A DNA stretch of 64,000 nucleotides from Tomocerus qinae (taxonomy: Eukaryota > Arthropoda > Collembola > Entomobryomorpha > Tomoceridae), in NCBI GenBank assembly GCA_020055645.1, contig CM034546.1:110019375-110083374 (forward strand). Direction: 5' to 3'. A program made the translations under genes and the position numbers. The notes under the pieces were generated by a model that saw nothing but the letters and a program-made list of their open reading frames with translations, made no database searches and was not told where the DNA came from. Numbering within the stretch: the first letter of the stretch is position 1; each line of letters begins with the position of its first letter. Positions 1 to 64,000 of this stretch are shown one piece after another.

Positions 1-28
1 ATCAATTCGAATTTAAAGGAAAAATCAG
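1..28 (+). other. 3' end of an upstream exon (probable leader of the BTBD17-like gene)
   Basis: The window opens with 28 bases ending in CAG followed by GTGAGT at 29, a near-perfect splice donor on the + strand. The next downstream coding exon on this strand begins at 306, so this is most likely the end of a 5' leader exon of that gene. It is cut by the window edge and its coding status cannot be judged. A plausible acceptor (TTAAG before GATCACC) lies near 213, and short upstream ATGs at 222 and 277 precede the main start. Confidence 0.45.
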
Positions 29-305
29 GTGAGTTTACAATTCTAAATTCAGTTTGATTCTTCATTCATCATTTTATTTGTCCAACCAACGCCTATCAAT
101 GTCATCTTACTATTAAGCACAGACATAAACTACCTATTAAATCATAAGTTGTAAGTAAGTAGTGTATGGGTTCGTAACTCTAAAATTTAAAAGACTTGTC
201 TTTATACTTAAGGATCACCACCATGTGCTAGTACAACTATACAACAATTTACTGGACTGAATATAAGGAACAAGACATGAACAAAATATCATTTTTGGAG
301 AAATA

Positions 306-3139
306 ATGTTTGCCCGATTTTCCACTATGTTTAACCCAGGTGGTGGTTCTAACAATGGTAACAATGTCCCCAATCAAGGTTCCTCTCCCAAAAAACCTTG
401 TACCAGATCTAGTCATTATTTTGACAAGAATTCGGAATCGCTGCTGCAGTCATGTCAGGTATATGCTTGTTATATTGTATGCTTGCGTATGTATACAATC
501 ATCAACATATTTACTATAATAAATATAAATAACAAGTCTAATAGTTTACTAGAAGCCAGAAATAAAATTCTTATGAATTGCAGGTGGACAACTCTGTTGC
601 AGTTATTGCCAAGATAGCAAATCTTTATGCTGAGAGGCTTATGAGTGATATAACGTTAGTAATTAATGGCGTTGATTTTCCTGCACATCGTTTAATTCTG
701 TGTGCATCATCCGATGTTTTCCAGGTACTGCTCATTGCTGTGGCACGAATAATATGTGTCACTTTAATAGTACTTTCCGATATTATGTCATGCTAACTTC
801 ATCTACAAGTTTCACTGAACTTTCACCGGTAGTTTCACCAATTCGATGCGAACTTTGAACACAATAATTTTGGTGTCTTGAACGTTTAGAATGGAGTTTG
901 CGATGTAAAAGAGAAATACTGACTGTTGTACCATAATATGGTGCAGAAAGAAACGTTTAATAATAAATTGGAAAATTCAAGACCAGACCTTCAGTTGAAT
1001 TCAATTGTTATTGACATATTTTAGGTAATGTTGATGAATCCTAACTGGAGCGAGTCTCAAGAAACTCGAGTTGTACTTCAAGAATCTCCTGAATGTGCAG
1101 AATCATTTGAATGTTTTTTGAAGTATTTATACACTGGAAAGTTAAAATTGGAGTTAACTAATGTGATGCATCTTTTAACTCTAGCTGATAAATATAATGT
1201 TAAGGTAATTAATCACTGATAATGAACAAATTTGAAATTTTTTATTAAAACGTGGTTTCATTCGGAATCTAACAACTCTTTTATTTCTAGGATTTAATTA
1301 AACTTTGTTTGGAGTATATGATACATCATATTCCAGCTGCTGCAAGTCAAAGCCAATTAATACATTGGTTCCAACATACTTCGAATTGTGGTCATGAAAA
1401 AGTAGCTGACGCTTGTAAAAACTTTATTAAATGGAATTTTGAATTGATTTCCAAAGCACACGACTTTAACCATTTAGATCTTGATTTGCTAACGTCAATA
1501 TTGTTGGAAGATGATATTGTGATCTTTGATGAATACGCATTATATTCGTGAGAAAATTCCGTGTCTTCTATTTTATGAATATTATAGGAAATTGGTATTT
1601 GTACGAAAGTAACTATAATATTATTATTTACATTTAGAATTTTAGTTTCTTGGATTAATTCCCAGCAGAATAAATTTTCTGCAGACGACCCATACTTAGA
1701 AGAAAGGATGTTACAACTTGTCCAAGAATCTATCGCTTGTGTTCGTTTTCCTATGATTTCTTCCAGGCAGTTAGGAGGTTTGTTATTTTATTATATTTAT
1801 TTAGTTTCAAATGTCATATACCAAAAAGCATCCATACAATCCGTAGACATCGCAGAAAATGTTTTTGGCAAATTTTGTCCCATTTCCTTGTAGTTTACCA
1901 TTATCTTTTTGCATTTTGTTTCTAAATGTGGACAGAGGCTGACTCAGAGTGTCCCTATATATGGTCTCTTGGTCCTCGGTCGGCTATAAATTGTAAATAT
2001 AAATAGTGATTTTAATATAATGCTTTTCTTATAAAACAGATATGCTTATAAGCCCTCTGACAAGGAAATACAAAGAGCCATTTATGGAAAAAATGGCAAT
2101 TGGTATGGCTTTTCATCATGGTTAGTACCTTTATTGATTAATTTGTATTTTAATGTGTGTATTACCCTAGGTGTAGATTCCATATTATTTTGTAGGAAAT
2201 GGAGTAGCATTCAATACATTCCCATAGCTGAACCCAAACTACAGCAACTACCTTTATATCTTCCTACATTTCTACCTTACCTCCAGTTTTCCATTTTGGT
2301 TATACATTTTGTGTACGAATAGCCAAATTATCTCACCATTGTCTGTATAGGAGTGATGGAAACGATGATGGACCTGATACTCTCTCACCCTTACAAGTCG
2401 AAGTTGTTCACTCCCAGATTGTATTGTACCGATGCATGGAGTGATTGTCTGTCCGTAGAAAATTTTCATATGATGCATCATTATCAGTCCAAAACTTTGG
2501 TCTTTTCTACTCCATTGTCATTTTCTGAAAAGGCTACCGAAAAGCAAGTTGAATGGGTTGTTGATTTTTATCCGAAAGGGGTTTGTTTTCAAAAGTGTTA
2601 TCTAATTGTATGGCAGGTATGTAATGGTGTTACCATCCTCTAAATACTGTAAATTCTAAATTCTAATGAACTTGGCATTTATTTATATTTTGTTCATTAT
2701 ACAGGGTACTGTTGAAATTCCGGAACATGTTTTACAGACAGTTCGTCTCTCCGTAGTCTGCAAATCTGACGAAGAATCCGAAGTAAGAGTACAAATTGGG
2801 GTGCTAATTGCTGGTGATCAAGATGGTGTAGAACATGTTAGAAGTGTCGTTCGTAAAAACTACATATTTTCTGATCGTGACAAAGTCCTGAATATAGAGA
2901 ATTTACTACCATATAGCGAATTAACACCATGCGCTGTTTGCAATGTAAATAGCTCTCAAAACTTAAGTTCGTCTTCGTCCCGAAGCGTGAACAATCAAAA
3001 CACTCAGTCAGGGCCCTCCCACTGTTGTGCGGCAACTACCATTGGCAGAAGTTGCTTTCTGGTCGGAAAATCTCATGAATCGCTGCGAATACGAATTGTA
3101 ATTACTCCTATGAGTGAAATCGGTAACGAATATCAGTGA
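306..3139 (+). CDS. BTBD17: BTB/BACK domain protein, BTBD17-like (8 coding exons, about 550 aa)
   Basis: Exons by frame and splice consensus: 306-458, 584-724, 1025-1204, 1291-1547, 1638-1777, 2040-2120, 2351-2616 and 2705-3139. They sum to 1,653 nt, an exact multiple of three, ending in TGA. A BTB fold spans about residues 60-160 (SDITLVINGVDFPAHRLIL, then FECFLKYLYTGKL and LLTLADKYNV). A BACK-like helical region follows at about 165-270 (LIKLCLEYMIHHI, CKNFIKWNFELI). The C-terminal third contains FTPRLY, VDFYPKGVCFQKCYLIVWQ and EIPEHVLQTVRLSVVC, then QDGVEHVRSVV. This is the tail I associate with BTBD17 rather than with Kelch or zinc-finger BTB proteins. No Kelch repeats, zinc fingers or signal peptide are visible; vertebrate BTBD17 is predicted to be secreted. 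BTB domains dimerise and often recruit Cullin-3, but no function is shown here. The start is chosen as the only ATG after an in-frame stop at 264. The exon 6/7 junction is the least certain. Confidence 0.85.
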
Positions 3140-3290
3140 AATTGCCCTGTCATAATAATTATTACTTACCATAAAAAGAGAATTACTAATAATATGAATT
3201 CCTTAATTTAAACATACCTAAATGTTATGTGAAGTAGTATACAACCTTTGCTTGAGTGCTATTTGTCTTGTCGATGCATTATTCCATATT

Positions 3291-3345
3291 ACCAAGATAC
3301 CTTTAGTGACTAATAATAATAGTCACTAAGGTAATTATCTTGCCA
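3291..3345. repeat. Stem-loop in the 3' region of the BTBD17-like gene
   Basis: TTTAGTGACTA and TAGTCACTAA pair around an AATAATAA loop. The stem extends outward, with a small bulge, through CAAGATA and TATCTTG, giving arms of about 23-26 nt. It starts about 150 bases after the BTBD17-like stop codon, so it may lie in the 3' UTR. Size and shape are compatible with a structured UTR element or a small-RNA precursor. Nothing in the sequence decides this. Confidence 0.5.
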
Positions 3346-3490
3346 TATTACCTTTGTATGTAGTTAGTAGATTATTACTACTTTATATTTATATCTCTAT
3401 TATTGTTAGATAACCCCAAATGTTCGTTAAGGTGACTGTGTATACGATTTGGGAATCTCTGGTGACTATCAAAATACATGTTAAAATTTT

Positions 3491-3806
3491 TTGCCATTCT
3501 TGATATAACTTCCAGAGTTTTATTCCGATTTTCTAATGAAGTACATTTTCGGAAAGGTAAAAACATTGGCTAGGATTTAATTTGGGAAAATTTTCGATTT
3601 TTTTGATTATTTAGCAGTAGCAATGGTTCAAAATTTTATGCGAATTTCTATCCAGATTTCATCATTAAAGTGTGACATGTATAAAAACTGAGACAATAAT
3701 CGAACATTTTCCCAAATTAAATCCTAGCCATTGCGTTTACCTTTCCGAAAATGTACATCATTAGAAAACCGGAGTAAAACTCTGGAAGTTATATCAAAAA
3801 TAGCAA
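3491..3806. repeat. Foldback (long inverted-repeat) element, two 107-bp arms
   Basis: The left arm at 3491-3597 is repeated in inverse orientation at 3700-3806. I count about 9 mismatches in 107 (roughly 92% identity) and no indels. The central spacer is about 102 bp. There is no open reading frame and no clear target duplication at the arm ends. The structure fits a foldback or MITE-type element, or an old palindromic duplication. It lies between the BTBD17-like gene and the BTB zinc-finger gene, possibly in the 3' UTR of the former. Confidence 0.8.
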
Positions 3807-4914
3807 AGAGAGTTTCATGAAAAAGGTTGAAATGTAAACTGCCTCATACTTGACCGGATGTGCAAGTCATAGAATATCCGACATTGAAGCAATGCACTGA
3901 TATCAACTTGACATGAGCTAGAGCATAGAGCTTTTTCTCTATGCCAACGCTGATGGTGCCATAATTTTCATAGTGTCATTGCTTGATCACAGTCAGTAGT
4001 AATTCGATCCCATGGTTACTGATGTCCCACCCAAGGGATAGCAGTGCAATACTCGAAATGTGTGGAAATGCAAATGTGCCTCTACGTCCAAATGTAGCCA
4101 GTTCATGGCATGAACAAATTCTTGGGCACATTGGATGAAGATTTTGCAGTGCAGATTGCTGTTGCTATTGGCTCCCTGTGTTAAATAGCTACATACCATT
4201 CAAAATTAGGAACTTCCTTGGGAACTTTCCATTTTGTTATTTTGAAGTATTGCACTATTATACTGCCCAGCGTCGAATACTGCGATTGTGTGGTTATATC
4301 TCCAGTTAGTTTTTCGGTTAGTAGGGCTATGGGTTTCGGCTACCGTTAGAAGCATATTTTTATTTGAATTTTGAAATATTTCAAAATTTCGAATTTCGAA
4401 ATAAAAGAGGAACAGCCACCTTAATATTATTATAAACATCACTAATAGCTCTAATAGCTAATAGATCTTACTTCTAGCTCTAATGATTTCCAAAAAGGTT
4501 CACTCGCTCTAAGTTGTTTTGTAAGAAGATGATTTATGCAGGTTTCGTAAATATAAATGTTAGAGAGGGAGAATATTTATTTACTCTCAGAAAAATACAA
4601 CCTGTGAAAAATATATGTATTGTTATCTGTGCTAAAGGTATTTACCTTAGTTTACCGTTAAGGTCTCATCTTAATTTTTTTGCGCATTAGATTAGAATAC
4701 GTCCTTTCATTCATGTTAGTAACTTCATAATGTTTTCGTTAACATCTTCATATCTATTGTATATTATTAGTATTAGACCTACATGTATTAACTTGGTAGT
4801 GTTGATATTTGGTAGTTCAAGTATATACTACTATAATAAAATTATGCTGTTCTGATCAAATAAATATCATTTGACTTTTGCCTTGCGTTGTCGACTTACT
4901 TGTTTTTAAGTAAC

Positions 4915-5215
4915 TTTCAGCAGACGGTTGATTCTAGAGACTTGTCTGGGCGCACATGGCCTCCATGCCCACAAGGCTGTATTGAGGGGGGTGGGCATTG
5001 GGGGCAAATGCCCCCCTCCCGAAATCCAAGAAAAGGGAAAATTTTTTCTCAAAATACCAAAAAATTTCGACTTAGGCTATTTTTCACTCATTTTGGACAA
5101 AATTAAGCCAAAATTTTTCGCGCGAGTATGCCTAATAGCTAATACATAATACATAATTAGTGTCTCGTACGTCATTGCCCCCTCCTCAAATTGACTTCTA
5201 AATACGATACTGCAT
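4915..5215. repeat. Probable transposable-element remnant with G-run/C-run hairpin
   Basis: This block is GC-richer than its surroundings. At 5000-5015 it contains the perfect hairpin GGGGGCA-AA-TGCCCCC within a longer G-rich then C-rich stretch, followed by A/T runs. Such blocks are typical of dispersed repeats in invertebrate genomes. Ends and family cannot be set from one copy. Confidence 0.35.
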
Positions 5216-5830
5216 CGACTGCATGCCCATGCAAGTCTATGTAATTTTGCATAATTTATAGTTGAGCATAAGAATGTCATAATATCTATCCTATCTATCT
5301 TAAAAAATTGTTGGGACCATGCCGAGCTCAGAAGAGTGGGTGGACGGGTCTAAGACTATATAACTTTTATATTCGACATTTTTGAGTAGTATTGTTGCTT
5401 TTGTAACTAGTAAAGTTAACTATCCTTCGGACGGGGCAGTAATTGGTCGCTTAAAATTTCAAAAAATTAATACAAGAAAGTTTTAAAATTTTCAGCTTTT
5501 TGATAAATATAAAGCCTTTATATAAATTTAACTCTACATGCACCCATCCGTGCGTAAAGCTTCCCTATTTCAATTGAAGAATATTCAAAACTGGTCAAAG
5601 AATCTCGAAAAGATTCGAAATTGATTGAAGAGTCCCGAAAGGATTCGAAAATAATCGAAGAACCTAAAATAAATTCTATGGTCAACACATAGTTAATTTA
5701 CACACATTTCTCACATACATAATAATATAATTGCCGTCGAATGTCAGTTAGCATTAAAATTTCGTAACATCGTAATAATAATAATGTTTTTGTTATGGGT
5801 AAAATGTACTAAGAAGACCATAATAATATT

Positions 5831-5897
5831 GGAATTTGGGAATGCGTTGCGTTGAAGTTCACATTCATTTTCATTCCCAAATTCCCATTGTGAACTT
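5831..5897. repeat. Two interlocked perfect inverted repeats (pseudoknot geometry)
   Basis: GGAATTTGGGAATG at 5831-5844 pairs perfectly with CATTCCCAAATTCC at 5872-5885. AAGTTCACA at 5855-5863, inside that loop, pairs perfectly with TGTGAACTT at 5889-5897, outside it. The two stems are therefore interlocked. The site lies about 500 bp upstream of the BTB zinc-finger start codon. Confidence 0.6.
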
Positions 5898-6385
5898 TAG
5901 GAACTCAAAACATAGACCACATTGGATTTGCTTATCAAAAAAGCGGGTTATTGTGTGGCGCCAGGACAAAAGTACAGTAGTACTCGCCAAGTCGCCAGCC
6001 AGACAGACACGGTTCAGGTTTTGCATTCCATGGTAAGATGTAAGATAAGAAATACTGAATACTGATAAGAAAATATATTAATTCAACTTATTTCAATGCT
6101 CAATGGTGCGTAATGTGTGAATATTATCATTATGAATTATTTTCAGTCTTACATTTGCATTTAATAATAAAATAGCAGATTTTCTAGCTCACCATCTTAG
6201 AAACTTGATTTTCTTAATTTTTTTCACCGTAATTGGTAATAGGGAAAAAATTCAGACAAAAAAGGAGGACTACAACACGATTCCACATTCTACGACGACC
6301 ACGACACGCCGTCTGTGACCTTTTCCTGTGTGAACGCTTATGGAAAATCTGCCATTTGACAAAGACAAATATCTGAATCTGGAAA

Positions 6386-9300
6386 ATGAACGGTTCCGAG
6401 TTAGAGTTGGAACAGTGGTCATGTTCTGCTTCCCCAAATAAACAGAACATTAATAAAACTAGCATAAGTAAAGTTTTGATTGGTAAGCTAAATAAGCCTT
6501 TTATTTCCAACATCCAAATCTTCCTTATCTCGTCAAGTAGATTGTTAAGCAAGAGCAAAATAAAAACTAAATATATATTTCATATTTCTATTTCCTAACC
6601 TTGCCTATTAGGTGACACCATTGCCATGAAATGTGAAAAAGAAAGTGAAGGGCTTTTGCTATTTAAACGTGTTGAAGTCAAAAAAGAAAATTCCAGGAAC
6701 GGAAAAAGCGGCTCACCCGATACAGGATATGAATCAGATAACGTTTGTCTAAGAAATGAACTAGTTGAGTCCAACAGTCATTTTGTCCGTCCAGAATTTA
6801 CTGGTACGTACTTTTGCAAAACATTATTTAATGCATATTTTTCAGTATTAGACTCATTTATGTAATTACTTAGTTAACGACTTACTCAATTCCTTTATAA
6901 ATAAAATTATTGAAATGTTTCTCGTTTGACATTATCATAGATTTTGATAGACCCTCGATATTAGGCAGTCTAATGGTGGATGAAGTAAAGCTGTCGCCGA
7001 AAGTTATAACAATAAAGGGGGATAAAAGTGTTGAAGATGAAGGGGAAGAGAATATGGTATTAGATCTGACTACCACAACAAAGAATACTCAACACGAAAA
7101 TCCGATTAGTGTTACTCCACTTGATTATACATTGTCTCCTTCTGATGAAATTAACGCAATTATGAATAGTATGTGATGTTATATATATTTTTTTATTTAT
7201 AAACAAAATAAGCATCTTAAACCTAACGACACTCATGGTGCAAGCTATTATGTTGTGTAACATATAAAGGAAAAATATGGTAACACAGACTTTAATTGAA
7301 TTTTGCCCTTTCAGATGAAGTAGAATCTTTAATTGGAGTTAGTGTACTAGAAAGTGTAATAGAAGCACGTCCTCCAATTGATACAATACTTGCGTGCTCA
7401 GATGGAAAGCTGGGAACCCATCGAATTGTGCTAACCGCTGCATCGGTGTTTTTTTATGACCTTTTTATCAGTCAGGTACTAAATTTTTGACCCATCATGT
7501 ATGGTTTATGCTTAGTATGGATGTGGTAATAAAAAACATAATAAACATCTTTTATAGAGACTTGAAGAAATCGTTGTGGTAATACTTCCTGATATCAGTA
7601 AGAAAACCATGACAAGCCTGCTGCATCTTGCGTATACTGGCCAAATGGTATATACAGAGGATGTTCAGGACGATATTTTTAGTGCAATGGAATGTCTATT
7701 CTTTGGGGATCTTGAAAAGCTAACATTATTCCCTTGTACTGTTAATAAAAGACAACCGCCTCCACCTGCAGCCGATGAAATTGGTAAAGTTTGTGTTGAC
7801 TAGCTCTGCTTTTTAGCTGAAATTATTCTTACGATATCTTCTGTGGATAAAATTCCTGAATTTCTTGTATTTTTGATTTTAGTAATAGTGGCTTCACCGG
7901 AAAAAGATTTGAAGGATAATATGAGAAATTATGACGACAAAATTTCAGATAGAGAATCTTCAACAGAAATGACGGCATGTACATCCAATGCTTCTACTGT
8001 AAAAGCCAAAAATAAAAATAAAAGTGTCATTTTGACATGTCCCCATTGTCCACGTACATTTACAAAAAAAGGGTCTCTGCAGATACACACAACAAAATTT
8101 CACCCTGAAGAATATCGGGCTACAGTTGGAGAAATGCAAATGTTGTCTTTCTGCGACATTTGCGATCGTCAGTATAAAACTGTTAGCAGAGCTATGTTTT
8201 GCTACAATCAACATGGGTTAACAAGATGTCTAAATTGCCTTGGGGTATTTCCTACAACTGAAATAAAAGACCACTATGCAACAATTCATGCCAATATCGA
8301 AGGTGACGATTTAGTTGTTAAATGCCGTTGGTGTTCACGTGCAGTGTCTGTTAAGAACAACTTAACGAATATATCGTCTCATTCAAGCGTTCATTGGCCT
8401 GGTGCTAGTTCAGGAAAACGTCAACAGGAACCAAATAAAGTTGCAAAAGATAGAAAGCGAACAAAGAATACTGCATCAGACACTTGTTCAAGAAAGGTAA
8501 CATCCCTTTCATGTTCATCCATGCAAGCGTTTGAAAGCGAGGCAACAACATCAAGCTTAAAAACTTCTAATGAAGCTACGGAATCCAAAAAACGTCACAG
8601 AAGTGGGAGCAGTGAAGACGATTTTAACTTATCGAAAACTATAAAACGAAATAACAAACAATACGCCAAAAGAACTGGAAAGCCTGTAGGTAGGGGCGGT
8701 GGATTAACTATGGAAAAAGCTACTGTGAAAGCAATAACCAATATGCAACCCCCAGCTAACACAATGTTTGTTGTCAATCATGAAAATCCAACAAAAACAA
8801 AGCCCATGGACATTACTGGTTTCCCTAAAATTGTAATTAAACTTGATTCTATAGAAAAGATAAACAAACTGATGAAAAAGTACAGAAATAGAGCCAAGAG
8901 TAAACGTAGCAAAGGTTTGGATGGAAACAGCAAAAGAAAAGGCAATGTTGAGCATCACGCGACGCCTGATAAGATTGCAGATAATGATTCGATCCAAAAA
9001 ATAAACGACACCCACTATCGAAAAGAAGAGTTGGTAAAAGAGACTGGTATTTTTTATGCGAAAGAAATAAAAGGAAAATCGTACACCTACCTCACTAAGG
9101 CAATGGACAGTGGCAAAGAGGACGCTAACAGTTCTGAAAACATTAAAGTCTTGAATTCAGTTTTAGAAAAGACAGAAGAAAGTTCAACTAAAACAGGACA
9201 TAATTTACCTAAGTTGACCCCATATCCGTATCCCATGTCATATTTTCCTGCGCGCTTTAACCAACCTCCCATAGATGATAGAGCAAGTAAATGTCTTCCA

Positions 9301-9459
9301 GTAAACTCGATAAGTAGCAAAGAAAATTGTTCCGTTCCTTCTTGGGCTAATGTCGAAAAATCGTCCACATTTTCAAAATCAGAGTATGATAATTATGCCG
9401 AAATGGAGACTGTCACATGTGCTACTAGTGCTGAAGAATCGTCACTTGATATGCCTTGA
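6386..9459 (+). CDS. BTB plus C2H2 zinc-finger protein (6 exons, about 826 aa)
   Basis: Exons: 6386-6482, 6612-6803, 6941-7168, 7315-7475, 7558-7783 and 7883-9459 (2,481 nt in frame, ending TGA). An acidic, Ser/Thr-rich N-terminus of about 180 residues precedes a divergent BTB domain at about 185-290 (PIDTILACSDGKLGTHRIVL, then MTSLLHLAYTGQM). The last exon encodes a canonical C2H2 finger near residues 354-375 (CPHCPRTFTKKGSLQIH..H). Further irregular Cys/His pairs follow near 391-412 (CDIC), 417-437 (CLNC..H..H) and 449 onward (CRWC). After these comes a long, basic, low-complexity tail with Lys/Arg clusters such as KKRHR and AKSKRSK. The architecture suggests a nuclear DNA-binding BTB-ZF regulator. 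I do not recognise an orthologue. An AATAAA signal sits at 9563-9568, 104 bases after the stop. Confidence 0.82.
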
Positions 9460-9562
9460 TATTCTTATCGTTCTGTATCATAATCTCCTCTTATCCTCTA
9501 CATATTTACAGTGATAGGTGGCCACCTCATATATGCAGCAACAGCGCAAAGATACAATTATA

Positions 9563-9568
9563 AATAAA
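9563..9568 (+). terminator. Candidate polyadenylation signal of the BTB zinc-finger gene
   Basis: AATAAA lies about 104 bases after the TGA stop at 9457-9459. It is the first canonical signal downstream. Other AT-rich copies follow, so the real cleavage site is not fixed. Confidence 0.5.
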
Positions 9569-11016
9569 TTATTTTATAATTTCACATAATACTTCAAAAT
9601 TACATTATGTAAAACTACTATTATAGTTATTATAACCTAAATCTATTTCGTAAATGCATTATATAATATATACTTTGAGATTGAATTGTAATAATGTGTA
9701 TATCTACCTATTTTGGCCGAATTTTGATCCTGTGTTTTTTTGGAAGAGTAAGTATTCCATAATTATAATGTAGAGTAGATGCAAGAATATCGAAGGCGGA
9801 AAGCATCACAGATTACCTAATGGTAAACACATCAACTCACACATAAAATTTCACTTTATTAGAATTACGATATATTTAAGATGAATATTGCTGTTTATGG
9901 CAAACAATTAATTACCTTGCTGTACCTACATCACCACAATACTAATTGCATGCATTCAGATTCAGGGCGATAGAACATTTGTAAATTTACTTGCAAACTT
10001 CCAAACAAAAAATACATAGAGGCTGATTTATGATGTCTGTATCAGTGTCACTGTTAGACTAAGATTGACTGCTTGCTTATTACCAGTATGCCAATAATTT
10101 TATATTTTTTATCTCCAAGCAGTGAGTAGCTAGCAGCAGTAGCTAAGCTATAGTGATTATGTATGAATTTTTCAAAATGAGAGTTCAAAGCAAAATGCTT
10201 TTGTGGGTATTTGTATTTGTCATTTGTAGACAAAATAAATGTATATTTATTATTGTTCCTGCGTTGATACTTAAAAAACAAAATACATATACGCTTGATG
10301 TTCCAAACTATACAATTATATAATAGTCTGCTCTGTTTTACTAATTTACCATGCAGTCAGATCTTAATTATTAATACCTAATGTAGACATACTTCATTCC
10401 TAATTCGAAGTAACTTTAAATCTACCAGACCAAAACAAATCTATCCTTAGTTCTTAGATTTTTGAAAATTAATTTTTGTATATATTTAAATATCAAATAT
10501 CTTTAGCTCATGAATTTTTTTGTGACTAGTTTGAAATTTTACAATACAGTCGGAGTCCAGTGGTTATGAAAAGAAGGGTGGAAAGACTTGTTCTATAAAG
10601 TATTTCAAGACAATGCCATTGTGTCATTATTCATTATGTAAAAATTATATTTTCTTCTGGTAGAAATAAAACATCTATTTTACAAGAAAATGTGTACTTT
10701 TTTGAGCTTTTACATCTATGATAATAGTTGATAGTTTACTTTCCATATCCGTCTAAAAAACATTGGTTTGCTAACAGCTAAAGATTTTTCATTTTCAACG
10801 TAGTAATAATTTACAGGAAAATGCAATGCATGCATAGAATTCTATGGTTAGCATGGTTAGTTTTTTAAGTGTGGTTGTGTGATTACCATATGTGTGATTA
10901 TTGAGCGCCGAAGGAATTCAAATGCTCCAATAAGAATTGTATGAAATCATCATCTGCATTGTGCATGTTGCTTTGGAAATATCGTGAACAGAATTACTGA
11001 ATGCTGTGTGGAGAGC
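9569..11016. other. AT-rich intergenic spacer
   Basis: No supported gene, repeat or RNA feature is visible here. The 75-codon open frame on the minus strand at 10054-10281 has no splice context or domain content. Confidence 0.4.
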
Positions 11017-11029
11017 GAAACTTCTAGAA
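11017..11029 (+). promoter_or_regulatory. Perfect three-unit heat-shock element upstream of the Hsp40 gene
   Basis: GAA-n2-TTC-n2-GAA is present exactly (GAAACTTCTAGAA). This is the HSF trimer-binding consensus. It lies 966 bp upstream of the Hsp40 start codon and about 65 bp before a candidate leader-exon donor at 11094, so it may be at or near the promoter. Confidence 0.6.
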
Positions 11030-11229
11030 ACTACTACAGAGCGAAGGAAGGCAAGGCAGAATACGTCAATCCAAATAACAAGGATTCTTTGCAGGTATTA
11101 CGAGTTAGCATTTCATTGTGGGATTCTCTTTGATAAGGCATTTAGCAAAGGAGAGCACTGTGTGCTGTTGTGTAGTTTTTGAATTGGCACTTCTAGTTGT
11201 TCTAATACAATTATTCATTTCCCAACTAG

Positions 11230-11305
11230 TTTACAAGCTCGGAAGACGTGCATCTGCACACTGAGGGTCAGAAAAGGCAAGAAGTGGATTATTGAATCGG
11301 CTCAG
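11230..11305 (+). other. Candidate 5' leader exon of the Hsp40 gene
   Basis: A pyrimidine-rich acceptor (CCCAACTAG, ending 11229) and a donor (CTCAG followed by GTATTT at 11306) bracket 76 bases. A preceding donor (TTTGCAG followed by GTATTA) is at 11094-11095. No coding frame is implied. This is inference from splice signals only. Confidence 0.35.
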
Positions 11306-11480
11306 GTATTTTTTATTCAGGGGGTTTGTATAGTTGTATTATTTGTGGGATATCCAATGTCTAACAATAATATTTCCGCATATTTTCCTACTTAATGATC
11401 TTGGTTATGTAGTATTACCCAACCAAATCCCTCGAGAACTAATAACTAAATAATTTATTCCTCTTATTTCATATTTGTTC

Positions 11481-11505
11481 TTCCAGAATTTTCTAGCTTC
11501 TTGAA
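11481..11505 (+). promoter_or_regulatory. Second heat-shock-element cluster overlapping a strong splice acceptor
   Basis: TTC-CA-GAA-TT-TTC at 11481-11493 is a perfect three-unit HSE. TTC-TT-GAA at 11498-11505 adds a two-unit site. The first unit coincides with a long pyrimidine tract ending TTCTTCCAG at 11486, so the same bases may instead be a leader-exon acceptor. The pairing with the site at 11017 upstream of a chaperone gene makes HSF control plausible. Confidence 0.45.
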
Positions 11506-11621
11506 GAACATTGCTGTGGGTGGACTAACTTTCCCGTGTCAGTGTCTGCTGCATTGTAGGATTATACCTAACTGAACTGTGTCTAAAGATTTTAGTTATC
11601 ATCACTTGAAGCTCGCGAAAG
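11487..11621 (+). other. Candidate 5' leader exon of the Hsp40 gene
   Basis: Preceded by a strong pyrimidine tract and CAG at 11486, and followed by a donor (GCGAAAG then GTAGCT) at 11622. It would splice to the acceptor at 11951 that begins the first coding exon. Only splice-site evidence supports it. Confidence 0.35.
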
Positions 11622-11994
11622 GTAGCTTGGTTCATTGTTGTGTGACTCATCTAATTTTGTATAAAAAAACTGAACTGTATATATTGAGAGAAATTTATAA
11701 TTTCGGTTTGCGCTCGGTTGGCTGAATTTTAATTACCATAATGAAATTGTACGTTCCAAATTTACTATTTATCTATCTAAAAATTTTCAAGTTAGAAGAG
11801 TTAATTATGAAATTAATGTTTCGAAATTTGATTTTGGTTATATTAAAATAATTTTTATGATATACGCCCTTAATAACGAAAGCTATTAAATATGATTCAT
11901 GATATTAACTTTACAAAAAGAATAATAAAACTTGTATTTCTGTCGTTTCAGTGCCGATTTTTTTGGTTCCCACGAAGACCAACCCAGAAGCACC

Positions 11995-13652
11995 ATGGTT
12001 AAAGAAACGGGATTTTACGATATCCTGGAAGTAAAGCCTACTTGTGGACCCGAAGAGTTAAAGAAGGCTTATCGAAAACTTGCTCTTAAGTATCACCCTG
12101 ATAAGAATCCAAATGAAGGAGAAAAGGTATAACTGATAACTGTTTTATACAACGCAGTGGCAATAGCAACTCAATTTTGATATAAGAATGTTATAGAACA
12201 AGTGTGAAATAATTAGACATAATATTTCATAAACATATATTAGTATTTAATATTATTAAATTAATATCAACTCTCATTTGTGTTTTATAGTTTAAGTTAA
12301 TTTCACAAGCGTACGAAGTTCTCAGTGACCCTGACAAAAGACGAGTTTACGATGACGGTGGTGAAGAAGCTATTAAGGGACAAGGAAGTGGAGGTCCTGG
12401 AGGCTTCAGTTCTCCCATGGATATCTTTGAGATGTTCTTTGGCGGTGGTGGTGGGTTTTCTAGAGGGCAAAGTCGTCGTGGCGGTGAAAGAAGAGCTAAA
12501 AATGTGGTTCATCAGTTGAGTCTAACATTGGAAGATTTGTATAATGGTACTACTAGAAAATTAGCCGTACACAAGAATGTCATATGCGAGAAATGCTCTG
12601 GTAATTGAAATATATCCGTTACATCCCCCAAGTTAACATTTATGATATGTTGCAAATTCAGTTTCTACGTTGTTTATTATTGTGGCATACCAGTTTTTAA
12701 TCAAGTCTTTTTAACTATTCTGCAGGCAGTGGCAGCAAAAGTGGCAAGCAACCTGATAAATGTAATACATGTAAGGGTAATGGAATGATATTTCGAGTGC
12801 AGCAACTAGGACCGGGCATGATTCAGCATATGCAGACTGTATGCACTGATTGTAATGGTGTCGGGGAGCGTCTTAACCCTTCAGATCGTTGCAAAAATTG
12901 TCAGGGCAAAAAAATTATAAAGGACCGTAAACTTGTTCAAATTCATGTCGAAAGAGGAATGCAAGACGGAGAAAAAATTGTCCTCCACGGTGAGGGTGAT
13001 CAGGAACCTGGAGTTCAACCTGGTGACATAATTATAGTTGTTGATGAGAAGCCACATCCTATCTACAAGTAAGATCCGTCAAATCAGTTGTATTAGTTTT
13101 TGCGGTTCAAATCAATGACCATTGATTTTTACACTTACTATGTAAATCTTAGGCGTTCTACTCATGATTTGGTCATGCAAATGGATCTTGAGCTCGTCGA
13201 GGCTTTATGTGGATTTCAAAAGACAATTGAGACATTGGACCAACGACAACTCTTGATAACAGCGATACCCGGAGAAGTAATGAAGCCAGGAGAGGTTAAG
13301 TGTATTATGAATGAAGGCATGCCGATTCAAGGCAATCCACATGACAAAGGAAAGCTTATAATCCAGTTCAATGTCAAATTTCCCAAAAATCTGGCCCCTG
13401 ACTTGATACCTCAATTGGAGCATTGTTTGCCACCTAGGTAAGCTTTTAATAAAACAATTTGTTGGTTTTATTTATTTTTGAAAGAAGAAAGTTAAAACTA
13501 TTTTGTCTTTTAGAACTGAATGTATAATTCCTGATGATGCTGAAGAAGTTTCTCTTCGTGAATTTGATCCAAAGACTCACAACCGACGAGGAAATTACTA
13601 CGATGAAGATGATGAACCCCGATCTTCAGGAGTTCAATGTCAATCCCACTAA
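11995..13652 (+). CDS. DNAJA1: Type I Hsp40 co-chaperone, DnaJ homologue subfamily A member 1-like (5 exons, 402 aa)
   Basis: Coding exons: 11995-12126, 12291-12600, 12726-13068, 13153-13437 and 13514-13652 (1,209 nt). The J domain occupies residues 1-70 with the catalytic HPD at 34-36 (KYHPDKNP), which stimulates Hsp70 ATPase. A Gly/Phe-rich linker follows ([22 protein letters not shown]). The zinc-binding region begins at C143 with four CxxC repeats (CEKC, CNTC, CTDC, CKNC). Next come the substrate-binding carboxy-terminal domains ([34 protein letters not shown]-like NEGMPIQGN). It ends in GVQCQSH, a CaaX-type box with Cys399, matching farnesylated DNAJA1 tails. It is nearly colinear with vertebrate DNAJA1 (397 aa) and Drosophila Droj2. 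It acts as a cytosolic or membrane-tethered partner of Hsc70/Hsp70. The start is the ATG beginning MVKET, in good context (CACCATGG). The exon begins at an acceptor ending 11951. Confidence 0.97.
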
Positions 13653-13813
13653 ATTTAGGACAGTTTAACCAATCTGTAATAGTATCCTATTTAGTTAAGG
13701 TTCGTTTGTCTACCATTTTACGCATCTTTACTCTTTAATATCTGATTTACTTTATTACACAAACAATCTGATACTATTATAGTGTAAGATAAGTGGTTTA
13801 TATAAAAGCTACT

Positions 13814-13819
13814 AATAAA
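13814..13819 (+). terminator. Candidate polyadenylation signal of the Hsp40 gene
   Basis: This is the first AATAAA after the stop codon, about 160 bases downstream. Additional AATAAA copies at 14218 and beyond 14900 could give longer 3' UTRs. Confidence 0.45.
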
Positions 13820-16800
13820 ATCAGCTTACATTGTAAGCAATGAAAATTTATATACTTGTTACATTCAGTGTTTTTGGCACTTAGTTATAATAATAATCAA
13901 CTAAACAAACATTAACCCACCAAGGAAATAGAACAAGTTATGTTGTTTACGGACATTTCTGTCCTACTAGTTTATTTTGTTTAGTTGTGCCTTATTAAGA
14001 CTTTCAGTGTTCATATACCTTCTACATTTACAATACATGTGGACAAACATATTTATTGTGAGAGGGATTGATAACTGAAATTCGAATATGTTTTTTATAA
14101 TCTAAACGTAGGGTGAATTAAATTGTATAGTAAAGCAGCCCTTTATGGTTGCATTAGTATCCTAATGTCTGACTTTACAACATAATTTTAGTAAAAATTG
14201 CGTAATTTCTTCAACTAAATAAAATGTAAGACTACCTACCTATACTGACGCGTGTAATAAATGTAGTATTAAGTAAGTAAATATTGCGGCTAAGTATTTC
14301 TATCATTCTATATTCTATCACATCTCATTAGTACTGATGGATACGATATACTATGGTCTTCGTACATGTAAAAGTATGACTTCAATTATTTGTTTATTTC
14401 AATCGTTAAGAGTAGATATCCCGATTTAACTAATGTTAAATGCTATGCATTTATTTATAGCTTATTACCTTAATAATGCCATTGCGAATTCCATACAATG
14501 GTTTTGTCCAATTTTTTCATTGAATATTGCTATGATATTAGTAAAGCAGAGAGATTAGTATTCGCTATCGTTTTTGTTTAAATACTACCTATAAAAAATT
14601 GAATAGTCATATAGCTATTTCCACACTTGTAATATGCATTTACTATGACATATAATACACTTAGATCAGATCAGTTAATTGTTGTAAATGTACCTAAAAC
14701 TATTCTGCATATTCAGCTGCGGACAGCAATGTAATTTAAAGTAATATACTTAGCTCATTGAGTTATGAATAAGAACCGAACTTACAGTAATAGATGTAAA
14801 GTTATGTAATCTTATTTTAATTCTACACAAATGTTTTGCTTTTTAGCATTTCATTCGAGTGTGAGAACTTTGCTAATTAAATTGCCCTTTTAGTCAACTG
14901 CTGTAATATTTCAGTTCAACATAAACATGATACAATCGCTATTGTTATTGTATGTGTGTATCATTAATAGCTGATAATAAACATTATTATTATTTCCGGG
15001 TACTTGGTGCACTGTATGGTAGAATAATTAGGGGTGAATAAATCTCATTCTCTGTATCGCATAAGTACATAATTTAGCTGTGATTGATATTAGTTTCTGT
15101 AGGTTGTAAGTAGTTAATCAATAGTAAAGTAAACCGACATAGACTATCTTTGACACTGTAAATGTATTCCTAGGTATCTATGGGAGTGAAAGGTTATTTT
15201 GCCCTGTGCTTATATTTATTCAACATTGTGCAAAAATGTGCCTATGAAAATTGAAAACTCCAAAAGTCACTACAAACAAGGCTTCCAAATAGGGATGTAT
15301 AGAAAAGTGCTGCTAGTGCAAATATTACTTCAAAGATTTTGCGTAGGCAAATTCTGCACTACCTCCAAGAATATCATTGAATCATAATGAAAGATGAAGA
15401 TATTCTGGTCCCGGTACGGTACGCAGTCTGCGAATTTTCATAAATTCATAAATAAAGTAAATCATGTATTGAGTGGGTGTGTAAATTCATATTTGTAATA
15501 CCTATTGACGTAATTTGTTGTCTAAATTATCATTATTCATTACGTTGTGCTTAGTATGTAAATATTTACTACTTAGTAGCAATTGTATTATGTTATAATA
15601 TTTATTTGTTTATCAAACCAATACGCGCTGTATTATCACTTATTACCTCTAAATAAATTAATTATGATGTCATACCTTAAATATTTTTGGTCAAATAATT
15701 TTTACGTTACATGCACAGCTATACGCTAAAGTTAATTTGGTGCCGTACTTTTTCACTTTCTTTTTGTAATGCTTTCTCTATAGTATATACCATTTTCTTC
15801 ATACCTTTTTAAAGGCTTTTACCCCCATTAGCCATGTAAGCTATTATAATGCCAAGGTAAGTAGTTAATTCATATTGTATGCAATTTTAGTTATAGATCA
15901 TAGAAATTCGACAAACTTTGTTGGGTATCATTATCAATGTCAGTTGATTGACATAAACTTGTTATCGAAAGTAACAGGAATGCGAATGGGGTGCATAAAG
16001 CAATTATTTGTATTTTAATACGCTGCTTATCCATTTGCCAGTCTTTACGTGACCTGTGCCCATGAGATTACTATAATATAATAGGTATTATCATTCATTC
16101 ACGTTCTTCGGGTTACTCTGTCTTTGCAGTGAGTACAGCAAAAAAATTGTTTAAAGTTTACCGTTCTGTCAAACAACACTAACAGTGTACTTCGTTGCGT
16201 TATTTAAGTTAGGTGGAGATTACGCTGATAATCGTAATTACAATATATGCATAATACATAATAGTTAAGCTAATTTATCATAGAAATTGAATGTGGGAGT
16301 ATTTACAATTTACAGGTATCTGTATGCTGCGTATGCATGATAGTATTTACGTCTTCACGCGCTTAACAAAGTATGCACTAATTACTAATATTATTGCTCT
16401 AATAATGCAAGTGAGGAAGTTCAAGTACGTGAATGTACATTGCATGCAACTTAAAATTATATACACACTGCGAAACCCACAAAGCCATGCCATGATTTTA
16501 ATGATAGAGTGTTCTATAAATAATGCAGACTTGACTACTATCTGTAGATGCATAAAAGTGCAAAAGGATATTAAAACTTAGAAAACGGAACATATTTTTG
16601 CGGTAGTTTATGTGGATTCTCCGTAGTGTACGTGTAAGCTGAGATGTGTGTGTATGCATATAATGTATAATTTGTGGTGTTTTGTTCTGTGTGTGTATGT
16701 GCATGTAGTCGTGATGGGATGATCTAATGATGATGTTGAAGCAAGTATCTTGATTTGCGTAACAAGAGTGTAATAATGTATCCAATAAAATTGGAATGGG
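13820..16800. other. AT-rich non-coding region
   Basis: It holds a possible long Hsp40 3' UTR and intergenic DNA. No coding exon, RNA gene or organised repeat can be supported here. Open frames of 60-107 codons near 16291-16821 overlap on both strands and look random. Confidence 0.4.
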
Positions 16801-17039
16801 AGCGGGAGCCGATGTAGTCAAGTCGAGAGTGTATGATTGGAAGGTGAAAGCAGAAGGCAGAGTTTGCTGAGGGACCTTTGGGGATTTGATGGGAGAGAGT
16901 AGTTTTGTGTTTTTAGTGTGGCAGCGTAAGCCATAAGCTTATGTATCTAAAGAGTATGACTGTGTTGTTGATGTTATGTTGGTTGAACAAGTCAGTGGAA
17001 GAGAGATAGACATATCATACACGTACATACATACATACC

Positions 17040-17584
17040 TAGTTAGTGCGTTGTGTATGGACGGGAGGGAGTGAAAAATGGGTAGCAGAAAATGTGGCCA
17101 TTTGTAAAGTGAAGGTCGAACTGAAGGGAACAAGAATTCCTGCAGTTGGAGTCCACAGGGACCCTTCAGCACCCGCAACCACTAAATGTTGCTTACTCCA
17201 GAGATTCTGCCCCAGTGCACCAGCAAATCAATTCAAAACATGGGATAAGCAATCAACGAGCACATTTGAGTCCTACACGTGCTCTCACTTTTACTTGCTC
17301 TTCCGTCCGGGAAGGACTTGGAGCTCGAAAAGGACTTTTTTGGGGACTTAAGTCCTAACCTCATTTAACAACTTCATACAACTCCGTTTCATTTGGTTGG
17401 AGATCTTTTGAAGCTCTTTTTCTTCAGCTTAACTATTCTCAACTCAAAACCACTGGATTCCTTCGCGGTTCTAACACCAACTTGCAATTAAAGGTTGTTA
17501 CCTACTTTACTTGATTTATTGGTTGTTTTGGTTGCAGGCTGCTGAAGCACACGACAAGGCCACGCACCATATCATCAATCATTG
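17040..17584 (+). other. GC-richer segment with probable leader exon(s) of the MBD5/6 gene
   Basis: Base composition rises here after kilobases of AT-rich DNA, and 17046-17351 is open on the + strand without recognisable protein content. A neat small exon candidate lies at 17538-17584: acceptor TTGCAG ending 17537 and donor ATTG followed by GTAATT at 17585. Position and strand suit 5' leader exons of the MBD gene whose coding start is at 18883. This is inference; no promoter motif is decisive. Confidence 0.35.
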
Positions 17585-18241
17585 GTAATTTGATTAATTG
17601 GGACTTTTAATTCCTATTTTCCATTTTCCTCTCAATTAGATACATACTCGACCTTTTTATCGCTAATCTTACTCCTTCAACAACTATGTGTGGCTACACG
17701 AGAGAAGGGAAATTTACACTCTCTATGTGACTCTAGAAAGTGTGTTTATTTATTTTATTTGTGTCACCACATGTGTACACTAAACTCCAGTTTCAAATGG
17801 TGAAAGTTTAAAATTACACAGCTATTATCAGCTGGAGAAAGTGCCATCATAATTGAATGTTCGATGACTTTCGTGTTACAATGTTACAAATTGCAAATAT
17901 TTATTCTAGATATCACCTGCACATCAATATTTACACATTACATTTACATTACATAAAAGACATAGTTTAAACAAAAACACTATACACATGTACAATTACA
18001 CTTATGTACTTACCACAATTAAAATGAGACTGCGATTTTTAAAGCACAATTATTTAACACAGATAGCAAAATTGTGCAATCTTTGCAACGTCTTAAGTTT
18101 GATTGTGAATATCTTAAGAATACGTCCTTTAGATACATTTCTAGATAGATTACCTAGATATATTTAGATAAAGAAAAATGAACAATGTTATAAGTCAACC
18201 TGCGGCATTCCAGGCTTCATTCGATTTTTTTGTAATGCATT

Positions 18242-18396
18242 CGATTTGTGACGTCACACGGCGACATTTCCTATTCATTTCCATGGGGCAGAAAAATATT
18301 TTTGACAAAATTTTTTTAATTTTTTGACATGCACTTTCACCATGGTGATGGCCCATGCAAATGTATAGGAAAGTCGCCGTGTGACGTCACAAATCG
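18242..18396. repeat. Foldback/MITE-like element with CRE palindromes in both arms
   Basis: The arm at 18242-18287 and its inverse at 18352-18396 share about 45 bp with one indel and a few mismatches (GATTTGTGACGTCACACGGC and complement). Each arm includes TGACGTCA, the perfect cAMP-response element. The 64-bp loop is T-rich then contains CACCATGGTG. Short terminal inverted repeats without a reading frame fit a MITE. It lies about 500 bp upstream of the MBD gene start codon. Confidence 0.75.
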
Positions 18397-18882
18397 GTTT
18401 ACATACACAAAAATTCAGAAGTGCCTGGGAATTCCAAACCTATTTTACTTCTACTAGCCTTGGTTATAAGTTATATAAGCTACATACAATTAATTACAAC
18501 CTTTAACCACATACATAGTAAACTTCACTTAAAAGTAGAATTTAGTAGAATTTGTCATTTGAGACAACAAAAAAAACAAAAAGTAAATCCTACCGTAGTA
18601 TATGAACCACAAACTAATTTCTTTCTAAGTTCATTCGTGCTAAAAGCTAGAAAACTATTTTCCGTAAATGAAAATGAGGAATTTAAAATATTTCCCTGTG
18701 CTATTTACAGATGGATACAAAAAGGAGAGCCGAAAGCCAATCTGACTACAAAATGAAGTCTGCAAAACTTTTGAATCCTTTTCGAATAGAGCGTTAGTTG
18801 CCAAATTGGATTTCTTGCCACTCTCATATTTCTTCGGAAAATATATCTTGATCAAGACAGTGAATGGCCAGTAATATCCGAA

Positions 18883-21800
18883 ATGAATACCAACCCAAAC
18901 CGAAATTCGCGACATCACCATCAGCAGCTCCCGAATCAAGGGGGTGTAGCTGGTGGTGGTAACAACAACAATGTACTGGTTTACATCAACCAGCAGCAAC
19001 AACAAGGTGGTGTTGACCTCGGTGGGTTAAGCAATATTAGTCAGAATCCGAATCCAATGCCACCATCTGGCTGGGTCAAATCTCACTCATCGTCACATCA
19101 TCTTCAACAGGGAAATGGTATTTCTTCAAGTAACTCGAATTGCTCTCCTGCGTCTTTGTCAGCTGGTTCGATGTCTACTTCTTATGGTGCTTCTAATTCT
19201 TTCAATTCGCAACATCAATTCTATTCTGGCCAGTCCAGACCTCAACAAACGGATATTCGTTACTCTGCTGGCAACAATGGTGGAACTAATCATATGCGTC
19301 CAAATCCAAATTACAACAATCTCAGCGCAAACAATGGAATGTTTTACCCCGTGGAAAATCAATCGACTGCTGATTCTTGCCAATATTATCAACAAGATAA
19401 TAATTTTCAGTTTGATCACACTCAGATGAAAACAAGTTCTTGTGATATGAGTAATGGAAACGAAGGAGTCTCTTCTAACAATTCGAATTTCTACGGTTTC
19501 TACCCTCAAAATTCTCATTCTTATCATCAGCAGCAAGACTATCAAAACCAAATGGGGAGTGGTACAACGAGTGGAAATAATAGTATGGGGGATGACACGG
19601 ATTACAGTCGTGTTCTTCACCAACAGCAACACTACCACAATAGTCATCACCATCAGCAGCAACATTCGAATGTACAGAACCAGCAAGGCCATAATAATTC
19701 TTTACCTGTTTCTGTCCAAGACTATTTTGGGTTACCGTCCTCATCAACTGAAAATTCCTCTGGACGACACAATCCAAATTACGGCCATCAGCTACACCAC
19801 CAGCATCATCATTCTACTCCCTTCCGAAGAAATTCAATCGAGTCATATAGTTCCGAACCCGGTGATTTACCTTACAACGCTAAATACGCGTGTAATTTTC
19901 CTTCCACGCAGTTCAACTCTCAAACAAACTCTGGAATGACGAAGAGAGACTCAATGTCTAATATGTCCATGTCAGTACCTAGTAATTGTAATTCTCAGTG
20001 GTCGCGTGATACTAATATCGTTAATGGTCCAGTGGAACAGTGTCATACTGGTAACAACAGTCATGGATACTTTTTCAATAACAGTCACAGTCAGCAAAAC
20101 CAAAGTCATCGACATTTCTCCAATGTCAATGTCAACCAAAATAGTTTATCATCTAATTTTCACCAGCAGCAAATGCAAAGCTTTAAGAGTTGTTCGTTTG
20201 AGCAGCAAGAACTGAGGTTGGATGACATGAAACCAGACGGTCAAGTGTCAACAGTAGGAACTTCCACCAAAGCAGCAGCAGTAAAACATAGAAGTCTGTC
20301 TTTATCTTTACCCTCATCTTCTTACTCAAGATCTGATATCGGATTTCATTCTCAACTTCACGATCAAGAGGGCAACCTTGTCCATTCTCATTTAAATAAC
20401 TCTAATAATTTAAGCATTAACCCTTTCGATGAAATTGAGACTAATTCAAGCATCGTACCTGTACCTGTAAATCAAAATTCGGATCATACGAGTCAGTGCA
20501 AATTAAGTAATTGTGTTAATAGGGTTGACAATATCAATGGGGATAGAACAACTATTCAGTGTGACAATTTCTCCCCAAATAATGATGCTGAAGCTAGGAT
20601 TCAGCAAGAAATCGTTGAAAGTCAAAATCTCGTAGAAACAACAACGCTGTCTTCGTGTCCAAGTAGTCAGTCCAACTTCAGTAATTCTGAAGTTTCTAAT
20701 TCGGATTCTATTGTGTCAGCGTGTAGCAATTTCCCAGAGGTTGTGACAAGTGTACTGGATGCTACTAATTGCAAAATGGATGGATTGAGTCGGGACGATG
20801 GCAGCAAAACTGACGTGAGTCTTATTAGCACAACAACAAATGACATTGGCCATCACGTAGATAACGAGTCGGAAACAGATCCTAATAATAGCAGTAGTAG
20901 TTGTGGTTTGGGTCTCTTCGGTCACAGCAATAGTGTAAGCAACTTGACCCTTATTGTTGGCGACAGTGATGATAGTGAAAGTTGTATGAGCGGCATCAGC
21001 AGTTTCAGTGGGAGCAACAACACTAAAATCTCTCCGCAGAAAATCTCAAAGAGATCCTTCAGTGAAGCCGACAAAGATCTTGTAATTAACACAACTGCAG
21101 TATCTTTTGGTGGACGAGGAACGGTCATTATTCCTAAGGGATGGAAAAGGGAAAGTTCCTCCAGTCAGCAGATGGAGAATATAATATTTTATATCAGGTA
21201 CCTTTTTCCGACCCTTTGTACTTACACATTGCTGTTGCAAATTGAAAACCAATTGCCCATTGTCTTATCTTATCAACTTTATAGTATTATTACCCTTTTA
21301 TGCTCATGCCGTGTTCTACTCCTACGGACACTGCTACACTTGCTTAAAAATTAGTATATAATTTAAAACACAACTGACACTAGTAATGCCATATACAAGA
21401 AACATTCTCTAAATAATTACCACATAAAAACCCGATGTTAAAACTCATATATGATTATGGTCATTAGGTATAAAAGAGTTATTTATTAGACAAGTCTAGG
21501 CTATGTCTACCAATAAAGTAGACACTACTAAAGGGCAATACTTATTTATGATATGATAATAAAAGAACAAAGTGAAATCATTACAAGTGTAACTAACATT
21601 AAGAGCGGGGCTCAGATGTGTTGTCAGCCCTCCCTCCCTCATGGATTATTCACTGTTTATTACAGTGGGAAAACCAAGAAATTAAAGGAGACATGAACCT
21701 ATACACTATTTACTTTTGAATCTACTTACTAGTGTGTAAATGTAAATTTAAGGGTTTCAATCTAGCAACTCCGTGAATATTTCTCGTTCTGGACTGCGAC

Positions 21801-24800
21801 TCCAGCTCTTATCTAGTCTCTTTTCCCTTTCGTCTTTACATTACATTTCATTAAATAGATTATACTCGTTAGGTTCATGTGGTTGTAGTACGTGTGCACA
21901 GAAACAGTTCCCCTTTCGAATTAATTACCACGCATGTATCAGGGATATATCAGTACCTGGTATTTTCATATTATTAGTCCGAAAGTACCATGTGCTTACT
22001 TATTTTGAGGTGTGTATGTGTGGTGCAGATTGCATTCTATTTTCTCCCACCACAGAAACTCACGAAACACGTAGAACACGTTCGCCTAGGTATGATATTC
22101 TTATAGATAGGTATTAATGCTAGATAGCCCTTATTTCAAGCGTTATTACTACGTAAAATACTACGATATGGATTTTCTTTTTGTCGAAAGTAATATCATT
22201 ATGTGTATTATATCTATTTACCTATGTAGAAGTATATTTACATGCACATTATACCAGTCATTTGATACCGGCATCGCCACCTTGCTTTTCTATCTCAGTT
22301 TTGCATCTTCTCCCCTAAACAAAACTATAATATTAAATACGCTCATAAACTACACTGCAAAGCCTGTAGAAGTAATCACAAAAAAAGATAGCCTTTTCCT
22401 TTGCTGATAGAGTAGTCAGTCAAGTTAACCGAGTAACTTACTCAAGGCAGTGCAGTACAGGATAAAACTGCCTAGAAAGAAAATATTATAGCAATAATGT
22501 CTACCCATTTCTTTTCTACACAGCTGCAATATTCTATATAACTTTTAGTGAATATTAACGCGGGCAATAATGCAGAGACCGAAATCCAGACCAATATGCA
22601 CCTACCTAGTTTGATTTCTCTTTTTCGCTTGGTACAAGTTTTATATCCCCATGTACAACTGTTTTTCCTAGCTCTTAATAAAAATTCAAACTAAAATATA
22701 TTTTGACACGCACTCACTCACTCATTTTCCCTTCATGTTTTACATTTTGTGACATGCGAGATGTAGAGGGAAATAAGGAAACCCGGTTCTCAATGCAAAT
22801 ATATTACTTACTATTACTATTTCACCATGGGTTTTACAATTATAACAACTTGAGCTAGTCGACCAAAGTTGGTGGGTGAGTCAAGGAAATAACTCGTATA
22901 TGTATGATGCTTAGTTTACTTTACTTCATGTTTCGGTTTAGTTGAAGCCGAGACCAGAGGGAACAATCACCGAGACAGAAATGCATAAGCAAAATGAATG
23001 CATGAATATATATCGATAAAAGGTTCTCTAATGGTAATATAAAGAGGCGAGGGTGAGAATGAATTGTAAAATTACGTTGTTAGCCGAGCCGAGGAGAAAA
23101 TTGAGCTTTGTGTCGTGTACATGCCTACGACTACCATAACCATACCTAAAATTGAAAATAACGAGATGTGTTTAAACCGAAGTCATTTTCCATTTCATAA
23201 CAAGTAATGCCTTTTTTGTGTCTGCGGTATTATTTAGTAGAATTGAATTCAATGATCGGATCATTTGGGAATCCTTAATGCACGTTATAATCGTTTTCTA
23301 TAATTCAATGGCCACAATGTATTAGTGATTGTATTACAGCTTTCTGACTCTATAGTGCAGCACTGCAAGGGTAAATTGCATTTCTAAACCAATATTATAA
23401 TGCGCAACTGAAACCTAATTTGATATTAACTATTTTGATATTACTAGTAATGATATTAACTTGGCAAACGGAATAATGAAGTGTCTCTTAAATCTACTTT
23501 TAGATTAGAAGTATTTTAGTATAATTTAACATTTGAGCTTTAAAAGAATTTAAAAATGTTTTTATCAGCCCAACAAATGTGTCACATAAGTATTTGTTCC
23601 AGGTTAATTGAATGGGTATTAAAATACCATAGCATGTTACAAGACAGGCAAGGCTACTCAAAATTCAAGGCGCATTAGCAAGTTTCTATACACAGTAATA
23701 AAGATGAACAGGAGTAATAAGCGGTTAAATAGATTAGTCATGTATATTGTAGGTGAAGGAAAAATAAAACATGTATCATTACTAGTAGCGGGTTAGTTAG
23801 TGATTACGGGAGCATTTGTTTAGTCTGATAAGCATTAATACTTATGATGGTGTGCGTGTAATATAAAGTTAATAATAATAGTAATGCAGTGTAAACTAGA
23901 ATGTATGTATGTATAAAGTTTGTAATGCAGATGTGAATGTGGCTGGAGATTATTAGTACACGTGAAATAGGAGAGGAAGGAAAGGAACCGACTAATCAAT
24001 ATTATGAGAGCATTCAACACCTTATCATCGAGAATCAGTGTCGTGTCGCCTGCTGGTGCTACGCAGTTCGACTGACATTAACTCGATTGCATGAACACTT
24101 ACTTCCGCTTCTTTCCCTAAAAGCCTTTAAGCCAGTGTACATTGTTTCTTGAAGCATTTTGTCAAGTTACAATAACTAATGACAAGTACAACTGCCCACT
24201 TCTACTATTAGCTAACAAAAGTGGTGTACACATTTCCCTTTATGTATTACTTAACTGTCTTAACTCATGAGCGTGAGCATGACTTGGAGTATCTGCAATA
24301 AATCCCAGTCTCATGTCTTTTGATGTGACTTTGACTTTCTGTTATGTACACTTACTACAACAAAACCTGCCTCACTAGTGCACACTCATGCTTATATAGC
24401 CTAACTGTAGTTTTTCCACTCAAAGTCTTATGTTCTTGGCATCTGAAAAGGATGTAGTTTGTGTACTTTTCTATTATTGTGATTGTGACTATTAAAAGGG
24501 TACTTAGGAATAGTTTCTACCGCAGTGTGTAAATATAAAATTGTATATAATTCACTGTCAGCTGCTGATGAATTAAAAATGGGGGATTTGTGAGAAGAGC
24601 ACTTGAAATGTGTCGTGTCATAAGTAATGCACGTAAGCATGTAACAGATAAATAGATGCTGCATGTATCTGTATTATTATTATAATACAATATTTGCATA
24701 GGTCATTGATAAATTGATATACGTTGTAGAGATAGAAATGGGACAAATCTCCAGATAAGATAGTGATGCAATAGTGGAGGTCGGAGGTGGCTAAGTGTGG

Positions 24801-27800
24801 AAAGAATGAGCAAGTTGACTAGAATTAGATATCTGGTCATAACGATCTAATCCGGTATTAAGCCAGCCGCAGCTCCACGGGTAAATTGTAAACCACCCGG
24901 CTGTGTTTGTCCCAAACTGGTGTCAAATTAGAGTGAATGAAGGAGTGTGGTTATGGAGCTTAGGAAGAAAAGAATTTATTCCCTTAAAGTTGGTAAACAT
25001 AGTTGGGTTAAGTAAAAGTTGAGCTGAGAATGAGTTGCCGCTCCGTCTCGCATGACATGACGTGACATGCCAGGGTGTAACATAAAAGTATAGAGTATCT
25101 TTTATTGCATTACATTAGGTTACATTAGTTCGCCTCCTTTCTGCATTTGAACCAGTGCACGTGCTGTGTAATGAACCTCGAAAAACAATCAGTTTATGTA
25201 ACTACTGTTACTAACATGCACTGAGAACACATTTTGAAGAAAGATAAATAGCTGTTAAGTATTTATGAGTATAATTCTGGTCTGTTAGGAAGCATATTAG
25301 ACTTGTATAGTTTGGTGTCGAGGGATGAGATAGGATTCAGCTTAAGTATTCATTAAGTCATACGAAGCTGTCTTGAAAGAGTCTAACTAGACAGATAGCA
25401 GATGTAATTGCCTTATACTTATACAATTATTTCACATGCCAGTTTAGTTAATGTGAGTAAGAAACTTTTCAGGGATTGGACTAGACGAGACTGCATTGCA
25501 CTGACTCACAACCTCATCGTTCTAGTCAAGTCCACTCACTCTCACAAGGTAAAAGTAAATTACGTATTAAATTTTGCTGAGGTACACGAACGAACCAAAG
25601 AACCATCGCCGGAGGTTTAATTTTTGCAGTATTGTTGGATTGTGTGAACGTGAACAGTTCGTTGTAGTTACTTGTACTCTTATTAGGAGTCATGGACAAA
25701 TGTTTGCACAAGTTCAGTACAGTCCAAGGAACAAGCAATGAAATAATATATCTATAAAAGTAATATGTACGTCATGCTGTATATGAATAAGTAAATGTAC
25801 AATGCACGAATTTTCATTGCGCTTTATTAGACTGGATTATTGTACTGTATTAGGTACTGAAAATTGTGAGTTATTACTGCCTGATGTAGTGTAATGTAAT
25901 TTCATTCGTGGAAAGGTCGAAACCTTAAACCATTCATTCTATTCTGGCATTAGTATGTGTATAACTCTTGTATATTTATTAAATTGAATATTGAAAGAAC
26001 TGACGAGACTATGATTAGATTATGCACAATAGACTACAACTATACGTAACGTTACATAACCAAGAGCATAATAAATTAGCAGACATGGCTACATTGTATT
26101 ATACCATAAGCAAACAAATAAGGGATAAAGAAGTGTTTTTTTTGCACTGGGGCTTGATTGATAGATAGGTATGAATTTTACACGTGTCGTGTTGTATTTA
26201 TTTGAGAAGTTAGCAAGAACAAGTATGTAATGCTTCATTGGTCACAGAGAATTCCTTGCAAGGAATTGCCTACCTAATACGAACTAATACTCTGTTGTAG
26301 TTTGAAGAAGTTTTTATCTGTGCATTGCTGTGTGGTGTTGCTATAAAGATATTCGTTGAGTATGTGTATGTACTTGTAAGGATATAATGGAGTCCAAGTC
26401 ATGTCTCGCACTCTCTCAGCATCTATTGCTTATTGTATGTGATGGCGATGTTGATGGCATAAATGCTTGTATTCTCCTGTCTAAGTAATTCTTAATGTGA
26501 GGCAGTGTGTATAGATTATAGGATCTGTAATGTAGCGTAGTAGATTCAAAAAATTCCTGTAAGTGGTCGAGCCCAAAGCGAAATAGACAAGTAAGAAACG
26601 AAGGTTATAAAAAAGTTACATATACTTAGGTGAGTTAGGAGTTAGAACTATTAAGCTTAAATGGAGACAAGTAAATAAGGATAAACAAGTATGTCCGTAT
26701 ACCTATGTAGATTTAGCTAAGTACTATACCCATGTAAGTTACATGCAAAGCGAAATCATAAAATGCATTATAAGGATAATCTGCAGGGAGAGAAGAAGAG
26801 AGATCAGGTACTTGTTTACAAGACTCGATCGCCTTATAATCTTGTCTGTCATATTGCTGACTGCTTTGCATTGTGTAGTTGCAGTTGAAATGGGCTAGCT
26901 ATTAGTTAGGTACTACATGCTAATATAGTAATGTAATATGAATGTGAAGATAGGCATGCTCGAATGCAGTTTGTTTGCTACGGTGTAATGTGGTGTAGAG
27001 AATTATTTTTCTAAACTTCTTCACTGTGGGGACCTGGAGCAAGTCAAGCCCATATATGTTAATGCTAATGTATTGTAAGTTAAGCTAAGCTAATGTAAGC
27101 TAAGCCAAGCAATATTATTACAATAAGCGAACATTTCCATCTTACTTATCCGTCTGGCAACGCGTACTATGAATCTACTCGAATCGTGCTGGAGGACGCA
27201 GGAAAACGACCACATTTCTATGTGCTCGTCTGTTATCTTAGTGTTGGAAAATTGAGTTGATCTAACCAAAGTAACTAAGACTAGCATAACAGCAGCGAGC
27301 GAACCATCAGAAGATTCCAAGTATAAATCTGAGTAAAAAATTCATTGGAGGTGGGTGGTCATTTCACTCAAACGAGCCGTCTCCTCTTCGACTTAAGAAA
27401 TAAAACAATGAATGCTATCAGACAAACAATAATAATATAATAATAAAATCCATCCACTACACTCTGAGACTTTTCTAAAAGACCATCTCAACGAAATTCA
27501 CTGTTTGACTACACTATGATGAATACTAACTAACTCTCCTTGCATATTGGCCCACCACTCTGTGAAAAGAGTTTGTAATGCGAGAAAATAATAGTGCGTA
27601 TTTATGTTCAGAGTGGTGTACTGTTACAGGAAGAGTAAAAGGAGTGTTATTTATATTGAGATAACTCGGTTTGTAAAATATAGTTAGGGGAATGAGGATG
27701 AGTAAGAAGTAGCAAGGTAGATTAGTGATTAGAAGAGCAAGAACAACTTGTTCTCATCTACTTTATGTTTTGTTTGTTGCGTTGATGTTATATTATAGTT

Positions 27801-30800
27801 ACACAAAATGATAGAGACATACGATAATGAAGCGTGCGGAAAATGAAGGGTTGTTCCCTAATGGGCTAAAGTCATTTCGACATTCTTAATGATGATGTTC
27901 TGCTGTTTTGATGTCGGGTTACTTATGTTTGGTTTCTGAACTCACTTTTTACACTTACGCACTGAAATCGACATTGCATGTTCATTATTACACAATATTT
28001 AGCTACTACTATCATATATTACATGATAAGCATTTTATGATGCGAAACCAAAACCCACCCCTTTTAGTCCTCTTTTGCTTATTATTCGATATTAATGATG
28101 GATATGAATGTAATTTGATTGATTTTTTTCTATTTCAGTCCAAGTGGTACGAAATTAAGGACATGGGACGAGCTGAAGAATTACATTTGTTCAGACGGCA
28201 CTTGCAAATGTGGACTGAGCTGCCCTTTACGTTTAGAGCATGCTTTCAGTTTCGACCCTAAGGTAATCATCTCATCATTTTATTGAATATTAAAATTATG
28301 TGTCCTCAGCAGTGGAGGAACAACATTATTTTCAATGGGCTCTAGAGCTATATTCACTTCTCGTTGGAAAATTACAATAATACCAGCAATGAAATATATT
28401 TTAGGCAGTTTCTTCGTGTTATGATATGAAGTGAAAGGCCGTGTCTTGTTGCCTTTTGTGAACATTTGTGTTTAGATAGAAAATATTGCTGTTTCAGGTT
28501 GAATAATAAATGGGAGGGCGGTATATGATGGCATGTTATGTGTGTAATATGTAATGTGGTCGAGTTGACTTGTCGTCTCGACTGTGTCCAAAGTTTTTTA
28601 TGGTGTGACGCCAAGTTTCGTGTGTCGTTGCTGAAGTAGGGTTTATAAGCACCTTAAAGAAAGATATCTGGTATCAGCATCCATAAATATACCTACGATC
28701 TCTACAAGGGATTCTAGTGTAAATTTCCTACAAACCTAACAAGACATAACTACATGAAAACTTTAATATTTTCTAGGTAACAAATTTATGTCAGGAGGAA
28801 GAGGAGAGTTTACTGAATCTCAATGAGACTGGGACGGAGACGCGACTCTTGTGCAACCATAAGAGGAAAATACCCAAAAGTGAAGATTCTCCGCTCATCT
28901 CATCAACCAGGGATGATTTAGGTGAGATTCGCCTCGTTCGCGCTCTATTTTTTCACATTTTATTTAGCAACCGGTCCTAACTTGGCTGGACTCTCCTACA
29001 TCATCACATACACATCAGAGAGACATGCTAACTCGTTTAGCTCGTTTCAGAGCTAGGCTTTTAGCGTTTGTACACCCTTTTCCTGGATTTGAATGGGTAG
29101 GACAGAAAATGAATAGGGTTGTTGATGTGACAGCCTTGCGGATGCACATCACTTTTATTGTTCGTTGATTTAAGTTGAGTTCTGTGAAGAATGGAAGTTG
29201 TTTTATTTTGTGTAATGTGCTGTCTACTGTTTACTTACTACTTACATGATTGTGAGTCCGACTCTCATTTAAAACTTGATAGCTGCTTCTAATGTGAGCA
29301 AACATATAATGAAAGTAACTAACTGGTGGCAGAAATAGACTGTCATAGAAGGATTGCTGCTAATTAGTCTTTTCAGTAATCACCCATTTCCTTTTTTTGC
29401 CACTCAGTCACTCTCTACTAGTATTTAGCTCAGTTTTCTTTACTACTCACTTGCTTTGCCTTATGTTGTAATATTATTAGTACTACGGTGCATTAGCAAC
29501 ATAAGCTTTGGCTTTTCATTCCTTCAAACTACAATGCAGACATTTGGTAAGCGCTCCTTCCTCCCTTTTCCTAATGCTGTTTTCCCTATTAAGACCATTA
29601 TATTATAATGCACCTATTTATGTATATGCACACTCTATACTCTCATCTCTCGCAGAGTATTTTTGTTGCACACCGTGAACTAACGCATTTAGTTAGGATG
29701 TACCTATATAATTTGAACAGAAACGAAAAGATTATAATAGCAGCTAAAGTAACGTAGCGTAGTAATTCATATTATGTGTACTTTGTTCATGCACCTATGT
29801 TGTAACTTGTAACATTACGATTATAAACTGGATATAGAGTTATCTAAGTGAGGAAAGGTACACTCACATACACTACAAAGCTTTTCTTTATATTGTTATA
29901 AAAATCCTATAGGTATATACGAAGATGTTACAAAGACATTATCATATGATATAAGTAGAAGCAGGAGTCGTGAACGTGAATGCTTACTACTACGTTCAAC
30001 TACGTTGCGTTGTTGTTTAGTGAGTCGTGCGAGTCGTTTTTTTCTCCAGCCTTTTCCTCTGGCTTCCTTTGGTTAGGTTAGATACATAAAGTTTGACTTA
30101 AACCCTTCTGTAGTAATTGCGTTAACTTTACTATCCACGTCTTTCTTATGTGCATAATAGGCATCTATTAAGTATATCAATTCTTTGCCAGGTTTTGTAT
30201 CTTACCTTGTCTGACTACGTCTTTCCTAATTTTTATATGTACGTATATAAATAATCAAGTAGTAAAGCAAACCTTCTACTATAGTGTACATTTCTTTATA
30301 TCTATTGTGTTGGTTGTGTATCTTTGAGGTAATACTTTCAGACATGGATACAAATATAGCAGTTGATTTTATGTAATCTTTTTTTGGAAGTTGAAGCCAA
30401 GAGTTAGAGAAAAAGGTAGGGGCTATTAGTTTGACACGCCTGCCCTTCTTATTCTCATGCTCACATCAACTGAAACTCATGATGATGATAATAAAGACAG
30501 AGCATTAGCATTTTCTTTATTCTTTCTACTGTTTTGTTGAAGTTGAGTCAACTTTGTAAATTTTGGTGAATGGTCTACTTGACTCTGTTAGTTTGCTGTG
30601 GTCTTCACCCTTGTATGATGTATCTAATATCTTTTTAACTGAAACGATATCATTTTGAAATCGGCCACCACTAGGTAAGACTGCTGGTTGTTGGAGTACA
30701 ATTCGTACGTGAGAATATAATATATGTAATACGTAGGATAATTTGGTGAAAAAGAGCATCCTGCCTGGTGGAGTCTTTAAAATTCAGTCTGTTGTTGTGT

Positions 30801-33800
30801 AGCAAATGTAAACTAAAAGTGAGTCTAAGTACTCAGTGTAAGTGCAGCGAGGGCATAGATGTTTTAGATATTACGTATAATATGAGTGGCATCTCGGCAT
30901 GTAACCTTTCCCCTATTCCCTTCAGGCTCCTCACCTACATCTAATCTAATGATGCTCCATGGAAGGAAAACTATACCATCATGTTTCCTCTGAAGTTGTA
31001 AATTATGTCGTAGCTTTTATCCCTGCAATAGAATGCGAACGTGAGTGAACCATGTGTGAGTCTTCATCCTTATTCACTGCTCACTACCATGCAATGTAGA
31101 ATTGTTTTCTGTTATTGTTTAAAAGTTCCTCACAGTCGAGCCGCTTGTTTAAATTGACAATGTGGTTAGTCCGGTACAACTGTCTTATTTACAAATTATG
31201 AGCATATATTAATGTAGATATAAGTGGGAAAGTTATAGGATCTACGAGTGTATCTTTTATGTATTTATTCACGTGAAGCGTTATGCAGGTACCCTTTTTA
31301 TGTTTATTATTTTGTAGGAGAGTGTAAGTATGTGCTCTATCTCTGGTTATGTTCTGTTTCATTAATTTTTAACATATGTACACATTTTCTTTGCATAGTA
31401 ATAGGTTTAAGTAATTCTTGATAGTCTATTGTTTATCCTTCGCTATAAAATGACTGTTGAGTTTGAAGTTTGATTATATAGCATTGCATGGCATTTTAAT
31501 GGTTTAATATACATTGTTTGAAAGAACGACGAGTCTCTGGAACTAATTCAAGAGCTCTTTTCTTGTAATAAAAAAAGTCTCATTCCCTTTTTAATGAACT
31601 GTCAGTTTGCTTAAACTTTAGTTTTCTTTAGCTCGTAAGTGACTCTTTTCATAGCTTTATTCAATTTCCGTGACTTTTACTAACGGGGTCGACTGACATG
31701 TGCATGCACCTACTCAAGAGATATTTAAAATGTTTTTCTCACCGCGAGCATGTTTCAGCTCTGTCATTAGCTAACTATTTTGAGGGAGTTTGGTGCATGT
31801 TAACATCTGTAAGCAAGTATTTAGTGGTGATGTTTGTCAAGAGAAATGAGACTTTGTATAGTTTGGGAGGTTTTGTCACACTGATTTGTTAGTGATTTGT
31901 GTGAGTCACTTCTTCTCCTTCGGGGACAAACAGGGAGAGACAAGGCAGCTTTATCTTCAATGTTACTGGATGATTTCAATGAGTGGCCCTACAAAACAGA
32001 TAGATAATTGTCTATATAGAATTTGTATCCTCCTAGACCTTTATTATTCCGTGTCTCGAGGTACTTATTTCAATTCAGGGATGTGAATAATCCTTTGTGT
32101 GTGTATAGAATTAAAAGTAACTACCTATTACCTATAACTAAAGGCAGGGCGGAATGTTTGGGATGCCCTTTAGAAATTCGTCTGGATTGAAGTTTGTATG
32201 GAGTGATAGGACAAGAGTTGCATTCAATGGCATTGCAGAGATAGAAATAGGTGTGAAAGAATGAGTTCAATGTGATGTTCAGGAATGAGCAGGACAGGAG
32301 CTGTTTTTTGTGTGTTGCCATACTCGTGGTGTGGTGTTAGTTAATAGACACATGAAAAAGCAATGTACCTTACCTACCTATTAACTATATCAAGTACATC
32401 ATCGCAGTTGGTTTGATTTGCTTACAGTATATATTGTATTAGGTTGTTACATACATTGCACTGCCATGGATTGAATCGCTCGATTTGCATGATAAAGACA
32501 TTAGAGGCTGAATGGGCCTGTCTCTCTGATGAGATTGTCGACTCGAGTTGATCCGAGAATTCTCGCCGTTCCGTTTCATTCCATCTCGAATAATTCTAAT
32601 GAATCCCACCGTGCCTGAGTATATTCATACTTAGGACCAAATGCAAACCACTCTATCTGTGTACATTTACTTTTTTGTTTTGCCTCCGGTATATTCCATG
32701 AGGATACACATAATAAGGCTACAAAGGTATTTCCACCAATATAATTGCCTATTATCCATCTTGCTGCATTGCATTGAGAATATACACCTTTTGCTTGTAC
32801 ATACTTACTAAAGTATCAAGTAGATCTATAAGATAATTATATTTTTACATTGTACTTTGAACTGTTCCTATCATTTTTCATACAAAGACTTTCCTATAAT
32901 TTATTCGCTTAAATTTCCCCTATTAGCTTTATATGAGTCTATGATAATAATACGAATTTGTATTAACGACGGAGGGGACATAATATAGATGCATAGGTAT
33001 TCATCGCATTATGGATTGCCCTGTCTTCCCCTGTCGTACACTATTACCATTATAACCTCCTCTATCTCTAATTGTATCAGAACCGTCTCGCTCTTTTATG
33101 TCGTAAGAGTATCGAAGTCTGTAGAGACGTAGAGAATATTAGGGTGAAATTCATTGCCAACATTTCGTATCGTTGTTTTCGTTGCATTGGACTACTTATA
33201 CAATCCCATTGCCAACTTGGGAGACGTGAACTTAACTGAACTAATAATCGTACCGCTTGTGCTAGACTACTTAGAAATGTTACTGCTGAGATACACAGAA
33301 TTCGTTTGCATAGGGAGAACGGATAGAATAGATAAAAATGGGATGCACTATGCTACAGAAAGTGCTTTATCGTTGGATGCACCTACTATCTATTTTTTGA
33401 GTGAAATACCATAGTAGTTAGATATATATTTATAGTAAGTTAAGGTTTATTATTACAAGGAGTGTAGTGAGGTGCATTAAGTGTATACTATATAGTGGTT
33501 GGTGGTAGTGATACGATGCGGGTAACTTTTATTTTATCTTTGTGAGGATTTCGGGAGTAGGGTGAGTGAAGTAGTCAAGGATCAAGCGGAGGAGAGGCAG
33601 TTGAAAGTTGGAGTGGAGAGAAAGGGAATGTGCATCTTTTAAATGAGTTTGACAGAAGAGAAGACAAAATGCGAAAGCAAAGCAAAACGACCGAAGTGGA
33701 GTGCACTACAAGAGACGATATGTAAAAATAACCATGCTTGGTAGATAACTTTAAAAGTAAAAAGTAAGTATTAGAGAAGGTATTACTTAGATATTTACCC

Positions 33801-36800
33801 GATGCATCCTTTCATGTCGACAGACAGACAGACCTGCTTTTCTTCGCTTTGCTCATGTCTTGTCTACTAGACTGCCAATGCTATGCAGTGCAATGATGAT
33901 ATTTTCGGGTTTAGGGATGTGTGAATTTCATGAAGCGTAACACCCTTCTCTCCTTAGGAGTTTTTTTTATTTACCCGTAACTTTTCTCCTCGACTTATCT
34001 ATTTTATTGCACTGCACTGCTTTGCATTACTAGTTACCAGTTGGAATAAAACTTATTTACCTACCTACTTTACCCTACTATACTTACTACTCTACATGTA
34101 TTGCATCGCTGCGCAGACTTGATCTGGATCTACAACAAAACTTGAAGAAGTAGGGAATGAATTGTATTTTTGTTCTCCTGCTATTACACAGTAGATAGAG
34201 TAGGAACCAGTCTGGCTTGTCCTACATACACTCTACCTGACATACTGAAGGTAGTAGTTGAGTCTGGTTTACTTACTTTCAGTTATGTCCATTTACATAC
34301 ATATACTAAGAAGTTTACGGTTTTAACTCCGCGTTGCGTACCTTACCTCCAGCTATCTCTAAATAAAATTTCATATCAACTCCTCTTAAACATTTACTTG
34401 TTTTAAACAGATGGATGCATTATTATGTTGTTGCTTTTCCTTTTCACTTCTAACTTGTCTATGATATGTGTACTTTGGGTAGTCATTTGCTTTGCTAACT
34501 CGCGTATATTTTGTGCCTACCTCCTGGAACAGACTCAATCCCTTATTACACATTATGATTACAAGTTATATCAGTAGCAAGCTGTGTTGAAGGTGCAAGT
34601 GGTAGGTAGCCCTTAGTCCATTTCCCACATTCCCACCACTCCAAGTTTCATTTTACTCCGGAAGCCTTATCATTAAAGTGTACCTTGTCTTATAACTCGC
34701 ATTACTGTGATAAATGTGCTTATCATTTGGTAACCTCCGTAAGGTGTATCATTATAAGGGCTCCCTTCCCCATCTCATGTTGTTTCTCTTGCTAGCATTA
34801 TTAGCTTTACTGATGGCTGAATTGTTTGCCTATTATGTTAAGGTTCGAGGGTAGGATACAGCTCTAGGATAAGAATACCGGCCTTTTTACCTTATTAAAA
34901 AGGAGAAAATATTACAAGCTATGCATGACGAGTATTATGCAATGCACTATTTATTTATGAATGTTCAAACTTGTACGTGATACAGATACTGAAAATATTT
35001 ATATGTTTGGGTATCTAATGCTCCTTTTATTCCTGAGGTTCGTTTCATGTGTGAGAAAGAATAATTGGAAAAATGCAACTGTAAATGTTGGCGAAGTTTA
35101 TTAGTTGAGCCAGGTCTTTGTAAGGAAATAAGGGCTGGAAAAAGAAGACAAAATAGGGTATCCACAAGACCATTTCCTACCCTTATAAGGAGCTTTTGTA
35201 TTTACTATTAGTATGATTGGACATAACCTAACGACTGTATTATTTGTATGGTATACTAATATAGTTCGTGTTTATTATAATGTATTAGTGCATCCTTACT
35301 TGCGTTTCTTGTTCATTTTTTGTCATTGTTACTTGGAGAGGATATCCGAATCGGGAGTGTAAATGTAAATAGAGGAATTGAATTCATTCGAGTCACACTG
35401 AGAGATCTTTTACACGAACATTTATTATTTAGGAGAATAGAATAGCATGCTATGTAATGTAACCAGACAGACAACAGGAGATTCAGATGTGTGACTATAA
35501 TAGCTGCATATTATATGGATTAATATATTTTGTACATGGAGAATATGAAAACCTCTGTGGATAATAAATGACTACCAAACTTAAGCTGTAAAGGGTTTGG
35601 CTCCCCATGTTAGGACAAAGGGAGAGCAAACCTGCTAGGTTCGGGATCCAAGCTACAGGATATGACGAGATGAAGAGATGAGGTAAGAGATGGATATGCC
35701 GATTCGGTGAATAAAGGTTAGAGTGTACAAGTCAGAGTAGGTTTAGTGGACTGTACGACTTTATTGAGTATTAGACTGAATGGTAGTTGGGAAAGAGAGT
35801 ATCTAGGAAAGAGAAGTGAATCGTGTCGCGAGTCTGAGGGAACTGGAGTTATGTTCTGGTGTCAGGACTTATAAAGGTTCGGGTCATTTGGATAGAAGGG
35901 AATGGAATTGGTTAGGTAAATGTGGTGTATTTGAGGTGCGGAATGGCTGGTAAGGGGTGGACGAACGTGTGTGTAGGACACACCTTACAACCTCCCGTCG
36001 CAATCTTTTTGACAAGAATTAAAAATTTGTACATCATTACATAATCATTTAACATACCTTCATAACAAATGTTTTCATTCTGACAAAAATCAATGGTTAT
36101 TTTTAGATTATTTATACTAACATTCTAATTGCACTTCTTATCCCAATAAATAATTAAAATAATAATATCGAAAACTGAATCTGTTATTTTCATATACTGT
36201 AGATATTATATAATAATTGAAATTATTTCATCCTTAAATGTTTATGTACAGTCATACTCATATACTTATAATTTTAAGCTTATTCATACTTATAAATCCA
36301 ATTAAATCATTACAGGAATAGTACTATTATAACATTCACTAATTAAATCTTAACTATAGAATTGAACTAATATGCTATTAAACAAAATTAAAGTCATATT
36401 TGGGTAATTGTCTCGTTACTGTGGTTGATAAATCTCAAGTTTCGGGGTTAGTTGAGAATTATCCTTGGAACTGCTGTGAAACTAAACTTTGCCCTTAGTT
36501 TTGTGTGAATTTTAAATTTATTGTTTCTACTCACCAATTTGGATTGCACTGCTTTTGCTCCTGTTTAACTCTTTTCGTTTCGCGAATAATTTTGCACATC
36601 AGAATGAGTAGTTTGTGAGTAAGGAGTGGTGAGATAGAACGTAGAGAAGTCCATGTGACGCATAAAGAGTTGCAGACCTTCCTAATGGCAATGTTGTAGA
36701 TGAGACCGTAGTTAGTGTTTCCAGTTTTAGAGAGTCGTAGTTGAGTTTAAAGAGTAGTTGGATGTCGAGTAGGAATGGTTACATCGTGTGGAGGAACCAA

Positions 36801-39800
36801 AAATATCCTGCATCCTCTGTTGTCCAGTATTGTTGAACTATAGATCCAGTAAACAGAAGAGTGCCACTGGAATCTACGTGAAGTCGTGGTCTGATCTCCG
36901 GAATCATGTTGTCCCAATGGATGCTTAGTCGTCGGAGGCTACTGTTTTTAAGTCATCCTTGGTTGGGTTTTGATAATTTAGTTGTTCCTGAAGTCGCTCT
37001 GTACGTCATGGAAAATAGCACTAAATTAGAATTCAATTATTTTTATCCACATCTTACGCTTTATTAGAATTGCCAATTTATGTCTTCTTCCATGATTTGT
37101 TTTTCTTTTCATCGATGTCTCGACGAAATATTTTTCATGGATCGGTGGTGCTACGTTGTACTGTGTGTGGTAGTCATGTATCCGTTGTTACTCTGTCGTG
37201 ATTTTCTCATCCTGCCGCCTTTTTTTCTTCATTCTGTCGTAGTTTCCAAAAAGTGGCCATCTGCAGGTAGAGATACAAAAAGTGGCCATCTGCAGGTTGA
37301 GGTACAAAATGTTGCCATCTGCATGTGAAGATAAAGAATTGTGGCCATCTGCATGTGAAGATACAAATTGTGGCCACCTGCAGGCTGGTATACGAAAAGT
37401 GGCCACCTGCAGTAAAGCATAGGGAAATGGTCATCTGCATGCCTTAGGCATGAAATGCTGCCCCCGTCATCGTGGTTGTTTAGTATCCCTGACATTGCAC
37501 GTCAAGGTCCTATATTTTCTGGAATGCTGTTGAATTTGAGATAATGCGTATTAAGTTAATTAACATTATTTTTCATAAAATCGTAATTTTTAGAATTTCA
37601 CATTTCTTATTCATAACTAGCTCTATTTCTTGTTGTATAGGTAATGTTCAGCTGCGTATCTCTTTATAATACTGCTTATTTAACCTCCTATATGAGCTAT
37701 ATTTCCATCATTGCATTTGTTGCCCCATATTGCAAATTCAAAATACTAAACTTTGTCGCTATGAACTATTTGTACTCATGCTGTGTTTTGTGTCCTGAGG
37801 ATAGATCTTTACCTTGCCTACCAGTTGTACTAATCAAAGAGTGGCCTTCCCGATGAAAATTAAAACTGTAGCTTATCTATGTTGTTTCCCTCAATTTTCA
37901 AAAACATACCTGCATGTACAAACATTTTCATCATTGGTAACCTTTTCTGTATCAGCTCCAGACATCGCAATGTATGGATACTTCAGCTTAGCAATACTTT
38001 CTCGTAAAGCACAGCTTATATTCTTTTCCGGTCATCGTTGCATTTGAACGAACTGTTTAAGCTTCCCACAGTAATTTCTCTATCACTGCCGGCTACTGTA
38101 AACATTGTATTACTTCTTCCTATACCCATAGCTCGTCCTTACTGACAAACTTTAACTTGGGTCTCCTTGGCTGTATCTAGTAATAAATTTTGATGAATTT
38201 CAAATCATTCAAATTCTTATAAGTGAACCATACCTTTCTCGATAGGTTGCTTCTATTATTACCGTATACACCTTCCTGAGCTTTCATGCGTACCTTTGTA
38301 CACTTCCAAGAACTCTACTTATGCATCTATAGATTCCTGTTATAGCTCTCTCTCAATTTCAATGTCCTTATTGCTAATACATTAATTTTTATGTCTGCAT
38401 GACTTTCGAGCATCCGCAAACTTTTGTTCTACATAACAATAATTTTACGACTTTCTTAAATATTTAATGTATCAACATCTAGAGACGTTTGCATTAGCTT
38501 AACATTAAATTTCTCAATTTCTTATTTTTAATGTCTGCCAAGCTTTCATGCACCTGCAGACTTACTATTCGAATTAACATCAATTTTATTTAACTGTCTG
38601 CTGGGCTTTCAGTGCACCCGCAAACTTACATTTCTAAATGAACTTTACTATAGACAATAATTTTTCAAGTTGCATCTATTCTCCTGTCTGCCGGACTTTC
38701 ACACATCCGCAAACTTCTGCACTTAGAATAATTCTATTTTTCTATTCTCTTTCTGTGTACTAATCTATGTATATCAATTATATCAATTATCAATTAGTAC
38801 ATGTAAACGATCTTAATTTCAAAGAACAAGCCAATATAAAGAATTGTAGAAGAGATTACTGGACGTTTCAAAAAAATTTAAGAATTTTAAAAGCATTTTA
38901 AAACAAGTTAACATTTACATTTAGTCAAGCATGGATACATTTCATAATCTGTGATATTTGCTGTATGATACTACTATTCTCAGCTATCTGTCCGTTAGTC
39001 AATATACTTATTTAAATATTTATCAGTAAACTATTTCTGATCTCCTATATTCTATTGTATACGAGGACAAGTATGTAAAGTAATATAGCTACAAAATTTG
39101 TACTAAATACTAGTTCCTGGTAAAATTCTCATCCTATTTGCTTAAATCTCTTGTAAAAATTCTATGCGTCCGACTGTCGTCTATGTAAATTATCTGGTAT
39201 CTCTCTGTCTACGCTTCCTGAGTCCCTCAACTCCACGCATTCAAATCTTAATTCCTATTCTCTAGTCTCTCCCGTCGCTTTTAATTTTACTATACTTTTC
39301 AATTTCTAGACATTGCTTTCAGAAATTCTTAATTGCTGTTTGAGAAACTAAAATTTAAATCAATATTACTCTTTTATACTTCAATAATAATTATTGCTAG
39401 ACTATCTTTAGCTGCAATTTATGAAATACTGTTTCAAATATAATTATCGCTAATATTAATTAGTAATTAATTAGTTACCTCGAACACTCAAATGATTTTG
39501 TTTCAGAAGCATGGGGTTGCTTAACTCAAACTAATCTCTGAGATCTACGTTCACCACTTTTGCGTAGGATACAGTAGATATTTTGACGTTCATTTTGTCT
39601 TACTTTAATTTTGTCTTATGTTTAGTTACTCTTAAATTATGATTTCAGGATCACGCTTTCAACACGTTCTGCACTGAAATTTTTAATTACTCTGATATTT
39701 CAGGATCACGCTTTCAACACGTTCTGCACTGAAATTTTTAATTACTCATATTTCAGGATCACGCTTTCAACACGTTCTGCACTGAAATATTTGATACCTT

Positions 39801-42800
39801 TTTAACAAATCCTTGTCTCGTAAATTTCGCAATACGTAATGAGGATTGTTGTTTACCGTTGAGTACTGTAATATAGATATAAGAAGGTTTTGTTAAATCA
39901 ATTCTTAAAATATTATTGTAAATTATAGATTATCAATAAATTGAACGATACTAAAATATTACGCTTTTTATCTGCTTGTCTTCTTGGAATCATCTCGTCC
40001 TAGTTTGCACACCTGTTCTTTCACAAAACGGTGAAACAATACTGGGTTGGAGACAGTGTCAGTTCTGGAGTAACGGTAGCATTGTAACTGGGTTTTCAGG
40101 TTTCAGTCAATCCCGAAGTCAGAATTGTAAAGTCTTCCTTTCCTCTTCTGGTCAGGCTAGGTCAATCCCGGAGTTCTTCAGAATTGTAAAGGTTCTCTCG
40201 TCAGGCTTGATCAATCACGGAGTTCTTCCGAATTGTACAGGTTTTGTACTGGTACAAAATTTTTTTTTCTTTTTCACTCGGTTTCGGTAGCATTTGTAAA
40301 ATTTTGTACTCGTACGAAACTATGAATTTTTCACTTCGAGGTTTGATTAAATCCTGGGTTTTGGCAGCATTTGTAAAGGGTTTGGCTCCCCATGTTAGGA
40401 CAAAGGGAGAGCAAACCTGCTAGGTTCGGGATCCAAGCTACAGGATATGACGAGATGAAGAGATGAGGTAAGAGATGGATATGCCGATTCGGTGAATAAA
40501 GGTTAGAGTGTACAAGTCAGAGTAGGTTTAGTGGACTGTACGACTTTATTGAGTATTAGACTGAATGGTAGTTGGGAAAGAGAGTATCTAGGAAAGAGAA
40601 GTGAATCGTGTCGCGAGTCTGAGGGAACTGGAGTTATGTTCTGGTGTCAGGACTTATAAAGGTTCGGGTCATTTGGATAGAAGGGAATGGAATTGGTTAG
40701 GTAAATGTGGTGTATTTGAGGTGCGGAATGGCTGGTAAGGGGTGGACGAACGTGTGTGTAGGACACACCTTACAAAGCTACCCTTACCTGGATATGCTCT
40801 TAACATTTGTTTAGGTTGAATTATCGTTGCCTGAGTAGGTAAAGGAAATAGAGATGACTGTTTTTTATGGGTCTTTACAGTAATTCAGATATATTAGGAG
40901 GAACTCTATGTGTATGACTCGTGATGGTCCACATCCATAATACAATACAACGGTGGGAAATTGATCACTCGTGATGAAAGAATGATTTACACCTGGAACT
41001 TTTTACTCTCGGAGGGATGCATTGTGTATCTTGCTGGGATTGTGACCCTAATCTGAAAATTATTTTTTAAAGTGAGACCGCTTTTAAGTTCCAACGAGTA
41101 ATATTTCAAAGTGCATCTCATTTGAGTCAAAACAATGAACCGACCTCACCCAAAGGCAACTATAATTAACGTGTAATCCCTTTTGTTTGAATCTCATCCA
41201 AGAATTTTGACAATTGTTACTTTGTTTAACCTTCCTGATATTATACGCAGTTTCCTTCTAGTATACTAGCTTGTTAGTGCTTTGTAATTTTGTAGTGTGT
41301 CAGCTGATACGAAATAATGATTTTACATTTCAGAACTGCTTTCTTGTCTGCACATAATCTTGTCATATTCTTGGCCCGTGTGAGTTTGTTTTTCTTTTGG
41401 AAGATGATGAAGATTTCCTCTTTTGATATTTTGTTTTTCTCTCGCTCTGTTGGAGACTTTTATCTTTTTTGCACTGCTTTTCTTTTCGTTTTCATTTAGA
41501 AGTTTGATTATTTTGTGAAAGGCAAACCATGAATGTCCTTTAAGCTTGTATATGTTACATTTTGTATACTTTGTCGCTGAAAGAACAAGCTTTGGTAGTC
41601 CCTTGTATTTGTTTGTTCCTTTCTCGGCTCGGTAATCTCTATTTGTATTATACGTAGTGTCTTAAGTTGCAAAAGATCTTTTGTGCTATTTCTATAGCGC
41701 TTTTTGATCTTAGTCAAGAGGTTTGGTTCATGTAATGTAAACCCAGGTGCTTTTCTACGATTCTTATTTTACGGGTTTTTATTATCCTACTTTTGCTTCT
41801 TTATACCTATATAAATACGACTACCACACAACAGAGTACGTCACGGGACAACAAAACCCTCTTGAATTGTTTCATTTCCTTTTTTCTTTTCCGTTTGTCT
41901 TGCACTATTTGTCTTCTGCTTTTGCAACATAGAATCAATAGAGAATGATGAAATGGAATAAAATAAATCCAGCCATGCAACTTTAGTGTTTGAAATATTA
42001 TTCAGATACCCTACAGTATTTCAAGTATCAAAATCCAAGTACTTCTAAATCTAAAAATCCTGGTATATTTCAAGAATCATAGAAATGTTTACTACTGAAA
42101 CAGACAAGGTACCTAACGTATGTAAGTGGAAAATAATGAGCAGATGTTCTTTTATATTCTGAGAATTTGTTGAATCTTTGCTTAGTGGTGGTTCTCATTT
42201 TGACGAAGTAAAATGGAAAAAGTAGGTAGTAAATCTGTGAGAAATTGAGTGAGCTGTTATTTTACTTATGAATCATTTCTGCAATGCCTGACGTCAGTTT
42301 CTGGTTAAAGTACCTAACCCGAGAGAGCTGGAGTCGAGAAAAAAAGGATCTATTTAATTTAATGTTTTGTTGATGTGATACTTTGGTTAGTTTGCTTTTG
42401 TAGCAATTGGAAACAAAACTGAAACTAGTTGGGATGGGTTTGTCATGCCCTTTTATATACATGTGCTCCGATGCGGATGTTATCTGCATTCAAGTAGGAT
42501 AATAGCAATGCATTTTGGAGAGGCTGGTCGGGAAGATATTTATTCATATAATATCATTTATGGAAGTTGAGTCCTTTGTAGAAAAATGAAAAGATTCCTC
42601 GACTCATGGTGTTGCTTTATTGCTACAATATCGTATATTACACTCCAATGGGACGAAACAGATATTCTATTTACACTACAGTAAACTAAGTATATAATTA
42701 TATACTCTCTGTAAAAAGAGCTTACACTTCATGACTACTGAATATAATATAACGTAGAGATGTTTGTGTAAACCCAAAGTAAACTGTTGAGCGAGTGTAA

Positions 42801-45800
42801 TACTTAAAAGATGGGCATTGTAATGAAACCGGAACTATGGAACGAAATCCCAGTTTGTTTGCTGGCAGTTGGAGTAAACATCATTTTGCTACATGTGTAG
42901 TAATAAATATATTCTAAGAACGTACGCAGTAGGTAGATATGATTCTGTATCATATTCCATGCTCCTGCGCTTCGCGAACCTGATAAGTATTCTAGTTTAT
43001 TACATTAACTGACGTAAGTTTTGTAGGTATGTAAAGTAATTTATGTAGGTAAATGTACTTATTAGGAGCTAAAGAGTTAGCTTGTTTACTATGTGATGCA
43101 CATGCAATGTAAGCATGTACTATTAGACAATTATTGATACCGAGAAGAGTTAAAAAGGTATGAAATGCTCTCGGGAAGGAAAGTTGTATGTTTTAGCTAT
43201 TTTCCAGGGTTTATAAGGATATAGGATGCTCACGATTAGCACAAAAGCTACCTCATCATAACGTAACATGAGTGGCCATTTGTATTGTGTTTTGTGTGCA
43301 TTGTGTGTGCATGGATGGACTCGGAGTCTCTCTGTATGTGGTAAACTGGTGACTAGTCACTCTACTCATTCCATTTCAATGAGACCAGAATGCATTAGTT
43401 TTCGTTATAGCTTTATGGGGTTATTATATCTATTAAATATATGTACATACATGGGTACTAATAAAAAGGTACTGGATACACATTTAATGATTGCGATTCT
43501 TATTGAATGAACTGCTGCTGGAACTGAATGGGTTAGCAGTGAGTGACTTCATTATCATGAAATAGTGCTAGAGAATTTTTTCATTAGGTTCTTCTATATT
43601 CAACATTTTCATGGTGTTCTAAAGTAATTTGGCACACCTGGTTTAGTTTGTTACTCTATATTTACCTGGTACAATGAAAACACATTATCCTACTATGCTA
43701 TTACATTACAAGAAGGGGCTTATTCACTCATCAAATCATGTCCTAGTCCTCTACTTTTACATTTCATCGTGTTTTCCCCTTGATTGGTTTCGCTTCGTTG
43801 TAAATTGTCATGTAATGTGCAAAGCTGTAATAATTCTAGATAATAATATAATTTGAGCATTGCATCTAGTCCGTTTTTGTATCAGTTCTCATTTCCTACG
43901 TGTCATTTCTACAGAAATTTGGTCGACCGTCCGTTGTCTCTCCCTGTGTGTCTTTTCTCTATCTATATTTATATTGTATTATGAATTGTCCCTCTCATGT
44001 CCCTTTTTCACTAATGCACTACTTAGTAGATATGGAGTATACTACTAGTAGAGTGGATTAGAATTGGTTAGAACATAATGGAATAAAAGGGTTAGAGTGG
44101 TGAATCGAGTGAATTGCAAAGGAAATACGAGGGGTTTAAAGAGAAATGAATGAAAATGACTTGTTTGGCTGATTCTGAGTTGATGACGATAATGATGATG
44201 ATTATGATGGAGAATGGAAGGGTTTGAATTGGTAATAGCAGAGTTGGACTGTCAGCTAGTATAGTTATTATGTCTTTTATCCACGTTTTAGTGTGTGTGT
44301 TGATGTGCAGTGTGAAATGTAATGATGTGCTTGTGTGCATTTTACAACTACCAGAGTTTTCTGACACCATGAGTCATATTGTCCCATAATGTGATGTGTT
44401 TTAGACTGTGAATGATGTGTATATATGATTATTGTTTGAGATATGATGACACTGATTGGAATGGTGTAGACTGTTATGACTGTAAATGAATTGTAATATT
44501 ATTTGATTGATTATTCTAGGAGACTGTGGGGAGAAAAAGAGCAAGAAGCGACGGACAAGTGGGAGCGGAGGTCTGAATGAGAATCTCACTTCGATTTCAT
44601 TGCCCAAGAGCTCTCCGTCAATAACGAGTGGCCATCATGTTCCAGTTCCTTTTTCACAGCAGTCACCCGACACCACAACTCAAACGCCCCAGGTATAATT
44701 GGACACCATAATATGCCTAACAGTTACATCTTGTCTCCCGCAAGGATGATGAGGATTATTAAAATGGATCAATATTTGACTTTTGAATTATGATTTTTAT
44801 AGACGGACATGTCACCTGCTTCTTCCGTATCTTCAGAGCCTTCCTCAGCTACGATATTCAGCTCGGCGGGAGGGAACGGTGGAAGTCGATCAACAAACTC
44901 AACGCCGACGCCCACATCAAGTGCCAGTTCCAGCAGGAATGTTAGCACCCCGCCGGCGAAGGGACAAGCCCAGTGTGGGTTTGCCTGGCCACCGCCTCCT
45001 ACGTCACAGGCGCAAACGGCTCCATTCTGGCCGAATACAACAATTAATAATAATCCGAATAATACAAATACCACTGGAAAGAAAAATACCAGCGCTCCTG
45101 CAAAGAAGCCTGGATACCAACATCATTTGATTCCTAAAGTTGCCAAGAGGTCGGCATCCCCTTGTCCGAATATTGACGTGAGACAAATTCCGTTGGAGCA
45201 AAACAGACCACCTCCTAGACAAACTCCGATTTCGATAAGAAATGCTCCAGCAGCCGGTGCTAGTCATCCAAACCAAAATCCAAACCTTAGCTTTTTCCCC
45301 ATCACTTCGTCACATGGAGATGAATTGAATTTAAATACTATGAACTTGAATATGAATACTGGCTATTCCATTTCTCCGATTCCGAATACAACTAACAATG
45401 CGAATACTCTGCAATTTGCACAGACTGTTGTCAATGCCAATGTTAATACGATCAATGGGAATTCTCTGCCTATACAAATCCAAAGAGTTATCACAGGGAC
45501 AAACCCCGGTACAACTACAAATGCTTTACTCCCGCAAGCTCTTCCGAGTTCCATCACAATTTCAATGGTTAATCAACAACCTCAGCAGCAGCAACAACAG
45601 CAACAACAACCGACTACAACTACTGTGAATAATGTTGTTGCAGGACAGAATGTAGCTACTTCTTCGGAGACAGTTAGTGAGAAATCGCCTTTACAGTTGG
45701 TGCAGGATGTGGTGAATAGATTCCACTCGAGTCCGAAAACAGAGGAAGGAAACAGTGGTGGAAAGGAAGTTGTAAATGGGTCAACGGAATCCACTTCTGT

Positions 45801-47445
45801 GACAAATATCAATCGGAAAGAACAAAGTTCGGCGACAAGTTCCAGCCCTGTTGGAAGTAGCACTCCGAATGAGCCGTCAACAACACCAAATGAAGTCGAA
45901 ACGGTCGAGCTTGAAATTCAGATACCTGCTACCTCTTCTAGCGCTAATGTTACAAGTACCATTAACAATAGCAAGACCAATAAGTCAGATGACGATAGTA
46001 TAAGAATCATTGCGGAGACTATAGGGAATAAAACAAATGGGGCTGTCAGCATTGTGGAAGTCACAAATTCAAGCGAAGCAAAATCCGTGCCGCCGAGTCC
46101 CTCTCTGAGTACAGCTAGTGCAACGATCGTCAGCGGAGTTCCGTTGATTTCCAATACTACATCTATGACGACAACAACGAGCAGCACTGGCACCGTTCCG
46201 ATCATGACGGCGATGTGTGCTCCGATGGCTTCCACTGCAACAAATACAATAATCAACTGTGCAACGACGACAACTACTTCGAATGCTAATACGTTGACAC
46301 TAAATGCTCTGAGTAATTTGAGTGCCATCAGCGGTGGGACAAATCAGCCGCTAATTCTTCAACAGTCTACTGATCAGAATACTGGTCAAAATTCAACTTT
46401 CCTCACAGCTACTTCTGCAGGACCTCAATCTCTTCGCTATCCCATTTTCCAGACAATCCAGCCTTTTTTCCTGAATTCAACGGGTGCACCTGGGGGCTCA
46501 CTAATAATCTCACCACAATCTCAGCCTCACACAACAGAAACTTTAGGACAACAGTCTTTCATTTACGATCATCAGTCCCACACTCAGCATCAAAATACAG
46601 ATGGCATTCAGCCAATGCTCCAACAAACGACGATGGTTCTGGATCCGAATGTCTGTGGAAATACAGGGGGAATTGTTGGCGGTCCTAAGAAAAAGAAGAA
46701 GAGATTGAGTAAAAAGCAACAGCAACAACAAGCCCAGCTCCAGCTTCAACAGCAGCTTCTTTTGCAACAGCTCCATCAACAAGCCCAGCAGCAACAAGCA
46801 GCAGCGACAATCCCTCTGACCATTTTCCCCCAGTCTTTCAACTTAGGCAACTTGGGTCATCAAGGATTCAGCCTTCAACCGATGAACATGAATATGAATA
46901 TGAATTTCTTCCCCACCCCAACAATACTAACGTTACCGAATCTAATTTTAAATCCAGCGGATGGAACTCTTTTCATTCAGCCTTCAACACCTTTGTCTGC
47001 TGCTCAGCAAACTGTTAAATTGGGTCAGTTTCCGCTGGCGGCAGCTCCACAACAATCAGTACAACAACCGAATCTTATCGCTCCGAAAAAAGATATAATT
47101 ACGACAACTGCATCAACGACCACGATTCTATCATCAGATCTACTGAAAACAAGTCCAACTTCAGGTGATATCGGATCAGATGACTCGAGGCAAAACGCAA
47201 CACCGGATTCAAGCACTAATGACCTACAGTTGAGTTTATCTGTAACAAATCCAAGTCAACCAAATTCCATTACTCTCAGCCTCCAACCACACACAACAAC
47301 GATAGGGACCACCAACTCTCAGAAGAAAATTGCTGTCAAAAGTAAAGCTGTGAGCAGTAGTAGTAGTGCTGTTAAAAGGGTTTTCACACAGAAGCAAATT
47401 CTTCCGAAAATCGACTCTACGACTCCATCCGTAGAAAATGGCTGA
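18883..47445 (+). CDS. sba: Methyl-CpG-binding-domain protein of the MBD5/6 (six-banded) family, 5 coding exons, about 1,799 aa
   Basis: Exons: 18883-21197, 28139-28262, 28777-28921, 44520-44692 and 44803-47445 (5,400 nt, phases consistent, ending TGA). Residues 1-740 are low complexity, rich in Asn, Ser, Gln and His. The MBD lies at about 745-815 and is assembled from three exons: PKGWKRE, then IFYISPSGTKLRTWDELKNY, then SDGTCKCGLSCPL and FSFDPK. The CKCGL..CPL signature and FxFDP are distinctive of MBD5/6 rather than MBD1-4 or MeCP2. A downstream LLCNHKRK motif is also shared. Basic nuclear-localisation clusters sit near 867 (KKSKKRR) and 1548 (KKKKKRLSKK). PolyQ tracts lie at about 1180-1190 and 1552-1580. 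Vertebrate MBD5/6 bind the PR-DUB H2A deubiquitinase through this MBD and may not read methyl-CpG. No PWWP domain is recognised. Start: first ATG in a frame open from a stop at 18787. Confidence 0.88.
21198..28138 (+). other. First long intron of the MBD5/6 gene (6.9 kb)
   Basis: It begins with GTACCT after ATATCAG and ends with TTTTTTCTATTTCAG. It splits the MBD between FYI and SPSGT. The exon 1 frame happens to stay open for about 150 bases into the intron (stop near 21352), which would truncate the MBD if retained. Inside there are no organised repeats beyond a short TAAGCTAAGC-type direct repeat at about 27070-27110. Open frames near 21773-22407 show no protein signature. Confidence 0.75.
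35583..35586. repeat. Target-site duplication, left copy (AAGC)
   Basis: The four bases AAGC immediately precede the left LTR and recur immediately after the right LTR at 40775-40778. A 4-bp duplication is typical of Ty3/Gypsy-class and some BEL-class integrases. Confidence 0.8.
35587..35989 (-). repeat. LTR (left copy; 3' LTR of the minus-strand element)
   Basis: It is 403 bp and identical by eye to 40372-40774. On the minus strand it starts TGTAAGGTGTG and ends CCCTTTACA. TATAA lies near 35868-35876 and the polyadenylation signal AATAAA (TTTATT on +) at 35760-35765, the order expected for U3-R-U5. Confidence 0.95.
35990..36000 (-). other. Candidate polypurine tract of the LTR element
   Basis: On the minus strand this reads CGACGGGAGGT and directly abuts the LTR. 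A purine-rich tract is required at this place for plus-strand priming. It is short, and the T and C interruptions make it only moderately convincing. Confidence 0.45.
37253..37441. repeat. Tandem array, about 6.5 copies of a 29-30 bp unit, inside the LTR element
   Basis: The unit begins GTGGCCATCTGCAGGT and is followed by a variable GA/TA-rich segment ending in ACAAAA. Copies start near 37253, 37282, 37311, 37341, 37370, 37399 and a partial one at about 37428. Copies vary between CAGG and CATG after CTG. Several overlapping frames stay open on the minus strand through the repeat, which explains the cluster of 72-88 codon frames here; they are not considered genes. Confidence 0.85.
38391..38720. 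repeat. Dispersed repeat, four copies of a 30-bp motif inside the LTR element
   Basis: A motif of the form GTCTGC-n4-5-CTTTC-n5-CA(T/C)CCGCAAACTT occurs near 38393, 38532, 38595 and 38685. It is separated by AT-rich filler of roughly 35-110 bp. The ends (GTCTGC and GCAGAC/GCAAAC) are complementary, so each copy could form a small hairpin. Confidence 0.75.
39647..39798. repeat. Tandem triplication of a 53-55 bp unit inside the LTR element
   Basis: Units start at 39647, 39702 and 39755 with AGGATCACGCTTTCAACACG, followed by TTCTGCACTGAAAT. The first two are identical except for a 2-bp difference near their ends. The third diverges after GAAAT. The near-identity indicates recent expansion. Confidence 0.9.
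40105..40250. repeat. Degenerate tandem repeat, three copies of about 50 bp, near the primer-site end of the LTR element
   Basis: A unit of the form TCAATC(C/A)CGGAGTTCTTC followed by GAATTGTAAAGG recurs near 40107, 40162 and 40209. It lies in what would be the transcript leader just after the primer-binding site, the usual position of packaging signals in LTR elements. A role in packaging is speculation. Confidence 0.65.
40350..40369 (-). other. Candidate tRNA-Phe primer-binding site of the LTR element
   Basis: On the minus strand, two bases after the end of the right LTR, TGCTGCCAAAACCCAGGATT resembles the complement of the tRNA-Phe 3' end (TGGTGCCGAAACCCGGGATC as I recall it), differing at 4 of 20. 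The mismatch at the third base (TGC for TGG) is unusual. Confidence 0.5.
40372..40774 (-). repeat. LTR (right copy; 5' LTR of the minus-strand element)
   Basis: Same length as, and by eye identical to, the copy at 35587-35989. As the 5' LTR on the minus strand it would drive transcription leftward through the element and antisense to the MBD gene. It is followed on the + strand by the AAGC duplication at 40775-40778. Confidence 0.95.
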
Positions 47446-50400
47446 TGTGATCTATTTCTTAAATTATAGTAATCACGTAGTAATGGAATATCTATGTAAT
47501 TACATGTACTTCTACTATAATGGAGCATAATGCCACAATAGCTTAGTACTGGGCATTGTGGATTCGTTTGAAGTCTGTCGTCGCTCTACGACATTGTTGA
47601 CGTTAGTAACTAAATGGATCCGATGTGATGAGGTTGGAGCTTAATTAATGGGAGTCGAAAGGAGGACAGATTCAATTGAACTACCTAACTAAATACAAAG
47701 TATACTTACATTGTAAAATGGAGTATGCATGGAGAAAACACATCAGCCCAGCTCCAGTGTAACTTGCCCTGCTTAAAACTGAGAAATGAAATACTGGAGA
47801 ATATGGAATGAAGCACAATCACTTTGGAACAAAGGATAAGTTGTTCTTCTATTGTAATACTACATCTAGCCATAAGTAAATATAGGTAGACATTCTATAC
47901 CCAAAAACTTATTAAATAGATCTACCCACCAGATGTACACTTATCAATATAGTACATGTTACTATACTACTTACTGTAATTCAATTGTAGTCGTACATGG
48001 TCGTATTGTAATGGTGAATGAACTTCGGTAATCAAAACAACTCATTCCATCCTAAATGGATTGACTATGGCATGCAAAACTAGATCTCTTCGCTCTCCTG
48101 TCCTTCTACTCACGGTCATGTCTTCTTTCCTATTTTCATCACTAGATTTACTCTCCAAAATGACAGGGAGACCAACCATAGCACATCAGCCAACTTGACT
48201 CCAGCTCAAATGTAGGTGGAATGAATTGGATTACTATTGGCACTATACTATACTACTACTTCTGTGACTCTAATTCTAAATGTAGCACCACTGGAATTTC
48301 AATGATTCTCTTTATCCACTTTAGCAATCATCTTGTTTCGTTTATATATTAGACACACTTATTATATTACTTGTATGTATTTACCTACTGTTTGTATTCT
48401 TCTTACACGATTCTACTATAAATCAATAATGTTACTATATAGTACATAAAGTGTAGAGCAATGCAAACACAGTAGGAATGAAAGGCGCATCAATTATTCT
48501 TTTTTCTCCTTTCCCCATCATAGCAATTACCTGCTTTCCCTGATTGAGCTCAGCTTCACTAAGCCTTCTCTACTTTACGTATTAGAATGTATAATTGAAT
48601 TCATCCAAAAGCAAAACGTCCTCCTGCAAAGACTGCCTACGGAGACCAAAGTCTCTCCATGAAATCTTAAATGAGGCTTTCCATCGTTACAAAGTGGCAG
48701 AGCATCCAGTAAATAATAATGAAGCACATGAATGCATTCTCCAAAGTTTACTTCAGCCAAGACTTGGATATTGTTATGCAAACTAAATCAGCTCTAGTCG
48801 CTAGTAATTGAATACTATACTGGATATAGTATGTACAAGGCTGAGAAACGTTTAAAAGCAGGATTATCCTCATTTTCTTATTATTTTCTTCGGATGTGTT
48901 AAATCCGTGCCTTGAAAATAAGACATCAATGTGTAGGCTATAGAAATGTCAAATAGAAAAATTTTGTACATTCTCGATTGCGCAGGTTTTCAAGATTTAT
49001 CGTTTATTTATAAGTTTATTTTCTCCTTGTAATAAAATCTGAAAGGAAATGGAAATCCTGTAAATACATTGTAAAACGTATTTAGTGATCTTTAAGGCAA
49101 TGATCGCAACTTATGCAGAGTCGTAAACTCCCGAAATTTCATAGCATTAAGAGAATCTTGAATTTTACTGATTTATGGGCAATTACGAAGTAATTATTAC
49201 TATGCAATGCATTACAATTTGAACATTTAGCAGTGGGGGTTATTAATGTTAGAAATAGAGAGCAGATTTCTTCTAGGAAGGAAAAATCAATACACCTGAG
49301 GAAGTTCTAAAATGCAATGACAGAAAAAGCACAAAAGGACGAGGATGAGAATAAGCTCCCGAGAGTCTGTCAGAATCCTGACAATCAGTTTCTATTTGTG
49401 TAGCAGAGATGAAAACAAGATTAGTTTACCCGAGTAGCAACTACTAATCGGAATTTATGTGCTCGTAATTCTAAGTTTGTGGTGAAGATCAAGGAAAGTT
49501 TTGCATCTTATTTTGGTAAATACCTTTTTACAATATAGTACAAATAGAAAATGTGTACCATTAGAATTTCCCAACATTCTTTACACTATACAATCGTACA
49601 ATTTGTATAGATTGCTAGAAATAATTGCTAAGAACTAAATCCGTTTGAACATAGTAATAGAAAGCATTGAGCGTAAAAAAAGTGGTACTGATTATGTGTC
49701 ATGTTCCTCGAATACTAATGGCAACTTTTTCTTTGAGCTGTTTTCCCCAGGTTTATTAGTGAAAGGAAATGTATTCATGCTCAGTCATGCGAACTAGTTT
49801 AGGATTTTTGTAGTTAATTGCAAAAAGGTTGGAGCAAATATAAGAATAGAATTGCTGCTAATCCGTCGACGTCTTATAATGATAAAAAAGTAGAGAAATT
49901 AAAAGGAGAACGTGTCACTGAATCTAATTTATCATCTTGATAGAACATAACATAAAAGCAAGTGATGAATGGCCATAAGGACTCAACATTTGAGTAGTGT
50001 TCCAGAATGTAGTAATGTAGTTAAGATGGTTATAATCACGCAGCAAAGTCTCTTCCGCACTTCATCCTTCATCCTTCCGTAGTGAGCAAATAAAAACTAA
50101 AGGAGCAGGGAATAATTGGTGTTTTTCAGTCCTCGCTCACTGTCACTAAAAGTCTACATGTCCGTTGCGTAGTAGAAAAGCCCCATTTCTTTCCCCTCGT
50201 TATCTACAGCATGAGGACATTTTTTCTCTCGTAATGCCATATTAAAGTAGAATCTGTGAGGAGAAATGCCATAAATGTTAGATGTCTTCAGTGCTGAAAC
50301 CAATTCATTTCGCACCATTACATTTCTATCAATTGAGCCGTGGACAACTGAGTCGAGTGGATGGAACTCTTATATACATATGCTGTGCTGCTTTGGTTGA

Positions 50401-52237
50401 CTTCCTTTTTACCTTTGGTCACTGAAACGGGGCACTGTTGATCATGTAGAGAAATAAAAAAAAGTTTGTTGTTTAATGACTTCCTGAAAATAGCCTTAGG
50501 CAAAAGAAAGTGGAACATGAGATGAAAAAATACCTTTTTAGGTCTTATTACTACGCAGCAGTGTGAACGATTCAGTTCGGTTGTGATAACTTCCTACTTT
50601 AGAAATCAGTTGAATTTTCTTGGGCTTTTATGGGCAAATTTTGCTAACATATTGCAATTGATTGTTAAATTAGATTATGCAAAGTGTCTATAATTATAAT
50701 CACAAGTGTAGCGCAACAAAATGTAAAAAATGCAATAGTACATAATGTTATAAATACTAGAGTACATCACATAAGTCTTTTCTCCTTGTAGTCCTTGATA
50801 ATTTTTATGTAATTATTGGATCGGTGCGTGGTTTACAAGATGTAGATCAGAAAGTATTTATAATTGTAGTAGATATCGTATCGTGCTGTCTGTGTACTAG
50901 TAAAGGTTTAACGAAGCTGTGTAAATTATGTTGGTGAGGGACTTGTGTAAGATTTAAATACTTACTGTCTGAGGGATACAACAAAATATTGTAGATTTTC
51001 CTGTACAACGATTTGTCTTACTAAGGAATAAGTATGTATATATTGTATGTGTAACTAGAAGACATTTAGGTCGACAAAGGCAAAAATCATTTTCTCATAC
51101 AATTTTAACTAAACCATGATAACCAACCAATGTACGTATATTATATGTTAATGTTACTATTGATGTCGATGTTCGTGTATATAAATTTAAAAAATGTTTT
51201 AAAATGTAAGACTATATAGATAGATTTACAATAGACTCTAAGTAACGATTACTAAAGTAAACCTAAGTGCACATAAACCTTTTACCTTGTACTACGATAC
51301 GAAACAAAGCAAAACAGTACGTAAAGCTACAGCGTAAATAGAGGTTACGTTAGTATAAAATGAACAAGTACTTAAGTAATGAATACTTAGGTACTCAAGT
51401 CGTCCGACATTTCTACATGAAGTTTTAAAAGTACCAAATCTTATTAAATTGACTGACTGAGATATTATTATTATTAGTTGTAGATTACTGATTGAATATT
51501 TAAATTAATCCTCATTTTAATGTAAGATGTAGTTCTACAATCCTAGTATATTAAAATGTGTCCGCATGTACGTACATAATAATATTATTGATAGTGTCTA
51601 ATGGGATGTAGTACTACTATGTAGTGTGTACAGACTTACCAAATTGAAAAATAGAGAATCTTACAAGTTTATTGGTGCATTTGAAATTGCATTTGTTTTC
51701 ACGGAAGGGAAATACAGTTAAGTTAACAGGGTTGAGATTTGGGATGGGAATTAAGTTATGGAATCTACTTACCTAACTAATATTTCTGTGCTTTCGTTAA
51801 TTGAATGCATGGACCTAGCGAGGTTAAGTTAATTCAGCTAGAGAACGTGTTCGTGTCAAATGGAGTCATTCTGATTGGGTCGGTGGCTACAGTTTTAATT
51901 TTGTTTTACTATTTTAATTGTAAGTTCATGCCAAGCATCCTCCTCTCACTCTACATTTGGGTGAAAGTTTACCTCCATTTTATTGTAGCCTTGATGTTTC
52001 TTCTCAAAGAGAAAGCTTTATTTTTATCTGTGTAATTTACCTAATGTACCTAACTCATTTTATTCGTCTTATTGTTAGTTTTTAAAAAATACATACCTAA
52101 ATATATCTGTAGTTGACAATTTTAGTTTAGTTGCAATGAAAATAATATTTCCTCATGAAATGCCAAGTATGTATTCTCATTACAATTAAAAATCTCGTTG
52201 TTGCACTGTGAGTACAGTAATTTGCCGCTTACAAATA
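47446..52237. other. Non-coding span: MBD5/6 3' UTR and intergenic DNA
   Basis: No supported coding exon or organised repeat. The first canonical AATAAA after the MBD5/6 stop that I see is at 49031-49036, about 1.6 kb downstream, so the 3' UTR may be long. The remainder is AT-rich. Confidence 0.4.
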
Positions 52238-52243
52238 TTTATT
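52238..52243 (-). terminator. Candidate polyadenylation signal of the small membrane-protein gene
   Basis: TTTATT on + reads AATAAA on the minus strand, about 220 bases after the stop codon of the minus-strand gene. An ATTAAA variant lies closer, at 52314-52319. Confidence 0.4.
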
Positions 52244-52463
52244 CTTTCATGCATACACTCCATATATCAAAATAAATATAATACTTAATTCTATATTAAA
52301 GGCAGTAAACCATTTTAATAAACACCACATTCATCACCAGTTTCTTAGCAGATTCTTAACAATTATATTGTATTAGTTGTCCCTATAAGGATCATTGAAA
52401 ACAAAGACATTAGCTATAGAAAATTATTCTATTTTGGAAAGACAGATTCATCTTTAATGATGA

Positions 52464-52895
52464 TTAGAAATGATTTTCTTCGTCAATTTGTGAATTATTC
52501 CTTAGGCGCTGTTTTTCTTGGTCTGCTTGATGTTCATTTAACGCATAGAAGACGAAGCACAAGGCCGCCATAGTGAAGCTAACATTGGAGACATATAGAA
52601 AGATAATACTACTGCTGGGTTTCTCTCTTGTATTTTCTTGAAAAATACCAACCACCGATAGTAAAATCGAGATAAAAGGCATTAGCAAACCAACCAATAC
52701 GTGAATAACTGCCATGATCCCGTCTTTTCTCCCATTGATACACATTCGATAGTAAGAACCCAAAGCAAACCCACCACTAAATTTCGCCAAAGGTGAATTA
52801 TTGGCATCTCCAACGAAATAAAGGATAATAACAACAACGAGATGACAAATGAAGAGGGCGATACCCCATCCACATGCAGTGTCCTTGCTAGCCAT
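52464..52895 (-). CDS. Small multi-pass membrane protein, unidentified (143 aa)
   Basis: This is a single coding exon. On the minus strand a pyrimidine tract ending TTGTTTTTCAG leaves a 20-base leader before ATG, so the gene is spliced in its 5' UTR. Hydrophobic segments lie at about residues 9-29 (GIALFICHLVVVIILYFVG), 59-84 (GIMAVIHVLVGLLMPFISIL onward) and 96-120 (IIFLYVSNVSFTMAALCFVF). A weaker one at 40-52 would give three or four membrane passes. The tail is polar and acidic (HQADQEKQRLRNN...DEENHF). Composition and layout look like a genuine small tetraspan-type protein, but I do not recognise the family and assign no function. Upstream leader exons should lie at higher coordinates but cannot be placed. 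Confidence 0.7.
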   Translation of the reverse strand: MASKDTACGWGIALFICHLVVVIILYFVGDANNSPLAKFSGGFALGSYYRMCINGRKDGIMAVIHVLVGLLMPFISILLSVVGIFQENTREKPSSSIIFLYVSNVSFTMAALCFVFYALNEHQADQEKQRLRNNSQIDEENHF

Positions 52896-52915
52896 TTCGT
52901 GCTTCTCAAGAAATT

Positions 52916-55160
52916 CTGAAAAACAACAATTAAGACTATAATATTATTATGTATCTTCATCCAATGAACACAATGATTTAGTATAGATAGATAGTATAGA
53001 TTTTGCGTAAACTCATGAAAATTGAAAATATTCAAACTGTAAGGAGATCAAAAGGCATACTTAATGTTAACAGAAATTGTATAATCACAGCAGGTAAGAA
53101 TTTCTATTTGTGTAAAGAATGCGCTATAATGTAAATTAGGATAATTCGCTTTGATATTCATAGACACATACAACCAACCGAGGAGTATAAAAGTTTGTTG
53201 AAACAAAATGTTTAAAATGCTACTATGTATATTCTCATGCGTAGACAGCGCTATCAATTATAAAGAAGAATACCTTCAATTTTTGTTGTAGACGAACCGA
53301 GAAATGTCTACAAATGAATAAAAAATAATACAAATAAAATGAGGGCTGGATGAACCGAATTTTGTGTCGTCAGCTGTACTTGTTACAAAACAATACCCAT
53401 CTAACTTTATTAAACGCGTAAAAAGGATGGTAGAGTAGGAAAATAAGGAAGAACAGGATCTCAATGCTGTTGTATGGAATATGGAATTGACATGTAAGAC
53501 TCGGGTTGCGGTTTGGCCTTGGCTGATGATATTTGTGTCTGCCGTCTGTCTCTGGTTGCTCCAATGTATAGCAAGCATATGTAATGATTGGACAACTAAT
53601 ATTATAGCTTATTATTAGGTTACATAACGAAAGACACCCGTCAACAGAAGTGACCGCTTTTTATTGTATTTCTATTCTCAGATAGATAGTTTATCTGGAA
53701 ACCACCACCACATTTCCCTTTCTACATTTAGCATGTATTGATTGTACTTCCGTCCAAGGACAATACAAGCAAGTTTACTAATTTCATCATGTTATTATGA
53801 TTTGAATTTCAATTTGCAACACGGTTTGCATTAAATCTGATAAAACCATATCAAAGTTTTCTGTTTTTAAGTAGTTTTTTGTAAGTTTTTGTTTTAAGTA
53901 CGTTTTTAAATGTGGCTTTCGATAGAATCCAAAGAGCAGAACCCTATAAAACATTTTTGAATCATTTCATTTTAATTGAATGTGAACTATTTTTAAAGGT
54001 CAGCAAACCGAGGTTTACTACAAACTGTAGAGTGGTGCTTTCTACAGCATATCAAATTCACTAATAAGCAATAATACCTATAAATTATCGATCTGACTAA
54101 TACTACCTGTAAATACATTGTTACACCATATAATTTTAAGTTCCACCTCTCGACTCCGCCATACACATCAAACATAATATGACATAAACACTAAAACGGG
54201 TTAAATTCCATTAAAATATATTGACTTGAATATTGAATATTAAAGACATGAACAGCATGAAATTGGCGTTGTTCTATGGTCATGCATTAATAATGCTGAG
54301 TTAGAACACGTTTTTCCTCTTAGTTTTAATTTAAGTCAAATAGAAGCACAGACAAAAGAATATGTGTGGTAGTCTTTGGTTTATAGAAAAGCTCGACAAG
54401 TTTATAAATAAATAATATCTTTGTGTGTGGTTATTGGAAAGTATTATTTATTCCCTTAATGGAAGTTTACGTTTGATATTTGGTGTGACACCAGCACTCA
54501 TTGTCCGTAAATAATATAACGCGTGAAAAAAAACTTGTGGGAGGACAGCCAAAATTGTTTCTATGTTTTCACGCACTTTGCATAGGCATCTATTACTGCA
54601 CGTGGCATAATTCATTTGATTTCATACACAAATGCCATAGTGGGTTCAATGGAACACTCTTGAGTACTACAAACTCATTATTATGCACACAACACAGGGC
54701 ATCGATTGTATTTCTTGACATTGGGGAGCTTTTACAAGTATTACTACTTATCCATGCTAAAGTATTAATTTTTAACTCATACTAAAACAAATGTCAAGCT
54801 TTATCTTTCGCTAAATAAAAATATAACTTTCACTTTATTGTTCACATTAATTTTCATTTTTCAAGCTTTCACCGATTTTCCCAAGACAGAAAGTTAAGTG
54901 AAGACAATTTGTAGGAAAAGGATTGATAGCAAATAGGTAATGCGCTACCCAAAATCTACAACCACACGATGAACAGGTCATACAGAGACTTATGTACTCT
55001 CTTCTCGGGGGCACCTTTATCTAGTGTAAATTCATTAATGTGAAGTTAATTCTCAAAAATGTAAAAATTCATTAACTTGGAGATAACTGTCAAATAACCT
55101 ATGCATTACCATCTAGGTTATCCTACAGTAATTTGAGATTCTTTGTAAATAAAGTTTAGC
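52916..55160. other. Upstream region of the minus-strand membrane-protein gene
   Basis: Probably contains its first intron and leader exon(s). The minus-strand open frames near 53276-53578 have no recognisable content. No promoter element can be named. Confidence 0.3.
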
Positions 55161-55221
55161 GCCCCTGGGAACTGCCCCCATGATCAGCTGTAACCGAAGG
55201 GGTTTACTTTATGGGAACTTT

Positions 55222-55392
55222 CCTAGTATACCGACGCTCAAGGGAATAGACCAGTATAGCTCATTCGAAAGATCTCGTCGATCAGATCACAATTATCGTA
55301 TTCATTTTTGGGGCAACCCCCTAAATAAGAAAGTTACTATGGTCAGTCAAAGTAACGTATCGGTCTATTCCGTTGATCGTCGGTATACTAGG
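55222..55392. repeat. Foldback element with 31-bp inverted arms
   Basis: The arm at 55222-55252 (CCTAGTATACCGACG...) and the inverse arm at 55362-55392 agree at 29 of 31 bases and enclose a 109-bp loop. Inside the loop GTTACT and AGTAAC near 55332-55356 form a second small stem. The surrounding 55155-55720 is GC-richer than its flanks, suggesting a larger inserted element whose ends I cannot define. Confidence 0.75.
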
Positions 55393-55796
55393 AATTAGCC
55401 CCCCTTTATGTGATACCCGCCTCGTGTACCCAGATTTAGCAGGCTCAAAACCCTTGCCCTTGCTATAAGGAGACAAGATAAACTCGGATACCTGTTCACT
55501 GAATGGCCATAAATTCCCTCGGAGTGATTAGATATTGTCCTTCGAGAAGTAGGAAAAGGAATTGCTGACTTTGTTGCACATCTCGCCCCCTTCACAACCA
55601 ATGTGTTCGCTAACCATTGCTGCATTGGAGACGCCGGGTAGGCAAAGACCATCCCAGTAAAACCTTAACGCAAAGACCTAATCTGACGGGAGTACCTCCC
55701 CGGGTCGGTTTATTTCAGAAAATTGAAGTTATTTTTTCTTTATCTTAGTTTAATTTGGTCGATAAAGCTTTTAGTTAAATTTACTCTAATTCTCGG

Positions 55797-55946
55797 CTAG
55801 ACAAGCTTTGACGAACTTAGACCAATGTAGACAAACTTAGACCAATTTCGACAAACTTAGACCAATTTCGACAAACCTAGACAAATTTAGACGAACATAG
55901 ACGTACTTAGACAAACATAGACGAACTTAGACAAATTTAGACCAAC
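55797..55946. repeat. 10-bp minisatellite, about 15 copies
   Basis: A strict 10-bp period with consensus ACAAACTTAG (variants ACGAACTTAG, ACCAATTTAG, ACCAATTTCG) runs without indels for about 150 bp. A 20-bp higher-order alternation of ACAAAC and ACCAAT units is visible in the first half. Confidence 0.9.
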
Positions 55947-58900
55947 AGCCCTATTAAGTCTAATGCGTTCGATTTCTGTCTCCAAATGTTCAAATTTAAG
56001 AAAAAAATGCAATTCTACCTGTAGATTGGCGGAGTTTATTGTTTCATTTAATAGGTAGATCTTAGCTCTTAACTATATGTATTATTAGATATTTTAGCAA
56101 GTTATCTATTGCAAACAACAAGACAACAACACCAATCACTTGAAACTTCATGATGATGATGATGAAAAAAAAATGTTGCAGTAGTGTTTGCCGACATATT
56201 TTACTTACAAATGGAATGTTTACATTAGGATAAACATATTTTTTTTTGAAATAATGTATAAAACTTTGCAAATGAACATAATTTGCATGAAACTGCATGA
56301 TCTGCACATATTAAAATTGTAAGTAAAATACAGGTGGCTAGTAATGATTAGATACACCATTCCATCCAAGTGCATTAGCTTGTAAGTATATCTCGTTTGA
56401 GTTTAGTATTACATTGCCCCACAGATATGTAGGAACAAACTTAATTATAAAATATTGATATTTAGTGCTGCTTATTATCTATGATATATCATATTATATT
56501 ATGTCGTACTCTAAATATGGCCTTAATGACAGTACCAACTGAAGTGAAAGTTCCATTAGACATGAAATTAGAGATGCCATCATAAATAATTAATATACGG
56601 GTAGGCAATAACTAATAAGTCATTTCTACTCGTTGACACAGGGTATAATTACATGTTTTGATTGAGATGTGGGGGATGACGTTAAATGAACAGCAAGGGA
56701 AGACGAGTGCCGCAAAGGAAGTATGAGCGGAGAAGATAAAGTTTGTAAAGATGTAGAGCGAGTATCTGTGGTTTTGTTTGCTTTCACTCCTTAAAGTTTA
56801 GTCGCTTTCCACAACATGCATCTTACTGCCTCGGCTCTTGTTTCATGTTGATGTTGGTTGGTGAGTGAATGAGTGTGTTGGAGTGAGTTTAGTACTTATA
56901 GTAGTGGCTAGTAGATATGACTCTTCTGCCCGACTTTATCTTCTCACCTATAGGCATTTTTATCTCGCCGAAACTCGAGCATTCCTACTCCCCGCAGTCA
57001 CTACTAGTATAAGTAACTGGAGCACGATGAATTTCCAAGCGACTGACTACCATTCACTATCATACCAGTCAACACGGTAGTTCTACCTACATCAACGACA
57101 GTCTTTGATTCATCTTTTCGGTTTGTGATTAGTTAGCACATCTGCCCTGTCGTCTTCCCACTCCTTTAGTCATAAATATAGTCAGAGTAAACTTTATGAA
57201 TTTATTTCCTTTTATTTACCATATGAAAACCCATAACTAAACAGATTACTCTTCTTTGATATGACAGCTGATCTACGTACGTTAGTCATGTCAAGATACT
57301 TGAATTGATCTATGACAATCTCATAACTGCGCAGTATTATACCTTTATGAACTCAAAGAGCACCTGAAGCTCCAAAACTACTCACAGTCAACACAATATG
57401 TCCAAAGCCAATCCTACTAATAGCCTATTAGTACCTGGTTAATTGCATTACTGAGATAAAAGCAAATCTTACCTTTACTGATCCTTTCACTCCTTTGTAC
57501 ATTTTAACTTTAGGGCTTCCTTCATTATCTAATATATTATATGCACATACTAATTCAAACTACATACATAAACTATTTACATCTACTAGCTACTTTATAA
57601 TTGGAAATGAAATATTGTTCTTGCCCAACAAATATTTTTAATTACCAAGCAAAATGTAATGAAATGCATGGTTTGCACTAGTAGATTATTAATAGACATT
57701 GTCAACAATGTTTTCAAAATTAGCTGGAAGTTGTAGATGTAGACCAAATAATGTCATGACATGCAAATATTATGCATAAAGTATGCAGAGACCAGTGAGA
57801 CCACTAAATATATTTTTGGACGAGAGTTTTTCCCTCAGCAATTGTTCTTTAAAACAGAATTAGGGGCAATAATATGGATTAGTGTCATACGATGAAATAC
57901 GACTGGCTGTTTAATAAAAGTAGTTTAAAATATATGTAGTACCCTATTACAGATAAGAAATATACATTTATAGTTAGTGTATCATACATTCTATACGAAA
58001 TGTTACACATCTGCAAACAACTTTTCCTTTTCAATATGCAACGGTGAATTGTAAATAGACATTGTCAGTTTTGTCAATAGGAATACTTTCAAACTTAGCT
58101 TTTGTCAACTTTGGTAGATTACACATCCATTTTTCTTGATATACCCTGAATTCTTTTCATTCTTTGGAATTGGTTGGTAGACTAAGTCAAGATATGATAA
58201 ACATAAAATATTCTTGCATACTTTTATTATCAAAATCCTTTTCTAATTTTTAAAATGAGAAAATCAAGATTTTTGTACTTTTTTAAACGATGAAATCACA
58301 CTTGTTTCATAAAATATAATTATACGTAATGTTATTAATGCAAAATAAAATAGCACAGTAAATAAAAAATTTTTATTCAGAACATTCAGAAATGTGTTAA
58401 TATATTTTTAGGATATTTACAAAGTAGTTTGTTAATCTTAACTTTTTTTAGTTTGCCACACATATTTTAACAATTGCTATTGCTACCTAAATGCGTACGA
58501 TTATCTGCAAGATTTATAGAGTATGATAGTAGTTCAATTCAAACCAAGATTTCTCTGCTGGTGGTGCTGAGAAAGATCTATGTTCTTACCTTGTTTTATG
58601 CTATTTGAGTGAGTAGGTGTATTTTTATTTTTTTGTGTCTTTTATTTGTATCTAAGTAATCTTTAAAATAAGATAGATAATTTCTATCTTTAATAATAAA
58701 GTATGTTTCAAAAATTCATTCATATTTATACAAATATTTAATGTTTAATTTAACTTCCTGATATTTATGCTTATGTATTACAAATCTCCAAATGAATATA
58801 GTATAGTAATTCAATGGTAGTGACTAGGAAATTATTGAAATAGGGAATTGGACATTGGGATAGTGCAGACATTATTGTTTGGATAAGGAAAGTTGTGGGG

Positions 58901-59440
58901 TAAAGCATATTATAATATTGAGAACGGACATAAGAGTTGGGTTTGTGTGAGTGGGAGAGATATATGCAAAGCCCGAGGAGAAAAGCTTCGGGGAGTTCAT
59001 TCCACTGTGTGAAAGGAAATAAGTGTGGCGAGAAGAAAGGTAAGAAAAGAAAGTAAAAGGGAGTAGTATTTGAAAAGAGTTGGAAAAAGTAAAAGCAGTC
59101 GGGTGTAATGGTTCTGGGTCATTCTCATAAGTCGACTGTTGAGTTGAATTAAGTTGATCTACAGTGAGTTGAGTTCACAAGGGAAGGACTCTCGTGGCAG
59201 AAGATATTCTATCTCTTGTCTGCCTTGCTCCTCTACTCTCCCTGTTTGTTAGCATCGCTGGAGTGAAAAGAACAAAATAGAATGGGAGAAAGTAACGATA
59301 AGGTACTTAGACGTCTAACGGGAGCATAGTGCGGTGGGGAGGTAGGCAAAACTCACAATCAGTGCCTAGGTAGGTTGATATATATGTGAATAGTTAGCTA
59401 TGTATCTACTATTGCTACTTGTGCCCTGCCTTGTCATGCA
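55947..59440. other. Non-coding region, nothing supported
   Basis: AT-rich DNA. A GC-richer patch at about 56680-57080 contains a donor-like GTTG followed by GTGAGTGA near 56860, which could belong to a leader exon or lncRNA. Nothing more can be said. Confidence 0.3.
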
Positions 59441-59442
59441 AC

Positions 59443-59459
59443 GAGAGAGAGAGAGAGAG
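59443..59459. repeat. (GA)n microsatellite
   Basis: An uninterrupted GA dinucleotide run of about 17 bases. In arthropods GAGA runs can bind GAGA factor-type proteins, but here it may be simple sequence only. Confidence 0.8.
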
Positions 59460-59460
59460 T

Positions 59461-62400
59461 CGGAGAAGAAATCGATTCTCAGCTCCCCCACTACTATATA
59501 TTTATGTATCTTTGTGATACCATTTGTAAATATAGCGTCCTCTGAAATACTCAATCCATAGATCTACTCTTATAGATCAGCGGAATTGAAAGATATTTCG
59601 TTGTACTTCTGTGTGCTCTTGATCTGGCTATTGTTATTGGTTTTGCCAATTTCCTAACTTAGGTAAAAGAAAGTCAATTTGACTCTTTTGTATACTTGGG
59701 CAGTGAATCCTAGTGTACACAGTAGTCTAAAACCTAATAAAAAAGTATGGTCAGCATGCACCTGCCCGTACCCACTTAATGGACCTTTGGAATTAAATCC
59801 CTATATCTCTATTGTCTGTTAACATTGTCTTAAGACAGGTGGAGATTAGCTCTAATTTCTAATTGCCTCGAGATGCATCTCAGACGAGTAACTACTTTTC
59901 TATTTACTTAAGTGATGGGAGTGAGAAAGGGAAACATTATACCAACAACCGCTCCCCATCCCAGGCAATTGTTGCATCTATTTTTAATAACAGGGTTACA
60001 CACTCTTTTAGCCTATACAAACATGACAATTTATACCGTTTTGATTTTATGCCTAGGTATAAAAACCACCTAGAAGCGTAACACCCAAAACATAGGCTAT
60101 TCTGTTTCCTTCCTAAATTCTACAAACTTCCATTCACTACACTATGCCTGCTTGTACGATAATTGTAAGTCACGAATATACAGATCCCTGGATTAAATAT
60201 ATTACACAACTCTCTTCTGTCCGTCTGCTAAAGGCGTTTATTTTCCCAGGAGAAAGTTGGTCAGGTTCCTTTGACGCACTGATCTTTCTCCTCATAATGG
60301 AACTACTATAAAATGCATGATTATTTTCATATTTGTAATGCACATAGAAGTTAATTCAACAATATATAAACCTACGTACAACATCCATTCAGTATTTTGT
60401 ATCTACTTTTAATGACATTTCTATTTAAGTAGTACTATAATATTCTATTTTCAGACAAATAAGTATCACAATATCTGTAGGTAAATTTACCATTCATAAT
60501 CATGACTGTCTATGTTATGAGTTGTGTTTATTTGTTGGAGAAATAGTCGACAGATATTGGGAAAGACGACTAGTAAACAAGACAGGTAGTGAAAAGTGGT
60601 GATAACTCATAGAGTATAGGAGACAAAATATTATGAGTAGGAATTAGTGGTATAAATGCATAATGCATAGTCCTCTGGCATGATAATGTGTCTAAATGTT
60701 GGTGATAGGTAGAGGGTAGGTTGTTGTGTGTTTGGTATATGTATATAGATAGTGCGAGAGTAAGTGTCGTCACGGAAAAAATGGGAAATAATCTAGGTGG
60801 AAGAGAGTTGGAGTAGTTTGTGTAGTGAGAGGAGTGCGAGTGGCACAACTATGGGATGGAGAGAGAGACAGCTTGCTAAGTTCGGTTAGGGCTGCTTTGC
60901 TTTGGCTGTGGCCAAGCGGAGGATCGATCCAAAGGGGAAGGAAAAGGCAACGCTAGCTGAGTGAACTAGAGACTGCTACTTGCTACGTAGCCCCAGTCTG
61001 ACTCTCCATTGTATTCTATGTCTACTCTCCTGTACATCGCTAGACTTCTCTTTCTCCCTGGTAAATGTGTTGCGCCTGTTCTCGCACTTCCAACTTTCAC
61101 TCGGTGTGTGTCCTCGAATTTGGATACTGACTTCAGTTGACTTGACTGGACAGATTTTCTCGCAGCTTCGGCTACTTCACTACATTATAGACACAGAGGC
61201 CACAGAGACATCAGCTCTTCATTCTCTTCTAATCGCTACACACAAAGTGCATCGTGCGTGCCTCATATCCTACGTATCTGTTTCCCTGACACACGAATAC
61301 ATAGCGATATACACCCAGCACACTGACTGACTGCCCTGTTTGTCTTGCTTCACTCACTCGGATAACATCCACTAACATACTGCGTATGAACATGAACATT
61401 ACTAAGTTGTTTTATGTAAGCTTATAATTTACTACTACGGTCCGACTTCCGATACAAACCACGGTACTATTCACTGACAAACTATTCCAAGAGAAATTTC
61501 TCTACTATATACACTACGACTTGGATTCTATAATTTTCTGGAAAATACTAGATAACTTCTGTTCAAGATCATAGAAATGTTTCTTCGTCTGTGCATAGCA
61601 AGAATTTACTCGCAGTTGTCTTCACGTGGGTAGACAGAGTATTGGTTACATATATCCTTCACTTGTTTTCTAGATAAAAACAAAGTCTGCGTCAATCTAG
61701 TTCACTATTAGTATCCTCGCCAGATCCTTTTTTACAAACTCCGACTACCATTCTTCCTTCTCGGATTTCCCCACTTTGTCTTTTGCAATTCAAGATTGGG
61801 AAAGAGATGCTTTTTGTGTTCCTACAGTCTATATATACATGTAGTGTGAATTGACTAGAGGATTCTTGACCAGTCAGTGATTTCCCTATTAGCATCACTT
61901 CCTTATATAACAACCTCGAATAGGCGTTACGTGGGTGAAAGAAAGGCGGAGAAAAGAGATCACCCACTTGTTTCCCATCCATAAGAATGAAACTTGTGAA
62001 AACATGCACAGATACCGACATGTACGTGAATGCTGAATAGAATCTGAAATTGAACAGGTAGCAGGCAACGTTCTCTCCTACAGTGTAATGTACACACAGC
62101 TCTAGAAATGAAATTGAGACAACTTGTCAAATGGATTTTGTTTTCTGCATAGAATACAAAGAGGGAAAAGCCATTTGGGTTGACCACACGCCAAAATACA
62201 AGACACATCCACTCAACTTCAGATTACTTCATGTCTCCCTCCGACTCTGCTCATTAGAAAACTCTTGTTTCTTTCTCCACTCCATTTCTAGTGTCTTCCC
62301 CTCGTACCATTACTGAATCTCTACGACACACAATTACCATTCCTTTCCCAGAGTGTCCAGCAAGTTGAGAAAAACTCATTCAAGTGCATCGAATCTAGTA

Positions 62401-64000
62401 GCAGCCCACTTTTTTATTTACACATAATATAGATCGTTATATAGACACTTGCAACCATTGCCCACTTGGAACTTTCCCTTTGTACCATATATTAGTCTAA
62501 ATAATAAATCTACTATCTCCATTGAATTGCACTACGGGAGACTATGCTCTGTATTATTAGCACTGAAATTAGAGGTGAGGTTAGAAGGTGGAATAAATGC
62601 AATTTTTATTAGCTACTCGTGACAAATTTTATGGTAGTAAAGCCAAAATCTCATTGAAAACAAAAGAAAGGTGAAAGGTGAAGTTTTTCATAAACGGCTA
62701 CCTAAACAAATACTTTGTATTGATTGATTCAGTCTGTAGTAGTATAGGCATATAAGATTATATAAGTGTATATCTAATCACGCTAGTTATAGAGATATAG
62801 ATCCGTGTAATTCTTAGTGAAATCCATTTCTCCTCCACCTGGCCTGACTGAACTTTTGCTATTATTGTAGACTATATATAACAGATTAGAGGCTGCCATC
62901 ATTTATTCACGTCTTCTGAAATCTACAATACTATGGGACTTACGTCCTTCCATCAAATGTATTTTAAGTAGGCATACTCATACATAAGAAGATCTTCTCC
63001 GGTGATACCCAAATATATTCTATACGACTACTTCGTGGACAGCTCTGTTGTGTAGTGTTTGAATTTCCTGACCATTTTTACTTGTAAAAGGGAAAGAAGA
63101 TAAGAAATTGTGATGAAGCCGCATTTATGTATCTGTCTCTGGGTTGTCTTGTCCCACTGTATGACGGGTAATGCGAAACTGAAAAGTAAGCGAAAATACT
63201 TATTTCATATACGTACTCGTATTTTTCTGTAGACCTTTTGATCTCTTCTTAAGTTGTCATTTGTTTTACTTTACGTTCTCCGATTTTCTCTTTCTTTTAG
63301 CCCTAAGAAGCTTTCAACTTCGACATATGCTGTTGAAAGTATACTTACGATATGATTATTTAACTGTACTTTATACTTTGAAGCATGCTTATAGTATTAT
63401 AGCTACTTACTATATATATAGACACTTTTTCATTATTTTTATTTATAGCTTGTGTAAGTGTAGTACTCTATTAATGTAAGGATTATAGGAAAATGCCGAG
63501 TATAATGTGCTATAGGTTACATAAATATGATGTCATTTGAGTTTACTGGATTGTGCACTTGTCTTGTCGTGCTACATGATTTGTTATCATAAAATGTCAT
63601 GGCCTGACATGGATCACTTTATTCTTCTCCAATTTCATGTACGAATGCTTATTTCCTGTCATTGGGGCTGAAAGTTTACGGACTTTTGATTTGAGCTTAT
63701 GGAATTCAGTATTTCAACTTCTCTTTACGTCCGGGGGGTTCAGGTGGGAAAATTCCATTTCGCCTCCAGATTTGTTTCGACAGGACTCTGACTACTTACT
63801 GTTACTCTACTGCTACTGGTTACCGTATGCCTGTTACTCAGATTGCATTCTGGAGAAAGTGGCATGAAATCGCATTCCAAGCGTCTTGGTCCATTTGCAA
63901 AATCTGGCATTATGCAAATGTCAAAGATTCACATGATTTTCTCACGTTTACTTACAAATACTCGACTTTCACCCAACTCTGACTACTTATAATAACATTC
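59461..64000. other. Non-coding region, nothing supported
   Basis: No coding exon can be supported. A GC-richer patch at about 60840-61340 and an octamer-bearing inverted repeat at 63892-63920 are the only stretches that stand out. The region could be intergenic or an intron of a gene outside the window. Confidence 0.3.
63892..63920. promoter_or_regulatory. Inverted pair of octamer (POU-type) motifs
   Basis: CATTTGCA at 63892-63899 and TGCAAATG at 63913-63920 form perfect 8-bp inverted arms. The right one contains the exact octamer ATGCAAAT and the left one a one-mismatch octamer on the opposite strand. Whether it is used is unknown, as no adjacent gene is seen. Confidence 0.3.

Follow-up and report, generated by a model that had tools for sequence, protein, structure and literature searches.

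The window, a 64,000-nucleotide stretch of the Tomocerus qinae assembly, contains an element of 5188 bp between its outer LTR ends. Its two 403-bp LTRs (35587..35989 and 40372..40774, both on the minus strand) are identical at 403/403 positions, start with TGTAA and end with TTACA (TG..CA), and are bordered by a 4-bp target-site duplication (TSD), AAGC, at 35583..35586 and again at 40775..40778, so that the identical LTRs and 4-bp duplication of the original prediction are both present. The TATAA, TCAGT and AATAAA signals lie at LTR positions 117, 211 and 225 (40654-40658, 40560-40564 and 40545-40550 in the 5' LTR, converted from LTR coordinates), and the claim that they are correctly ordered holds on the minus strand only. 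The sense strand of the element is the minus strand of the window, with the LTR at 40372..40774 as the 5' LTR and that at 35587..35989 as the 3' LTR. A self-BLAST of the whole window revealed no further repeat pair longer than 104 bp.

The interior (35990..40371, minus strand) spans 4382 bp at 33.7% GC, and no Pfam match to gag, RT, RNase H, protease, or integrase was found at E≤1 among its 53 ORFs of at least 35 aa, which bears out the predicted absence of gag/pol from this 4.4-kb region. The longest stop-to-stop ORF encodes 111 aa, a length that was reached in 25% of cases when 300 first-order Markov simulations were run. Eight Pfam families, one member each, matched the 53 interior ORFs at E≤1 (best 0.0039, TEX29) and were taken as chance, and PHROGs gave no match at E≤0.01. 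The interior also contains two tandem arrays, of 5.7 copies of a 29-bp unit (37247..37412) and 2.8 copies of a 55-bp unit (39642..39792). The leader carries a further array (40045..40300, minus strand) in which the LTR-end/PBS junction recurs four times in degenerate form, at interior sense positions 72-102, 132-168, 181-210, and 240-273 (scores 40.5, 34.5, 35, and 32.5), together with a fifth repeat at 285-327 whose score of 24 is not above controls (maximum of 27.5 among 100 mononucleotide shuffles and of 26 in the rest of the interior). An imperfect leader hairpin with 23-nt arms (40241..40320) scored 24.4 bits against Rfam mir-239, under the gathering score of 49, and no Rfam match reached the gathering threshold over the whole window. 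A 24-mer from the LTR had no exact match in viral_contigs.

The primer binding site (PBS; 40350..40369, minus strand, sense TGCTGCCAAAACCCAGGATT) is preceded by a 2-nt spacer, and its form is common to 13 of the 14 paired copies of the family described below. It differs at three positions from the tRNA-Phe-like PBS of copy L017, which is presumed to be complementary to the 3' end of tRNA-Phe; no host tRNA-Phe gene was found in the assembly. The polypurine tract (PPT) position (35990..35999, minus strand, sense GACGGGAGGT) immediately precedes the 3' LTR and is identical in 14/14 paired copies, with a short purine run, GGGAGG; the PPT/LTR junction pattern occurs at 26 places in the host assembly with up to 2 mismatches. 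The predicted primer-site-like sequence and polypurine tract thus occupy conserved positions. The description of the element as intact for transposition in cis stands insofar as the cis signals are kept; full intactness is presumptive, as the PBS has three mismatches to its presumed primer, mismatches common to 13/14 young copies.

An LTR search of the 334-Mb host assembly gave 40 scored matches among 64 candidates and, as predicted, a multi-copy family, with at least 14 young full-length copies that have both LTRs (the window copy and 13 others). The LTR pairs of ten of the 14 paired copies carry no substitution (seven of these ten also lack any length difference, and three have one), with 8 substitutions in 5599 sites pooled over all 14. 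The TSD is perfect over 4 bp in 13/14, L009 matching at 3 of 4 bases, and 5 of a further 13 fetched loci, outside the 14 paired copies, are solo LTRs, each a single LTR flanked by a perfect TSD. Chance is excluded as the source of this anatomy because 14 copies with the same anatomy sit at places with different TSDs, and the 10/14 pairs without substitution and 13/14 perfect TSDs indicate recent movement of the family, presumably in trans. TRIMs are small elements, well under 2 kb, and a 5188-bp element falls outside that class. Nor does the element have the PR-RT-RH-INT pol of Ty3/gypsy, since it has no pol. It does have the features of a LARD: TG..CA LTRs with a TSD, retained PBS and PPT positions, a kilobase-size interior without gag/pol, multiple copies, and recent mobility. 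Given the fully identical LTRs and TSD, the 14 young copies, the retained PBS and PPT, and the absence of gag/pol, it is very probably a recent insertion of a non-autonomous LARD-type LTR retrotransposon copied by the enzymes of another element, and the original prediction of a recent insertion with a LARD pattern fits a young non-autonomous element that has kept its cis signals.

The predicted lack of coding capacity is true of the window copy itself, but one ORF that longer members of the family keep open survives in it as a relic. Three long copies were seen, L016 (7.1 kb), L033, and L021, in which 0.9 kb of the window copy's interior corresponds to about 2.8 kb (L016 and L033) or about 2.0 kb (L021). 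In the long form, ORFs A and B run antisense to the element and ORF C runs in its sense direction; the relic of ORF A in the window (36544..36678, plus strand, antisense to the element) matches L016 at 62% over 45 aa and is interrupted by a stop. This raises the alternative that the short copies, including that in the window, arose by wear from a longer retroelement with genes of its own, having lost ORFs A to C while keeping the ends. Consistent with this, the longer stretches of all three copies are homologous to each other, ORF A relics occur in six other short copies as well as in the window, diverged homologues are found elsewhere in the host (one of ORF C and four of ORF A), and Ka/Ks is below 1 for ORF A (0.32, one pair), ORF B (0.53, one pair), and ORF C (0.21-0.31, three pairs). 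However, antisense control frames also gave low values (0.21 to 2.9, 5/9 below 0.75), the long copies number only three, and the ORF C match in L021 contained one stop in the genome search. ORFs A to C had no significant Pfam or PDB match, and none is polymerase-like, so that even the long form would depend on a helper. The change may have been a loss in the short copies or a gain in the long ones, and we regard the question as nearly balanced, tilting slightly against derivation from such a gene-carrying element. Identification of ORF A as an SLX1 C-terminus was a guess without support, and its PHD-like matches were not significant (PHD_NSD, E 4.5; SPP1, E 1.6). A search of viral_contigs confirmed no relatives of ORF C, and our literature search found no paper joining a PHD finger, an LTR retrotransposon, and an antisense ORF.

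Divergence between copies averages 1.95% in the LTR versus 9.64% in the interior and is larger in the interior in 91/91 copy pairs, which share ancestry and are not independent. By block, interior divergence is 3.2% in the first 100 nt and 2.5% in the last full block, reaching 33% between them, and LTR positions 101-200 diverge by 3.2-3.9%. In tree tests on five segments, each segment rejected the trees of the other four (p-AU<0.01 in 20/20). Log-likelihood losses for the three long interior segments were 153-1438, versus 1-27 in odd/even-column controls on the four segments other than the PPT; these controls gave mutual rejection in 4/8 tests (both LTR halves, one leader half, and one 1260-2600 half), which leaves the LTR and PPT tests, with losses of 26-80, weak. 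The conflict among interior segment trees implies recombination of the interiors. The uniformity of the LTRs could instead be due solely to purifying selection acting on promoter and integrase sites, without recombinational homogenisation, a reading that accords with the distribution of divergence, lowest in the LTR outside positions 101-200, at the leader start, and at the PPT end, and freer in positions 101-200. Against it, the interior segments are mosaic, so recombination exists, and the copies nearest to the window copy by LTR (L009-L012 at 1.0-1.2% and L029 at 1.3%, with interiors about 10% away) differ from the nearest by interior (L013, at 4.3%, with an LTR distance of 1.7%). We consider selection alone plausible but lean against it.

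Searches with the LTR, the PBS junction, and the PPT junction, which have limited reach, found no pol-bearing element with matching LTR ends in the host assembly, such as the autonomous partner of the original prediction; one of these searches gave 15 places, of which 6 were read. They recovered relatives in which no pol is visible, as well as two BEL/Pao-like families whose LTR ends are different. The latter (L040-L043) share the PBS and were rejected as close partners on their differing LTR ends, with family and difference judged by eye; L046, a 2-mismatch PPT match, is unrelated. A sister subfamily (L035/L037) has LTRs about 80% identical and the same PBS and PPT junctions, and none of its ORFs of at least 100 aa is a gag/pol frame; L026 has the LTR and 521 bp of leader in common with the family at 85%, with no gag/pol in the two ORFs of at least 80 aa within the 4.4 kb read beyond its LTR. 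A cousin family, L039, combines LTRs and a tRNA-Phe-type PBS with a gag ORF (Retrotrans_gag E=7.5e-4, under the Pfam cut-off) and has no visible pol of its own; its gag is the sole hint of gypsy affinity. The retention of gag in a cousin with this PBS type would suit an origin by simple internal deletion from a gypsy element that was autonomous until recently, an origin we find improbable, as 4.4 kb of interior has no gag/pol trace and the sister subfamily also lacks both, so that their loss looks old and inherited. The remaining explanations, that the LTRs are separate solo insertions or that the assembly duplicated one of them, were named in the original prediction as potential refuters. Nothing in their favour was found, and at the sequence level they are practically discounted by the matching TSD, by homologous interior between LTR pairs with other TSD sequences at 13 other places, and by the LTRs of the window copy, which are mutually identical but differ at 4-9 sites from the 5' LTRs of all 13 other copies, some of which share an LTR sequence among themselves (minimum divergence 0).

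For a recent LARD-type insertion copied in trans, we envisage that the LTR promoter would produce the element RNA and that a helper particle, with RT and integrase supplied by a different LTR element, most likely a Ty3/gypsy-like one, would package and copy it, priming from the tRNA-Phe-type PBS and the GGGAGG PPT. The helper integrase would insert the copy and generate the 4-bp target duplication. Co-packaging of different copies with template switching could yield mosaic interiors, and the LTRs, leader start, and PPT end would stay alike while the middle drifts if the cis-acting ends were either constrained or homogenised. A more speculative and rather unlikely extension is that three lineages without visible pol (the window family, the sister subfamily, and the gag-only cousin) form a recombining, virus-like parasite community that shares cis signals with a helper of otherwise unrecognisable LTRs, with LTRs homogenised by co-packaging and interiors evolving freely, some with passenger genes under selection. 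Under such a scenario, the LTR-end/PBS repeats in the leader would be the footprint of repeated mis-priming or strand-transfer slippage. The shared cis signals in question are the tRNA-Phe-type PBS, the PBS-like leader repeats, and a CATTCAGTCTAAT motif in the LTR.

This family offers a clean case of recently active noncoding LTR elements in an arthropod, and the long-contig assembly makes it possible to measure their age, recombination, sub-lineages, and solo LTRs. Should co-packaging homogenise the ends, dating non-autonomous elements or assigning them to families by their LTRs would give a misleading picture of the ancestry of their interiors. The long forms pose the question of what role genes without a recognised retroelement domain play inside such an element.

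Plant LARDs are likewise noncoding derivatives of LTR elements present in many copies, and TR-GAG elements are comparable to the cousin family, with its LTRs, gag ORF, and no visible pol, and differ from the window element, which lacks gag. The predicted LARD type holds. As for the remark that such elements are less often documented in arthropods, noncoding LTR families are on record in insects, with 38 reported in Culex quinquefasciatus (PMC3286476) and 301 LARD entries listed for the honey bee (PMC4028053); the window family is a further case. The Culex cqUNK families share LTRs, a PBS, a TSD, the absence of coding sequence, an insect host, tandem repeats between the LTRs, and a master copy that was not found, whereas their tabulated rows give 5-bp TSDs (one "nd") rather than 4-bp ones and a PBS for Arg, Leu, Ala, Ser, Thr, and Gln rather than of tRNA-Phe type; a further element described in that study has a PBS region that is atypical (PMC3286476). 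The honey bee LARDs, also noncoding LTR-element derivatives in many copies, are pipeline-called and tabulated, whereas here anatomy, age, and copies were checked singly (PMC4028053). Wheat Angela and Wilma/WHAM/Sabrina are described as non-autonomous families that coexist with autonomous partners and whose LTR trees differ from internal-domain trees, and LTR transfer is proposed to have occurred through gene conversion or template switching; partners are proposed there, whereas none was found for the window family (PMC9744471). The non-autonomous pararetroviruses of grasses are plant viruses with identified partner species, whereas the window family consists of LTR elements in which homogenisation is one of two readings, and their noncoding regulatory sequences are, in a similar way, reported to be homogenised through recombination with the partner (PMC5491270).

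The element occupies the minus strand of the window (C1:110019375-110083374; the assembly has 115 contigs and totals 334 Mb) between two mutually identical 403-bp LTRs, at 35587-35989 and 40372-40774, that begin with TGTAA, end with TTACA and are flanked on either side by AAGC, confirming the original prediction of identical LTRs and a 4-bp target duplication. The LTR signals were also correctly predicted to be in order, and lie on the minus strand, with promoter-like and polyadenylation-like motifs at LTR positions 117 (TATAA), 211 (TCAGT) and 225 (AATAAA); the TATAA-to-TCAGT distance of ~95 nt is greater than usual. GC content is 45% in the LTR versus 34% in the interior, and self-BLAST of the window returned no further repeat pair >104 bp. 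In sense orientation, GACGGGAGGT directly precedes the 3′ LTR, and TGCTGCCAAAACCCAGGATT follows the 5′ LTR with AA in between. At the latter site copy L017 carries TGGTGCCGAAACCCGGGATTGAA, which we take to complement the 3′ end of animal tRNA-Phe. Two patterns revealed no tRNA-Phe gene in the host assembly, from which some stretches may be missing: the 3′-half pattern matched 10 places, 8 of them element primer binding sites (PBS), and the 5′-half pattern matched 3, each with three mismatches. The interior lacks a gag/pol trace, as predicted, with no match among all 53 ORFs of ≥35 aa. Its longest stop-to-stop ORF (111 aa) was matched in 25% of 300 Markov simulations, while 25 ORFs of ≥50 aa (simulated mean, 16.7; 1.3% of simulations reach 25) represent a small excess that tandem arrays and an ORF relic may explain.

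On one side of the element is a methyl-CpG-binding-domain piece at ~28.1 kb (28119-28250, plus strand; Pfam MBD E = 2.8e-4, scoring 20.9 bits where the cut-off is 21), and on the other a large ORF, at 44.8 kb. The DGTCKCGL motif is presumably MBD5/6-like, and the piece and the low-complexity large ORFs (18790-21351 and 44803-47442, plus strand) possibly form one MBD5/6-like gene; if so, the element would be intronic and in opposite orientation. Pfam also places BTBD17 TRAF-domain and DnaJ-type exons at 2660-3136 and 12701-13069 (plus strand).

Searching the host assembly with the window LTR gave at least 40 scored matches among 64 candidates, a lower bound, and bore out the expected multicopy family. 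We fetched 26 LTR places besides the window, and 14 copies, the window's included, had both LTRs within the fetched stretch. Their outer lengths are 4.9-5.3 kb (7.1 kb in L016), and 13 have a perfect target-site duplication (TSD), L009 matching at 3 of 4 bases. LTR pairs are free of substitutions in 10 of the 14 and fully identical in 7, since pairs in L018, L029 and L030 lack substitutions yet are unequal in length; L012, L015, L016 and L017 carry 2, 1, 4 and 1 substitutions, respectively. Five of the other 13 loci are solo LTRs with perfect TSDs (L022, L023, L031, L032 and L034), L020 has a partial second LTR, and the remainder are long forms or fragments, apart from L024 and L025, which have CAAT/CAAC flanks. 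These two LTRs (C1:19795000-19804500 and C1:19843700-19853200) lie 49 kb from each other, and their shared flanks suggest that the DNA around them is duplicated. Zero differences over 403 bp bound the divergence of the window LTRs at 0.74% (95%), or about 1.3 million generations at 2.8e-9 substitutions per site per generation, so that "recent" applies to the insertion only loosely.

The PBS junction occurs at 16 host places, the 14 paired copies plus two that form a sister subfamily (L035 and L037), whose 395- to 397-bp LTRs are ~80% identical to the window's and were not listed by the LTR search. One sister LTR pair is identical and the other 99.2% so. ORFs of ≥100 aa inside the sister elements gave no gag/pol match, aside from a nested reverse transcriptase ORF pair (5703-7539; one member gave a subthreshold RVT_1 match, E = 0.0074) in the L035 element (2305-9868, identical 397-bp LTRs), which by eye we take to be a Penelope-like insertion. 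The polypurine tract (PPT) junction occurs at 26 places, five with a sister-type LTR start. Of the 15 places found with a looser PBS search, six were read, one of which led to a cousin, L039 (C4:9023600-9030600), with a 471-bp LTR and a tRNA-Phe-type PBS; two other PBS families look by eye like BEL/Pao. The L039 family, gag-only and with five other places, has six LTR pairs whose starts are 7.4-7.9 kb apart, and all six copies carry gag (the frame is open throughout in three, has one stop in two and is split into two pieces in one); no pol was found among six L039 ORFs of ≥90 aa in 7.0 kb of its 8.4 kb. An additional LTR adjoins the L039 3′ LTR (C4:9031035-9031491). As to the predicted autonomous partner, LTR, PBS-junction (6 of 15 places in the looser search) and PPT-junction searches turned up relatives that share cis signals but no pol-bearing element with these LTR ends; a helper may nevertheless be present in the genome.

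In long-form relatives, 0.9 kb of the window's interior is replaced by ~2.8 kb (L016 and L033) or ~2.0 kb (L021) encoding ORFs A and B, antisense to the element, and C (100 aa), in its sense strand. In L016 the ORFs lie at 1449-2650 (plus) and 3669-3968 (minus), and ORF A measures 290 aa from stop to stop. All three recur in L033 and L021, A and B being partial or broken in the latter. Ka/Ks is 0.32 for A, 0.53 for B and 0.21-0.31 for C; because nine antisense control frames span 0.21 to 2.9, these values suggest constraint with fair, not absolute, support. The window retains a remnant of ORF A, 45 codons long and interrupted by a stop; the predicted lack of coding capacity describes the window copy but not its long-form relatives, whose ORFs have Ka/Ks <1. 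No library searched gave an identifying match to any of the three, ORF A showing a weak, nonsignificant PHD-like match. ORF A has homologues at four other places (31-33% identity), including a 190-aa open frame (L045:1701-2273, minus; 32-33%), and ORF C has one, at C1:36558775. The L045-type homologue also occurs at C1:117428921 and C1:56665073, repeated outside the LTR family.

Across the 14 copies, mean divergence is 1.95% in the LTR versus 9.64% in the interior, the interior being the more divergent in 91 of 91 copy pairs (78 of 78 without L016). Along the interior, the 100 nt next to the 5′ LTR diverge by 3.2% and the last full 100-nt block ahead of the PPT by 2.5%, with values of up to 33% between them. 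Five segments give mutually conflicting trees, each segment rejecting the other four (AU tests, p-AU < 0.01 in 20 of 20). In the three long interior segments the losses run from 153 to 1438 units; odd/even-column controls, using half the columns of four segments with the PPT segment left out, lose 1-27 units, with rejection even so in 4 of 8 tests, and the recombination argument is based only on loss size in the long segments. We read the conflicting trees as recombination between copies, which in its simplest form would proceed by template switching among RNAs packaged together; the trees may also stem from gene conversion.

Degenerate repeats of the LTR-end/PBS junction occur in the leader, within 420 nt of the 5′ LTR. 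In the window, four of them score 32.5-40.5, and a fifth, at 24, falls inside the control range (best of 100 mononucleotide shuffles, 27.5; best elsewhere in the interior, 26). Repeats above 27.5 number two to four in each of four other family copies tested, one in L035 and two in L037, and a similar duplicate, judged by eye, adjoins the PBS of L039. Multiple priming or strand-transfer slippage could have produced this array.

Precedents place the element within a known kind; of specialist interest are its end/middle discordance, the array in the leader and the long form with its ORFs. Culex has 38 noncoding LTR families that contain tandem repeats and for which no master copy was found (PMC3286476), and a honey bee repeat table holds 301 LARD entries making up 3.10% of the genome (PMC4028053). 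Regulatory sequences are homogenized in nonautonomous pararetroviruses (PMC5491270), and in wheat LTR trees conflict with internal trees (PMC9744471), comparable to the end/middle discordance described here.
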